From Candidula unifasciata (lineage: Eukaryota; Mollusca; Gastropoda; Stylommatophora; Geomitridae), in contig CAJHNH020000713.1 of assembly GCA_905116865.2 (NCBI GenBank), forward strand, positions 253,501-317,500: 64,000 nt of DNA, in the 5' to 3' direction. The notes beneath the pieces were generated by a model. It saw nothing but the letters and a program-made list of their open reading frames with translations, did not search any database and was not told where the DNA came from. The stretch's first letter is position 1. Every line of letters begins with the position of its first letter. A program made the translations under genes and the position numbers. Shown in pieces: positions 1-64,000 of this stretch.

Positions 1-111
1 AAGTACTCACTACAGAATAAGACATCACAACTGGTCGCAGTTTCGAGGGAATCTTTTATCGAACAACTTCTATCAGGAGGCAGATGATAGCCATCCTGCA
101 GTTCACAACTC

Positions 112-285
112 CATGGCTGGCTTTTTACCCCACTTGGACATCACACTGAGCGATAAACACCTGGTGACACAATCGGACGAGGATCACCCATGGAGAGGTC
201 CCAGAAACCCCGTTCAACAGTTAGGTTATATTAGTGCTCCTGGCAACAACCGGGGAAGGGGGGGGGGGGTCAAAATATTTAAAAA
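112..285 (+). mobile_element. Family A interspersed repeat, copy 1
   Basis: Carries the family A core seen in about eleven places: a TACCCCACxxGGACATCACAC block, then AGCGATAAACACC, a GAGGATCACC block and AGAGGTCCCAGAAACC. The distal part is decayed and ends in a poly-G run near 258-270, where other copies read GTGGGGCTTCAAA. No coding capacity and no tRNA-type A/B boxes are visible. The class of element is unknown to me. Confidence 0.7.
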
Positions 286-1084
286 TTCTTCCCACATGGT
301 GACAGGGATTTGTCTCTTGACACAACCCCCGCCCCCACCCCCTTTCCCTCCCTCAGTGCCGTCTTAACGTTTCACGTCGCTCCAGATAAAAACCAAAGAC
401 ACGGAACTTAGAAATATATAAACATCGCAGTTTCGATACTCACAAACCGTCGGGCAAGTTGCAAAATGTGGAAGTAATCACGCAAGTGAGCGGTGACGAC
501 ACGAGAAAGGAGAAAATGGTAAAAGCGTTGAAAATAAGGAATACATGACACATCCCCACAACATAGGACAGGCAACGCGACCGGCCGCGGTATGAATTGG
601 AGGGCAAGGAACTCTCTCCGTGCGGGAAAGTTCCTCAATATACCTTTTCATTAAAAGATATTTGCGAATTAAATAGGTAAGAGTTTACCTCGCATATACA
701 TGAGAATTGTTTTACTTTTTTTTAAAAAAATAATAATTCTGGACAAATTAAATCATTTCGCTATCTTTGCTCTCAATCCCTACTGGTTTGGCTTTCATTC
801 TTATAATTCAGTTCACACACGCGCGCACATACTCACAAACAGTCCTATACGCACACATACATCATTCACACCACACAAACTGGTTTCGGGATGCAGTACG
901 GGGGAGAAAAAAAGTGGGAAGGGGCGGGGTGGGGGCGGTATTCACCAGATACCAGTAAAAGGGATATAATCGAAATACAAATGTGTTTTATATTAGTTGT
1001 TTCCCTCGATGAACATGAACCTAAACGACGAAGTCAATACCAGAAGGCCAGTGGTCTCAACCCTTTGTCAGGTCGCGCCCACCT

Positions 1085-1250
1085 TGAGTATATGGCGATA
1101 CCTGTACGTCCCCTTTGAGTATTTGGCAGGATCCCCATACCTCTCTTGGTTATATGGTCAGAGCCCACTTCTCTTAGATATATGGCAAAATCTTTACACC
1201 TCTCTTTTGTATATGGCAAGACCCCGATGCCTCCCTTGAGTATATTACAC
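1085..1250. repeat. Degenerate ~31-bp tandem repeat, about 5 units
   Basis: Units begin TATGG(C/T) and end in CTCT(T)-like then GTATA or GATATA. Spacing is about 28-33 bp. The units are strongly diverged, so the array looks old. A poly-C tract follows at 1253-1270. Confidence 0.55.
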
Positions 1251-1564
1251 CCTTCCCCCCCCCCCCCCCCTTTTTCCACCCTTATCCGACCGAACAAAAT
1301 AAGATTAAAAAGTGAAGGGCAATAGATTCAGCAAAAGTTCTTGTGACAAAATTGACTGCTTTTAGGAATACCACCGATGTAAATCCTCAAAGAATCACAC
1401 ACAAAAATTTCAATATTCATCAACATTTGGACATATTTACCGGTGCTGCTTATGACTAGTGTCCCTCTGGCCCAGTCGGTCACTTGCATATTTTTTCTAC
1501 CAATGATTGACTATGCGATTATACAACAGATACAGTAGTAAGGTCCCTTTTCCACGCCTTTAGA

Positions 1565-1790
1565 CGTATTGGGAGTTAAGGAACGTGAATATACCTACTG
1601 GCACTTGATGGGTGATGTGGTCAGCATCACGTCGGCCGCCTTTACTTCCCAGAAATGCACATGGTACCCACTCAAGGCCGGGTCGACCAAGGAGACAAGG
1701 TCATTTTTGAAACAAGTCATGCTCCTTTAGGACGCGAACCCACGACTTTCCAATCCGCAGGCGGGCTTCTAGCCACTAACGTCTCAAACA
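1565..1790 (-). mobile_element. SINE family C, tRNA-headed, copy 1
   Basis: On the minus strand it has a tRNA-like head with A-box-like TGGCTAGAAGCCCGCC and B-box-like GTGGGTTCGCGTCC. The body follows, with the GTCGACC...GAGTGGGTACC, GGAAGTAAAGGCGGCC and TGATGCTGACCACATCACCC blocks shared by about a dozen copies. The tRNA-derived head and conserved body are the standard plan of a Pol III SINE. Confidence 0.75.
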
Positions 1791-1799
1791 CTTTCATTA

Positions 1800-2520
1800 T
1801 AAAACACATGGTAATAGATAACTGTAACTTACCTAGCGTTTTCTGTACACGTATTCATCTGACACAGCATTGCACCGGCCAGCGCAGCTCATGTTCTGTC
1901 ACAGCTCGAGCCAAAAGCCAAAGGAACGAACGCGTGAATGAAATAAAAATTGACATCACTGCAAGGGGACATTCTCACGTCTACACCGTCCCCACCCTCA
2001 GTAGCCAACGAAAAGTTAGCATGCCAATAGCACCAGTTACAACCTGATTAATAGTCCGCCTGTGTTTTACTCTCAGTGTTGAATATCTTGCAGAACCTCT
2101 TCTCACCCATGTTGTAGCAGTCCTTCAATGTATGCATTCTCTGTTCCAATGCACTGTCTACTATACAGCCAAATGATCCTATAAAATGGACACACAGTCT
2201 GTCAATGCTTCACACGAATCGTGTCTCGAATAGACTTCACTTATTCGCTTATTTCCACAGACCTCCATGCTTGATTGCTTTTCCTCATCTATTCATTCCT
2301 CTCACGGGATTCACTCATCCCTCAACTATTCTATGCCTTGCACTCAGAATGCTTTTCATGTTGCCCTAACCAATATTAGACGCCATCTCACTACTACGAA
2401 CAGGTTTTCCTCTTTTTACCGCTAAGTCAAATTTTGTGTCCATCTTTTAGTTCCCTATCGGCATCGCTAGATTCATCATTATCATCATAAATTTTACCAA
2501 TTATACCTTTTTAGTCCCCA
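1800..2520. other. No recognisable gene
   Basis: AT-rich, with stops in all frames apart from short open stretches on the minus strand ending near 2044. I recognise no domain, RNA gene or repeat family here. Confidence 0.5.
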
Positions 2521-2524
2521 TGAG

Positions 2525-2720
2525 GAATGCAATTTTTTGTTGATTTCTTTTTAAGCCCCAGCCTAGCTTCTGTCGGGGGCCCTGAATATAGCCGGGGCAT
2601 AGATATGGCCTAACTACTAAAAGAGGTTTCTAGGACCTCTCCACTGGTGATCCTCATCCGCATGGTAGCACTTTGTGTCACCGGGTGTTTACCGCTTGCG
2701 TGATGTCCTGGTGGGGTACT
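2525..2720 (-). mobile_element. Family A repeat, copy 2
   Basis: Reverse-complement family A copy: GAAGCCCC-like block, CAGGGGCC/AATATAG block, GGTTTCTAGGACCTCTCC, GATCCTCATCCGCATGGT, CACTTTGTGTCA and GTGATGTCCTGGTGGGGTA in the order expected on the opposite strand. Confidence 0.75.
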
Positions 2721-3194
2721 ACCAACCTTCAGCATGAATTAGCATGTCCTTGACGGGACGTCGCCCTCGTTATGGCAGGCTCGACAGTTGATCTGTCTCT
2801 AGCCAGTTCTCCAGCCCTATGTGCTTTCTTAGCCAATGCATCTTGAATGTCTTGTGTCCACTTAACGGAGATAAGTCTCTGCCTCGTTCTCCGGAAACGG
2901 TACGACCCCCATCGATGTTCTCTCAATGTCACCATAACGTTAAGTATATGGAAAATAACTTAGTTTTTCTAACAGGGTGCTGTTTTTGAGCCAATTCTCG
3001 TCGATACTCAGATCATGTCCGATGCTTCTTGGTTCATAGTATTTCAAGAATGTTTCTGTTGCTTCAACGCTTCAATTTGTTTATTGAGTAACCGGGTAAG
3101 AATGCGTGACCTCATCCTAAGTAGCTACAGGCAAGAGGCATGATCTCAGAATGTTTACTTTTAACTCGCAGGTAGATGTAGCGCCATAGGTTCT

Positions 3195-3640
3195 TTATAC
3201 TAGGGTGTCAGTGCAGAGTTGTCATCATCGCTTCGGAGGTCCCGGGTAGTTTGCGTCCTTTTAGATATTTTCTCCATGTATGCAGGTATATTGGGAAACT
3301 AGCAGATAGATAAACTGGCTGGCTCAGCACCACTTGGTGTTGAATTGATCTATGACAAGCTAGATGTTGTTGGGGGCCATTTGGGAGCGAGTGAACATTG
3401 CGAAGGCACAAACAGATCATTACGGTCTGAGGATAATGGCGCTACGAGTAGTTACCAATGAATCTGACCGACGCTCAAAATTCAAGGGAAAGGCGAGACG
3501 GATGTACAATCAGCCAGTGCTGGTACCATCGTAATTGAAACTCTTCGCTTGCTGTTGAAGATGGGAATGGAGTGCTCATGGGGGTGTTCCAAGTGTTATG
3601 ATGTCGATTCTTAATTGTTCCAGAACTTGAATTTTGCGAG
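3195..3640 (+). mobile_element. Family G retroelement 3'-end copy
   Basis: Runs from a TCATCGCTTCGGAGGTCC block through CACTTGGTGTTGAATTGA, an AATGGCGCTACGAG block and GCGAGACGGATGTACAATC to TGATGTCGATTCTTA. These blocks recur in the same order in at least ten places. The longest related copy (28.5-29.2 kb) has an RNase H-like segment upstream of the same blocks, so this is probably the 3' part of a decayed retroelement pol gene. This copy has stops and frameshifts. Confidence 0.6.
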
Positions 3641-3644
3641 TACA

Positions 3645-4460
3645 TTCGCTGTACAGATCTGGCAAAAAGAATAATAATTTAACTACCTCACTACCAAGCA
3701 GTTTTTTTTTCTTCAACCCCTTATCCTATTGTGTTGTGCTTAAAATAGCAATAAGCACTTGCTTGAGAAGTTTCACAGGTTTATTTCGCTGCTGCCTCTG
3801 CTCATGAGACTAAAGGGAATTCCATAATAGGTCTAGCTGCTTCAGTGTAGACTTATCTTAATTTTTTTTTCATTAGCTTTCCACTATTTTTCTTTCAGTT
3901 TTTTTTTTTTTTTTTAATTAAATAAGTCTGTATAGCTTTTCACTGAATTTGTTTTTCTTCTTATGAGTTTGGCTTAAGAGCGAGGACCAGGCAGCTTCAG
4001 CAGCATGCTTTGTTCCAAACACTGGTGTTAACTGTCTTTTAGAGTAAACAAGGCGGGACGAGTCAGGAATCATGCTGTGTGAGCAACATATGGCGGCTAC
4101 TGTAATGCCCAAGTTGTGTGCTATTGAGAGGAGTAACTTTATCACTGGCCTTAACTGACTGTGATTCCTAGGCTTCCCTATGACACATTATATAACACTA
4201 TCACTTTCTAAAGGATAGGGGCTGTTGGGGTGTTTTCAACTGCCATCTAAGCAGCATCGAGAAACATTGGCCTTATATAGTTCTCGTAAATGAAGGCTTT
4301 TAAAGATATCCTGGTTTCGACATTTTAGTAATGACAGTTACATAAGCCACGAACAAATTTAACACTTTTCGACACCCTCTCTTAATTTTACTGACTTGCT
4401 TAAAAAAATGTTTATTTCAATGCTCTCCAAGATGTAGGAATTTAAATCAACTGTGTCCGA
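3645..4460. other. No recognisable gene
   Basis: AT-rich sequence with several T-homopolymers. A 75-codon minus-strand open stretch at 3918-4145 has no motif I recognise and no splice context worth calling. Confidence 0.5.
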
Positions 4461-4464
4461 CGCT

Positions 4465-5795
4465 TTTCGAGATGCTGAATTTATTTCAACACTCTCTGAG
4501 ATTCAGGGATTTGTTTCAGCTCTCTCTGGGATGCTTGATTTATTTCAACTCTCTCCGGGATGCTTGATTTATTTCAACTCTCTCAGGGATGCTTGATTTA
4601 TTTCAACTCTCTCAGGGATGCTTTATTTATTTCAACTCTCTTTGGGATGCTTGGATTTATTTCAACTCTCTCCTAGATGCTTGATTTATTTCAACCCTCT
4701 CCGGGATGCTTGATTTATTTTAACTTTCTCCCGGGTGTTTGATTTAACTTTCTCCGGGATGCTTGATTTATTTTAACTCTCTCCGAGATGGAAGGATTTA
4801 TTTCAACTCTCTCCGAGATGCAAGGATTAATTTCAACTCTCTCCGAGATGCAAGGATTTATTTTAATACTCTCCAAGATGGAAGGATTTATTTCAACTCT
4901 CTCCAAGATGCAGTTATTTATTTTAACTCTCTCCGAGATGCAGGGATTTATTTTAACACTCTCTGATATGCATGGATTTTATTTCAACTCTCTCCAAGAT
5001 GCAGGGATTTATTTTAACACTCTCTGATTTGCATGAATTTATTTCAACTCTCTCCGAGATGCAGGGATTTATTTTAACACTCTCTGATATGCATGGATTT
5101 ATTTCAACTCTCTCTGAGATGCAGTGATTTATTTCAACACTCTCCGAGATGCAGGGACTTATTTCAACACTCTCCGAGATGCAGGGATTTATCTCAACAC
5201 TCTCCGAGATACAGGGATTTATTATAACTCTCTCCGAGATACAGGGATTTACTATAACTCTCTCTGAGGTGCAGGAATTTATTTAAACTCTCTCTGAGAT
5301 GCAGGGATTTATTTAAACTCTTTGATTTGCAGGGATTTATTTCAACTCTCCGAGATGCAGGGATTTATTCCAACACTCTCCGAGGTGCAGAGATTTATTT
5401 CAACACTCTCTGAGATGTAGGGATTTTTTTCAACTCTCTCCGAGATGCAGGGATTTATTTAAACTCTCTCCGAGATGCAGGAATTTATTTAAACTCTCTC
5501 CGAGATGCAGGGATTTATTTAAACTCTCTCCGAGATGCAGGGATTTATTTAAACTCTCTGATATGCAGGGATTTATTTCAACATTTTCCGAGATACAGGG
5601 ATTTATTATAACTCTCTCCGAGATACAGGGATTTATTATAACTCTCTCCGAGATGCATGAATTTATTTCAACTCTCTGATATGCAGGGATTTATTTAAAC
5701 TCTCTGATATGCATGGATTTATTTCAACTCTCTGATATGCATGGATTTATTTCAACTCTCTGATATGCAGGGATTTATTTAAACTCTCAGAGGCT
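4465..5795. repeat. Minisatellite, ~30-bp unit, about 43 units
   Basis: Unit reads roughly GGGATTTATTTCAACTCT then CTCCGAGATGCA. Unit length varies from 24 to 32 bp by loss of the CTCTCCGAG segment. The left end (4465-4780) is more diverged, with GATGCTTGATTTA variants; the right end is more homogeneous. The periodicity keeps some frames open, which I treat as an artefact. Confidence 0.95.
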
Positions 5796-5799
5796 CATA

Positions 5800-6585
5800 C
5801 ATTTTTAGCCCTTTCTTAGTCTCTTCAAGAAGGCCATCCTAGAAACGATTTCCCAACTATTGTTACTTTTTAAATGTATCATGTAGTAAATGACAATTTG
5901 GTGGCCGTGGCCGAGTAGTCGCTAGACACTGACTTGATCCTATTATCTTGGGTTTGAATACTCATCCAAGGGAACTTTCACCAATGACATGGTTTTCCAT
6001 CTCGACCTAGTCCACAACAGGTACCAGGAAACATCACGGAAAGTAAAAACGATCAACATGATTGTTGACCACATCAATCAGAGATCTGGCACAGTGTTCT
6101 TCAACCCATGGGCGGTGGCCCATTGGTGGCCCAAGGAAAAGTCGCTTTAGGCTGCCAAATAAATTCTGCTTACTCACGTAACGTAGTAGGGTTGGTGGTT
6201 GTTCTCTTCCAGTCTGTAGGATTAACATCTCAGGGACATCCTGTCTGTGTGAAAAGACTTTCTCAGACATGACAATAGTAAAAACCAAACGGGAAAATGG
6301 ATGTTACTGTAGTGTTTTATAAATCAGACACAACGATCCAACCACATATATTAGATGTTTAAACCACTAAACAGCAGCAGATGTCACATTAGCTGACAAC
6401 TGTAATTTTGTGACATCAGATTTAACAAATAAACTGCCATCTACATTTTATTTTTGTTCCGGTGTTCGCTTAGCTGCCAGATGGGCAGCGAAACAATTTT
6501 CCCAGTGTTTTTGGGCCGCAGATGTAAAAAGGATGAGGAACACTGAGCTAGCAGCATATGCCCGTTGGGTCAATGGCAACTGTTG
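5800..6585. other. Mostly unrecognised; tRNA-like segment at 5900-5970
   Basis: At 5900-5970 there is GTGGCCGTGGCCGAGTAG followed by GGGTTTGAATACTC, a pattern like the A and B boxes of a tRNA-derived SINE head. I see no family C body behind it. The rest (5980-6585) shows nothing I can name. Confidence 0.35.
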
Positions 6586-6587
6586 TA

Positions 6588-6845
6588 TCCTTCGGTGACT
6601 GGGTCGCCCACAGGCTGGCTGGTTGATGACTTCGTTGCCGATCGAGACAGTATTTGGGTCTATTTTTTTAAAATCACATCAACACTGTGGGAGTCCTTTT
6701 CAGGGCTCTTGATAGACTGCAATGCTAAGCCATTTAATATGGCGCATATATCTAGTCACAATTATAACCTAAAGCTCCCCCTTCGGGGATGCTAGCTGAA
6801 CGTGACGATTTTTTTTTTTCAGCAACGCACCTACCTACCTAAGTG
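6588..6845 (+). mobile_element. Family D repeat, copy 1
   Basis: One of three same-orientation copies. Shared blocks in order: GACTGGGTCGCCCACAGGCT, GACTTCG, TATTTGGGTCT, CAACACTGTGGGAGTCC, ATATGGCGCATAT, CTAGTCACAATTATAACCTA, AGCTCCCCCTTCGGGGATGC, a T-run, then GCACCTACCTACC. About 255 bp. No coding capacity. Probably a non-autonomous retroposon, but its class is not shown by the sequence. Confidence 0.7.
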
Positions 6846-6964
6846 TTGTATTATAACCAGCTGATGATATGTTGATGAATTTAGAAAGGTAGTTGATACA
6901 GGATCACCAATTTATTTTAATTTTTATATCTTCATTTTTAAATCAGCTGCAGTTCTATCTTTAG

Positions 6965-7363
6965 TGCAACATGTCGCCACAGAACTGCTCCTTTCATGTG
7001 CCGGAGAACACCACACAAACCCTATCGTCACCCTGTGTGGACAAGGAACCACCAGCACTCTCGGTGAAATCAACAACATGCACGCATATTACATGCATAA
7101 ACACTGCAGCAGGTGCCAACACCTGCAGTCCACCTCTAGAATTGCAGTTCGTTGTGGACGCTGGCAGAGCTTATGATAACCCAACAGCTGCACAAGTATT
7201 ACTGCACAAGGCCTACTGTCACTTCAATAGCAATCAGTCATCCACCATTTTCAGCGTTCTTTCAGAATCATGTGTGAAGTGTAAGAACTTTTTGTCTCCA
7301 CAAATGCAGATGCAACTGCTGATAATTTTCAACAGTTCCAGAGACAGAAAAGCAGCAGAATAA
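6965..7363 (+). CDS. Candidate terminal exon or short ORF, unknown product
   Basis: I do not recognise this product. The frame is open for about 133 codons to TAA at 7361-7363. It follows TCTATCTTTAG, a plausible 3' splice site with a pyrimidine-rich stretch before it, in the frame TGC AAC ATG, so it could be a last exon in phase 0 or an ORF starting at 6971. The translation has about nine cysteines and several N-glycosylation-type motifs (NCS, NTT, NQS, NSS), which would fit an extracellular tail. No signal peptide or membrane segment is visible. Repeats lie on both sides (family D upstream, family A downstream), so a chance ORF is quite possible. Confidence 0.25.
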   Translation, partial: CNMSPQNCSFHVPENTTQTLSSPCVDKEPPALSVKSTTCTHITCINTAAGANTCSPPLELQFVVDAGRAYDNPTAAQVLLHKAYCHFNSNQSSTIFSVLSESCVKCKNFLSPQMQMQLLIIFNSSRDRKAAE

Positions 7364-7423
7364 TATGTCACCATAAGTGTTTATTTAGGACAACACACGC
7401 ATAATTTGGGGCAAAATGTTCAA

Positions 7424-7440
7424 TGACTGGTCGACGTTCT

Positions 7441-7482
<42 letters not shown>

Positions 7483-7675
7483 ACGAGGACATCACACCAA
7501 GCGATAAACACCCTGTGACACAAAATGTCACATTTTGGATGAGGATCACCCAGGGACAGGTCACAGAAACCCCGTTCAACCCATAGGTTGGGTTACATTA
7601 GGGCCCCTGGCAACAGCCAGCGTGGGGCTTTGAATACGACAAACTGTGTCCCACATTGGGACGGAATAACTGTTT
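7424..7675 (+). mobile_element. Family A repeat, copy 3, with expanded poly-C
   Basis: Starts GACTGGTCGACGTTCTA, matching the GACTGACTGACTTTCTA start of cleaner copies. It then has about 41 C residues (roughly 7442-7482) where those copies have CCCC, then ACGAGGACATCACACC and the usual blocks to GTGGGGCTTTGAAT. Confidence 0.8.
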
Positions 7676-7789
7676 AAAAAAAAATATTGTGGCATACATA
7701 CGTGCACAAAAACCAATAACCAAGGCTGTATCAAGGATCTATGATAACACTGCCGAAATTTATTTTACAAGCCTCTTCCCCCAACTAGC

Positions 7790-8050
7790 GGCGTCCGCGG
7801 CTTAGGCGTTGCGAGTCCGACTCGTAATTTCAATGTACTGCGATCGAAACCCATTGCTGGCTGCGTGGATTTTTACCTTGGTATAGGGCGTCGCAGGTCT
7901 ACCCAGCCTAAAATGGGTACCGGGATGGCTGTCCTGGGGAAGTAAAGACGGCCGGCGTAATGCTGACCACATTACCCACCTAGTGCCTATGTTCTGTAAA
8001 AAAACATGGGCGCTCTTCCCATTTACCTAAAGGCATGAAAAGGATTCTTT
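7790..8050 (+). mobile_element. SINE family C, copy 2
   Basis: Diverged head (B-box-like GCGATCGAAACCC), then the family C body: GGTCTACCCAGCCTAAAATG, GGGTACCGGGATGG, GTAAAGACGGCCGGCGTAAT, GCTGACCACATTACCCACC and TAAAGGCATGAAAAGGA. The head differs from the main C copies, so it may be a subfamily. Confidence 0.7.
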
Positions 8051-8059
8051 TTTCTTTAC

Positions 8060-8651
8060 TTTCCTCAGCTAAACTTCAACACTGCTAGTCTTTTACAGAC
8101 AATAAACAGTAAGCTGTGCAATTTTGCCTCCCCCAAAAATGCTGCCGCCCCGTGTCTAAATACGGCCTGCCAATTGCAAGCAGGCAGCCAACGTTCAAGT
8201 CTGACTTGCAATGATTTTTTTTTTCCCTCAGTGTGGTTCCCTCTCTGGTACTAGATAATTTGACACCACAATGACCAGAAGAGAAATGGGTTGGATGTCA
8301 ATCATTTTTTTTTTTGGTTAGCTTTTATTTAAGAACAACATACTTCATGAATTTACAAGTTACATGATGTTTCCTTCTTTGTGTGTGTTTACAAAGGTTT
8401 CCGTTTGTGTATTTACAGACTGTTGCAGTCATATATATTGGGCAACATGTATGAATAAATAACATTCCATTTACATTTATGATACAGTTGATAATGGTCA
8501 TGATATTTTTTTGTATTTATTCTCTCTCTCATTCTCAAGCTCTTTAGACATTTCCAGAAAACCCTTCCTGTCCCCACCTTCTAGAACTGAATGGGCCAAC
8601 AAACTAATAGGCAAGTCTCACATAAAACCATTTGCTCTCTATGTCCATTAG

Positions 8652-8682
<31 letters not shown>

Positions 8683-8825
8683 GGTATTATATGTAAAACA
8701 TTTATTATTCTAGCTTTCACACTTCAGTCGCAACTCACTTTCTAATGACTTAGAAGAAGATGTGCATGGGGGTTCATAACAAAAACAAATGGATGATCCT
8801 CATCGTGTAACAAAGCCTGGTACAT
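8060..8825. other. No recognisable gene
   Basis: AT-rich and low complexity in parts, with T-runs near 8305 and 8658-8683. I see no ORF, RNA gene or shared repeat family. Confidence 0.5.
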
Positions 8826-8829
8826 GATA

Positions 8830-9130
8830 ACAAAACATCTAGTCAGTGAATGGAGGTGGAGGCAGCCACTGCAGCTCTCCATTTGTTTGAGAACCAGCTC
8901 TAAAGACATGATGTGATTGTAACAGACTCACAAAGTAAGCAGTATTTTTTAAAAAGATGTGGTCAGGCATGCTCAATGCAAAGTAGCAAGCACCGCTTCA
9001 GGGGTGGGTAGTTAGCCTCATTTGGATATTTTCCCCGAGGCTTACAGGTGAGTTGGAAACAAACCTGAATAAAGATTGGCTGGATCTGCACCACTAAATG
9101 GTAAATTAATGCATAACAACTAGAAATGGC
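8830..9130 (+). mobile_element. Family G retroelement copy, diverged
   Basis: Contains GAATGGAGGTGGAGGCAG, GTAACAGACTCAC, a GCAAGCACCGCTTCAGGGG block and TAGTTAGCCTCATTTGGATA, the same order as in the family G copies at 9.63 and 28.5 kb. No open frame survives. Confidence 0.55.
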
Positions 9131-9134
9131 CAAG

Positions 9135-9625
9135 ACTCTCTAGGAATGAGTACATAAAAACAGGTCATCACAGTCTGGAACTGCTACTGTCATACGCATC
9201 TGATGTGGTACAGCTGAATATACCAAGCTGTAAATTGTGCAATCTGTTCTTTGTATCTTCATTGTCTAAATTTACCATGAGGAAACACCACTCTGACTTT
9301 CTTAATCAAATACTTGTTTCTGTATGACAGTCTTTGTGTATTTCATGAAACTGTCCTGAATGTGTGTCTGTATCTTTTCTACCATGTAAAAGTTATTAGA
9401 GTAATTACTGTAAGACTGTCTACCATGTATCTGTTCATTAATTCTCTCTTCCATGTCTGTCATTTGCTTTAGTTTCTACATAATTCATGAGGGTTTTTGC
9501 CCAAGTAATGTGATTATCTATATAGATTGCTCTATGTTCAGAGGCAGATAAAGTGTATGGTGGTTTATATAACGGCAAATGGACATCACTTGGTGCAACA
9601 CAGCCTGGCATATGATACCACAACA
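9135..9625. other. No recognisable gene
   Basis: Unique-looking AT-rich sequence. Nothing I can support as a gene or repeat. Confidence 0.45.
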
Positions 9626-9629
9626 ATTA

Positions 9630-11045
9630 GTTTGAGAATGGAGGTGGAGGTGGTCACTGGCTCAAGAGTCAGCTAAGCACTGTGTAACTGACTTGCAGAG
9701 CCCGTTGAGAAAGCTGGAGACAGGTATGCTCCATGCAGAGTGGCAAGCATCACTTCAGAGGTCTTGGGTAGTTAGCATCCTTTAAATATTTTCTCCAGCT
9801 CATGATGTTGTATTGTAAAATGAACAGGTAGACAGACTGGTTGATTCCTCACCAGCTGATGGTGAACTGATGCATGACAGCTGATGGTGAACTAATGCAT
9901 GACAGCTGATAGTGAACTGATGCATGACAGCTGATGGTGAACTGATGCATAACAAGCTGATAGTGAACTGATGCATGACAGCTGATGGTGAACTGAAGCA
10001 TGACAGCTGATGGTGAACTGATGCATGACAGCTGATGGTGAACTGATGCATAACAAGCTGATAGTGAACTAATGCATGACAGCTGATGGTGAACTGACAC
10101 ATGACAGCTGATGGTGAACTGACACATGACAGCTGATGGTGAACTGATGCATGACAGCTGATGGTGAACTGACACATGACAGCTGATGGTGAACTGATGC
10201 ATGACAGCTGATGGTGAACTGACACATGACAGCTGATGGTGAACTGACACATGACAGCTGATGGTGAACTGATGCATGACAGCTGATGGTGAACTGACAC
10301 ATGACAGCTGATGGTGAACTGACACATGACAGCTGATGGTGAACTGATGCATGACAGCTGATGGTGAACTGATGCATGACAGCTGATGGTGAACTGATGC
10401 ATGACAAGCTGATGGTGAACTGATGCATGACAGCTGATGGTGAACTGATGCATGACAGCTGATGGTGAACTGATGCATGACAGCTGATGGTGAACTGATG
10501 CATGACAGCTGATGGTGAACTGACACATGACAGCTGATGGTGAACTGATGCATGACAGCTGATGGTGAACTGATGCATGACAGCTGATGGTGAACTGATG
10601 CATGACAGCTGATGGTGAACTGATGCACGACAGCTGATGGTGTACTGATGCATGACAGCTGATGGTGAACTGATGCACGACAGCTGATGCATGACAGCTG
10701 ATGGTGAACTGATGCATGACAGCTGATGGTGAACTGACGCATGACAGCTGATGGTGAACTGATGCACGACAAGCTAGATATTGTAAGGGTCTTTGGGAGA
10801 AAGTGAACAGTGTGGAGGCATAAATAGATTATTACTATCTGAGGAGAATGGTGCTGCATGGAGTGACTAGGGGATTTGGCTGATGCTTAACACTCTCAAG
10901 TGAAAGATGAAATGAATATATTACAATGAGACTGTTACTAGTACCACTGGAACTGTAACTCTGCACTCGCTGCTGAAGATGGAGATGGAGTGTTTATGGG
11001 AATGTGCTAAATGCTGTGATGCTGGATCTTGATTAATATTCAACA
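9630..11045 (+). mobile_element. Family G retroelement copy split by an internal minisatellite
   Basis: Left part 9630-9855 has GGAGGTGGAGGTGGTCACTG, AGAGTGGCAAGCATCACTTC and TAGTTAGCATCCTTTAAAT. Right part 10,769-11,045 has CAAGCTAGATATTGTAAGGG, the GAGAATGGTGCTGCATGGAG block, ACTCGCTGCTGAAGATGGAG and GTGATGCTGGATCTTGATT. In other family G copies these two parts are contiguous around GGTGGTGAACTGATGTACGA. Here that point is replaced by a ~0.9 kb tandem array. Confidence 0.75.
9856..10768. repeat. Minisatellite, 25-bp unit, about 36 units
   Basis: Unit begins AGCTGATGGTGAACTG and ends ATGCATGAC. Most units are exact, with recurrent variants (ACACATGAC, ATGCACGAC, ATAGTGAACT) and a few 26-bp units (ATGACA>ATAACAAGC). 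Because 25 is not a multiple of 3 and the unit has few stops on the minus strand, three overlapping minus-strand frames stay open for 230-336 codons; I do not regard them as genes. Confidence 0.97.
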
Positions 11046-11264
11046 TTCATTTTAGATTTTACAAAGCTGAGGTACAAGGTGAAAGACAAGAAGAAGAAGA
11101 AGAAAGATGTATGTTTTACATTTTTGCTGAGTGAGCATCTTTTGCTGGGTATTTCCGTATTGTTGTGCTTCACTGCATTCAATAACACTCTTTGGAATCT
11201 ATGTTACTTGTATTGTTCATTCTAGAAAGACCTTCTCAACCGCAGGTCTCAACACAGCAGATAG

Positions 11265-11475
11265 GAATAATGTTTCCTTAAAATTTGCAGTGCATCTGCC
11301 TGAGAGATAAGCAACCAACATTCTGCACATACAATAGTCATATCTGTAAAACAGATGTGCTGACAACACTCAAGTTCTAGAACAAGCCCAGAACTAGACG
11401 AACAACCAGGACTTTGCATCAGAGTTTTACAGCTGATGAATGTGAGGAAGCTGAAGAAGAAGTATTGTTTGCAAG
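11265..11475 (+). mobile_element. Family G upstream segment
   Basis: Contains GCATCTGCCTGAGAGATAAG, ACCAACATTCTGCAC, GACGAACAACCAGGACTTTG and TTTACAGCTGATGAATG. The same blocks occur at 15.3, 28.98-29.2 and 55.0 kb, upstream of the RNase H-like part in the 28.5-29.2 kb copy. Confidence 0.55.
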
Positions 11476-11577
11476 TTCCCAGCACTGCTGAATGTCGTCA
11501 GTTTACATGCCTGTTACACAGGCAGGATAAGGAGTGATTTGTTTCAAACATACTGGTCATATTATTTAAGATCACAG

Positions 11578-11790
11578 GCCTGGCTCTCTAGCGTAGTTGG
11601 CTAAACCGGATTGCGCGGTAACCGGGTGACAAACTCCTTGTGGTCCGGGTTCACTCCTGGGGGTAGGCAGAGAAGCCGTATTTCTACCAGATTTACAGTA
11701 TTTATCATGGAATCAAGGCCGAAGGGTTGCGATATCCATAATACTGAGCCTAAGTGTTATCAACTCATGGCTTCTGGATACTAAAACAAA
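11578..11790 (+). mobile_element. SINE family B, tRNA-headed, copy 1
   Basis: Head GGCTCTCTAGCGTAGTTGGC matches a tRNA A box (TAGCGTAGTTGG), and GGTCCGGGTTCACTCCTG matches a B box. The body follows: GTAGGCAGAGAAGCC, TCATGGAATCAAGGCCGAAG and GGTTGCGATATCCATAATAC, ending in CTTCTGGATA. Three further copies are in this window. Confidence 0.85.
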
Positions 11791-12104
11791 CAAACAAGAT
11801 CACAAAGTTTGGCTGCATACTGCTAAAGTCACCTAAGCCCAACTGCAAGGCAGTTATTTGACATTTTACAAATACCAAAGGCACACGTGTGAATTCCTTC
11901 TCCAAAATGATCAAAATGAAATATTACTTTTCATGCAACTGCAGTTTTAAGGAGAGATCTCAATGTTCAAAACAAAGACTTAGCACTTAGGTGACTCTGG
12001 CAAAGTGCCAATACATACTATATCAACAAAGAAATACTTAGTTTCTGTGCATATTTACACCCATATGTACTATAGCAACAAAGAAATGCTAGGTTTCTAT
12101 TGTT

Positions 12105-12175
12105 TTGTGTGGGTGTGTGTGTGTGTGTATACACACACACACATACACACACATATATATATATGTATAAAACAC
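12105..12175. repeat. GT/CA/TA microsatellite
   Basis: (GT)n runs into (AC)n and (AT)n, giving an imperfect inverted repeat that could form a hairpin. Confidence 0.9.
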
Positions 12176-12363
12176 ACCATCATATATATGTTCAGTTTAT
12201 CTTGGTGTATAAGCTTATATGTATTATATGTGCAGATATATCACACACATTACATATATCTGAATATTTATTGTCGGCAGATAAATGTTTTGACAATGTC
12301 TTTAATTCCTGATTGAATCAGAATTTAGTTTCACATTAATGTGGCACGGTGCGCCATATTTAA

Positions 12364-12369
12364 TTTATT
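12364..12369 (-). promoter_or_regulatory. Candidate polyadenylation signal for the FAM43A-like gene
   Basis: AATAAA on the minus strand, 15 bases beyond the stop codon. It would give a very short 3' UTR; a more distal signal cannot be excluded. Confidence 0.4.
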
Positions 12370-12384
12370 AAAACTCACTTTCAG

Positions 12385-13479
12385 TCACATAGAGGGTAAC
12401 TGACAAATCACAACTGCATATTCTTCATCTTCTGTCATTTCTGGCTCTTTACTTCTCAGTTTTTCCTTCTCACACTCTGTTGCATCCTGGTCTTGATCGT
12501 GATATCCTGATTCTGCGCTCTCTTCATCCGAGTCGGAATTGTTGTTCATGCAGTACTTGACAGCATCATCCTTACGAAGCTCATTCAGGTCATTACCAAG
12601 TTCAAGGTTGATGATAGGGTCACAGTTGAAGTAGTCTGCATCAAAGGAATCAGCCGATTCTAGATCTAAAGCCTCCAGGATGTCATGGTGCTCTTCACCG
12701 TGATGAAAGAGCTCACGCTGTGAAGAAGGACCAACTCCTGGAAGGGATGGTAGAAAGATGTCATTGTTATTATTACCCTGCAATCGAGGACCCACACTTC
12801 CTCGTTTTAGTCCGTGGTATTTCATTTTAATCATTTCTTCTTCGTCAGCACCAATGCACTCATCTTCTTCATCTTCTGTGATGGCGCCAAGCTTAAGTGC
12901 TGCTTGAGATTTTGACACAGGTGGTCGGAAATTTTTTGCTGTGCTCAAAAGCTGTGTTCGTAGAGGAAGGATGTTGCCATTGTTAGACAATACTTTGGTG
13001 CGCTGAACAGTAAGTCTTGAGTTTTGTTTTCGTAATTTCTCTCGCTGGAATTCCTTGAGAGCAAATGTGAGTTTCTGATGCAGTTGGAGAGCCATAGTTT
13101 TGGCTTTTGCCTCATTTTTGCACATAACAGCATGGCAACGTAGCTCCATTTTCATCTTCCGACCCTCGTGCCGGTACACCCACACAAAGAGGCGAGGATA
13201 TGCAGGGTGTGCAATGCAGTAAGATATTCTGTGGGCTCGATATTCTGTAAGACCCTGCTCTTTGGTATATGCTTTCATTCCTGAAGCAGTGACTACAACT
13301 GTCATCTCAATCCCCAGGTTGTCGCTGCGAAGGTAGTTGTTCCATATGGCATTTGTAGGACGATCAACACATCCTTCACCTTTCATTAAAGTGGTCTGAA
13401 CATTACCAAGGTAACGAACTTTAAAGGTCAGGTCTTGCTCGCTGATGTTCACGCTCTTCCGCCACCCAAACAAATTCAT
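12385..13479 (-). CDS. FAM43A-like PID/PTB-domain protein
   Basis: A single open frame of 364 codons from ATG at 13,479; the codons just upstream (GTG ATA) are in frame but lack an earlier ATG nearby. Residues about 17-150 look like a phosphotyrosine-interaction (PID/PTB) domain of the FAM43 family: the VRYLGN strand at 21-26, a GEGCVD segment at 34-39, AIWNNYL at 44-50, the HRISYCIAHP strand at 83-92, FVWVYRHE at 98-105, RCHAVMC at 114-120 and a C-terminal helix to about 150. The tail is unlike the domain: an acidic cluster at 201-216 (TEDEEDECIGADEEEM), a Ser/Asp-rich stretch at 315-330 and a second acidic patch at 349-353. FAM43 proteins are poorly characterised; a protein or phosphoinositide adaptor role is inference from the domain. 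No intron is needed and no stop interrupts it. Family assignment is from memory of FAM43A/B and is fairly secure; the A-versus-B name is not. Confidence 0.88.
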   Translation of the reverse strand: MNLFGWRKSVNISEQDLTFKVRYLGNVQTTLMKGEGCVDRPTNAIWNNYLRSDNLGIEMTVVVTASGMKAYTKEQGLTEYRAHRISYCIAHPAYPRLFVWVYRHEGRKMKMELRCHAVMCKNEAKAKTMALQLHQKLTFALKEFQREKLRKQNSRLTVQRTKVLSNNGNILPLRTQLLSTAKNFRPPVSKSQAALKLGAITEDEEDECIGADEEEMIKMKYHGLKRGSVGPRLQGNNNNDIFLPSLPGVGPSSQRELFHHGEEHHDILEALDLESADSFDADYFNCDPIINLELGNDLNELRKDDAVKYCMNNNSDSDEESAESGYHDQDQDATECEKEKLRSKEPEMTEDEEYAVVICQLPSM

Positions 13480-13966
13480 TATCACAGTTCTTGTATCTCT
13501 TTTTTTTTTAAACAGTCAAATTACTAACTTAAGATCTGTGTGTATAAAATTGTCCTAATATAATTCACCAAATCTTTTCAGGCAGGCAGTTGAAAAACAT
13601 GAAAGCCCCAGAGAAAAATGGGCCAATCTGCAGCATGTTTATATGGAAATATTTTTCAGCTTAAGCTTCAATAATGTCTTTATTTTGGCCAACCTGTTGG
13701 TTTTCAGATTTCTTTGGGGTTATACTGCAAAAGAAAGTAATATTTTAAACAATAATCTTTTTTCTTTGATAATCAATAGATAAGAAATGAAGTTAGAAAT
13801 TTCTTTGCCTCTGTATAACCATTAGTGATTAGAAGGCAATGAAACCACTGCTAAATCTGTTGTTCTGATATTCAAGGGAAAGTGGAATATCTTACAGATG
13901 ACAAACAGTTCTCTATAGGCAGGTAGGTATTCTTCACTAGAAACAGTATATGGTGCTAGAGTTGGT

Positions 13967-14462
13967 AGTTGTGCTTGGCCTAGTTGGTAATGGTAGTTGT
14001 GCTTGGACAAGTTGGTAATGGTAGTTCTGCTTGGACAAGTTGGTAATGGTAGTTTTGCTTGGACAAGTTGGTAATGGTAGTTGTGCTTGGACAAGTTGGT
14101 AATGGTAGTTCTGCTTGGACAAGTTGGTAATGGTAGTTCTGCTTGGACAAGTTGGTAATGGTAGTTGTGCTTGGACAAGTTGGTAATGGTAGTTCTGCTT
14201 GGACAAGTTGGTAATGGTAGTTCTGCTTTGACAAGTTGGTAATGGTAGTTCTGCTTGGACTGGTTGGTAATGGTAGTTGTGCTTGGACTGGTTGGTAATG
14301 GTAGTTGTGCTTGGACTGGTTGGTAATGGTAGTTGTGCTTGGACAAGTTGGTAATGGTAGTTGTGCTTGGACAAGCTGGTAATGGTAGTTGTGCTTGGAC
14401 TGGTTGGTGATAGTAGTTGTGCTTGGACAAGTTGGTAATGGTAGTTGTGCTTGGACTAGCTG
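13967..14462. repeat. Minisatellite, 28-bp unit, about 17-18 units, 5' of the FAM43A-like gene
   Basis: Unit begins TTGGTAATGGTAGTTGTGCT and ends TGGACAAG; variants swap GTGC/CTGC and ACAAG/ACTGG. It starts about 490 bp upstream of the gene's ATG, so it lies in or near the promoter or 5' UTR. Open frames of up to 202 codons on the minus strand follow from the repeat and are not called as genes. Confidence 0.95.
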
Positions 14463-14789
14463 GTAGTCTTCAGTGGATAATGGCTGTTGCAGAAATTGGT
14501 AGATCTTCTTGTCTGAAAAAAAATAATATATTTCAAATAACAAAAATCCTCTCATTTCATATTTTTATATGAAACAAATCACAAAAATCAATGCTAAAAT
14601 GAATGAAGGAATCAAGAATTGCACATCATTGAGCTCAGGATATTCCCATATGGATTCCATCTTCTTCTTCAGTAGCCAATGAAAAGTTCCCAAGCTGAAA
14701 GTGCTAGCTGCAATCTCATATATCTCATATAAAATCTGCTAATGTTTTCCCATCAGTAAATGTCAGTTATAATTGTCATCCCCTAGTGG

Positions 14790-15232
14790 ATGCAATTTTT
14801 CGTTATTTGAAGCCCCACCCTGGCTCTTAGCAGGGGCCGGAATATAGCCCCGCTATAAATATGGTCTAATGGCTGAATGCTGATATGAATTCTGATATAC
14901 CCGCCAAAACAGCTCTCACATGGACACCAGAGGGAAAGGGAAAACAGGGGCGCCCAAAAACAACATGGAGACGAACGATGGAAAGTGATCTGAGTGCGGC
15001 ACCTTTGACATGGAAAACTGCACTGAAGATTGCGCAGGACAGGAAAGCATGGAAAGTCCTCTCTGAAGCCTCATGTGCCACTAGGCATAACGAGAACTGA
15101 TGATGATGATGATGATGAATGGCTGAATACGGTTTCCGGGACCTCTCCATGGGTGATCCTCATCCACATGGTGGCACTTTGTGTCATCTGGTGTTTATTG
15201 CTTATGTGATGTCCTAGTGGGGTAAAATGTAC
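14790..15232 (-). mobile_element. Family A repeat, copy 4, interrupted by a LINE fragment
   Basis: Left part to 14,878 has GAAGCCCCACCCTGGCT, AGCAGGGGCCGGAATATAG and TATAAATATGG. Right part from 15,118 has ACGGTTTCCGGGACCTCTCC, GATCCTCATCCACATGGTGG and GTGATGTCCTAGTGGGGTA. Together they form one family A copy; the inserted 239 bp are annotated separately. Confidence 0.85.
14879..15117 (+). mobile_element. 5'-truncated non-LTR retrotransposon 3' end
   Basis: The frame 14,885-15,100 encodes the familiar LINE C-terminal tail: TWTPEGKGKQGRPKTTWRR near the start, then LTWKTALKIAQDRKAWKVL. It is followed by stop and a (TGA)n tail at about 15,098-15,117. AATGGCTGAAT occurs immediately before (14,868-14,878) and immediately after (15,118-15,128): an exact 11-bp target-site duplication. 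RTE/CR1-like by the look of the tail; the exact clade is not decided. Confidence 0.85.
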
Positions 15233-15289
15233 TACTAATTCCCTTCAGCACTGAGTATTATCCAGAACTCTGGCACATGCCTGCTGAAT

Positions 15290-15590
15290 TAGTCTTTGTT
15301 CCTGTGTGTGTTACCGAGCCCCATGGTGGGGAAAACAAGAATAGACTCACTGTCTAACCTATTAAAAAAAAAAACATGCTGTAAGAGTGGACTAACTGGG
15401 AGATTCATTCAAAGTTGGAATGCATCAGCCCAAGTGGCAAGGAATAACCAACTGCAAACAAATAAGTTAGCAAAATGGATTTACATGCAAAATTCAGGTC
15501 CTGGCACAAAGCCAAAGTCCAAATGGACGAACAACCAGGACTTTCTCCTGGAGCTTACAGCCAGTTAACAAAGAAGAAAGATTGGGTTTT
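15290..15590 (+). mobile_element. Family G upstream segment
   Basis: Shares the GGGGAAAACAAGAATAGACT start seen at 29.2 and 53.6 kb, then CTGTAAGAGT, AAATTCAGGTCCTGGCAC and GACGAACAACCAGGACTTTC, ending near AACAAAGAAGAAAG. Confidence 0.55.
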
Positions 15591-15844
15591 TTAAGGTAGC
15601 GATACTCTGTACTGTTACACTGTCTGCTTGATCCCAGAGAGCTTTCACCACTTATACTTTACCATTAAGTAGCTCACCGTTCAGAGCAGCGAAAGCAGCT
15701 AATCTATCAGTTGCTAACTGCCTCACACACCTGAACTTCCTGCACACGAAAATCCATTAAAATTGTCATCATCTGAGTCTTATCAGGCAAGGAAACAAAT
15801 GTATAGCTATGTAGTACAAGTACAGCTCTATGGCTTAGCAACTA

Positions 15845-16065
15845 GTGAATGCATTTCATTATATGTAGAATTTTGAATTGAGAATCAACATCACAGGACT
15901 CTGGACACTCCCATAAGTGTTCAGTCTTCGCCAGCAGGTGAAGAGTTCCAATTCCGATGGTACCAGTAACCGTCTGATTGTATATCCATCTCACCCTTTC
16001 CCTAAGTGTTGAGCATCGGCCAGATCTCCTGTTAACTTCTTGCAGCGCCATTCTGCATTTTATTA
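15845..16065 (-). mobile_element. Family G retroelement 3'-end copy
   Basis: On the minus strand the open frame encodes a conserved C-terminus: RWIYNQTVTGTIGIGTLHLL, then LWECPESCDVDS. An almost identical peptide is encoded by the copy at 19.55 kb, so this is the true 3' end of a protein frame of the parent element. Confidence 0.65.
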
Positions 16066-16264
16066 TAAATAGGGACGTGTGTATATTTTTGTATTTATGC
16101 GTGTGAGTGCACATGCACACGTGTGTGTGTGTGTGTGTGTGTATGCTTACAAGGCTCCCAGATGTTTAAGAAAAGGAAGAAAAGTGTGTGTGTATGCTTA
16201 CAAGGCTACCAGATGTATAGGAAAAGCAAGAAAAGTGTGTGAGTACGCAAATTTTGCCCTGGCA

Positions 16265-16465
16265 GTCTCTTAGACTACTATTTTTACTTTCCAACTGCCA
16301 AGGAATTATTTACGTGTGCAACAATGCACACGGGCATTCGATCTTACTACCCTGAGACTAGGGGGAATTACTAGAGGTCCCAAAAAAAATCCCAGCCCTT
16401 GCCGGGGATTGAACTCGAACCTCTAGCACTTGAGGCAGACACCATGCCTTGAGACCAGGCAGCTC
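16265..16465 (-). mobile_element. SINE family F, tRNA-headed, copy 1
   Basis: Minus strand: GGTCTCAAGGCATGGTGTCT head, B-box-like GTTCGAGTTCAATCCCCGG, then TAATTCCCCCTAGTCTCAGG, GATCGAATGCCCGTGTGCAT and TTGGCAGTTGGAAAG. Four copies are in the window, all on the minus strand. Confidence 0.75.
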
Positions 16466-16469
16466 CCTG

Positions 16470-16615
16470 GACTTTAATAATTTTCCTGCACTTGAATTCT
16501 GCATATACATCAGTTTTAAAGATCTGCTTATTTTTATGCAGACTGTTGGTTCCTTGCCTCTTAGACAGATGCACTCTGAATTCAGAGGGTAAAACCACTA
16601 GTCACCTTTTATGAC
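16470..16615 (-). mobile_element. Family G upstream segment
   Basis: Minus strand has TCAGAGTGCATCTGTCTAAG, GGCAAGGAACCAACAGTCTG and ACTGATGTATATGCAGAATT, as in the 28.98-29.2 kb copy. Confidence 0.5.
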
Positions 16616-16744
16616 ACGCTTAATAGTGAGGCAGTGGATCTATTCAGTCCCCTCCCCCTCCCCCCCCCCCCCCCCCCCCCACCCCTCAAAAACACTGGAG
16701 CCCTAAAACTCACAAAGAGTTAATGGGTATAACAAGGGGTACTA

Positions 16745-16910
16745 TCCCTGAAAGAAACTCAATCACTCATCAGCTCTCCGGCCTCACGCATTTTCCTACG
16801 CTTAAATCTTATGCTCATCTTTATGCTGGTCAATCCCTGCCCCTCCTTCCTGGCACCATTCATCACTGACACGACGCTCACACCAACCAGCGTTGGATTC
16901 GGGCATCAGC
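16745..16910 (-). mobile_element. LINE 3' fragment related to the 55.7 kb copy
   Basis: CCTGAAAGAAACTCAATCAC, ATCAGCTCTCC and CCTTCCTGGCACCAT match the 3' part of the LINE fragment at 55.6-56.2 kb. No intact frame. A poly-C tract (about 16,657-16,680) precedes it. Confidence 0.5.
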
Positions 16911-17584
16911 TACATCTAAGGGCCCAACAATCTGCAGAGGCCTGAAAAATCTCCTTTTCTTTAACAAATGCAATTTTCTTTTCTTTATTTTGTTTAATGT
17001 TTATTTAAACTTCTCTTACAATTTTTTAATTGTATTAATATTATTTTGAGTACATTATCTCAGTCTTTTATTTATTCTAGCGTGCTGTAGCCTATTTAAG
17101 TTGAGAATAAAACAATCAGCTTGATAGGCATCAACTTCCACCGTTTATTACTTTATAAACTGAAAATGTTTCTGAGATTAACTGGTGCAGTTATAAACGG
17201 CAGGGGCTTTATATATCTTAGGGACTCATCAAGTCTACATCCGGCCCTAGCCAGCACCAAATACTAGCCCAGGGCTATTCAACTGGAGCCCCTAGGGCCA
17301 GATTTGGCCCAGGGAGGTCTAGTGAGTGGCCTGCGGATTACTGCCTGTTGTACTAAATTATTGATCTTTCTATGCTAGGGCGTAGATGCCTCATGCTCGG
17401 TTCAAACATTTGGAACCTGAGTGAGCTTAGTTAAACAGCCCTATTAACTAGCCTAACGTAAACTGTCGTTAGAGGGGTAAAAGGAAAAGTCGTGTGAAGT
17501 AAAGATAGCCTGCGAGATGGATCACATCACCCGTTGAGTGGTAGATCAGTCTTTAAAAACAGAAGTACAGCCTCATTTGCCTGA

Positions 17585-17845
17585 TTACATCGGCAATCGG
17601 GTCGTCCATTGGCTCGCCGGTAGACGACTTCGTGGCCAGTCGCAGCAGTATTTGGGTCTGTCTCCTTTGATTGTACCAACACTATAGGGGTCCTTTTTCA
17701 TGGCCACATGGTGGCGTGCAGTGCTAAGTCTTTTTATATGGCGCATATAACCTAGTCACAATTATAACCTAAAACTCCCCCTTCTGGGATGCTGGTTGAA
17801 CCTGGTGATTTTTTTTTTTCACGCAAAGCACCTACCTACCCCCAT
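17585..17845 (+). mobile_element. Family D repeat, copy 2
   Basis: Same block order as the copy at 6.59 kb, from CGGGTCGTCCATTGGCTCGC through TATTTGGGTCTGTCTCC, GGCGCATATAACCTAGTCAC and the T-run to GCAAAGCACCTACCTACC. Confidence 0.75.
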
Positions 17846-17879
17846 ATGCCTGATGCGAAAGTGTCACCAGGGTCCTTTA

Positions 17880-18290
17880 CACATGTTCCGATAAATGAGG
17901 TTTGAGGTTTGAACAACGGATCAACATCATGGCACACGTGTAGTAACCTATAAGTGCTCCGTTCTTTTTCTAACTCAAGTCCGAGTCCGAAGAAGCTCTG
18001 CACTGGCTCTGTAGCTCCGCCGAGGATCCTGAAATACTTTGGATAGATTTTTTACTCTAAAGTTTGCCCGGACAGCGCCATTAGGCTACTCTTTTCGATT
18101 TCCAACTGCCAAGAAATTTTTTTACGTGCGCAACAATGCACACGGGCGTCCGATCTTACTACCCAGAGACCAGGGGGAATTACTAGAAGTCTAAGTCCAC
18201 GTGAAAAAATCCTAGCCCTTACCGGGGATTGAACCCGGAACCTCTTAGCACTTGAGGTGGACACCCTGCCTCGAGAGCCCCTGTACTAAT
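17880..18290 (-). mobile_element. SINE family F, long copy
   Basis: tRNA-like head at 18,210-18,290 (B box within GTTCCGGGTTCAATCCCCGG), body through GGGCGTCCGATC and CTTTGCCCGG, then a tail shared with the 36.8 kb copy: GGATCCTGAAATACTTTGG, CTCTGTAGCTCCG, GTCCGAGTCCGAAGAAGCTC, AAGTGCTCCGTTC and GGATCAACATCATGGCAC in plus-strand letters. About 400 bp. Confidence 0.75.
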
Positions 18291-18574
18291 AAATGAGAAG
18301 GCCTATTTCTCCATGCCCCCTACGGCTACGTCACCGCCTGGGATTATCTGTCTGTTTAGAGTAGTATCCCTTCCTTATCTCCCAGGCCAGTGATTCATAA
18401 GGAGGATCAACCGGATTAACCGCTGTCAAACTAATCTTCCCGTTAGCTAGGTCAACGACTTTTCCTGCTCGATCCTGGACAAAACTCTCAAACTGCTTAC
18501 ACCCCAGTCAGTGCCACTGTCGCTTTTTGAAATGTGCTGGGGAAATGGTGCTCGTCCTATCGGTAATCAATGGT

Positions 18575-18765
18575 TGATGGGGTTAACATCACGCCGAGCG
18601 ATAAACACCCGCTGACACAAAGTGCCACCATTCGGATGAAGATCACGCATTGAAACCGCGTTCAACCCATAGGTTGTGTTAAATTAGGGCCCCCTGCAAC
18701 AGCTAGGGTGGGGCTTTAAAACAACAAAATTGCATCCCACATTGAGATGCACGCGATAAAGTTAG
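18575..18765 (+). mobile_element. Family A repeat, copy 5 (5' truncated)
   Basis: Begins inside the family at AACATCACGCCGAGCGATAA and runs through GTGCCACCATTCGGATGAAG and GGGGCTTTAAAA. It lacks the 3' hairpin. Confidence 0.75.
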
Positions 18766-18768
18766 TCG

Positions 18769-19013
18769 GACTGACTGACTTTCTACCCCACCAGGACATC
18801 ACACAAGCGATAAACACCCGATGACACAAAGTGCCACCATGCGGATGAGGGTCGCCGTGGAGAGGTCCCAGAAACCGCGTTCAGACAATTGGCCATATTG
18901 ATGGCCTGCCTATATTGCGGCCCCTGGCAAAAGCCAGAGTAGGGCTTCAAATGACAAAAAAATTCGTCCTAAAAAGGACGAAATTGGATGTATATATATA
19001 TATATATATATAT
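18769..19013 (+). mobile_element. Family A repeat, copy 6 (full-looking)
   Basis: Starts GACTGACTGACTTTCTACCC, has all core blocks, then GCCAGAGTAGGGCTTCAAAT, A-run, an 8-bp stem hairpin (TTCGTCCT at 18,963-18,970, AGGACGAA at 18,975-18,982, 4-nt loop) and a (TA)n tail to about 19,013. This is the best reference copy for the family. Confidence 0.85.
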
Positions 19014-19247
19014 AGTTAGGCTTGGCTTTTTTACCCCACCAGGACATCACACAAGCGATAAACACCCAATGACACAAAGTGCCACCATGCGGATGAGGAT
19101 CACCGTGGAGAGGTCCCAGAAACCGCGTTCAGACATTTGGCCATAATGATGACCTGCCTATATTGCGGCCCCTGGCAAAAGCCAGAGTGGGGCTTCAAAT
19201 AACAAAAAATAACGTCCTAAGAAGGACGTAAGGAATATGTATATATA
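19014..19247 (+). mobile_element. Family A repeat, copy 7
   Basis: Directly follows copy 6. Same blocks, ending in a hairpin with ACGTCCT (19,212-19,218) and AGGACGT (19,223-19,229), then a short (TA)n tail. The first base pair of the stem differs from copy 6 on both sides (T-A versus A-T). Confidence 0.85.
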
Positions 19248-19554
19248 TAGTTAGTAAATTTTTATTAGCTGAAAGAGTTCTAAAAACTACAAAAAGCACA
19301 CACACAAATTAATCTGTATACATGTAATTTTTGAACTAAATGTGAAAAATACTGCATCCGTTCCTGGAACGTTTTGACCCTACCAATATAGTTATCATTC
19401 TGTTAGATACTATTTGTATTTATTTATTTATGTGTGGTCACAAGTGCGGGTGATCATAAGCCCAACAGGTCGTTAACTAGAGGAGGAGGTTATTTCCCTT
19501 GTCCCATTTGCAACTTCAAAACAATTTTTCTCGTAATGAACGTTTGTTGAATGT

Positions 19555-19870
19555 TTAATGTTGAATTAAGAACACAGCACTCGGGACACTCCCATAAGCG
19601 CTCCGTCCCCATCTTCAGCAGCAAGCGAAGAGTTAAAATTCCGATGGTACCAGTAACAGTCTGATTGTATATCCGTCTCGCCCCTCCCCCGAGTGTCAAG
19701 CGTCGGCCAGATCCCCTTGTAACTCCTCGCAGTGCCATTCTCCTCAGACCGTAATGAGGTCTATCTGTTCCTCGGCACTGTTCACTCGCTCCCGAAGGAC
19801 CCTCACAACATCCAGCTTGTCATATATCAGTTCACCACCAAGTGGTGCAGAAATGAGGACACAACCAATA
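19555..19870 (-). mobile_element. Family G retroelement 3'-end copy
   Basis: Minus-strand frame (within 19,490-19,738) encodes ARRIYNQTVTGTIGILTLRL then LWECPECC, matching the copy at 15.85 kb. Upstream on the minus strand is GCACCACTTGGTGGTGAACT, the segment that became a minisatellite at 9.86 kb. Confidence 0.65.
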
Positions 19871-20147
19871 CATTGCACAATTTATCGCCTAGCGAATTTC
19901 ATTGTGTCTCGTCAGATGCGTTACTACAGAGTTACTACATTACCATATAATAAAGCCCACACAAAAACTGAACTGACGCCTCGCAGTGCTCTGACACCAT
20001 CACAAGAATCGGGCCGGTTAACAAGTTTGCTGATCGACTGACCTACCGTAGCTCCCCATCACAGGTTGGCCAGTTTTGGTCACATCACGAGAATGACAAG
20101 ATTCAAGGCAACCAGATCGAAAAAGACAGCCAAATATCGAAACTATC

Positions 20148-20280
20148 ATCCTGATAAGGGATGCAATTCTTCATTTTTTCAAAGCCCCACACACGCTATA
20201 GTCGGGAACCCTAATATAACTTAACGGTTGAACGGGGTTACTGGGACCGCTCCCCTGGTGATCCTCATCCGCACAGTAAA
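20148..20280 (-). mobile_element. Family A repeat, copy 8 (truncated)
   Basis: Contains GATGCAATTCTTCATTTTTT, AAAGCCCCACACACGCT and GGTGATCCTCATCCGCAC, then stops short of the CTTTGTGTCA block, abutting the tail of the LINE fragment. Confidence 0.65.
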
Positions 20281-20312
20281 GACAGTCAAAGGAGTTTCCT
20301 GGCAACCTTCTG

Positions 20313-20830
20313 ACTTGTCTTGTCTTGTCTTGTCCACAATTGCCTCACAGCGTAGTGGGGAGTCGCAGTTTTCTATCCTGGGCCAGGTGTGTTGCACGTG
20401 TTGTTGTTAGTCCGTGTTGCCTCAGGATCCCTGATATATTGTCTATCCATCGTACTCTCGGTCTGCCTCTTGCTCTAGGGCAGTAGTGCTGTTCGTTGTA
20501 TGCTCGTAGAGGCAGTTGGTCGGTTTGCATTCGCATCAAGTGGCCAAACCACTCTATTTGTTGCTTCTTTATGTATTGCAGGCATGGTGTGGTTTCTACA
20601 ATTGCTCTAACGTTCTCGTTTCGAACTCTGTCTCTCCTTGTGACATTGGCAGCCTTACGTAAGCATCTCATTTCGCACGTCGTGATCTTTTTCTCCTGTG
20701 CTCTTGTTAGGGACCAGGTTTGGCATTGGTAGCAGAGGGTTGGTATAAACATGCAATTTATCAGTTGTCGTTTTAGTGCCATAGTGATGCTTGTGTGTTT
20801 TAGCAGTGGGGAGAGGAAAATGTCTGCTCA
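20313..20830 (-). mobile_element. 5'-truncated non-LTR retrotransposon, RT C-terminus and tail
   Basis: The minus-strand frame is open from about 20,830 to TGA at 20,345-20,347. It encodes the post-RT region of a LINE: KRQLINCMFIPTLCYQCQTW, EMRCLRKAANVTRRDRVRNE, QIEWFGHLMRM, RARGRPRVRWIDNI and THLAQDR. The stop is followed by only about 10 nt and then four GACAA-type pentamers (20,313-20,334). A very short 3' UTR plus a microsatellite tail is typical of RTE-like LINEs, but other LINE clades do this too. The catalytic RT core is missing. Confidence 0.85.
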
Positions 20831-21019
20831 CTAGAAAATGACTAGAAAATGTCTCTGACTAGGAGTGGAAAATGTCTGCTCACCTATAATGCAGGCGATT
20901 AGAAATAGAAGACAGTCTCTCAAACTTAAGGTGAAATCAATAGATTTTGTCGCACAACCCCCCCCCCCTTCCCCCCACCCACCCACACACTCCCACTCCA
21001 ACCATCGTTGGCATTTTTG

Positions 21020-21500
21020 TGTGTGTTTGTGGCAAGCATCGCTTCCGCTTTTAAGGTCCTGGGTAGTTAGTGTTCTTTGGATATTTTACCCTAGTCACGG
21101 TGGTGTGTCGGCTCTGTGGCTAAGTCGATGCGAACGCTTCGTAATGCCTGGATGCCGGGTTCAATCCCAGCTGCAGGCCATGCGCCTTGCGTTGGTTTCG
21201 ACAGTGGTGTCAAGAAAGCCGACCGTTCAGGTAGCAATGGCAAACTACTAGACGTAAATTTGCCTAGAAAAACCACACAACAGCCAGGGTGTACTGGGAC
21301 ATAAGCAGACGGTAAACTAGCCGGTTCTGCACCAGTAGGTGGTGAACTGGTGTGTGACAAGCTAGATTTTGTGAGAGCCCTTTGGAAACGAGTGAACACC
21401 GCGGAGACACAAATAGATTATTACGGTCTGAGTTGAAGAACGCTGCACGGAGTTACCAGGGGGATCTGGCTGACGCTCTGCACTCAAGGCGTGGACTTTT
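21020..21500 (+). mobile_element. Family G retroelement copy interrupted by SINE E
   Basis: Left part 21,020-21,107 has GGCAAGCATCGCTTCCGCTT and TAGTTAGTGTTCTTTGGATA. Right part 21,303-21,500 has GGTGGTGAACTGGTGTGTGA, CAAGCTAGATTTTGTGAGAG, AAATAGATTATTACGGTCTG and AGGGGGATCTGGCTGACG. The parts are contiguous in other copies. Confidence 0.65.
21108..21302 (+). mobile_element. SINE family E, tRNA-headed, copy 1
   Basis: Head GGCTCTGTGGCTAAGTCGAT (A-box-like) and GCCGGGTTCAATCCCAGC (near-perfect B box), then GGCCATGCGCCTTGCGTTGG, CAAGAAAGCCGACCGTTC and GGCAAACTACTAGACGTAAA. It sits within a family G copy. Confidence 0.85.
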
Positions 21501-21504
21501 AATT

Positions 21505-21640
21505 CAATATTCAACCTTTCTTTAAAGTTCAGTATCGACATTGCAGCACTCGGGGCATGCCCATAAGCGATCCGTCAGCATCTTCAGCAGTCAGCGCAGC
21601 CTCAATTCCAATGCTTTTGCAGTCTGATTGTAGGAAGACA
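21505..21640 (-). mobile_element. Family G 3'-end fragment, inverted
   Basis: Plus-strand letters GTTCAGTATCGACATTGCAG, CACTCGGGGCATGCCCATAA and CATCTTCAGCAG match the 3' ends at 15.85, 19.55 and 28.47 kb, in opposite orientation to the adjacent plus-strand copy. Confidence 0.5.
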
Positions 21641-21649
21641 CGAAGAGAA

Positions 21650-22900
21650 GATTTTAGACAACCTCTCGTCGTGGCATCGAATTGATACATGTTGTTTCAC
21701 ACTGCAGGGTACGGAAAGCGGCCTGCAAGACGGTTAAAAATAATAATAATAATAATCGTGGCCTTTTTTTCCGGCGGCACGCTAAGGCACGCAGTACCGG
21801 TACCTTTTTCTAACGCTACTATGATATACACATTGTGGTAACTACCGGCACCAATTTTTACAGATTTGCCCCCATGTGTGTTTTTCCCAAGTGATTCCAT
21901 GAGCATGCTTAAGAAGACGGCGTCTTAAAAAATCAGTTTTCTTTTCGTGTCAGGACACTCTGGGGTAAGAGGGAATGAACGAGCGGATTGGCTTGCTGGC
22001 AGGGCCACGGTAAGTAGATGAAAAACAATTGGCCGGGCCGACTTTCTTAGTGCTCTCAAAGCAGGACGAGAAGATGATTCAGGAGATGACGTTGAATCGA
22101 CAACGCTCAAAAGACTACAAGAAAGAACCTCAGGTAAAAAGAGTTGTCGCCAAACATGAACATTATAAAGGTAGCCAAAGAAGAAATATAAACCAACACA
22201 GAACTAGTGTTATCAGTCGCCTCACGCTTTGGGATGTACTGAGATGGGATCCGAGCGCTTAGGGACTTGTCCGGTGTGCAATGAGAATAATATGTTGATA
22301 AACTAACGAATAAACTAACCACTTTGAAACACTTTGTTGTGAGTTTCAGCACCTCTTTTTTTTTAACTGAAAAACCCTGATAATGATAATGATGTATCAT
22401 TTGCCTATACCAACTTCTCGACCCGGCTGATTCTGTTCTAGATTAATTCCTTTGAAAAAGTACTTTATTATTTTGGCATTTCCTTTTCAACCCCGCTGAC
22501 AAATTATTGCACATTTCCGCGACTATTTATACCTCTAACCGTTTCCGAAGCATAAACTCTGCACCGTGCACCGCATAACGTGGCTCACACACCCAAGCAT
22601 GTGTCTGGTTTACGACCGTGCTGAGGGGGTCATGTTGGCTAATTTCAGCTTTCGTAATTTACCTCTCATGGCAAAACGCCTTCTCGTGGTTTGTGTGTTG
22701 GCCGCTTTTGTGTACGACCTGTGGTTGTGTACCGATGTAGGCTCTAAATGCGGATCAACATCAATTCAGTCTCCCGAGCTGCAAGCGCTGTCATGCGGCG
22801 CATCTCTTCCTCATTAATAATATTGTATGAATGTGTTGTATGCAGTGTTGGATTTAAGTATATACTACAGCTTAGGGCATCACATGGTACTTTTCTTTTT
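21650..22900. other. No recognisable gene
   Basis: Includes an (ATA)n run at 21,736-21,757 and several short open stretches without motifs. I cannot support a gene. Confidence 0.4.
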
Positions 22901-22904
22901 GTTC

Positions 22905-23095
22905 ACCCCATCTCGGGGACTCAGAGATTTAGGGTTGAGTTCTGTATTACGGGAATTGGGTGGGGGGGGGGGGGGAGAGGGTTAGGGTTAGTGCAAGTCG
23001 TTGTTCATTTCACACCCTAACACACCCTGTACTATTGGACTGTCCTGATGAGCATCCACGAAATCTCTGAGTCCTCGAGATGGTGTGAACTGAAA
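22905..23095. repeat. Inverted repeat with hammerhead-like core in the right arm
   Basis: CACCCCATCTCGGGGACTC with AGAGATTT at about 22,905-22,932 is nearly the reverse complement of GAAATCTCTGAG with TCCTCGAGATGGTGTGAAC at 23,060-23,090. The right arm has CTGATGA at 23,045-23,051 and GAAA at 23,060-23,063, then a UCUC/GAGA hairpin. A GGGTTAGGGTTAG motif lies between the arms at about 22,979-22,991. Confidence 0.6.
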
Positions 23096-23551
23096 GAAAA
23101 GGGCCCATTACAATCTACCGGGGCCTTAAATAATTTATAATTTCTTTTTTTTTTTTTTCCCCTCACAAATGCAACTTTCTTTCAATATTTTTAACCCACC
23201 GCGATCTCTCTCCCCCCCCCCCCCCCCCCCCCTTTTTTTTTTCGACATGTTGCGCATCAGATCTTTTAAATGAAGTTATCAATGATTTTGTATTTAGAAA
23301 AAAAACAATGTTTTAGGTTGTAATGTGAGCCTTCTAAAGGGCTATATGTATAATATAGTTTTTGTGATTATGCAAACACGTTCCTTATTATTTCTTTTAA
23401 TGACAATTAAACTAGAACATATCTCCATCATGCATATACTCAAAAGGCGTTTAAATTTAGAAGTTTCCTGAAATTTTCTGGCGTCATTTAAAACGTTGGG
23501 GCCTCGGGGTTTTATACAGTTTAAGACCTCGTTAAGTCCAAATCCGGCCCT

Positions 23552-23790
23552 GATTGACTGACTGACTGACTTTCTACCCCACCAGGACATCACACAAGCG
23601 ATAAACACCCGATGACACAGAGTGCCACAATGCGGGTGAGGATCACCGTGGAGAGGTCCCAGAAACCGCGTTCAGACAATTGGCCATATTTATGGCCTGC
23701 CTATATTGCGGCCCCTGGCAAAAGCCAGGGTGGGGCTTCAAATAACAAAAAATGTCGTCCTAAAAAGGACGAAACATCTATTGCTAGGTG
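23552..23790 (+). mobile_element. Family A repeat, copy 9 (full-looking)
   Basis: Starts with four GACT-type tetramers and TTTCTACCCCACCAGG, has every core block, and ends with the hairpin TCGTCCT (23,755-23,761), 4-nt loop, AGGACGA (23,766-23,772). Confidence 0.85.
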
Positions 23791-23809
23791 AGGTGGTATC
23801 CGGCCCTGA

Positions 23810-23970
23810 TTATATATATATATATATATGCGCGTGTGTGTGGGTGTGCGTGTGGGTGTGCGTGTGCGTGTGGGTGTGGGTGTGGGTGTGGGTGTGCGTG
23901 TGGGTGTGCGTGTGGGTGTGCGTGTGGGTGTGCGTGTGGGTGTGCGTGTGGGTGTGCGTGTGCATGTATT
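23810..23970. repeat. (TA)n then (TGTGGG/TGTGCG)n microsatellite
   Basis: Alternating purine-pyrimidine over about 160 bp; a possible Z-DNA-prone stretch by composition. The open frames across it encode only Cys-Val-Trp or Ala-His-Pro repeats. Confidence 0.9.
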
Positions 23971-23984
23971 ACTGACACAAGAGC

Positions 23985-24215
23985 AAGCTGCATAAGGTCA
24001 GCCCTTACGGCGAGAGTGAACAATGCGGAAGCAAGGAAAGATCACTACCATCTGGAGAGAACAGTGCAGCAGTGTTACCAAGGGGAATCTGGTCGACATT
24101 CTATACTCGGAAGAAATACACCACAGACATACAATCAGGCTGCTCCTGGTACCGTCGGGGTTGGAACTTTGCTCTGGCTGCTGAAGATGGCGACAAGGCG
24201 CTTATGGACAGGGTG
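23985..24215 (+). mobile_element. Family G retroelement 3'-end copy
   Basis: GAGAGTGAACAATGCGGAAG, AGAACAGTGCAGCAGTGTTA, GGGGAATCTGGTCGACATTC, ACATACAATCAGGCTGCTCC and GGCTGCTGAAGATGGCGAC follow the usual order. The frame encodes TYNQAAPGTVGVGTL, a variant of the conserved C-terminal peptide. Confidence 0.65.
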
Positions 24216-24219
24216 ATCA

Positions 24220-25550
24220 AGATGTCGGGGTTGAAAACGGGACATTCCACTAATAATTTAAGCTGAAACGGGACAGTCCTCTAGTATTTTGAGCTGACAA
24301 TAGGACATTCCATGCAGGTAAGTAGAAAAAAAAAACTCCCCCCCCCCTCCCACCCTCTTTTTTTCTAGGTCGTCCGGGTGAAAGTTTTAATTACTGGCTA
24401 GGCAACAGTACTACTAAAACCAAAACCATTGCCGCCAATAACGCGGGTTTTGTCGTTGTTGTTGTTAAGCGAAGAGGGTTGGGGAGAGGGGGTGGGGTTC
24501 GATGGGACGGCCCGGGACACACTGGAAATAACAGGATTGTCCCAGTGAAAACGGGACATTTGGTTACTCAACTTTTGGAAACTCCTGAGTGCTGTGACGG
24601 CGGGTAGTCAAACTGGTCACCATCGGGTGGTTCTGTTTTGCTGAGATTCAATAACAATCCTTTTATCTCGCTCTTTATGAGGAAATTGATAACCTGGAAG
24701 CTTAGAGTTATAGAAGGATCAGAACCTGTATTTTCACAATGCACTCATTCTCCGTTCACTTGTTTGAAATGAAGGCCGGGCAAATTGTGAAACAAAACAA
24801 ATCAAATTTTGGTCATATAAATAATTACATGATATAAAAATTTAAAACAACAAATATATAATCTGAGTACTCAATAAGCACTATATATCCCAATTATCAT
24901 CCAGATGGTAGAACAGGATATTTTAAAAAATTACTACTACTTATCGAGGGTAATGCATACAAAAAGCTGAACAAAAATCCAACACCGAAAAATATCCTCC
25001 CACACCCCCTGAAATAAAGAGGGAAATGGTACACCCCACAAGGCGATTCAGATACACACACGCACACTCAGACAGGTGTCGTCAATGACAACAATTACTA
25101 GCGACAAATTTGTCAACGAAATTAAACAGACAGCAGAAAATTGTTCGGCGTCACAAATACAAGCTGGCAAGTTCAACAGCTGGGATCAATAACTGTCGCA
25201 ATAGTTCTTCATTCTTCCTCGCCGTAAACCTTTATTTTAGGGGGAAATAAAACGTTTGTAGAACAGGGTATCCGCTAAACTTGGTGTGGCTTTGAATTGA
25301 TAAATGTATAGCTGCAAATATATTCATATATTTATGACTAATATTGTTGGAAAAGTGAGTTACTGACCGCTGTTCTATGTACTCTTCCTCCTACTCTTCT
25401 TTTTTACCCCCCCCCCCCCCCCCCCCCCGTTTCGCTTACTGCATATCACTTCTTATCTAGATGTTCCCAATGACAGTGTTAAGCATCCAGATCTCTCTCC
25501 CTCTCTCTATCTTTCTATTAGTAAGTATAAATATATATTTTATATATTTC
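24220..25550. other. No recognisable gene
   Basis: Has a local ACGGGACATT motif repeated three or four times near 24,238-24,565, a poly-C tract near 25,409-25,428, and otherwise unrecognised AT-rich sequence. Confidence 0.4.
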
Positions 25551-25555
25551 CTATA

Positions 25556-26793
25556 CAGTAGAACCTCGCTTAACGAGCACCTCTCATAACGAGTAATTCG
25601 CATAACGAGCGAAACAAATTGTGAAAGAATGACTCGCTTAGCGAGCGACGTTTCGCATAACGAGTGGCGAGGAGAGGGAAAGTCCCGGATTGTGCGTATG
25701 TTACATCAGTCTGTGTTTAGAACTCGTTCCAGTAGCATCGAAGTGTCGCTTGTGATCACACAGATGCTCAATCTTGTGTTATATTGTGATATATGTACAT
25801 GAATCCTCCAGGCCTACAAGATGACCTCCCTAAAGAATTTAGGTTCATCAAGATCCAGTTTCTGCCTCACAACACCACTCCGTTACTACAGCCCATGGAC
25901 CAGCAAGTTATATCTAACTTTAAGAAGCTCTACACTAAAGCACTCTTCGAGCACTGTTTTCAGGTGATTGAAGGGACCAACTTCACTCTCAAAGAGTTTC
26001 GGGGAGAAAAATCACTTCCACATGGTTGCCTGCCAAGATGATCAACAAGGCGGGGGAAGGGGTTACCAAGAGAACCCTAACTTCTGCTTGTAAGAAGCTT
26101 TGACCGGAGAGCGTTGTCAATTTGTGACTTTGAAGGGTTCGAGACAGTACCCGTGGAACCTGTAATAAACGACACTGTGTCTTTGGCCACTATCGTGGGA
26201 TTGTAGGTGGATAACAGTGATATCGAAGAGCTTGTGGAAGAACACAGCCAAGAGCTGACCACCCAAGAGCTTATGGAGTTGCTTTGTGTTTAACAGCAAG
26301 AAGTTTTGGAGGAAAGTTTGTCAGAGGAGGAGGAGGTAACAGAAACGTAACAATCTTCTAGCGAAATAAGAGAAATGCTTAAAGCATGGCAAACTGTTGC
26401 ATCTTACATTGAAAAGCATCACCCCTAATGAGGAAGTGGCTATGCGCGTTGCAAATTTTTAAAATTATATTGCTGTGTCGCATTTTCGCCAAATATTGAA
26501 GCGTCGGCAAAAACAAATGTCTCTGGACATTTAGCTATGTAATTAGCTCTATATCATAATTATTTCGACTTTTTTTTCTGCAAATCGAATTCGCATTTCA
26601 GGTGGGTTCGTTTCGCAGTGGAAGAAAAGCTGAAGATGATTCACTCTCCTTGACAATATGTATATCATTTTCTTTGAATAAACGTTATACACAACATTTT
26701 GTAAGTATTTTCTCGACATGGAAGGCATTATAGTATTTTACATTAATTTATATGAGAAAAATAGTTTTGCATAACGAGTGTTTCGCTTAACGA
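25556..26793 (+). mobile_element. Tigger/pogo-type DNA transposon, internally deleted
   Basis: Left end is TA then CAGTAGAACCTCGCTTAACG, with AACGAG motifs repeated over the next ~100 bp. The right end has GCATAACGAGTG and TTTCGCTTAACGA followed by TA. The Tigger/pogo family has termini of this type and TA target duplications. The first half of the transposase is missing between the left end and about 25,793. The distal right terminus has lost the last bases expected to mirror CAGTAGAACC. Confidence 0.85.
25793..26540 (+). pseudogene. Tigger transposase C-terminal relic
   Basis: The 25,793-26,041 frame encodes the end of a DDE domain: FLPHNTTPLLQPMDQQVISN then FKKLYTKALFEHCF, the classic Tigger/jerky segment just before the last catalytic Asp region. 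Beyond a frameshift near 26,005 the same protein continues in other frames to about 26,520 with a long acidic tail. In-frame stops interrupt this tail region (for example near 26,099, 26,204 and 26,347). The N-terminal DNA-binding and first catalytic segments are absent, so it cannot encode an active transposase. Confidence 0.85.
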
Positions 26794-26799
26794 TACATG

Positions 26800-27250
26800 T
26801 GTATATATAATATATATATATCTGTGTATGTGTGTGTGTGTGTGTATACACACACTGCAGACCTGATAAGGAGAACTCACCGGGGATCCAATCGATGCTT
26901 CTTCTTATCATAAATTCCTCTTACCCAGATAAAAGTTCAAGCAAACAAAAACAAAAAACATTGCTGAGGATAAACAAATGGTTCTTCACAACAGAAGTTC
27001 GCCACATCTGAGATTTCCTTAAGCGGTCTGCACTATGTATACATAGACTGGTTAAAGACTCAAGAAATTTACGGGAAACCCCGGTAATTGTAAGACGAGC
27101 TGCGCGTCTGTTTGGCATCTAAGGAATGAACAGAGGCGGCAACTTCATAAACGTTCACGGTGGGCTCTAGGTTGTGCGTGTAGTTTTTTCCTCCGAGCTG
27201 TTACCTAAGGTTTGATACGCTGAGATTACGCCCTCTTTCAATCTGGATGG
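26800..27250. other. Microsatellite and unrecognised sequence
   Basis: (TA)n and (TG)n near 26,800-26,855, then nothing I recognise. Confidence 0.4.
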
Positions 27251-27254
27251 CGAA

Positions 27255-27505
27255 CAAACATCGGCGACCGGGTCGCCCACTGGCTCGCCGGTATACGATT
27301 ATTTCGCTGCTCAGGACAGAATTTGGGTCTGTCTCCTTTGATCGCATTAACACTGCAGGAGTCCTTTTCAGGGCTCTTGTTGGCGTGCAATGCTTTTAGC
27401 CATTTTATATGGCGCACATAACCTAGTCACAATTATAACCTAAAGCTTCCCATTCGGAGATGCTGGTTGAACGTGACAATTTTTGTTTCCGCAAAGCACT
27501 GGGTT
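27255..27505 (+). mobile_element. Family D repeat, copy 3
   Basis: Blocks GACCGGGTCGCCCACTGGCT, AATTTGGGTCTGTCTCCTTT, AACACTGCAGGAGTCCTTTT and CATAACCTAGTCACAATTAT in the order of the other two copies. Confidence 0.75.
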
Positions 27506-27904
27506 GTCCAACAGGGCGAGTCCCAGATACCCGGTTCAACCTCTTCCCTCAAAAAATAATATCTGGGGCACCCGTAACGACCCATGGTGCAACGCGCAGT
27601 GCCATACGGACGAGGGTTCTGGGTTTAGTTTGGTTCGTGTATGTGAGTGCGCGCGCATGTGCGTGGGTGTATTTCAACATCCAGAACTCAATGTGCGTTC
27701 ATTGGGACGCCCTTACATATTTTGTTGTCATCTACTTCTTATACCCTTTTCGGCTGTATTATTTATTCATTCTATGCCAACTATTACTTCACCTTTTTTT
27801 CCCCAGACTGTGATGATTTCAGCTATTTTTGCCGCAGACCGTTATTATTTTAGGCAATGAATTCTTAAGACAGAAAGGGCTGGGGAAAAATTTTAACAGG
27901 ACAT

Positions 27905-28055
27905 GGATACATACATACACACCCACCTACCTACAGCCAGGCACGCACGCACGCGCGCGCACACACGCGCGCGCGCACCCACCCACCCACACAGGCAGGT
28001 AGGCAGACAGACAGTCAGAGACAGACAGACAGGCAGACAGACAGACAGACCCAAA
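27905..28055. repeat. Low-complexity CA/CG and GACA repeats
   Basis: (CACG)n, (CGCG)n and (CCCA)n grade into (GACA)n at 28,005-28,050. Confidence 0.85.
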
Positions 28056-28059
28056 AAAA

Positions 28060-28455
28060 AATATCTCATGATAAGAATTTACTGCATAAGACGTTCTACG
28101 TTTGATAAAAAGCCGTTAAATTTTAATCTATTTAATATAGCTGGTGCTATCCAAATGTTTACCCGCTTGAATCTGGGTATGTACCAAAAACAAAGACTGC
28201 TGACATTAACTCGTTATTTGGGCATGATTGCTTTCTTGAATATCACCCGTACTGCAGACTTCTATTATTAAAACTAAGGCCCATTTTCTTTCAAAATCAC
28301 GGCCTATTTTCTTCCACTTTCTACAAGCAATGTGTATGTTATTTGATGTAGTGTCTGCCAATTATTCCTTTATAATCTCCGTTATTTTTCTTCAAAATAA
28401 TTCCTACCTTTCCCCCGCCCCTTTTCCTGTAGATAACATATTGTTTGCACCTGAA
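28060..28455. other. No recognisable gene
   Basis: AT-rich; no motif or repeat family seen. Confidence 0.4.
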
Positions 28456-28459
28456 ATTT

Positions 28460-29240
28460 GTTAATGTTGAATAAAGAATCGACATCACAGCACTCGGTAC
28501 ACTCCCATAAGCGCTCTGTCCCCAACTTCAGCAGCAAGCAAAGAGTTCCACTTCTGATGGTACCAGTAACTCTTTTATTATATATCCGTCTCGCCTTTCC
28601 CTGAGTGTTGAGCGTCTTCCAGTCCTCGCAACGCCATTTTCTTCGGACCGTATTGATCTATTTGTGCCTCCACACAGATCACTTGCTTGTCGTACATCAG
28701 TTCACCACCAAGTGGCGCAGAACCGGCCAGTCTTTCTGCTTGTTTGTTTTCCAAAAACACCAGCATAAACTGGAGACAACATGCAAAGGACGCTAACTAG
28801 CAGGGACCTCTGAAGCGATGCTTGCCACTCTGCACGGAGTATGCCTGTCTTCGCCTTTCTCAGCATGCTGCGTGAGTCAGTTACAATTATGGCATGTGTG
28901 CACAGCTGATTTTCAAGCCAGCGGAAGGAGAAGTGACTGCCTCCACCTCCAATTTCAAAAAAGACGTTGTCTTCTTCGCGTTCGCCGGCTGTAAACTCCG
29001 GCGGAAAAGTTCTGGTTTTTCGTCCACTTCTGGACTGTGGGCCTGTTCCAGAAATTGAGTGCTGCGTGTACATCCGTTTCACATGCCTGAGTTATTTGCA
29101 TGCAGACTGTTGGTTCCTTGCCTCTCAGGCAGATGTACTCCGACTTCGAAGAAAGCTCCGAATTAATCGACTCTTACGACATACTTTTGGGCAGGCTGTG
29201 GGTCTATTCTTGTTTTTCCCACAATGGGGCCCCGGAACCC
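28460..29240 (-). mobile_element. Family G retroelement copy with RNase H-like segment
   Basis: The longest family G copy. Read on the minus strand it starts near GGGAAAAACAAGAATAGACC, passes GCATCTGCCTGAGAGGCAAG, and then encodes HAIIVTDSRSMLRKAKTGIL followed by EWQASL. That is the pattern of the RNase H segment around the third catalytic Asp. After a frameshift near 28,755 it encodes NKQAERLAGSAPLGGELMYD, where most RNase H domains have NExAD; here both acidic positions are altered. The frame ends near GETDI, followed by the conserved 3' blocks to 28,460. I infer a decayed retroelement pol C-terminus; the RT core is not present in any copy here, so the LINE or LTR class is open. Confidence 0.7.
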
Positions 29241-29529
29241 ACACGGGGAACTAGAAGTTGTGATATTATATGCAAGACTTTGTTGCACTAAGCGACTTTC
29301 TATCGTGATTTTCAATTCGTGTAACATTTAGATTTACGGTACAGCTGTTGGTTAATACTCCTAACTAAGAGACTAGAGATTCAACAGGACACAGAAGAAC
29401 ATGAGAGGCACGGGATTACATGCAGGTGGGATTAGAACTCGCCATCTGAATATGACGTAACTGACTTTCTGAAACTGAAAGATCTGGGTTGCTACAGCGT
29501 TTTCTTCTGTAGCGAGTCAGACAGTGGAA

Positions 29530-30165
29530 GACACAGTACAGGAAGGGTGTAGTAGCAGTTGTATGTTGTAGTGGGTAGTAGTTGTAGTAGTAGTAGCAGC
29601 AGTAGTGTGGTTTTGTAACAGTAGTAGGAGCAGTAGTGTGGTTTTTGTAGCAGTAGTAGTATTAGTAGGAGTAGTAGTGTGGTTTTGGTAACAGTAGTAG
29701 TAGTAGTAGGAGTAGAAGTGTGGTTTTGGTAACAGTAGTAGTAGGAGCAGTAGTGTGGTTTTGGTAACAGTAGTAGTAGGAGCAGTAGTGTGGTTTTGTA
29801 ACAGTAGTAGGAGCAGTAGTGTGGTTTTTGTAGCAGTAGTAGTATTAGTAGGAGTAGTAGTGTGGTTTTGGTAACAGTAGTAGTAGTAGTAGGAGTAGAA
29901 GTGTGGTTTTGGTAACAGTAGTAGTAGGAGCAGTAGTGTGGTTTTGGTAACAGTAGTAGTAGGAACAGTAGTGCGGTTTTGGTAACAGTAGTAGTAGGAG
30001 CAGTAGTGCGGTTTTGGTAACAGTAGTAGTAGCAGCAGTATTGCAGTTGTGATAATAGTAGTAGTAGGAGCTGTAGTAGTAGAAACAGCACTGCGGAATA
30101 ATAGTAGCAAGCACCTGTGGTGGTGGCAGAAGTTGTTGTTGTGACAGTAGTAGTTGTATGCAATA
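29530..30165. repeat. AGT-rich complex satellite with ~30-33-bp units
   Basis: Units combine GTGTGGTTTTGGTAACAGTA with 2-5 GTA triplets and AGGAGCA. There is a larger repeat: about 29,630-29,810 is repeated at 29,810-29,990. The minus-strand frames (TTTVTKTTLL-type) are repeat artefacts. Confidence 0.95.
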
Positions 30166-30524
30166 CTAGCCGCAACATCTGGGCTGGATTTGGACTTTGT
30201 GAGGCCCTAATCTATACAAAGCCCTGAGGCCCCTGCTATTTTAACAACATCAATTTATCTCAGGAAAATTTACAAATATAATATACGTCTTTAAAAAATA
30301 TAAATGATGGATGCTTAATATTTAGTTTAAAAAAAAATAATAAAGAATGTTACTGCACAATCACCGAAATTATACTAAACAATCCTCTTAAAGACTGTTA
30401 AAAGACAATTGCATTTGTGGACACAAAATATGAATTTCTTGAGGCCACTGCAGGTTGTGAAACGCTAGGCTGCAGATTAATTTGCTTATGCCTAAATCCT
30501 GCACTGAGTAATAGCAGTAGGTAG

Positions 30525-30535
30525 TGGTGGTGGTG

Positions 30536-30575
<40 letters not shown>

Positions 30576-30593
30576 GAGGAGGAGGAGGAGGAG

Positions 30594-30678
<85 letters not shown>

Positions 30679-30880
30679 TGCTGTTGTTGTAGAGGTAGTT
30701 GTTGTTGTTGTTGTTGTTGCTGCTGTTGTTGTTGCAATTACAGTATTTGTTGTTGTTGTAGTCGCAGTAGTAGTACTAGCAGTAGTAGTTGTAGAGGTAG
30801 TATGTGTAGTGGTAGTAGAACTTTTAGTAGTAGTAGTAGTAGCAGCAGCAGCAGCAGCAACTGCTTTTGCTGCTGCTGCT
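30525..30880. repeat. (CAG)n, (AGG)n, (AGT)n and (TTG)n trinucleotide array
   Basis: About 11 CAG, 7 AGG, 27 AGT, then TTG/GTA mixtures and (AGC)n to 30,880. Open in several frames encoding only homopolymers. Confidence 0.95.
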
Positions 30881-31149
30881 TTACCAATTAGTCAGAATGT
30901 CACGAATACCCTTTATATACATTGTCTATTCTCATGGCGCCTGTTAGCGTGTATGTTACAGGGCCACTGTCTCAGCTGGAACGTGTTGCCGTGCACAGTG
31001 AAGATAGACCTTGTAACCTGCCACTACTTAGTGTCATGCAACTAGTGACGGTAATTTGTTTGTTCTCCGGATGTACACACTTGAGTCAAGCGTGCCTAAA
31101 TCTGATTACAGGCGGAATTTACTTCAAATAGTGACCCGTGCTCGCGCAA

Positions 31150-31405
31150 AAGGCATAGAGAAAAAGGAGGAGGAAGAGGTGAAGTAAATAAGAAGACGAC
31201 AAGGACGGGGAGGAAAAGAAGAAGAAGAATAAGAAGAAGAAGAAGTAGAAGAAGAAGAAAGAAGAGAAGAGAAGAGAAGAAAGAAGAAGAAGGAAGAAGA
31301 AGAAGAGAAGAAGAAGAAGAAGAAGAAGAAGAAGAAGAAGAAGAAGAAGAAGAAGAAAAGAAGAAGAAGAAGAAGAAGAAGAAGAAGAAGAAGAAGAAGA
31401 AACTT
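31150..31405. repeat. (AAG)n polypurine array
   Basis: About 250 bp of near-pure purine on the plus strand, a mirror-repeat-rich tract able in principle to form triplex DNA. Confidence 0.95.
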
Positions 31406-31767
31406 GGGACAGAGGAAGAAAGAGGATGAGGAGAAGAACGCCGACGACAGTGGAAGAAGAATCATTGAATGAACAAAAAAACGAATATTGCAATGAATCA
31501 TTCATACTCTCCTTAAATTCACTCAGTTATCCCTACTTATATCTACAAATCTTTGAATATTTTAACTGAGTGTACTCAGTGTTATTACAAAGATGGCAAA
31601 ACACTGTGTAGCTTTCTTTATTTAAAGTTCAGAGAGACTACAGCCAACAGCGCCAACGCAAAGAGAACAAACGAACGAACAAAGAAGAGGGATGGGGGAG
31701 GGGGGGGGCATACCACTGCAAATTTTCTAAGGGGCCTAAGCGTTGTGTAGGTACTTAACAGTATAAA

Positions 31768-31980
31768 TAATAATAATAATAATAATAATCATGTGGCTTG
31801 CCAACTGGCTTAGGCGCTCATGCGTCTCCACAGATCACGATCCCTGGTTGCCTGAAACAGCTCTCTTGATGATATCCATTCATGCCATCGTTTCAGCCCA
31901 TCCAGCATCATTTATCTTGGTCTGCCTCTACCCCTGTTTCCGCTGATCTTTCCAGTTGTCGTAAGCTCTTGTCCTGACAG
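31768..31980 (-). mobile_element. 5'-truncated LINE 3' end with (ATT)n tail
   Basis: Minus strand encodes GKISGNRGRGRPR, a stop, then MMLDGLKRWHEWISSRELFQ and TRDRDLWRRMSA, the usual C-terminal tail of an endonuclease-RT LINE. It is followed by CATG(ATT)n at 31,769-31,790. One in-frame stop follows RGRGRPR. No RT core. Confidence 0.8.
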
Positions 31981-31984
31981 GGGC

Positions 31985-32190
31985 CGGATTTGTTTTTTTC
32001 AAAATCGACCTTGGCTCCCAGGTCGACCCAGCCAAGAGTGGGTACCAGGCACAGTCCTGGGAAGTAAAGGCGGTCGGCGTGATGCTGACCCCATCACCCA
32101 CCAAGTGCCGTGTGGTAAATAAAATATAGGTCTAGCCCTAAATACCCAATACGTATAAAATTCGTGGACAAGGGTCCTTTACCTTACTTA
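31985..32190 (+). mobile_element. SINE family C, 5'-truncated copy
   Basis: TCCCAGGTCGACCCAGCC, GAGTGGGTACCAGGCACAGT, GGAAGTAAAGGCGGTCGGCG, GATGCTGACCCCATCACCCA and ATATAGGTCTAGCCCTAAAT. It lacks the tRNA head and abuts the LINE fragment. Confidence 0.8.
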
Positions 32191-32397
32191 CCAACTCCAT
32201 ATAAGTACAGATTACAAATCCTATGTAAATCAATACAATAGATTACGAGTAAATACATTCCACGGACAAGTGTAAATATTCAAGAAAGAACCAAAGTAGA
32301 CATCTACCATGGATTTCGAGATACAAATTATACCATGAATCCCATGTAAAAGCGAACTACGGACACCCCCCCCCCCCTCCCACTTTTTTTAAAATTT

Positions 32398-33235
32398 ATG
32401 CCAGGACCCCACCTAAATACATGCCAGGACCCCACCTAAATGCATGCCAGGACCCCACCTAAATGCCTGCCAGGACCCCATCTAAATGCCTGCCAGGATC
32501 CCACCTAAATGCATGCCAGGACCCCACCTAAATGCATGCCAGGACCCCACCTAAATGCATGCCAGGACCCCACCTAAATGCATGCCAGGACCCCACCTAA
32601 ATGCCTGCCAGGACCCCATCCAAATGCCTGCCAGGACCCCACCCAAATGCCTGCCAGGACCCTACCCAAATGCATGCCAGGACCCCACCTAAATGCAAGC
32701 CAGGACCTCACCCAAATGCATGCCAGGACCCCACCTAAATGCAAGCTAGGACCCCACCTAAATGCCTGCCAGGACCCCACCAAAATGCATGCCAAGAGCC
32801 CACCTAAATGCATGCCAGGAACCCACCTAAATGCATGCCAGGAACCCACCTAAATGCATGCCAGGACCCCACCTAAATGCATGCCAAGACCCCACCTAAA
32901 TGCATGCCAGGAACCCACCTAAATGCATGCCAAGACCCCACCTAAATGCCTGCCAGGACCCCACCTAAATGCATGCCAAGACCCCACCTAAATGCATGCC
33001 AGGAAGCCACCTAAATGCATGGCAGGAAGCCACCTAAATGCATGCCAGGAACCCACCTAAATGCATGCCAGGAACCCACCTAAATGCATGCCAGGAATCC
33101 ACCTAAATGCATGCCAAGACCCCACCTAAATGCATGCCAGGACCCCACCTAAATGCATGCCAAGACCCCACCTAAATGCATGCCAGGAACCCATCTAAAT
33201 GCCTGCCAGGAAGCCATATAAATGCAAAATATTGA
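32398..33235. repeat. Minisatellite, 23-bp unit, about 36 units
   Basis: Unit ATGCATGCCAGGACCCC plus ACCTAA, with variants ATGCCTGCC, AAGACC and GGAACCC. Both strands stay open in one frame over 32,574-32,853; not called as genes. Flanked by degenerate sequence resembling the 35-kb array. Confidence 0.95.
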
Positions 33236-33309
33236 CCCCACGTAAACACCTACTATTGACCGTATTAAATACACATTTCTGATCCCATGTGTCGTATGAC
33301 AGAATACAC

Positions 33310-34335
33310 ACACCTACCTACATGAGCAGGCCCACAGTCTGAACACCCCCAAAAGCGTCATTGTAACTATGATATCGGATGGGCCGACCGTAGTTATATA
33401 GTTCGTTTGTTGTGGGGGAGTCCAGATAGGAGAAATCCATATAAATCACTCTTAGATTGATTCTTTTAGGCTTTTAGTGTCAATTTACATGTTAGGACAC
33501 CTTTTCTACGCCTATTTAAGATAAATTGTCTGGCCGCTTCACCGTTCACTTGAGCCGTATTCTTACACCAACTGCTGTAGATAGGGACTGTATTTTTATG
33601 CGTCACTTCTCTATGGTCCGGTCAAAGGGGCAGACGTATTCTCTTGTTGTTGCCACTTGACCGTTAAAAAGACAAGATTCTTTATTCTCTTTCTACGATT
33701 CACTGCGATGGAGGACGGCAGATAGCGATCCGGATTTGAATGCACTTTTGGATGAAATTTCTCGGTGAATTCTTCGAACCGGCTTTCTAAACCTCTTCGG
33801 ATCAATCAATCCACATATCTGGAGTGTATTTATGGTATTGTTAGCTTTGTATGATTAGTTGTTTGCTTTTATTCGGTCTCTGAACTTGGTGAGTCGCTGG
33901 ACCGTTGTGAATGACAAGGAGCTCCGGGTCAGGCATAATGTCATATCCGCTGTTGCTAGGAGCTGTCGTAACCACAACAAGCTTAGACTGTCGTACTGCT
34001 TTCGGAGCATATTTCCTTCGATCTTAGTTTTGACTTCATCTCCTATACCTTATCTTTCCAATTAGTGAAAAGGGTATATTTAAAGGGAGGGGAAATGATA
34101 GAGATCTGTCTGGCTTTCGCTACAGGACTGAATTCAGAAACTATTCATGTAAATGAAAACGTACGTACGACTCTAGTGCTCATTCTGGGAAACTGAACGG
34201 ATTCCAAGATAGAGGTAGCCAACCTTCATGGTTTGGACTAGCCTCAATTATATCTGAGCATGTGGAGGTGGTGAGGATAGTGATTAACTAGGTGCGTTGG
34301 GTACGGTTCGCTCATGTGTGTTGCTTTGTGTTTTT
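33310..34335. other. No recognisable gene
   Basis: The largest repeat-poor block between the two minisatellites. Short open stretches exist (33,611-33,805 minus, 33,859-34,065 plus) without motifs I recognise. Confidence 0.4.
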
Positions 34336-34339
34336 CAGG

Positions 34340-34640
34340 ATTTTTGAAGATCCAGCAAGCGTCCGTGGCATTGACGTGATCTTCCACCAACCAACACCGG
34401 GGAAGCAGCTGACCTGAGTTGAGCAGCCATTACCCAGTATGCTGTACTGTCCGTGAACCATATATCCACCAGTCTCTGGGGAGTGATTGTCCTTGATCTT
34501 TCTCAGAGAGATCATCAAGCGTACGGAGTTCTTCTGAGAAGTGAGACTTTGCAGATTTCCATCTTCGGGCATCCCGAGGAGCTGCAGGATCCTACCAGAT
34601 AAGTCCGAGTAGCACTTTGTAGCGGCTTGACTCCAGATGT
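34340..34640 (-). pseudogene. Possible decayed C-type-lectin-like segment
   Basis: On the minus strand one frame reads WSQAATKCYSDLSGRILQLL, then EDGNLQSL and RLMISL. This resembles the first half of a C-type lectin fold (W..A...C...GGRLL.L). The following part would need at least one frameshift to keep the usual Trp-rich core, and the frame is closed by TAA upstream of the Trp. There is no good splice acceptor. A relic exon or coincidence are both possible. Confidence 0.22.
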
Positions 34641-35149
34641 GCCTTTATAATCTGTCTCATACCTCCCGACGATGATGATCCCGGAATTGGATATTACCCT
34701 TAAGAAAGACTATATCTCTTTCTTTGATTCTCCTAAGAATTGAACATTCATTTTAGTTCTTCGAGCGACTTTTATCTTTCTTGTTATGAAGTAATGAATA
34801 CATGATTGAAGTTTTAGTTCACAAGGCTTTCTGTTCTTAGAAAGATATTCATTTCTTGTCATTTCCACTGTTGTCTTTATATTTGACTGTGTTTACGTTG
34901 TTTACCAGTCTGGGGGCAAAATAGTGGTGAGGACGCCTGGCCGAGAGGTACCCAAGTGTTCTTAATAACCCTGTGGAGTCAGAGCTCGATTCACCTCATC
35001 CCTGAGACAGGTTGAATGGAAAGTTTGAACCGAGGGTTAGGCCTCTAGACGAACGAGAGCCGCCATTCAAAACACTCTGTCTCAGAGCACCTGAGGGATT
35101 TGTGAAAATATTCCGTAAGTAAAGGTGCGCGACAAAACTGCCATACGAC

Positions 35150-36315
35150 ACCATGTAAACACATACTACTGATCCCATGTAAACACATACTACTGATCCC
35201 ATGTAAACAAATACTACTGATCCCATGTTAAACCTACTACTGATCCCATGTAAACAAATACTACTGATCCCATGTAAACAAATACTACTGATTCCATGTA
35301 AACACATACTACTGATCCCATGTAAACACATACTACTGATCCCATGTAAATGCATACTACTGACCCCATGTAAATGCATACTACTGACCCCACATAAAAG
35401 CATTCTACTGACTCTGTGTAAATACATACTACTGACCCCATGTAAACATATACTAATGAACCCATGCAAACTCAGACTACTGACCCCATGTTAATACATA
35501 CTACTGACCCCAAGTAAATACATACTAATGACCCCATGTAAACACATACTACTGACTCCAGGTAAATACATACTAATGATCCCATGTGAATACATACTAA
35601 TGACCCCCTGTAAATACATACTAATGACCTCATGTAAATACATACTAATGACCCCATGTAAACACATACTACTGACTCCAGGTAAATACATACTAATGAT
35701 CCCATGTGAATACATACTAATGACCCCGTATAAATACATACTAATGACCTCATGTAAATACATACTACTAACCCCATGTAAATACATACTACTGACCCTG
35801 TGTAAGCACATACTACTGACCGCATTAACAACATACTACTGATCCCATTTAAACACATACTACTGATCCCATGTAAATACATACTAATGACCCTATGTAA
35901 ATACATACTAATGACCCCATGTAAATACATACTACTGACCCCATGTAAATACGTACTAATGACCCCATGTAAATACATATGAATGACCCCATGTAAATAC
36001 ATACTACTGACCCTATGTAAACACATACTACTGACCTCATGTAAACACAAACTACTGATTCCATGTAAATACATACTACTGACCCAATGTAAATACATCA
36101 TACTGACACCATGTAAATACATAACAATGATCCCATGTGAATACATACTACTGACCTTATGTAAACACATACTACTGACCCTATGTAAACACATACTACT
36201 GATTCCATGTAAATACATATTACTGACCCAATGTAAATACATACTACTGACCCCATGTAAATACATAATGATCCCATGTGAATACATAATATTGATCCCA
36301 TGTGACTACATACTA
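35150..36315. repeat. Minisatellite, 25-bp unit, about 46 units
   Basis: Unit CATGTAAATACATACTACTG plus ACCCC. Sub-blocks are repeated as groups: the 35,539-35,640 segment recurs at 35,651-35,760. Several frames stay open on both strands because the unit is stop-poor. Confidence 0.97.
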
Positions 36316-36544
36316 CTTACCCACTGCGTACGAATGCCAAGGATTGTTTACAGTGAGGGTGGAACTCGGGAAGGGAAGGGAATAGGGAGTGAGGGAGGGG
36401 GGGGGGGGTGGAGACAAACTCCCAACAGATAGGCTAAAAGCTGCACATCAGAAAAGAAATACGATAAAAACTTCCGACGGCAACAATGGTCACATTCATC
36501 TCCGTTCCAGTATGGAACCCAATATATCGTTATTTTAAAACCCA

Positions 36545-36660
36545 ACTCGGACAGTAGTCGGGGGCCTATATTAACGACTAAATGGGGTTTCTGGGACTCG
36601 TGTCCGGGTGATTCGTATCCGAATGGTGGCACTTTGTGCCACCGGATGTTGATCTTTCGG
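36545..36660 (-). mobile_element. Family A repeat, copy 10 (truncated)
   Basis: GGGGCCTATATTAACGAC, TGGGGTTTCTGGGACTC, GTGATTCGTATCCGAATGGT and GGCACTTTGTGCCACCGG match the family on the minus strand. Confidence 0.6.
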
Positions 36661-36774
36661 TGTGCGGTTCTGTTGGCGTTGAACGTCAATTTACCAGTCA
36701 CTGGTCCTGAAATCCCGGGCACTAATTGTGGAAGACTTTCCTCAATAACGCCAGCGAGTCTGACTTGCTACACT

Positions 36775-37160
36775 TGCCATCACCATGGGTTGTGTTTAAG
36801 GTATGAACAACGGATCAACATCATGGCACAAGGGTAGTAACCCATAAGTGCTCCGTTCTTCTTCTAACTCAAGTCTGAGTCCGAAGAAGCTCAGCACAGT
36901 GCACAGGCTCTGTAGCACCGGCGAGTATCCTGAAATACTTTGGGTAGATTAATAAATCCAAATCTTGCCCGGGCAGCGCCGTTAAGCTAATCTTTTCAAT
37001 TTCCAACTGCAAATGTATTTTTTACGTGCGCAAGAATACACAATGGCGTCCGATCTTACTACCCCGAAACCAGGGGGAAATACTAGAAGTCTAAGTATAA
37101 AAAGATTACCAGCCTTCACCGCGGCTTGAACCTGGGACCTCCAGCACTCGGAAGTAGAGG
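36775..37160 (-). mobile_element. SINE family F, long copy
   Basis: Same layout as 17.88-18.29 kb: GAACAACGGATCAACATCAT, GTGCTCCGTTCTTCTTCTAA, TGAAATACTTTGGGTAGATT, GATCTTACTACCCCGAAACC and AACCTGGGACCTCCAGCACT in plus letters. The last block lies in the tRNA-like head, which is diverged. Confidence 0.7.
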
Positions 37161-37164
37161 TGGC

Positions 37165-37245
37165 CGGTGTAATGTTGGTTGATCTGTAAAAAATAGGTCT
37201 AGTCCTACATGTCCCAAACGCCTAGAGGCGTGGTGAAATGGTCCT
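37165..37245 (+). mobile_element. SINE family C 3' fragment
   Basis: GAGGTGGCCGGTGTAATG, AATAGGTCTAGTCCTACAT and CGCCTAGAGGCGTGG match the distal part of family C. Confidence 0.5.
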
Positions 37246-37434
37246 TTACTAAAGAAGGGGTCAGTCTGTCACTGTCAGTCTGTGTGTGTAGGATTACCAG
37301 ATTACCAGATTAGTGTCAGTCTGATTCATACACACAATCTGCAAGTGGTCTATTTGCTTTTTTTTTTTAAAATACGTAGTTGATAATGATGCTAACTCTA
37401 GGTGTTCATTTATCTCATATGGACTATATGCTAT

Positions 37435-39640
37435 CTCTCTCTCTCTCTCTCCCTCCCTCCTTCTCTATCCCGACTATATGTTCTCTCTCTCTACTATATG
37501 CTCTCTCTCTCTCTCTCTCTCTCTCGACTATACGCGCTCTCTCTCTCTCTCGACCATATGCTCTCTCTCTACTATATGCTCTCTCTCGACTATATGCTCT
37601 CTCTCGACTATACGCTCTCTCTCTCTCTCTCGACTATACGCGCTCTCTCTCTCTCTCGACCATATGCTCTCTCTCTCTCTCTCGACCATATGCTCTCTCT
37701 CTCTACTATATGCTCTCTCTCGACGATATGCTCTCTCTCGACTATACGCGCTCTCTCTCTCTCTCTCTCTCGACCATATGCTCTCTCTCTACTATATGCG
37801 CTCTCTCGACCATATGCTCTCTCTCTACTATATGCTCTCTCTCGACTATATGCTCTCTCTCTCTACTATATGCTCTCTCTCTCTCGACTATATGCTCTCT
37901 CTCTCTCTCGACTATATGCTCTCTTTCTCGACTATATGCTCTCTCTCTCGACTATATGCTCTCTCTCTCGAATATATGCTCTCTCTCGACTATGTGCTCT
38001 CTCTCTCGACTATGTGCTCTCTCTCTCTCGACTATATGCTCTCTCTCTCGACTATATGCTCTCTCGCTCTCGACTAAATGCTCTCTCTCTCTCTCGACTA
38101 TATGCTCTCTCTCGACTATATGCTTTCTCTCGACTATGTGCTCTCTCTCTCGACTATATGCTCTCTCTCTCTCTCTCTCGACTATATGCTCTCTCTCTCT
38201 CTCGACTATGTGCTCTCTCTCTCGACTGTATGCTCTCTCTCGACTATATGCTCACTCTCGACTATGTGCTCTCTCTCGACTATGTGCTCTCTCTCTCTCG
38301 ACTATGTGCTCTCTCTCGACTATATGCTCTCTCTCTCGACTATATGCTCTCTCTCTCGACTATGTGCTCTCTCTCTCTCGACTATGTGCTCTCTCTCGAC
38401 TATATGCTCTCTCTCTCTCGACTATATGCTCTCTCTCTCGACTATGTGCTCTCTCTCTCGACTATATGCTCTCTCTCTCGACTATATGCTCTCTCTCTCG
38501 ACTATATGCTCTCTCTCGACTATGTGCTCTCTCTCTCTCTCGACTATATGCTCTCTCTCTCTCTCTCTCGACTATGTGCTCTCTCTCTCTCGACTATATG
38601 CTCTCTCTCGACTATATGCTCTCTCTCTCGACTATGTGCTATATCTCTCTAGACTATATGCTCTCTCTCTCTCTCGACTATATGCTCTCTCTCTCGACTA
38701 TATGCTCTCTCTCGACTATATGCTCTCTCTCTCGACTATGTGCTCTCTCTCGACTATGTGCTCTCTCTCTCGACTATGTGCTCTCTCTCGACTATGTGCT
38801 CTCTCTCTCGACTATGTGCTCTCTCTCTCTCGACTATGTGCTCTCTCTCTCGACTATATGCTCTCTCTCTCTCGACTATGTGCTCTCTCTCTCGACTTTA
38901 TGCTCTCTCTCTCGACTATATGCTCTCTCTCTCGACTATATGCTCTATCTCGACTATGTGCTCTCTCTCTCGACTATATGCTCTCTCTCTCTCTCTCGAC
39001 TATATGCTCTCTCTCTCGACTATATGCTTTCTCTCGACTATATGCTCTCTCTCTCGACTATGTGCTCTCTCTCTCGACTATGTGCTCTCTCTCGACTATG
39101 TGCTCTCTCTCTCGACTTTATGCTCTCTCTCTCTCTCGACTATATGATCTCTCTCTCGACTATATGCTCTCTCTCTCGACTATATGCTCTCTCTCTCGAC
39201 TTTATGCTCTCTCTCTCGACTATATGCTCTCTCTCGACTATGTGCTCTCTCTCTCTCGACTATATGCTCTCTCTCGACTATATGCTCTCTCTCGACTATG
39301 TGCTCTCTCTCTCGACTATATGCTCTCTCTCTCTCGACTATATGCTCTCTCTCTCGACTATGTGCTCTCTCTCTCGACTATATGCTCTCTCTCTCGACTA
39401 TATGCTCTCTCTCGACTATATGCTCTCTCTCTCTCGACTATGTGCTCTCTCTCTCGACTATGTGCTCTATCTCTCTCTCGACTATATGCTCTCTCTCGAC
39501 TATGTGCTCTCTCTCTCGACTATATGCTCTCTCTCTCTCTCGACTATATGCTCTCTCTCTCGACTATGTGCTCTCTCTCTCGACTATATGCTCTCTCTCT
39601 CTCGACTATGTGCTCTCTCTCTCGACTATATGCTCTCTCT
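37435..39640. repeat. CT-rich satellite with CGACTATATG spacer, about 110 units
   Basis: Units are (CT)4-9 followed by CGACTATATG, or CGACTATGTG, CGACCATATG or CGACTTTATG, mostly 18 or 20 bp long. Mixed unit lengths and absence of stops leave all three plus frames open for hundreds of codons (up to 777) with Leu-Ser-Leu-Ser-Tyr-type repeats. These are repeat artefacts. Confidence 0.97.
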
Positions 39641-40009
39641 CTCTATCTGTGTGTGTGTGTTAGTGTATGTGTGCATGTGTTTTGCTCTGCACCTTTCTCG
39701 TATTCATTTATAGTTCTCTCTCTCTCTATCTCTCTGCTAGTCTCTGGCTCCATGTCTGTCTCTCCCTCCCTCACTCTCTCTCTCTCCCCTCTTGTGTGTT
39801 TGTGTGTGTGTGTGTGTGTATGTGTACCTGTCTTTTGCTCTGCATCTGTCTCATATTTATTTCTGTTTCTCTCACTCGGGTTCCTATTACCATGTCTTTT
39901 CTTGCTTATCTCCCCCCCCCCCCCCCTTTTTCCTCTGCGTCTCCGTGTCCCTGTATATGCCCATTTCTCTGCCTGTTATTATTTACTTCTCATTCTCAAC
40001 ACCCCTCTC

Positions 40010-40094
<85 letters not shown>

Positions 40095-40095
40095 T
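39640..40095. repeat. CT/GT-rich low complexity ending in (CT)n
   Basis: GT runs at 39,648-39,680 and 39,797-39,820, poly-C near 39,912-39,926, and an uninterrupted (CT)n from about 40,018 to 40,082. Confidence 0.9.
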
Positions 40096-40099
40096 CGTG

Positions 40100-41890
40100 A
40101 CATCATGTTGTGGATACATATATAGGACAAAATTCATGGCATGGTTCAGACGACAAGGGTGAGACTGAAAATAACGATGACAACAAAATCCATTTAAATG
40201 TGACTACCTGGCATGCAAAATCCCATACCACCCTCATATCTATGCCGTTCTTTCTCACCAAGCATCTCGGTATTATATATTTTATAACTCTGGGGTCGAC
40301 CCCTGATAAAATTGTACGGCATTTAAAGTATGCAAGAAGATCGAACTCATTTCACCTCGCTTTATTCTATACGTCATTCACATAAACAAATATGTTCTTA
40401 GTACAATTGTACCCCTAGTGAGGCAGGCTCACACGTCATTCTGAGTTCGATTTCATGCACCGAAACAATAGCTTTCAATGTGTGTGTTGTCTAGTGTGTC
40501 CTTCTATCTTTCTACTGTTTTCTAAGAGTGTCTGTATATATATATAAATATATATATTTTATTCTATGCGACTTGGTCTCTCTTTGCACAGCAGCTGTTT
40601 ACCCGCCGAGAAAACCTTAACAGCACCGACCGCTATAAGGACATCATAACAGATGAGGGCTGAAACTCAACAAGGACAGAAATGAGGATTAGATCTCAAG
40701 GACAAATGACAGGACACAATGCCTCCGAAAGAAAAACTACAGTGACAATTACACACAATCCAGAAGACAGAACAGCTGGCATAAAGAGAAGCGGAACCCT
40801 CATCTGGACCACAGGACCAGAATGGAGGACCCAGACATGTTGCAGAATGACAACAGTACACAGCTAGGGACAGAAAGCCACAACTTGTGGCACAACCAAC
40901 AATTTAAACTTGGCGCAAATAAAATCAGACCACAGTTATAACCGTAGCTGCTCTCAGCAGGGTTAAGCGTGGTCCAAAAAAATTATTTTTCCACCAGACT
41001 AAAAAGCAAAGCACATAATGTCATAGCACCATCGATGAAATGAGATGTTCGAGACACCTACACTCGTGAACGCTAGGGAGCAATCAGAAACGAAACCCAC
41101 AACTGTAAGAACCACACTCGGTTCAACCACTTCACCACGAAGCTATCTGTATGCGATGAAAGAGGTTTGACTAAGCCGAACTGCCTCAGACTGCGTACAA
41201 TACACTGAACAAAACAACGACTACTGTCAGGGACGCAGAAATGAAGAAAACATTGGCCGAGACGCCTTACAATCTTCGAGGGTGGGATGTTTAACAATTT
41301 TCACGATCTTTTTTCTAGCGGGTACTCGAAAGGACACAAGCCTTGTTTAACTGTGTAATAATAATAATACTAGAGTCGCCATCCAAAAATATACCATGGA
41401 TTGAGAAATAAAATGCAGTATTTAATTCATAGAAGGAAGACAGATAAATTAAACAAGCTGGTTACAGGTAAACAAACATTTTGAAGGCTATCATCAGCAA
41501 CAACAACAACAAAACACATTATGCACATCAATCAGTTCCATATATTTGTTAGCGTGTGATTATTACAGTGGTTTTTTTTTTCTTGTTCATAGTCCCTTTA
41601 CATAGCCCCCCCCCCCCCCCCACACACACATACAACTTCTGGCGCCCTCGACTATTGTAGCATACTTCACTGATTGATGTCTCGCCCTATTCTAAGGACG
41701 TTGCCTTAAGTCCTGCTGTACTGTACACATCCCAGTTTTATAGATTACATTTTCTGTGCGTGCCTTTTCATCTACTTCAAGTGGGGAGAAATCCCAAACA
41801 GTGACGTCATGTGTGTTGATATCCATAAATAAGTGAGAACATATAACTCTTTTATCTCCCTAGCAGTTGCTGTAAAACTTTGGTTCTGCC
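40100..41890. other. No recognisable gene
   Basis: About 1.8 kb without a repeat family or protein motif I know, apart from (TA)n near 40,530 and poly-C/(CA)n near 41,606-41,632. The short open stretches at 40,667-40,867 on both strands look like chance. Confidence 0.45.
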
Positions 41891-42082
41891 GTTAAAGTAC
41901 GAGGGGAAATCAATAAGTAAGTCACAAATGGTTATCGAAAGGCAGAGAAACGTAGTTAGAGGTTTCTAAAGGTGTTATTAGGTGAAAGCAACATCGAACT
42001 TTGTCTCCGTTTGTTAGGTGGCGCTAATTGTTGCATGCGCATTTGCAATATAAGAATAAATGGCGACTGTACTTAAGGGCAT

Positions 42083-42179
42083 GGCAAACTACTGGACGAA
42101 AACTTGCCTAGAAAAACCACAACAGTCAAAAATTGCTATGGTTGGTTCTGCAACGTCCTGTAAAGGATACGCAACTAAA
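42083..42179 (+). mobile_element. 5'-truncated SINE family E inside the mariner
   Basis: GGCAAACTACTGGACGAAAA, CTTGCCTAGAAAAACCACAA and GGTTGGTTCTGC match the 3' half of family E. GTACTTAAGGGCAT flanks it exactly on both sides (42,069-42,082 and 42,180-42,193): a 14-bp target-site duplication. Confidence 0.85.
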
Positions 42180-42359
42180 GTACTTAAGGGCATATCTTCA
42201 AAGAACAATGTGCTGTTGTGCGGTTTTTTTGTTGGGGGGGGGGGGGGGGGGGGGGGAGAAGGGCTGCCCAAAAAGACATTCATAAGGAAATGCTTCCTGT
42301 TTATGCTAATTCACACTGTAAAGTTCTATCGATGTTTCATAATGTAATTTAAAGAGAAA

Positions 42360-42580
42360 ACAGTTTACTGCTTCTTCATGACAATGCCAGACCTCATACG
42401 CCTCAGTTAACTCAGGAGAAATTTAACCGTCTAGTGTGGAAACTTCTGGAATATCCATCTTATAGCCCCGACTTAGCCCCTGGCGATTACCACCTTTTTG
42501 GTCCACTGAAATTCCACCGTAATAGAAGACATTTCGTAGACGTTGGCTGTGAAGTGTAAATGTGGTTTAGAAAACAGAGC
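42360..42580 (+). pseudogene. mariner transposase C-terminal relic (DD34D)
   Basis: The frame encodes LLLHDNARPHTPQ, then YPSYSPDLAPGDYHLFGPLK. The second catalytic Asp (HDN) and third (GDY) are separated by 34 residues, the spacing that defines the mariner family. It ends at TAA after VGCEV, short of the usual C-terminus. The N-terminal domain and first Asp are not found, so it is inactive. Confidence 0.9.
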
Positions 42581-42799
42581 ATGCAGTTCTTTGTAGTAGG
42601 TTTGGGAGGACTGACAAAATGATAGGGCACGGTCATAAATTTTGGTTGAAATTATGTTGAATAATAAATGGACAGCGAATGTGTAAAAATAAACGGTTTT
42701 GAAATTGTTATCGTCTTTGGTGTGTGTGTGTGTGTGTGTGATTTTTTTTTTTAAACAACCATTTGTGACTTATATATTGTCCTCCCGTCTTAAAAATTG

Positions 42800-43035
42800 C
42801 CTTCCTGTTAGCCAACATCTGTCTCTAATACGAGTGTGCAGAATAATAACTGCACTAGACACAAAGGGTAAAGTAAATACCAATTAAATTATTGATACAG
42901 CTTGTAAAGTACTTGCTGTCTCCGATACAGAATAAAGTTAAAGTTACATGTGTCTAGAATACATGGCGTCAATTAACAGCTGTCTCGGATACAAGGCTTA
43001 AAATAATATTTACGGTATGTGAAAAGTTGTACATT
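42800..43035. other. No recognisable gene
   Basis: Short AT-rich stretch leading into the degenerate repeat. Confidence 0.4.
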
Positions 43036-43039
43036 AATT

Positions 43040-43470
43040 AGAATAACAAGCAGAATGAATAAAGTAGTCAAGACAGCATATAGACAGATGTAAAGTAATA
43101 AATACAGCACATGCAAAGATGTAGAGTACCAATTACGGCACATAGCAAATGTATAGTAATAATTACGGCAAAGAAAAATGTAAAGTAATAACTACGGTAT
43201 ACAGAAGAATTGACAAGTAGTATTTAAGGCGAAATTTAAAGAAGTAATATAATAATTACGGCACATACTGCATAACTTTACGGTAAAGTTATAAGGATAA
43301 AAAATGTATAGTAATAATTACGGCAAAGAAAAGGTGAAAAGTAATAATTATGGTGAAAAATAATTATAAAGATATAAAATAATAATTACAGTATATTAAA
43401 CATGTAAAGTAAGAATTACGGTGTACAAAATAATGTAAACTAATAAATGACTCAGAAACAAGCATGTGAA
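43040..43470. repeat. Degenerate ~30-bp tandem repeat
   Basis: Recurrent AATGTAAAGTAATAATTACGG-type units with variable spacing (about 26-34 bp), roughly 12 units, strongly diverged. Confidence 0.65.
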
Positions 43471-43474
43471 GTGT

Positions 43475-44060
43475 ATTTCAGAATATGTCGTATAATGTAA
43501 TGCCTTGTACCGACTTCATATCAAATAGGACATATCCCTCCACACACAAAAAAAAAGAGAATGACCACCTTCTATGTTTACCCCTTTTGAAACTGCTGTC
43601 ACCCGAATTCTATACTATACGTTGACCACTCAGAAGGAAAAAAAAAAATTTGAAACAAAACAAACAAACCAAGGTGAAAATATCAGACTATATGCTTACC
43701 TGCCAGATGTAAAAGATTTGTCCCGTTGGAAAAGTAACACAGATTCACAAGTGAGTCAAGAATGCGGGATGTGTCCCCCTTTCTACAACACCCTTTATGC
43801 AAATTCTCTAGACGAGGTCTTGTGTTATTACTTCCTCAAACTACCTGCTTAGCAAGCAATGCGGTCTGTGACAACAACAATGCCGTGTTGTTGGTTCTCC
43901 GAGCTAATCAAACTAACGACAGTTGTCGATTGGAGCACTCGGTCAGATCCCAACACGCGGCATTGTTTTCTTGCTCTCACTCGCCAGTTGGTGACACACT
44001 CTATAGACAGCGGTTCTGAGCCTGTTAGATTGGGTTGATTTGTGAATGTCTTAAGTGTGA
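43475..44060. other. No recognisable gene
   Basis: Two overlapping plus-strand open stretches (43,574-43,852 and 43,762-44,019) lack motifs I recognise. Possible but unsupported coding. Confidence 0.35.
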
Positions 44061-44063
44061 AAG

Positions 44064-44255
44064 CCCGGCTCTCTAGCGTAGTTGGCTAAACCGGACGAAC
44101 TCCTTGTGGTCCGGGTTCACTCACGGGGGTAGGCAGAAAAGCCACATTTTCTCCCAGATTTACGTACCTATCATGGAATCAAGGCCGAAGGGTTGCGATA
44201 TCCATAGTACCAAGCCAAAGGGTTACCAACTCATAGTTTCTGGATATAAAAACAA
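44064..44255 (+). mobile_element. SINE family B, copy 2
   Basis: CGGCTCTCTAGCGTAGTTGG, GGTCCGGGTTCACTCACGG and TCATGGAATCAAGGCCGAAG. The head has lost about 20 bp between the A and B boxes relative to the 11.58 kb copy. Confidence 0.85.
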
Positions 44256-44282
44256 ACTTTAGTGTGAAAAAAAAGGGGGCGG

Positions 44283-44530
44283 GGGGATTGCCGTGGCGTT
44301 AGCGGCTTGACACCCGCCTGCGTATCGGAAGGTCGTGGGTTCGCGCCCTGGCGGAGCCGGACTTTTTTTTCAAAATGACCTTGACTCTAAGGTCAACCCA
44401 GCCTTGAGTGGGTGCCAGATGCAGTCATCGGAAGTATAGGCGGCCGGCGTGATTGGTCTATAAAATTATAGGTCTAGCTCTATATTCCCAATAAGCGTAA
44501 AGGCGTGGAAAAGGGAACTTAACTTTTACT
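44283..44530 (+). mobile_element. SINE family C, full-looking copy
   Basis: Head GATTGCCGTGGCGTTAGCGG, CCGCCTGCGTATCGGAAG and the B box in GTCGTGGGTTCGCGCCC. Then CTAAGGTCAACCCAGCC, GAGTGGGTGCCAGATGCAGT and TAGGTCTAGCTCTATATTCC. Part of the CTGACCACATCACCC block is deleted. Confidence 0.85.
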
Positions 44531-44534
44531 TAAG

Positions 44535-44690
44535 TGTCGGGGATCTTAGTGGCGAAGTGGTCAAATTGTTTGCCTCGCACTCTGAAATTCGTTGGTTCGT
44601 TCGAAGGTTGCGCTGTTCATTTCACGAGCGTAATGTTTACGTAGACCCATAGGGATCATCGACGAAACAACAGTGTTCGTGCTTTGCGCA
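44535..44690 (+). mobile_element. Family H repeat, tRNA-like, copy 1
   Basis: GTGGCGAAGTGGTCAAATTG, CGTTGGTTCGTTCGAAGG and GCGCTGTTCATTTCACGAGC. It is paired with the copy at 46.24 kb. Plausibly a tRNA-headed SINE. Confidence 0.5.
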
Positions 44691-44904
44691 AAGCTTTCGG
44701 TAGGCGGTTAGCGGTTCTGCGAAGATAGACTGAGCCATGTGGGGGAAAAAAAACAATAAAAATAAACCAGGTGGATAAAGTCGATCTTCTTGACTTTAAC
44801 CTTTATCAGTCTCAAGTGTTTCGACTGCACCATCTTGGTGCTGGTCAACAATTAAATGGAGGTGCTGCTGGTCAAAAGGTTAAAAGGTTATGTATAAGGA
44901 GGTC

Positions 44905-45108
44905 TGCTCTGTGGCTAAGTCGATGCGAGCGCTTCGTAATGCCGGGATGCCGGGTTCGATCCCAGCTCCGGGCCAGGCGCCTTGCTTTGTTTTCGACAGT
45001 GGTATCAAGAAAGCCGACCGTCCAGGGGCAATGGCAAACTACTGGACGTAAATTTGCCTGAAAAAACCACACAACAGCCAAGGGCTGTTGGGGTTGGTTC
45101 TGCGGGAA
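44905..45108 (+). mobile_element. SINE family E, copy 2
   Basis: GCTCTGTGGCTAAGTCGATG, GCCGGGTTCGATCCCAGC (B box), GCCAGGCGCCTTGCTTTG, CAAGAAAGCCGACCGTCC and GGCAAACTACTGGACGTAAA, ending GGGTTGGTTCTGCGGG. Confidence 0.88.
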
Positions 45109-45428
45109 GGCTTCGAATTTAAAAAAAAAAATTTTTGAGGGTAGAAATAAAACCCTAACATGTACAGTCTTAGTGACTCTAAATCCTCAAAACTTGTGAG
45201 TGGGGTCAGATGTGGCACCGGAATGAATGTCGAGATTACAAGAGACATGAAAAAATCCCGAACGGCTATACATTTGAGAATCCTTGCACCCGACAGGTAA
45301 AATATACAGTGAGCAGTGGCGTAGCCAGGTCACTTGATGCCTGGGGAGCTACATTATCGGCTTCTGTCTCTTCCGTCAATAAATATGTATACATTTGAGT
45401 AAAACTGTCGTAAACTATACGTCTGTGT

Positions 45429-45429
<1 letters not shown>

Positions 45430-45487
<58 letters not shown>
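45430..45487. repeat. (TC)n microsatellite
   Basis: About 29 uninterrupted TC units followed by TG-rich sequence. Confidence 0.95.
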
Positions 45488-45491
<4 letters not shown>

Positions 45492-45764
45492 GTGTGTACG
45501 TGTTTGTATATGTGTGTGTGTGTGCAAAAGGGGGAGGGCAAGGTTATAACTTTTTATAACTACTCCTTACATATTTAATTAAATTCTCATTCGGTGAGTT
45601 AATCACGTGCCGCCTCCATTCTGTATCGCTGTGGTTGTGCATTCTCTCCAACAGTTGTTCATTCCTTTCTTGATATCTTCCCACATGCATTGCTGGCTAC
45701 CTTTTAGCGCTTGCCCTTAACTCCGACTAAAAATTATAGTTTTTGTAAGAGTAGTGACTTTAAT

Positions 45765-45945
45765 TTGCAGGTCGACCCAGCGTAAAATGGGTACCAGGAT
45801 GTATGTCCTGGAGAAATAAAGACGGCCGGCGTAATGCTGACCACATTACCCACCTTGTGCCGACTGGTCTTTAAAAAATATGGGTGCCCTTCCCATATGC
45901 CCGATGCGCCTAAAGGCGTGAAAAGGAATCTTTACTTTTGGTGAC
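45765..45945 (+). mobile_element. SINE family C, 5'-truncated copy
   Basis: GCAGGTCGACCCAGCGTAAA, ATGGGTACCAGGATG, AAAGACGGCCGGCGTAAT, GCTGACCACATTACCCACC and TATGCCCGATGCGCCTAAAG. Closer to the 7.79 kb subfamily (CGTAAAATG, GGCGTAATG). Confidence 0.8.
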
Positions 45946-45954
45946 TTTAATGGA

Positions 45955-46205
45955 CATCTGTAACAGCAAGCCGCATACCTCTGGTGTGAAGGTTTTACGT
46001 TCAAATCCGAATCCAGTTGATTTGTTTAAATGACGTTGGCTCCTAGGTCGACCCAGCCTAAAATGGATACCAGGTACAGTCCTGAGAAGTAAAAGCGGCC
46101 AGTGTGCTGTTCATCCAAATGATTATTGGTGAATAAAACATAGATCTAGCAATACATGCCCCATGCGCCTAAACCCTGGAAAAGGGGTTCCTTATTTTCA
46201 CTTTA
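45955..46205 (+). mobile_element. SINE family C, copy with diverged head
   Basis: Head with B-box-like TTACGTTCAAATCCG, then CCTAGGTCGACCCAGCCTAA, GGATACCAGGTACAGTCC and GAAGTAAAAGCGGCCAGTGT, ending CCTGGAAAAGGGGTTCC. Confidence 0.75.
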
Positions 46206-46239
46206 CTGGACAGGGAAATCCCCAAAATGAATTTCATTG

Positions 46240-46370
46240 CATTTCCTCTTGGCGAATTGGACCAGCCGTTCGCCTTGCCCCCTGAAGGCCGTCGGTTCGT
46301 TTCACGGTGACGCTGTTCAGTTTAGGAGTGCAATTTTTACGGATATTCATGGCGATCTTCGCCAAAGCTA
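46240..46370 (+). mobile_element. Family H repeat, copy 2
   Basis: TTGGCGAATTGGACCAGCCG, CCGTCGGTTCGTTTCACGG, TGACGCTGTTCAGTTTAGGA and GCGATCTTCGCC align with the 44.54 kb copy. Confidence 0.5.
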
Positions 46371-46377
46371 CGGAGGC

Positions 46378-46402
46378 AAACACACACACAGACACACACA
46401 CA

Positions 46403-46443
<41 letters not shown>
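46378..46443. repeat. (CA)n microsatellite
   Basis: Interrupted CA repeat with GACA steps. Confidence 0.95.
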
Positions 46444-46446
<3 letters not shown>

Positions 46447-46675
46447 TACACACATATGAAAAGAATGGCGGTTAATTGTCTTTGTGGTTTCACAATTCTA
46501 ATGAAATTGTAAGTTGTAATGAAGAGGATGTTTAAAATATTCAACCAGCACGCAACAAAACAAAACCTTTTGTGACAGCAAACTTCCACAGGGCCATGAA
46601 AGTGTGGAAACATCAGCAGCAGACTATGGTCATCTGGACTTTTACAGTTCAGGTTTATGTCGTGTCTAGCGAGCA

Positions 46676-46750
<75 letters not shown>
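46676..46750. repeat. (TCTG)n microsatellite
   Basis: About 18 near-perfect TCTG tetramers. Confidence 0.95.
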
Positions 46751-46804
46751 ATCTATGTAAAGAGGCGTTAACCTTGTTTACACCGGCAATAATACTATTA
46801 CTAC

Positions 46805-46965
46805 TACTACCCAGCCTTAAGTAGGTACCAGGTGCAGTCCTAGGAAGTAAAGGCGGCAGGCGATATGCTGACCACATCACCCACCAAGTGCTGAATTGGT
46901 CTGTAGAAAATAGGTCTAGCCCTAAATGCCCAGTACGTCTGAAGGCGTGGAAAAGGGTCTTTTCT
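46805..46965 (+). mobile_element. SINE family C, 5'-truncated copy
   Basis: ACCCAGCCTTAAGTAGGTAC, CAGGTGCAGTCCTAGGAAGT and TAGGTCTAGCCCTAAATGCC, running to the AAAAGGGTCTTTT end and straight into the trinucleotide array. Confidence 0.8.
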
Positions 46966-46969
46966 TTTA

Positions 46970-49053
46970 CGACGAATACAACAACGACGACGACGACTAC
47001 AACGACGACTACAACGACGACGACTACAACTACTACAACGACTACAACGACGACTACAACGACGACTACAACGACTACAACTACAACGACGACTACAACG
47101 ACGACGACTACAACGACGACTACAACGACGACTACAACGACTACAACTACAAGACGACGACTACAACGACGACGACGACGACGACTACAACGACGACTAC
47201 AACGACTACAACGACTACAACGACTACAACGACAACGACGACGACTACAACAACGACTACAACGACTACAACGACTACAACGACTACGACGACTACAACG
47301 ACTACAACGACGACTACAACGACTACAACAACGACTACAACGACGACGACTACAACTACAACAACGACTACAACGACGACTACAACGACGACTACAACGA
47401 CTAAAACTACAACGACGACTACAACGACGACGACTACAACGACGACTACAACGACTACAATTACAAGACCACGACTACAACGACGACGACTACAACGACG
47501 ACGACGACGACGACGACGACTACAACGACGACTACAACGACTACAACGACTACAACGACAACGACGACGACGACGACGACTACAACGACGACTACAACGA
47601 CTACAACGACTACGACGACTACAACGACTACAACGACGACTACAACGACTACAACGACGACTACAACGACTACGACGACTACAACGACTACAACGACTAC
47701 AACGACGACTACGTCTACAACGACTACAAAGACTACAACGACTACAACGACTACAACGACGACGACGACTACAACGACTACAACGACTACGACGACTACG
47801 ACGACTACAACGACTACAACGACGACTACGTCTACAACGACTACAACGACTACAACGACTACGACGACTACAACGACTACAACGACTACAACGACGACTA
47901 CGTCTACAACGACTACAACGACGACTACGACGACTACGACGATGACTACGACGACTACAACGACGACGACTACAACGATGACTACAACGACTACGACGAC
48001 TACAACGACTACGACGATTACTACGACGACTACAACGACGATGACGACGACTACAACGACGACTGCAACGACACGACTACAACGACGACTACAACGACGA
48101 CTACAACGACGACTACAACGACTAAAACTACAACGACGACTACAACGACGACGACTACAACGACGACTACAACGACTACAATTACAAGACCACGACTACA
48201 ACGACGACGACTACAACGACGACGACGACGACGACGACGCCGACGACGACTACAACGACGACTACAACGACTACAACGACTACAACGACTACAACGACGA
48301 CGACGACGACGACGACGACTACAACGACGACTACAACGACTACAACGACTACGACGACTACAACGACTACAACGACGACTACAACGACTACAACGACGAC
48401 TACAACGACTACGACGACTACAACGACTACAACGACTACAACGACGACTACGTCTACAACGACTACAACGACTACAAAGACTACAACGACTACAACGACT
48501 ACAACGACGACGACGACTACAACGACTACAACGACTACGACGACTACGACGACTACAACGACTACAACGACGACTACGTCTACAACGACTACAACGACTA
48601 CAACGACTACGACGACTACAACGACTACAACGACTACAACGACGACTACGTCTACAACGACTACAACGACGACTACGACGACTACGACGATGACTACGAC
48701 GACTACAACGACGACGACTACAACGATGACTACAACGACTACGACGACTACAACGACTACGACGATTACTACGACGACTACAACGACGATGACGACGACT
48801 ACAACGACGACTGCAACGACACGACTACAACGACGACTACAACGACGACGACATCAACGACGACTACAACGACTACGACGACTACAACGACGACGACGAC
48901 TACGACGACGACGACAACGAGGACTACGACGACGACGACTACAACGACACGACTACAACGACGAGTACAACGACGACGACTTCAACGACGACTACAACGA
49001 CTACGACGACTACAACAACGAAGACGACGACTACAACGACGACGATGACGACG

Positions 49054-49080
<27 letters not shown>
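46970..49080. repeat. ACG/ACT/ACA trinucleotide satellite with a ~0.73-kb internal duplication
   Basis: About 2.1 kb of GAC/TAC/AAC triplets, mostly as ACTACAACG and ACGACG blocks. Rare landmarks (GACTAAAACTACAACG, GACTACGTCTAC, GACTGCAACGACACG) recur in order with an offset of 721-748 bp, so a ~0.7-kb block is present twice. The frames stay open for up to 601 codons (Thr-n, Asp-Tyr-Asn-n, Leu-Gln-Arg-n) because no triplet used is a stop; not genes. Confidence 0.97.
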
Positions 49081-49085
<5 letters not shown>

Positions 49086-49262
49086 TACTACTACTACCAC
49101 CACTACTGCTGCTAATACCACCACTACTACTACTGCCGCTACTGCCGCTACTACTACCACTACTACCACTACTACTACTACTGCCGCTACTACTACCACT
49201 ACAACTACTACTACTACCATTACTACTAATACTGCCGCTACTACTACTACTAGTACTACTAC

Positions 49263-49335
<73 letters not shown>

Positions 49336-49385
49336 CATTATTATTACTATTATCATCATTATAATTATTACTATTATTATTATGT
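49060..49385. repeat. (TAC)n grading into (TAT)n
   Basis: Continues the satellite with CTA/CCA/GCC triplets to 49,260, then about 25 ATT units and TAT/CAT mixtures. Confidence 0.95.
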
Positions 49386-49389
49386 GCTG

Positions 49390-49995
49390 AAGAGTAAATA
49401 AATTATATATTTTTTTTTTTTGCGATAATATTTGAAGAGAAAAAAAAATTATTTTAGAAAGTAAAAGTCTATGAAATAGTTAAGGGACCACTTAGCCTCT
49501 TGAGAACTTTCTTGTGTTGGGGCTAATGGGAGTGATTTCTTTTTGTGTGTGTGTGTGGGGGGGGGAGGGATGATTGGGGGGTGGGGGGGGCGGCTTAAGT
49601 GCCTGAGCTCCCAAGTGTCGGTCCCCTTACCCACACCAACTTGCCTACGCCGCTGGGTTTTAAGCTAGAGCATAAGACAGTGACCTGTGCGACAAGTGAG
49701 TGACGCGGAGGGCAAAGTTTAGGATAATACTAAGGCCTGCTTTAATTAAGATGGCGAGGAGAAGTTTGTGAACGTCACATGCTTGTCCTGTGTATGCTGA
49801 ATCCAGGCTAATATTAAATTTACCTTGGACCTAGGCAAATAACGTTCTTTAAATTTACACGGGGACACTAAAAGGTAACTGTGGCAAGGCAGGGACTAGC
49901 TAGTTGTTTCGCCTGCAGACTAGTTCAGCTGCAGCTTGACAAGAGGGAACCCCGGGTTCGAATCTTCAGAGAGGTGATATCAAAAGCAACATCTT
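49390..49995. other. No recognisable gene
   Basis: Contains G-rich tracts near 49,555-49,590. Nothing else recognised. Confidence 0.4.
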
Positions 49996-49999
49996 AACC

Positions 50000-50265
50000 T
50001 GCGCAGTTCGTGATGTCTATTAGCTAGACGCTCGCCTGCGGATCCAAAGGTAGTGGGTTCGTGTCCTGATGGAGCCAGGTGTTTTTCGAAAATGAATTGA
50101 CTCCCGGGTAGACCCAGCCTTGAGTGGGCACCAGCTGCAGTCCTGGAAAGTAAAGGCGGCCGGCGAATGCTGACCACATCACCCTTCAAGTACCGATTGG
50201 TCTATAAAATATAAGTCTAGCCCTATATGCCCAATACGCCCGAAGGCCTGAACAAGGGTTATTTT
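50000..50265 (+). mobile_element. SINE family C, full-looking copy
   Basis: Head ATTAGCTAGACGCTCGCCTG with B-box-like GTAGTGGGTTCGTGTCC, then CGGGTAGACCCAGCCTTGAG, GGGCACCAGCTGCAGTCC and TATAAGTCTAGCCCTATATG. Confidence 0.82.
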
Positions 50266-50392
50266 TACTAGCCACACTGATCTAAATTGTTACGCACAAG
50301 CGTTATTGATGTTTTGTATCTTGAAGGCAACATGCATGTCTTGCAAGAATGTCCTTTGCACAGCTCGTTAAGAAGAGAATACTGGCCCAGTG

Positions 50393-50650
50393 TGGAGTCA
50401 CTGTGGCGGAGCGGCTAGACGCCCGCGTGCGGATCGTAAAGTCGTGGGCTCGCTCTCTGGTGGGGCAGGACTTTTTCAAAAATGACCTTGACTCCCAGGT
50501 CGACCTAACCTTGAGTGGGTACCGGGTGCAGACTCGGGAAGTAAAGGCGGTCGGCAAGATACTGACTACATCACCCATCTTGTGCCAATTGGTCTATAAA
50601 AAATATAGGTCTAGCCCTTAAGGCGTGGAAAAGGGACTTTTACTTTTTGT
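50393..50650 (+). mobile_element. SINE family C, full-looking copy
   Basis: Head GTGGCGGAGCGGCTAGACGC (A-box-like) with GTCGTGGGCTCGCTCTC. Body has CCCAGGTCGACCTAACC, GAGTGGGTACCGGGTGCAGA and ATATAGGTCTAGCCC, ending AGGCGTGGAAAAGGGA. Confidence 0.85.
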
Positions 50651-50654
50651 TTTT

Positions 50655-51600
50655 TTACTTTTTACTGGCCCAGTGAGTCAACATCGTACTTAAAAATTAT
50701 AGAACTAAAAGGGAATTTCTGAGGGTGAAAACAAACACATAAGACAACCTAAAAATCTAAAGCTGTAGTTAATGTGTCGAGAATCAAACCTGTTACCTCC
50801 AGAAAGACGATCGGTAAATCACATCAACAAGACCGTCAAATCGCTTGACCCCATAGAACTGACGAGCTTTGTTCACTCACTGACCGGTTGTAACCAAGTG
50901 AACAAACACATGCGCTCGCCACAACTACCTTGTTTCTTGACTGTGCACCTGTGGACTTGGTACACAAACTGCGGGAAAAGTTCCTCTTGACTGTCCTAGC
51001 CCTCAGAATCCACAGTAAACTACAAGTTGTTTGATACTGCAGAAAAACAATCCGCCTAGTTTAACACGAGAACACATCTAACAGTGTATAAACATAAAAG
51101 AAGCAAAGAAAATAAAAATAAAGGAGGGTGGGAAAATGAGATAGAACATGTGCATTATATGCATGTAAATTTGTCTGAGCGTCTATCTGGCCACCCATCC
51201 ACACTTAGTTCGGTTAGTTCGCTGGTCCACCTTTCTGTATGTATATCCACCTCACACCACACCACCCCAAACCTTCCGCCTCCCCTCCACAAAATATGGC
51301 AGCGTCAGGGCGCTTCTTCTTCTTCTTCTTCTTCTCTTCCACCTTTTACCTCACCGAAGTGTCGGGGGAGTCGGGGCGCTAATGGAGAAAAGGGGATGGA
51401 ATTATTCTTTCTCTCGGCAATAATAATTTATTTTTTTAGGCCGTCGTAAAAAAAAATTACAGTGCACTGTTTCGTTTTGGCAATGTACCAGTACAGCCAT
51501 TTCAGACTGTATGCCGCCATGTCCTGGGAAGTGATGTCAGGCGGTCACGCCGATTGTTTTCTTATTTAGCTGATGAAAACTTATTTAGCCCAACCATTTC
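50655..51600. other. No recognisable gene
   Basis: Short (CTT)n near 51,317-51,335. The plus-strand open stretch 51,084-51,449 has no motif. I see no gene. Confidence 0.4.
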
Positions 51601-51796
51601 AATTTGGCAGTCGCCGTGGCGGAGCGGCTAGACGCACGCCGCGGATCGGAAGGTCGTGGGTTCGCTTCCTGGTGGAGACGGACTTTTTCATACCCAGCCT
51701 TTAGTGGGTACCGAGTACAGTCCCAGGAAGTAAAGGCGGCCGGCGTGATGTTGACCACATCACTTTACTTGTGCCGATGGGTCTATAAAATATAGG

Positions 51797-52351
51797 TGTA
51801 ATGATGTTATAAATAGGGATAATGTCAGGGGATGATTGGCATAACTGGGGAAGTCCCTGAGAGCATGGGTTTCACGGAGATATGGTGAAACGACAGGAAA
51901 GAGTGAGTCACGTGTGAATGAGGAGATCTGGGGGATTGAGAATCAGGCGGTCATTCGGTGACTGGGCCCCATAGAGAAAGGATGGAAAATGAAGCTGTGA
52001 AGATGAATGGAGAATGACTAGAGCATGTGGATCTGAATCGGCGAGGAATGAATGATCGAGAAGGCCAGCTGTGATGGTACCCTGTTTGGATTGTCAAAGC
52101 CAGCTGTGAATATGTCAACGTCTATTGTCCGAATGCTGTAAGTGGATTCACCTGTGATTTGTGTATTGAGCTAACGTGTAAATAAACTCGTGAAATGTGC
52201 CGCTGATGTTAACCGTTGTTAGACGTTGTGTGACCGTGAAGAGGATCATGTCTGCTTTGATTGAGTTGTGAACCTCTAGACATCAGAGCCAGTGTTAACT
52301 CTGCACCACAGATAGCCAGTGTGGAGGAGACACAAAAGGGCAGTCATTACA
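51797..52351 (+). repeat. Left LTR, sense orientation
   Basis: TG...CA ends with 8-bp inverted termini (TGTAATGA / TCATTACA). TATAAATA lies near the left end at about 51,808. AATAAA near 52,179 could serve as polyadenylation signal. It is followed by one T and then TGGGAACCCGTCC, which resembles a tRNA-Pro primer site with two mismatches over its first 13 nt and none of the match beyond. Confidence 0.85.
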
Positions 52352-52439
52352 TTGGGAACCCGTCCTAAGTGCGAATACATTGTAAGTTATAAGTATGAGT
52401 TACAGTGCAGGCTTGTTCTAACTACGGCAGATGAAAATA

Positions 52440-52650
52440 CTAGGAAAAATTTTTACCAGGAACAGAAAAAGGATTTAACTCTAACACAATGCTTTGAAGC
52501 AACAAAACGAGGACCGAGAAAAACAAAAAATGCAGAATGGAAGTTCAAAGTAGACAAGGGAATTTTATCGAGAATTTATTCCAAAAAAAGGACGCATCAC
52601 AAAACAAACAGTACTACCACTGAAATTCCGAGAAAAAGCTATATCATTGG
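52440..52650 (+). pseudogene. pol fragment from around the integrase N-terminus
   Basis: The open frame from 52,319 encodes EQKKDLTLTQCFEATKRG, then WKFKVDKGILSRIYSKK. This resembles the linker before the integrase zinc finger of Gypsy-type elements, with the GILxR motif. At the 7-A tract near 52,582-52,588 a frame change is needed; the other frame continues as RITKQTVLPLKFREKAISLA up to the tRNA junction at about 52,650. Only this piece of pol survives. Family placement (Metaviridae-like) is inference. Confidence 0.65.
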
Positions 52651-52714
52651 CTAGGGGTATGATTCTCGCTTGGGGTGTGAGAGGTCCCGGGTTCAGATCC
52701 CGGACGAGCTCCCA
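52651..52714 (+). pseudogene. tRNA-Pro-derived segment including CCA
   Basis: CTAGGGGTATGATTCTCGC matches tRNA-Pro from the D loop on. Anticodon stem CTCGC/GTGAG with loop TTGGGGT gives anticodon GGG (AGG is usual in animals). T arm CCGGG-TTCAGAT-CCCGG is intact at 52,687-52,703, followed by ACGAGCT, a discriminator C and CCA at 52,712-52,714. The 5' acceptor strand and start of the D arm are missing, replaced by pol sequence. Then one A and the inverted LTR. CCA is not encoded in eukaryotic tRNA genes, so a mature tRNA was probably the template. Confidence 0.88.
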
Positions 52715-52715
52715 A

Positions 52716-53269
52716 TGTAATGACTGCCTTTTTGTGTCTCCTCCACACTGGCTATTTGTGGTGCAGAGTTAACACTGGCTCTGATGTCTAGAGGTTCACA
52801 ACTCAATCAAAGCAGACATGATCCTCTTCACGGTCACACAACGTCTAACAACGGTTAACACCAGCGGCACATTTCACGAGTTTTTTTACACGTTAGCTCA
52901 AAACACAAATCACAGGTGAATCCACTTACAGCATTCGGACAATAGACGTTGACATATTCACAGCTGGCTTTGACAATCAAACAGGGTACCATCACAGCTG
53001 GCCTTCTCGATCATTCATTCCTCGCCGATTCAGATCCACATGCTCTAGTCATTCTCCATTCATCTTCACAGCTTCATTTTCCATCCTTTCTCTCTGGGGC
53101 CCAGTCACCGAATGACCGCCTGATTCTCAATCCCCCAGATCTCCTCATTCACACGTGACTCACTCTTTCCTGTCGTTTCACCATATCTCCGTGAAACCCA
53201 TGCTCTCAGGGACTTCCCCAGTTATGCCAATCATCCCCTGACATTATCCCTATTTATAACATCATTACA
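52716..53269 (-). repeat. Right LTR, antisense orientation
   Basis: Reverse complement of the left LTR. Differences I can see include a 1-bp indel near 52,979, AAATAAAC versus AAAAAAAC (AATAAA lost here) and several single substitutions. On its own strand it is followed by T and TGGGAGCTCGTCCGGGAT, the form of primer-binding site used by tRNA-Pro-primed retroelements. Confidence 0.88.
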
Positions 53270-53431
53270 ATAGTTCTAGCCCTATATGCCCCATACGCCT
53301 GAAGGGATGGAAAAGGGTCCTTCACTTTACTTTATTTAACTTTGTTACTAATGGTTTTCACGTGAATCGCAGATTTATTGCTCGTATGTGTGTTTGTGTG
53401 TGCCTGTGTGTGTTTGTGTGTACCCGTTGGC

Positions 53432-53572
53432 CTTGATTCTTTGATAAATACCATAAATCTGGGAAATATGTGGCTTTTCTGCCTACCCCCGGGCGTGAAC
53501 TGGGACCGCAAGGAGTTTGTCACCTAGTTGCCGCGCAGCGTGTTTAACAAACTAAGCTAGCGAGCCGGCCTT
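53432..53572 (-). mobile_element. SINE family B, copy 4
   Basis: Minus strand: GGCTCGCTAGCTTAGTTTGT, a head with GGTGACAAACTCCTTGCGGT, and B-box-like CCCAGTTCACGCCCGG, then GTAGGCAGAAAAGCC. Confidence 0.8.
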
Positions 53573-53589
53573 TTGTGCGTTTAAATTTA

Positions 53590-53720
53590 TCATACATTGG
53601 TCATCCCCGTATGGGTTCCGGTGCCCTTTTGTGGGGAACACAAGAATAGACCCACTGCCTCCTGTCGTAAGAGTCTAGTAATTTGGTGAAGGAGCGAGGG
53701 GTGTTGCTTCGAAGTTGGAG
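53590..53720 (+). mobile_element. Family G 5' segment
   Basis: CCGTATGGGTTCCGGTGCCC, GGGGAACACAAGAATAGACC and GTCGTAAGAGTCTAGTAA match the start of the 15.3 and 29.2 kb copies. Confidence 0.5.
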
Positions 53721-53739
53721 TGCATTGGCCTACCTACCT

Positions 53740-53740
53740 A

Positions 53741-53822
<82 letters not shown>
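53740..53822. repeat. (TC)n microsatellite
   Basis: About 40 TC units, followed after a gap by (TTA)n at 53,870-53,935. Confidence 0.95.
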
Positions 53823-53826
<4 letters not shown>

Positions 53827-54184
53827 CCACCTGACCTGATGTTGAAAGTAAAGATAAATATTCTATTCCTATTAATATTATTATTATTATTATTAATGTT
53901 ATAATTGTTATCACTATTATTATTACTATTATTTAAAAAAAAACTATTATGCAAGAATGATCACGAATGATAAAAATGATTGAAGGTAATGATGATGACG
54001 ATTTTTTAAAAATTCTCCTTCATGTGGTACAATCTAAACATTTTAAACCAAGTGACTCAAGGGGCCACTATTGGGATGTCAGTCCAGTCAGGGAAACCCC
54101 CCAGATAAGACCGTGTAACATTACAATTGTTGTGTGGCATTTCAGGACGACGAGATAACTTTCTATCCTATGCTTGGATTGCTA

Positions 54185-54320
54185 TTGACGACAATCAATG
54201 GTGGTAGTGATGACGACAATCAATGGTGGTAATGATGACGACAATCAATGGTGGTAATGATGACGACAATCAATGGTGGTAATGATGACGACAATCAATG
54301 GTGGTAGTGATGTCGACAAT
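54185..54320. repeat. Minisatellite, 25-bp unit, 5 units
   Basis: Unit GACGACAATCAATGGTGGTA plus ATGAT; nearly identical units. Confidence 0.9.
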
Positions 54321-54324
54321 GACG

Positions 54325-54610
54325 ATAATAATGATGACTCTTCCAGTTCAAATTTGAAGATAGACACTTCAATGTTTTTAGTTGTGGCACAATTTTGCTT
54401 CTGACAGACGATGGCCATTGCAGACTGAAAGGATATAGTTTTGTCGCCCAGCTACTGGGCTGAGTGCATAGCGTGAAACTGTGAGCTACAGATATTTTTC
54501 AGAATGTATTTTTATACATGGTGCTGTGAACTGATTCAGGAAATAGCAAGTGGCCTGTTTCCACAGAACTGATGGTGCCTTGTGTGGTTAAAATTAATTG
54601 CCTGTGCAAC
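54325..54610. other. No recognisable gene
   Basis: Unique-looking sequence with stops in all frames. Confidence 0.4.
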
Positions 54611-54614
54611 TACT

Positions 54615-54735
54615 TATCCGGCGTGATGCTGACCACATCACCCATCTTGTGCTATTGATCTATAAAATATAGGTCTAGCCCTATATGCCCACACGCCTAA
54701 AGGCGTTGAACAGGGTCCTTTACTTTTTTTTTCCA
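54615..54735 (+). mobile_element. SINE family C 3' fragment
   Basis: CCGGCGTGATGCTGACCACA, TCACCCATCTTGTGC, AATATAGGTCTAGCCCTATA and GCCTAAAGGCGTTGAACAGG. Confidence 0.8.
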
Positions 54736-54989
54736 ACTACTAATCTGTTTGTAACGGATGCTTACGTCGATTATGAACTGAATTTGCAATGTTAGACTGT
54801 TTCTGCTGGCACTTCTGATGGCTGTCTTAAGCAATTAATGCGTATTTATGCTCATAAACGAACGAACGAACACACTTTTTTTTGAAGGGTTAAGAATTGG
54901 GCACGCAGGCCCGTCTAACATTTGGCCCTTCTGGTCTCCCACCTTTCAGACATCATTTCTTTTATACATCAAGTAATAGTACACATTAT

Positions 54990-55180
54990 TCCTTCGAAGT
55001 CAGAGCGCATCTGCCTGAGAGACAGGGAACCAAAAGTCTGCACACAAATATGTCAGATCTGTCAAACGGATGCACACGCAAAACTTAGGTTCTGGAACAG
55101 GACTGCAGTACAAAAGTGGACGAACAACCAGAACTTTCCACCAGAGCTTACAGCTGGTAAACGCAAAGAAGAATAAGTAC
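54990..55180 (+). mobile_element. Family G upstream segment
   Basis: GAGCGCATCTGCCTGAGAGA, GGGAACCAAAAGTCTGCACA and GTGGACGAACAACCAGAACT. The frame encodes RICLRDREPKVCTQICQICQ with Cys pairs, then WNRTAVQKWTNNQNF. Similar peptides can be read from the other copies. Confidence 0.55.
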
Positions 55181-55184
55181 TCAT

Positions 55185-55635
55185 TATCAACAGCATCAAT
55201 ATTTCCAATACATGCCCTGGAATGTGCAACAAATATTTTGATGTGTTTATATAGGGACTAGTGGTTTTTTGTTTTGTTTTGAAAGGTAGTTCCAGTATTG
55301 AGCTGCCAATATGCTGCATATGAGGAGGCTGCAATCCGGATCAATTTTTCCACAAGGGACAGTGATGGACATTCTGTGTGTTCTTCATTGGCACAGATAC
55401 GGAGAAATTATGGGATGAGCCGCTTGTTATGAAGCCTAAACTAAGATGACCTGAATGGTGATACTAGCTGAGTGTAATTGATCATTGGTAATGACAATTA
55501 GTATTATAATTGAACGTTGATGGTGAGGACTGTTTATTCAATGATGATGATAAGCAAAACCGTGCCGTCCTATAATAAAGAGAGATGTCGCCGCATCAGG
55601 CGGCACCGTAGGGGGGGATGGGGGCGGTAAAATCA
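55185..55635. other. No recognisable gene
   Basis: Nothing recognised beyond short ATG/ATC trinucleotide runs. Confidence 0.4.
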
Positions 55636-55639
55636 TTGT

Positions 55640-56230
55640 GATTTAAATACATCATCATCATGTAGCAGGTTCTTTGCAGAACGCCGTTCTCATCACGGTC
55701 TGCCTGAAAGAAACTCAGTCTCTCACCAGCTCTCCCACTACGTGAACTTTCATATTCAAGGAGTCACTTATATCCTGTGCCCATCTTCGTGTTGGTCAGT
55801 AACTGACACTCCTTCCTGGCACCATGCCTTTTGCTATTATTTTTTCCAATTCGCCATGGCGCTTGATATAGCCAAAACATTTCAGCTTCCGAGACAAGAT
55901 GCTGTTTATCAGCCAATCTTCCTTGATGTTCAGATCTTTTAAAATGTCAGTATTTCTTCTCTTCTTTGTCCGTGGTATTCTGAGAATCTTTGTATAGCAC
56001 TTCTGCTCAAAAGCCACTATTTTCTTTTTAAATAACTGAGAAATATTCCACGACACATCCATATGTAGCTACATCGAAGATGCATGCTCTCAAAACTTTA
56101 ATTTTGATTTCCTTGCTGGTGCTTAACCAAAAATGTTAATAATGTTTAATCTTTGCATTGCTATGGCCATTCTCCTTTTAATTTCTGTCAAACAGTCGCC
56201 ACTGCTATCTATTATAGAGCCTAGTTAATC
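55640..56230 (-). mobile_element. 5'-truncated LINE 3' end with (ATG)n tail
   Basis: The minus-strand frame 55,796-56,062 encodes VAFEQKCYTKILRIPRTKKR, RRNTDILKDLNI, then LSRKLKCFGYIKRHGELEKI. This is the post-RT region of an endonuclease-RT LINE. It continues, frameshifted, to RAGERLSFFQADRDEN-like sequence and a CATGATGATGATG tail near 55,648-55,660. Distinct from the LINE at 20.3 kb. No RT catalytic core. Confidence 0.8.
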
Positions 56231-56234
56231 AAAG

Positions 56235-56425
56235 TTATCAAAATACAATTTTTACATTTAATGGGCGGCATTTATCAAAATATATTTTTTTTTACATTTG
56301 AGGGGCGGTATTTATCAAACTACATTTTTTTTTACATTTCAGGGGCGGTATTTGTCAAAATACAATTTTAAAATTTAAGGGGCGGCATTTGTCAAAAACA
56401 ATTTTAACGTTTAAGGGGCGGCCTT
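56235..56425. repeat. ~46-bp tandem repeat, 4-5 units
   Basis: Units centre on TTTAAGGGGCGGCATTTATC then AAAATACAATTTTTACA; the T-run length varies. Confidence 0.85.
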
Positions 56426-56664
56426 TCGAAGACTTGCATCACACTGACGGTCTTGGTGATAATTAGATGACTGATAGGACTAGGCAAAGTATTGTCTGGC
56501 CATGGGCTACAGGACCGCTTGGGTATTACTGTAGGAGGTCTTGGCACACGGGACTCTGGCTAAGTTGCAACAGGCCTAGCAAGCCAGCAAGTATTTTATT
56601 ATGGCTGAAGATGATTTCATTGAGATGCAAACAGAAACATATATCCTCGTCGACACTCAAAGCG

Positions 56665-56800
56665 GTAAAAGGAGAAAAAAAAAAAGAAGAAAAGAAGAAG
56701 AAGAAGAAGAAGAAGAAGAAGAAGAAGAAGAAGAAGAAGAAGAAGAAGAAGAAGAAGAAAAAGAAGAAGAAGAAGAAGATGATGATGATGATGATGATGA
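56665..56800. repeat. (AAG)n then (ATG)n array
   Basis: Plus-strand AAG run of about 35 units followed by GAT units. The polylysine/polyglutamate frames are artefacts. Confidence 0.95.
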
Positions 56801-56869
56801 TGACGACGATTGTGGTGGTGGTGGTGGGTGGTAATGATGATGATTCTAATACAGATGTTAATTATTGAT

Positions 56870-58105
56870 CGACTTCATGGAAATCAAGGACAATGCCACG
56901 TGTATGGTTGGACACATAAAACAAATCGCGTGAGAAAATTAGGGCAGTGAATTATCAAATAATCCTCTTAGTTCTCATCTGCCCTTGGTATTCTATAACA
57001 CACCACTGCTTAATAGCAAACATGAAGTAAGCAAGGCAAGAACAGGGCTGTGCCATAAAAGCGCCTTAATTTGGGACATCCGTGAGCCAAAAATAAAACA
57101 ACAGCCTTGGGCAATGGGCGTAGACAGAAAGTACATTGCGTAGATAAATCTGCAGTTATCACGTTATGTAGTGGGATCAGTTGCGATACAAGCCTATGAG
57201 ACACGGAACACTCCCGTTTTGATAACAAAATCTACGATCTAGTGGCTTCATTGCATCTGCCAACAGATGGTAGTCCTAGATAGTTGTTGCGTCAACACTT
57301 TTCTACGAAAGCAATGTTCTTCATTGTGAATTTGAAGAACGAAGACGCAGATAACAGTTTGCACAATTTTATTGCCTGGCATATTTCGCTGTATCTCGTC
57401 AGGTGTATACTATACTAAAAAAATAATTAAAAATTAAGAAAATAAATAAATCCTTTGAACTGAAACAGCAACTCGACTACATTTTTTTAACTGTCTGTTG
57501 TTACCAGGGTTAGCGCAAGGTGAAGAGCATGTCTTTTGGTTTGTATAATTTTGGACTGAACCGGTTTATCGCGGTCGCTTCCACAAATCTCAAAAATCTA
57601 CGGTTGGCTAAAGTTGGCTTTTCTATCTAACTGTGCGTGTACTTTAGACTAATACTCTAAGTCTGAAGAGGTGAAAACAGTGCAACTATGGAACAGAATT
57701 AGTTAATTTACCAATTAGGATAGAATGGATTGGAGTAAAAGAAAAATGGCGCAGAAGAAACTAAGAAATGTACACCCGCATAAAGAAAATAATAAACGGA
57801 TAATGAGCTGCTCGGTATTTATAGCGTTAAACATCATAATTGTTCTAAAAGAACGGAAATGGAGGGTATGGTTTCTTAGAAGAAGGAGCAGCTGTAGACC
57901 AGCGCGACGGTTGACATACATAATATACATGACGCAGTGGGTTTTAATGTTCGCGGAGCAGGTGAATTGGAAGGGAAATAGATGTGAAGCCTGCATTGAT
58001 AAAAGCAACGTTCTGTAAAGAGCTTGCTCCATCATAATGATAAAATAATGTAGAAATTAAAGAATTAGGAAATTCATTTTTAGCTGAGACAGGCAATGTA
58101 TGACA
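56870..58105. other. No recognisable gene
   Basis: About 1.2 kb with no repeat family I know. A short block at 57,355-57,410 (TTTGCACAATTTTATTGCCT, TGTATCTCGTCAG) resembles 19,876-19,920. A 97-codon plus frame (57,725-58,018) and a 106-codon minus frame overlap each other and have no known motif. Confidence 0.4.
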
Positions 58106-58110
58106 CCACT

Positions 58111-58305
58111 CAGTGCCCGGCTCGCTAGCGCAGTTGGCTAAACCGGACTTCGCCGCGACAGGGTGACGAAACTCCTTGTGGTCCGGGTTCACGCTCGGGG
58201 TTAGGCAGAAAACAACACCTCTACGGTACCTATCATGGAATCAAGGCCGAAGGGTTGCGATATCTATAATACCGAGGGTTAACAAATCATGGCTTAGGAA
58301 TACTT
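58111..58305 (+). mobile_element. SINE family B, copy 3
   Basis: CCCGGCTCGCTAGCGCAGTT, GGTGACGAAACTCCTTGTGG, GTCCGGGTTCACGCTCGGGG and CATGGAATCAAGGCCGAAGG, directly followed by the ATCT array. Confidence 0.87.
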
Positions 58306-58307
58306 AA

Positions 58308-58583
<276 letters not shown>

Positions 58584-58589
58584 GCATTA

Positions 58590-59030
58590 ATCCATCCATA
58601 ATCCACTTATACACGTTTGTCTCTTTATTTCCCCAAATGCGTGTATCTCCTGCGCCTGACTGTCTATCTGTGGGTCATTTGATTCTGTGTCTGTCTATTC
58701 TCCCACCAAAATGCCTTATCATTCTGTCTGGAAGTTACTTTTATCACTCATGCCTTAAGCGACTCGAAAACTCCGACCGTCCCCGAATCAAAGATTGGGT
58801 ATAACGACGGCACGCAAGGGAGATTAGCCAGGGCTGCTGTGTTTTTCATTAGACCATCTCATAAACGCGACAGCTCGGGTTTGTGATGTTGTTACTAGTC
58901 ACGCAATAGTGCCGAGCGGTATTGGCTTTTTCCTTATTCTATATGTCTCTTGTTTTTCTGTTTGCAACCAAAACTAACAATGATTCTTTCTATATACTAA
59001 TTACTACTTGTACGCGGGGGGGGGGGGGGG
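58590..59030. other. No recognisable gene
   Basis: Ends in a poly-G tract of about 19 nt near 59,016-59,032. Confidence 0.4.
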
Positions 59031-59033
59031 GGC

Positions 59034-59605
59034 TGCGTGCGTGGTCTAGAGGCATGGTGTCTGCCTCGATTGCTAGAGGTAACTCTGTTGCACCGTCAAG
59101 GATCTTGAAATACTTTTTAATTAATATATCCAGTTTCGTCCTTTTTAGGCCGAATTTTTTTGTTAGTTGAAGCTTTTGCCAGGGGCCGCAATATAGGCAG
59201 GCCATAAATATGGCCTATTGTCTAAACGCGGTTTCTGGGACCTCTCCACGGCGATCCTTATCCACATGGTGGCACTTTGTGTCATCGGGTGTTTATCGCT
59301 TGTGTGATGTCCTAGTGGGGTAGAAAGTCAGTCAGTCAGTCAAATACTTTGGGTAGGTTTTTTAACTCCAAATTTTACTCAGGCGGCTCTGTTAAGCTAC
59401 TTTTTTCGATATCCAACTGCCAGGGAATTTTTTACGAGCGCAAAAATGCACACGGGCGTTCGATCTCACTACCCAGAGACCAGGGGGAATTACTCAAAGT
59501 CTAAGACCACGTGAAAAAAAATCCTAGCCCTTACCAGGGATTGAACCCGGAACCTCTAGTAATCAAGACGAACACCATGCCTCGAGACTACGCAGTCTTC
59601 CCCCC
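59034..59605 (-). mobile_element. SINE family F copy split by a family A insertion
   Basis: Right part 59,342-59,600: AAATACTTTGGGTAGG, CAACTGCCAGGGAATTTTTT, GATCTCACTACCCAGAGACC and GATTGAACCCGGAACCTC. Left part 59,085-59,116: ACCGTCAAGGATCTTGAAAT. A piece of F head in plus orientation (GTGGTCTAGAGGCATGGTGT) sits at 59,040-59,085, so the locus was also rearranged. Confidence 0.7.
59117..59341 (-). mobile_element. Family A repeat, copy 11, inserted in SINE F
   Basis: Minus-strand copy from a GACTGACTGACT start at its right end to the hairpin (TTCGTCCT at 59,135-59,142, AGGCCGAA after a 4-nt loop) and an AT-rich tail at its left end. AAATACTTT occurs on both sides (59,108-59,116 and 59,342-59,350): a 9-bp target duplication. 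Confidence 0.85.
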
Positions 59606-59609
59606 CCCC

Positions 59610-60095
59610 CCCCCCCCCCTCCCGCCACATTGAATCGTCGTGAGGTGGAGTGCCTTGTTGTTTTCTTCGATCTATCCATGATATTCCTTTTTTTTTTTTT
59701 GCTTGGCTGTTTATTGCTCCTGTCTTACACGAATTTAAAAGTACAGATTAAGACTTTCAACACAAGTTTTTAAAAAAAAAAGAGCTTTCTAAGCAGCAAT
59801 ATTGTGTACAAGGAGATGTTCATTACTTTTGTTAAGCTGCTAATCCATCTCTTTAGAGACCGTCTTTTGCTTAATCCCTGCTATAAGCGTACATACAAAC
59901 CCTTATTGCATCCCGGTATCAAATCTGTGCGTATAATTATTCAGCTTTTGTCTGCACGACGATAAAAAGAAAGGACTGCAGGGGTGGAGAGGGGACGGGA
60001 GCGAGCACTCAGCCCCTTAATACAATTCTAGGGGTCGTGATGTGTACAACCTGTTTAAGTGCGCAATAATAATTAAAAAATATTACTTAGGGAGG
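59610..60095. other. No recognisable gene
   Basis: Poly-C near 59,601-59,619 and a T-run near 59,688-59,700. Otherwise unrecognised. Confidence 0.4.
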
Positions 60096-60099
60096 TGAG

Positions 60100-61095
60100 A
60101 GCAAGCATGTTTCGTGCAAGGAATTCCAGAGAAATTTGACTTGAAAGCTCAGTAAAATGGGGAAGCAGAAAAACGTGCACAAAACAACACAATTAGCGTT
60201 TCGGCCGGGCAGCCTTTTTCAAACATAAGTGAACTACACAAACGTAACAACGAGGAGAGTATGGGGTGACATGAGCAACGTTTAAAAAAATGTGATGTGG
60301 AATAAATGAAATAAAATAAACGATGGTTAAAAAATATAGTCAAAAAAATAATAAACAGTAGTATTGTTAATATAAAATATATTACTGGGGAAAAAAAGAA
60401 ACACAAATGTTAATGATACATAAATGATACTGATAAGCAATAGAATAAAGTAATAATATGAAATAAAAGAAAAGAAAATAATTAACATTTAAAATGTGAT
60501 AAGAGCAGAACTATTTAGATGAAGGTATGTTGAATATTGATAACACCTGGACTAAGACGCCTAGGCTGTGGATGAGGCGATTTTCCAAAGCGAGGCGCGT
60601 AGTATGATCGCCAGAGCAAGATTTTAATGCTGTGACAGATATATCATCTTTAAGTCTGTGGTCAGAGCTATTAAAATGGAGAGGGTTTGGTTTAAGTGTC
60701 TTCTTGTCAATATCGTATAGGTGTTTCCGGAAACGATCAGCTAGCTTCCTGCCCGTTTCCCCAATATATGCCTTGCTGCATCGTTTGCAGTTAATTGCAT
60801 AAATTACGTTGCGGGATTCGCAAGTAAAAGGTTCTCTTATTTGGAAAGAACCATTAGGGAAACTGACCGAAGAAGTCTGGACAACGATTTTTTTTTTAAA
60901 CGTTGCTCACGTCACCCCTTAGAGATCTACATACTCTCCTCTCCTCGTTGTTACGTTTGTGTATGTAGTTTACTTATGTTTGAAAAAGGTTGCCCGGCCG
61001 AAACATTACGTTGTGTTGTTTTGTTCACGTTTTTCTGCTTCCCCATTTCGACGAGCTTTTTAGTCAAATGTCTCTGGAATTCCTTGTATTAGCTT
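60100..61095 (-). mobile_element. Penelope-like element fragment with inverted terminal copies
   Basis: Minus-strand order: GIY-YIG endonuclease frame (60,890-60,511), AT-rich 3' UTR, then a terminal block at about 60,300-60,100. The block contains ACGTTGCTCATGTCACCCC, CTCGTTGTTACGTTTGTG, GGCCGAAACGC and TGGAATTCCTTG. The same block is present in plus orientation at 60,886-61,090. Inverted partial copies at the upstream end are common in Penelope-like elements. The RT domain is absent. Confidence 0.85.
60511..60890 (-). CDS. Penelope-like element GIY-YIG endonuclease domain (fragment)
   Basis: The minus-strand frame is open for about 125 codons to TAG at 60,513-60,511, with no start codon of its own. 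It encodes GSFQIREPFTCESRNVIYAI, then NCKRCSKAYIGETGRKLADR and FRKHLYDI, then LHFNSSDH and LENRLIHSLG. The VIY and YIG strands, the Arg of GETGRKL, the CxxC pair and the Glu in LENRLI are the expected GIY-YIG motifs of PLE proteins. In these elements the domain nicks target DNA for reverse transcription. It is the C-terminal domain only; the open frame upstream is lost where the inverted copy begins. Confidence 0.9.
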
Positions 61096-61129
61096 GACTG
61101 CAGTCACCCCCCTATTTTCACCATGTTTC

Positions 61130-61560
61130 GTGCAGCCGTGACACGCTTCGCTTTGGATGTCGTTGGTGAGGAGCATTCTCCAGGTGATGCCAGTTTGTTG
61201 GAAAACGAACAGGCGGACAGAATGGCTGGCGCTACACAACTTGGTGGAATATTGATGCATGATAAAGCAGACGTGGTTAGGGCCTCACTGGAGAACGTGT
61301 GCACACCTCAGAGGAGCAAATGGATCACCACAGTCTGGTGAGAGTAATGGGGAATGGTAAAGAGATGGTAAAGATAGGAACGGCAAGGCGGACGTGTTAT
61401 CAGAATGGTAATGGCACTATTATTGGAACTCTGCGCTGGCTGCTGAAGATGAGGAATGCAAGGAGTGTTGTAATGCCACCATTAGTATTGGAACTCTGTG
61501 CTGATTGCTAAAGATGGGGATCGATCGCTTATGGGAATACCATGAGTGCTGTCATGTCGG
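61130..61560 (+). mobile_element. Family G retroelement copy
   Basis: The frame encodes ENEQADRMAGATQLGGILMH followed by DKADVVRASLENV, the NExAD segment of RNase H-like domains, better preserved here than at 28.6 kb. It is followed by GAGAGTAATGGGGAATGG, ATTGGAACTCTGCGCTGGCT and GTGCTGTCATGTCGGTTC. Confidence 0.65.
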
Positions 61561-61944
61561 TTCTTGAATCAACTCAACTCTTAATAAAAACAAAAATATA
61601 TTAATATAGTTGTAGTAGATGCTGAATGGCAATAAAATATTTTTAAAAATATGTCTGAAATATTATGAGATACATGAAATAGTTGGTTTGGTTTGTTTTC
61701 CCCCTCAATGGGACCCCGGAACCCACACGGGGAGCGAACCTAATTTCGCTTTCATTTTCTATTTGCAGTCGAACCTTACCCACAAAGAACTGCCGATTGC
61801 TTCTGAGTAGAATAGCTGTTACGAGTGCCCCTATTATAGCTCTTTTTTCGGCTAAACGGGGTATCTGGGAATCTGCATTGTTGGCCTGCCATCCTGATTA
61901 CGTATTTGCTTAGTTCTCAAAATGGTATGATTAACCTTTAACCT

Positions 61945-64000
61945 TTAACATATGTCCAGAGTGGTCAAAGGCAAATGGGGTCTACATTCCCAAAGAGCAG
62001 GACTCGAAGAGTCTTTCCCAATTCAGGCCCATCTCGCTGTTGAATGTCGAGGGTAAGATATTCTTCTCAGTCATGGCTCGCCGGCTCACACAGTATCTGA
62101 TGACTAACAAGTACATAGATACGAGTGTTCAGAAGGGTGGTATCCCAGGCGTTCCTGGGTGCCTTGAACACGCGACCATGATCTGGGAGGCTATCCAGAG
62201 AGCCAAGCATGAGAGAACCGATTTGCACGTTATATGGTTGGACTTAGCCAACGCCTACGGGGCAGTCCCCCATAGGCTACTGTGGCGAGCCCTTCGCATG
62301 TTTCACGTACCGACACAGATCAGTCAAATGGTCGAGCAATATTTCTCCAAGTTCGCTTTGCGCTTCTCTACCTCGACGTTTACCACGAGGTGGACTGAGT
62401 TGCAGATTGGGATAGCTATGGGCTGTACGATCTCACCCATACTGTTTGTCATGGCAATGCAGATCATGTTAGACGGGGCGGCCGGCTACGGACTGGGCCT
62501 TCAAATAGGGGATCACTGGTTGCCGCCATTACGCGCATTTATGGATGACACGACTATTATAACGAGCAGCGAGGAGTCTGCCCGCACGATCCTGGAAAGA
62601 TTGGACGCGGTGGTCCAATGGAGCGGTATGCAGTTCAAACCGCAGAAGTCGAGGAGTCTGTCAATCCATAAGGGCAAGGTGTCGGCGACCAGTTTTACGG
62701 TGGCAAGGAACAAGATCCCTACGGTTCTGGAGGAACCGGTGAAGAGTCTCGGTACGATTCAAAGTTATCTGACAGAGCGGAGGTCCGGCGAATACATGAG
62801 TCACTGGCTACAGGCCTGCTCGCGATCGAGCGATGCAGGCTGATCGGGAAATTCGAGGTATGGTGTCTCCAATTCATGTTGATTCCGAAGCTTCTATGGC
62901 CACTGCTAGTCTACGAGGTGACGATGACTGCAGTGGAAACCATGGAAAGAAAATCAACACAGCCTTAAGAAAGTGGATTGGTGCACCGCCTTGTCTGACC
63001 GACGTGGCTCTGTATTGTAAACAGGCTAAGCTGGTACTTCCGTTCAAGTCTATAACCGAAGAGTTTAAAGTCGGCAAAGTTAGGCTCGCCATGCTTCTGC
63101 GCGAGTCCTCAGACCCAAATGTCATCGCTGTCCAGCCCGCTCTAAAGACTGGTCAGAAGTGGAGAGTCCTCGATGCGATTGAATCTGCTCAGAACGCACT
63201 AATATTGAAGGAGGTAATGGGTTACACACAAACCGACCGTCGAGGCCTAGGGCACGGGAAAGTCAATTGGTGGTCAAAGGCCTCAGCCAAAGAGCGCCGA
63301 GACATGGTGATACAAACGGTGAGGGACAACGAAAACGAGGTTCGGGTCCAGAAAGCAGCCCAACAGTCGCAGCAGGGCCATTGGGTCAGCCTGGAGAGCG
63401 CATTGCCAAGAGTACTCACATGGGGTGAGATCTGGCGGATGACCCCGCTGCGACTGAGCTTTATCGTTCGTTCGGCGTACGATGTATTACCGTCCGGTGT
63501 TAATATGGTTAAATGGTCTGCGACCAACGATCCGACTTGCCCGTTGTGCAAATCAAAGCAAACTCTTGAGCACGTCCTGTCCGCGTGCAGGAAAGCCCTA
63601 GGTCAAGGCCGATATACCTGGCGCCACAAAAAGGTGCTAAAGGAGTTAGCAGCCGTTGTCGACCAGGCTAGAATGAGGGCTAACGCCAGAGCCAGTTCTA
63701 GTATCGCCCCCATTCGTTTCCTCAAGGCTGGGCAGGTTCCAATCGGTAAGGTCAACAAAAACGCATTCGCTCCATCTGTACTAGACTCTGCGAGGGACTG
63801 GTTACTGGCGGTTGATCTGCCAGGCCATGAACGGTATCCCGAGTTGATCCGTAAAACCGGTCTGCGACCGGACATCGTTCTCCATTCTGCGCAAAAACGG
63901 CAACTCATCCTGATTGAGTTGACGGTCCCGTTTGAGTCGCGTATGGAGGAGAATCATTTGTACAAGCTCGAGAAGTACAGTGATTTAGCAGCCGGTTTGA
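61945..64000 (+). mobile_element. 5'-truncated LINE of R2-superfamily type (RT, CCHC, restriction-like endonuclease)
   Basis: Runs off the right edge. Coding starts mid-protein at about 61,945 (VYIPKEQDS, FRPISLL). RT motif A is LDLANAYG at 62,238-62,261, motif B GIAMGCTISP, and motif C FMDD at 62,538-62,549. Two frame changes, near 62,757 and 62,952, move the reading to a third frame that then stays open to 64,000. That frame has a Cys-x2-Cys-x7-His-x4-Cys finger (codons at 63,538, 63,547, 63,571, 63,586) and RPDIV (63,865) with IELTVPFE (63,913 on), the PD-x-E core of the restriction-like endonuclease used by R2, R4, NeSL and HERO-type LINEs for site-selective nicking. FMDD replaces the commoner F/Y-A-DD. 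Upstream DNA-binding fingers are absent, fitting 5' truncation. Clade within the superfamily is undecided. Confidence 0.9.
62040..62843 (+). pseudogene. Reverse transcriptase core of the R2-superfamily LINE, frameshifted
   Basis: The longest uninterrupted piece of the RT (267 codons, plus about 31 open codons upstream to TAA near 61,932). It carries motifs A, B and C in order. The true frame leaves this one near 62,757, so the last ~28 codons are out of frame and the stop at 62,841 is artefactual. No in-frame stop lies inside the motifs, so decay is limited to two 1-nt lesions in the visible part. Confidence 0.85.

Follow-up and report, generated by a model that had tools for sequence, protein, structure and literature searches.

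An inverted-LTR retrotransposon insertion with a 64-nt copy of its tRNA-Pro primer, probably formed from strong-stop DNA and integrated by two U3 ends

We describe an LTR retrotransposon insertion in which two LTRs face each other in opposite orientation and in which the inner side of the right LTR continues, after a one-base spacer, into 64 nt of tRNA-Pro, from A76 to C12. It is one insertion with one target duplication around the whole element, and it lies in one SINE copy. The structure is probably the result of a tail-to-tail junction between a tRNA-tailed plus-strand strong-stop DNA and a second plus strand with a deletion, followed by integration via two U3 ends, and it is thus likely the remnant of a reverse-transcription dead end. 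The locus is part of a window of 64,000 nt, by which we mean the whole stretch of DNA that was analyzed.

Architecture of the locus

The features of the locus are collected in Table 1. An initial annotation of the window had described opposite-facing repeats of about 555 bp with TG...CA ends, separated by about 360 bp, and had suggested aligning 51,797-52,351 with the reverse complement of 52,716-53,269. This alignment was carried out and confirmed the description, with arms of 555 and 554 bp at a distance of 364 bp. Left arm and reverse complement of the right arm are identical in 548 of 555 aligned columns, and the seven differing positions comprise six substitutions and one indel. Halves of the arm pair also top the list of inverted repeats in the 64-kb window. 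The LTR ends read TG...CA and form an 8-bp terminal inverted repeat, TGTAATGA with TCATTACA at the opposite end. The annotation had further assigned an inward-facing primer-binding-type sequence to each arm, which holds for the left arm (TGGGAACCCGTCC) but not for the right arm, where the 64 nt of tRNA-Pro are found instead.

Table 1. Coordinates of the inverted-LTR insertion in the window.
Feature	Position	Strand	Basis or remark
Left target duplication copy ATAGG, within SINE	51792-51796	.	flank comparison
Left LTR (U3-R-U5), 555 bp, TG...CA	51797-52351	+	arm alignment, family copies
Left LTR signals TATAAA and AATAAA	LTR positions 12 and 385		
One-base spacer T and primer-binding site TGGGAACCCGTCC	52352-52365	+	family copies
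Family 5' leader, 59 bases	52366-52424	+	terminal 6 bases TAACTA common to pol piece (deletion junction)
pol piece, 234 bp, sense	52419-52652	+	just upstream of and into integrase zinc-binding region
tRNA-Pro stretch, 64 nt, standard positions 12 to 76 including CCA	52651-52714	+	
One-base spacer at tRNA CCA/LTR boundary	52715-52715	.	A here is T on LTR sense strand
Right LTR, 554 bp, opposite orientation, U3 end outermost	52716-53269	-	
Right target duplication copy ATAGT	53270-53274	.	one base unlike left copy

A single insertion into a SINE

The left flank ends in ...AAAATATAGG, and the right flank begins with ATAGTTCTAGCCC. The empty site is visible in eight other SINE copies that were aligned across this point by BLAST within the window, none of which (0/8) contains the LTR. 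Five of the eight copies (50396, 46808, 32026, 54618, and 44290) read ATAGGTC across the site, and the remaining three (50023, 45775, and 46051) deviate from this by small changes. The target duplication, short and of constant length, reads ATAGG/ATAGT with four of five bases identical. No matching 5-bp flanks were found around either LTR alone when inner and outer sides were compared. As the duplication is present only at the outer sides and the empty SINE site is visible, the locus must be regarded as a single insertion with two U3 outer ends. The placement in a single SINE copy with flanks ATAGG and ATAGT had already been noted in the initial annotation and was borne out by the SINE alignments. 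Its proposal, that an LTR-pol-inverted-LTR molecule was integrated once with both of its U3 ends, likewise agrees with the outer flanks, with the empty site seen in other SINE copies, and with the lack of inner duplications.

In principle, two independent LTR insertions could have occurred side by side in opposite orientation, and solo LTRs are indeed plentiful in the family (10 of 40 contexts in the best-matching sample described below). The annotation had named two solo-LTR insertions, each with its own target duplication, as the finding that would speak against its proposal. Neither LTR has a duplication of its own, only the outermost flanks agree, with the SINE resuming there, and the inner sides hold leader, pol, and tRNA instead of SINE sequence, which makes this alternative extremely improbable.

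The tRNA-Pro stretch

The tRNA stretch starts exactly at the CCA plus the one-base spacer of the family, as seen after the 5' LTRs of leader-bearing copies, although the spacer count itself proves nothing because these contexts were selected by T+TGG. Local alignment to human tRNA-Pro (reference sequence from the available part of PMC12217144) gave a score of 112, which still takes in a few pol bases beyond C12, while the next best score in the remaining window scanned (1-52100 and 54001-62100, both strands) was 34. From A76 to C12, the copy differs from human tRNA-Pro at positions 72, 58, 40, and 34. The anticodon reads GGG, with position 34 being G, and position 58 is G where m1A58 is expected. 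The exchange C40 to T falls in a CpG and may be due to later decay.

Animal proline tRNAs have A34 (converted to inosine), U34, or C34. According to the available sections of PMC11417395, reverse transcriptases read inosine as G, and m1A58 causes high error in reverse transcription. Among the primers of retroviruses, tRNA-Pro is reported to carry m1A58, and with unmodified tRNA plus-strand synthesis reaches the 5' end (PMC13191261, available sections). The best reading of the sequence is that G34 would represent a copied inosine and G58 a misread m1A58, with A34 assumed for the host. G34 may also derive from a host tRNA-Pro gene carrying G34, and G58 could be a later mutation of A58, in line with its occurrence in the studied locus only, as two further family loci, L042 and L041, have A58. 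A point against the proposed origin of the stretch is that the seven changes in 1109 arm bases let one expect 0.4 changes in 64 nt, compared to the three seen besides position 34 (counted by hand).

The copy stops one base short of U11-G10-G9. G10 is often methylated in tRNA (m2G10). Methylation of G9 (m1G9) is described in the available part of PMC11417395, and methylated G9 or G10 could have stopped the polymerase at C12. A U11-deleted copy that would reach tRNA position 4 was also considered but dropped: as the family pol reads ATCATTGGCTCATGAC, the stretch ATCATTGGCT belongs to pol, and the tRNA copy thus begins at C12. An identical base change at tRNA position 72 is found in the left primer-binding site (52353-52365 of the window), in the right tRNA copy (52702-52714), and also in the primer-binding site of family copy L003. 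This common A at position 72 is possibly due to arm-to-arm gene conversion or to the use of a U72 isodecoder by the L003 subfamily.

As Helenus elements bear tRNA-like sequence in their LTRs (PMC10886601, available part), we also considered that the stretch could be a tRNA gene, a pseudogene, or a standing part of a Helenus-like, small-RNA-bearing LTR element. This is very unlikely, however, as the stretch has a CCA, is positioned outside the LTR, and begins precisely where primer extension would start. A tRNA probe matched only two of the 30 loci L001-L030, both of which are the studied locus, and in L041 and L042 it likewise matched outside the LTR only. ARAGORN predicted no tRNA gene in the window, and the Rfam tRNA score of the stretch (15.4 bits) is under the gathering threshold of 29. 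This low score also counts to some degree against the tRNA-copy reading. No tRNA-Pro patterns were found in viral_contigs and genome_contigs.

Primer-binding site, leader, and pol piece

The commonest primer-binding site of the family is TGGGGACCCGTCC, and L003 carries the same A form as the TGGGAACCCGTCC of the left arm. Eleven of the 19 contexts with T+TGG read TGGGGACCCGTCCTAAGTGCGA, that is T+TGGGGACCCGTCC, after the LTR. When compared by hand with the complement of human tRNA-Pro, 11 of 13 bases of the primer-binding site match. The leader switches to pol at TAACTA (52419-52424), a motif that is present in both leader and pol. The pol piece terminates with ...GGCT at 52652, at which point a family copy near the start of L004 continues with ...GGCTCATGAC. 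The two bases CT (52651-52652) are common to the pol piece and the tRNA stretch.

An integrase coding region was found in the family pol, where L004:2-121 matches Integrase_H2C2 (E 7.9e-11) and corresponds to the start of the integrase zinc-binding domain. Comparison of the translated frame P0002 with solved structures yielded foamy-virus integrase (3.2e-5) and Ty3 Gag-Pol (1.3e-4). The 99-codon frame P0001 gave chance-level matches only against Pfam and PDB; at the 3' end, pol is read in a different frame. Searches with P0001 returned no homologous proteins and no confirmed match in viral_contigs, and no phage records were found.

Family copies elsewhere in the genome

We searched the 1.34 Gb of the own genome with the left LTR and scored the best 40 of 703 candidates, so that the sampled family members are those closest to the left arm, and every count given here refers to that sample. 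After removal of duplicates of the same place, 44 LTR matches resulted in 40 distinct contexts, two of which are the studied arms. Nineteen contexts have T+TGG downstream, ten are solo LTRs (a class defined by exact 5-bp duplications), nine are 3' LTRs, and two are others. The nine 3' LTR contexts have a polypurine tract (PPT), TTGTTTAAGG(G/A)GAGGAGAGA, whose ending, by which the class was defined, is GGGGAGGAGAGA in eight of nine cases and GGAGAGGAGAGA in one. The family thus has both a tRNA primer-binding site and a PPT. Fifteen of the 19 T+TGG contexts, 14 besides the left arm, run into the leader, and the remaining four are the right arm of the studied locus, L040, L039, and L031.

The annotation had also suggested searching the assembly for the parent element and for other inverted-LTR copies. 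Copies with direct LTRs were found, namely the TG...CA-ended pairs at C1834 (192048/199959) and C655 (64333/66940), whereas the loci L001-L030 showed no other pair of inverted LTRs. The family is an integrase-bearing LTR retrotransposon, which from the pieces read appears to be Ty3/gypsy-like.

The primer-binding site is mismatched to the tRNA in all 14 other leader-bearing contexts, indicating that the primer-binding site of the family is not a tRNA copy. After the 5' LTR of L023 (G000:C1834), the primer-binding site reads TGGGCGCTCGTCC and is followed by the normal leader. It is within one base of the tRNA complement over 13 positions and hence closer than the family form, so that L023 has possibly inherited its primer-binding site from the tRNA.

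Among the 38 other LTR contexts of this best-matching sample, two further loci have a tRNA-Pro complement longer than 18 nt. tRNA copying past the usual 18 nt has therefore taken place at three loci of the sample. In L040, or L042 when a wider region is taken (G000:C288:521000-529500, 3530-4376), the LTR is followed by the spacer and 68 nt of tRNA-Pro complement, reaching U8. The anticodon is GGG, and the sequence is otherwise identical to human tRNA-Pro. The GGG anticodon is thus present in both copies that are long enough to reach it. The tRNA stretch of L042 is followed by sense pol up to a direct 3' LTR. On the U3 side of the tRNA-bearing LTR, an inverted segment is directly adjacent, made up of primer-binding site, leader, and at least 1.3 kb of what normally comes after the leader, which makes L042 a second rearranged copy. 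L039, or L041 in the wider region, has 32 nt of tRNA-Pro, past A58, with one difference at position 69. No second LTR was found near L041 in the 8 kb read. In L041 (G000:C376:206000-214000, 3992-4578), there are no matching 5-bp flanks, and because of this its tRNA end may have been joined without integrase. In L031 (G000:C655, 1055-1064), about ten bases resembling the tRNA-Pro complement, one G short, follow the LTR and lead into sense pol; L031 is a direct-LTR deletion copy with a CCTAT duplication.

Parentage and age of the arms

The two arms share three less common states, A110 (13/28), T155 (9/28), and G440 (13/28), as counted among 28 other LTRs, and all three occur together in only five of the 28 (counted by hand). 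Each of the seven arm differences is private to one arm, three to the left and four to the right, and all 28 other copies are uniform at these positions. The common states together with the private differences indicate that both arms descend, as sister products, from a single parental type. The differences arose either by divergence since the insertion or by miscopying at birth. From the high identity of the arms, the event had been annotated as fairly recent. This holds only in a relative sense, as the LTR pair of the direct-LTR copy L023/L011 has one difference in comparison to the seven found here, and the insertion is therefore not among the youngest.

Proposed formation of the insertion

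In normal reverse transcription, synthesis of plus-strand strong-stop DNA begins at the PPT, which makes the U3 end the 5' end of the strand, and proceeds through U3-R-U5 into the first part of the tRNA, after which the strand is transferred by pairing at the primer-binding site. In the studied locus, the PPT-primed strong-stop strand would have copied U3-R-U5 and then run on into the attached tRNA-Pro, past m1A58 and inosine 34 up to C12, and the tRNA copy is joined to the LTR at the CCA plus the family spacer. The left half consists of LTR, primer-binding site, and leader, followed by the jump via TAACTA into pol, and this leader-to-pol deletion was presumably made during reverse transcription. 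The pol piece ends with GGCT and the tRNA copy starts with CTAGGGG, so that the two strands are complementary to each other at their final two bases (CT and AG). The 3' ends of both plus strands may have paired through these two bases, with each being extended on the other. Alternatively, the tRNA-tailed strand could itself have acted as a primer on genomic RNA at GGCU and then have copied pol, leader, U5, and R backwards. Both join orders give the same sequence, order and direction are thus not told apart, and the 2-nt overlap is weak evidence. In either case, both strands would begin at PPT-defined U3 ends, resulting in a duplex with two U3 termini. As the terminal 8 bp are the same at the U3 and U5 ends, two-U3 integration needs no new activity, and the common TGTAATGA would make both ends acceptable to integrase. 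Integration by this enzyme would then have left the one 5-bp target duplication that is present in the SINE.

The same molecule could have formed by another route, in which cDNA ends, one of them tRNA-tailed, were united by host end joining before integration. The 6-nt and 2-nt overlaps fit microhomology joining equally well as template switching, and an HIV provirus with a reverse-transcribed tRNA beside the LTR has short shared sequences at its joins, as described in the available part of PMC12220202. End joining, however, requires a duplex end that retains the long tRNA copy, and L042 and L031, in which LTR and tRNA-like complement lead into sense pol, fit template switching of a growing strand better. 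We therefore regard the end-joining route as rather unlikely, although it deserves to be kept in mind.

Inverted circular retroviral DNAs that result from auto-integration are classical, and in principle auto-integration or a later chromosomal inversion could have flipped one LTR of a normal element. Neither process, however, accounts for a tRNA copy at the inner U5 end. An inversion would moreover need a breakpoint precisely at the outer end of the LTR and yet keep the target duplication in place, so that this explanation is highly improbable. Inverted repeats are also a known source of assembly errors. An artefact is nevertheless very unlikely here, as the arms differ at seven places, the stretch between them is not palindromic, and both flanks make one SINE in a contig of 769 kb. 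Formation from strong-stop DNA and a deleted plus strand by template switching thus remains the explanation that we favor.

Comparison with known systems

The locus resembles the strong-stop DNA of Ty3 and Ty1 in that a PPT-primed strand has copied part of the primer tRNA and in that the primer-binding site is not inherited from the tRNA. In these yeast elements, the plus-strand strong-stop DNA made first includes a copy of part of the tRNA, is displaced, and stays a dead end, the progeny primer-binding site is no tRNA copy, and the Ty3 dead-end product accumulates in particles (PMC5371799, available part). The Ty3-type attachment of a tRNA copy at U5, by the primer-extension junction, is also found at the studied locus. 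In contrast to the 12-nt yeast tRNA copy, which according to the same available text is a dead end in particles, the copy described here has 64 nt and resides in a chromosome.

Further parallels exist to an HIV-1 provirus with tRNA-Gly by its 3' LTR, which also contains most of a tRNA including the CCA (67 of 72 nt in HIV). As far as described in the available part of PMC12220202, the tRNA-Gly replaces the host flank and is outside the provirus, whereas the tRNA-Pro of the studied locus fits the element's own primer-binding site and is located inside, at the U5 extension point, between inverted LTRs. The locus is also similar to the HIV-1 product P1 on unmodified tRNA-Lys3, where reverse transcriptase traverses the tRNA to its 5' end. 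In the available sections of PMC13191261, P1 is not among the products serving the next transfer. P1 is a product of reverse transcription, in contrast to the genomic insertion studied here. Helenus TRIM elements are LTR elements that likewise contain tRNA-like sequence, and their duplications measure 4 or 5 bp; unlike here, their tRNA-like sequence is inside the LTRs and is a standing feature of the family (PMC10886601, available part). Within the LTRs of the studied locus, no tRNA-like sequence was found.

The opposite orientation of the terminal repeats is reminiscent of DIRS-1. Retrotransposons of the DIRS-1 type have opposite-facing terminal repeats, rely on a tyrosine recombinase, and are not known to produce target duplications. 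The studied family, unlike these, includes copies with direct LTRs, its integrase region is of the retroviral type, and its duplications measure 5 bp. A DIRS-type element was rejected because a target duplication is present and direct-LTR copies exist.

Implications

The component parts of this interpretation, namely LTR retrotransposon, plus-strand strong-stop DNA, tRNA read-through, template switching, and microhomology, are already known. Among the literature matches listed, which were mostly from outside the subscription journals, we found no report of a natural chromosomal insertion that has two U3 ends together with primer tRNA at the inner junction. In the reverse-transcription models consulted, plus-strand synthesis halts inside the primer tRNA, within its first 12-18 nt, and strands that extend beyond this are lost. 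The studied locus and the two other family loci provide chromosomal evidence that further-running strands were rescued and inserted. In addition, the locus is evidence that, in nature, integrase can likely use a pair of U3 ends, and with G at the inosine position and G at position 58 it is likely a DNA record of tRNA modification. It is an old idea that tRNA-derived elements, such as SINEs, originate from strong-stop DNA joined to its primer, and the locus makes this origin testable. We propose, only tentatively, that this would be a working route by which strong-stop DNA gives rise to elements that bear tRNA sequence, and that the genome would thereby preserve the tRNA modifications of the cell in which such an element was founded.

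Other features of the window

The window contains a long open frame at 12388-13515 on the minus strand that encodes a phosphotyrosine interaction domain (match to PID_2 of Pfam, E 5.1e-65) and is likely a FAM43-type host gene. At 61935-62840 on the plus strand, there is a reverse transcriptase open frame (RVT_1, E 1.2e-24) that is likely a LINE piece. Simple repeats extend over 46900-49300 and 37400-39900, and these long tracts contain open frames on several strands.
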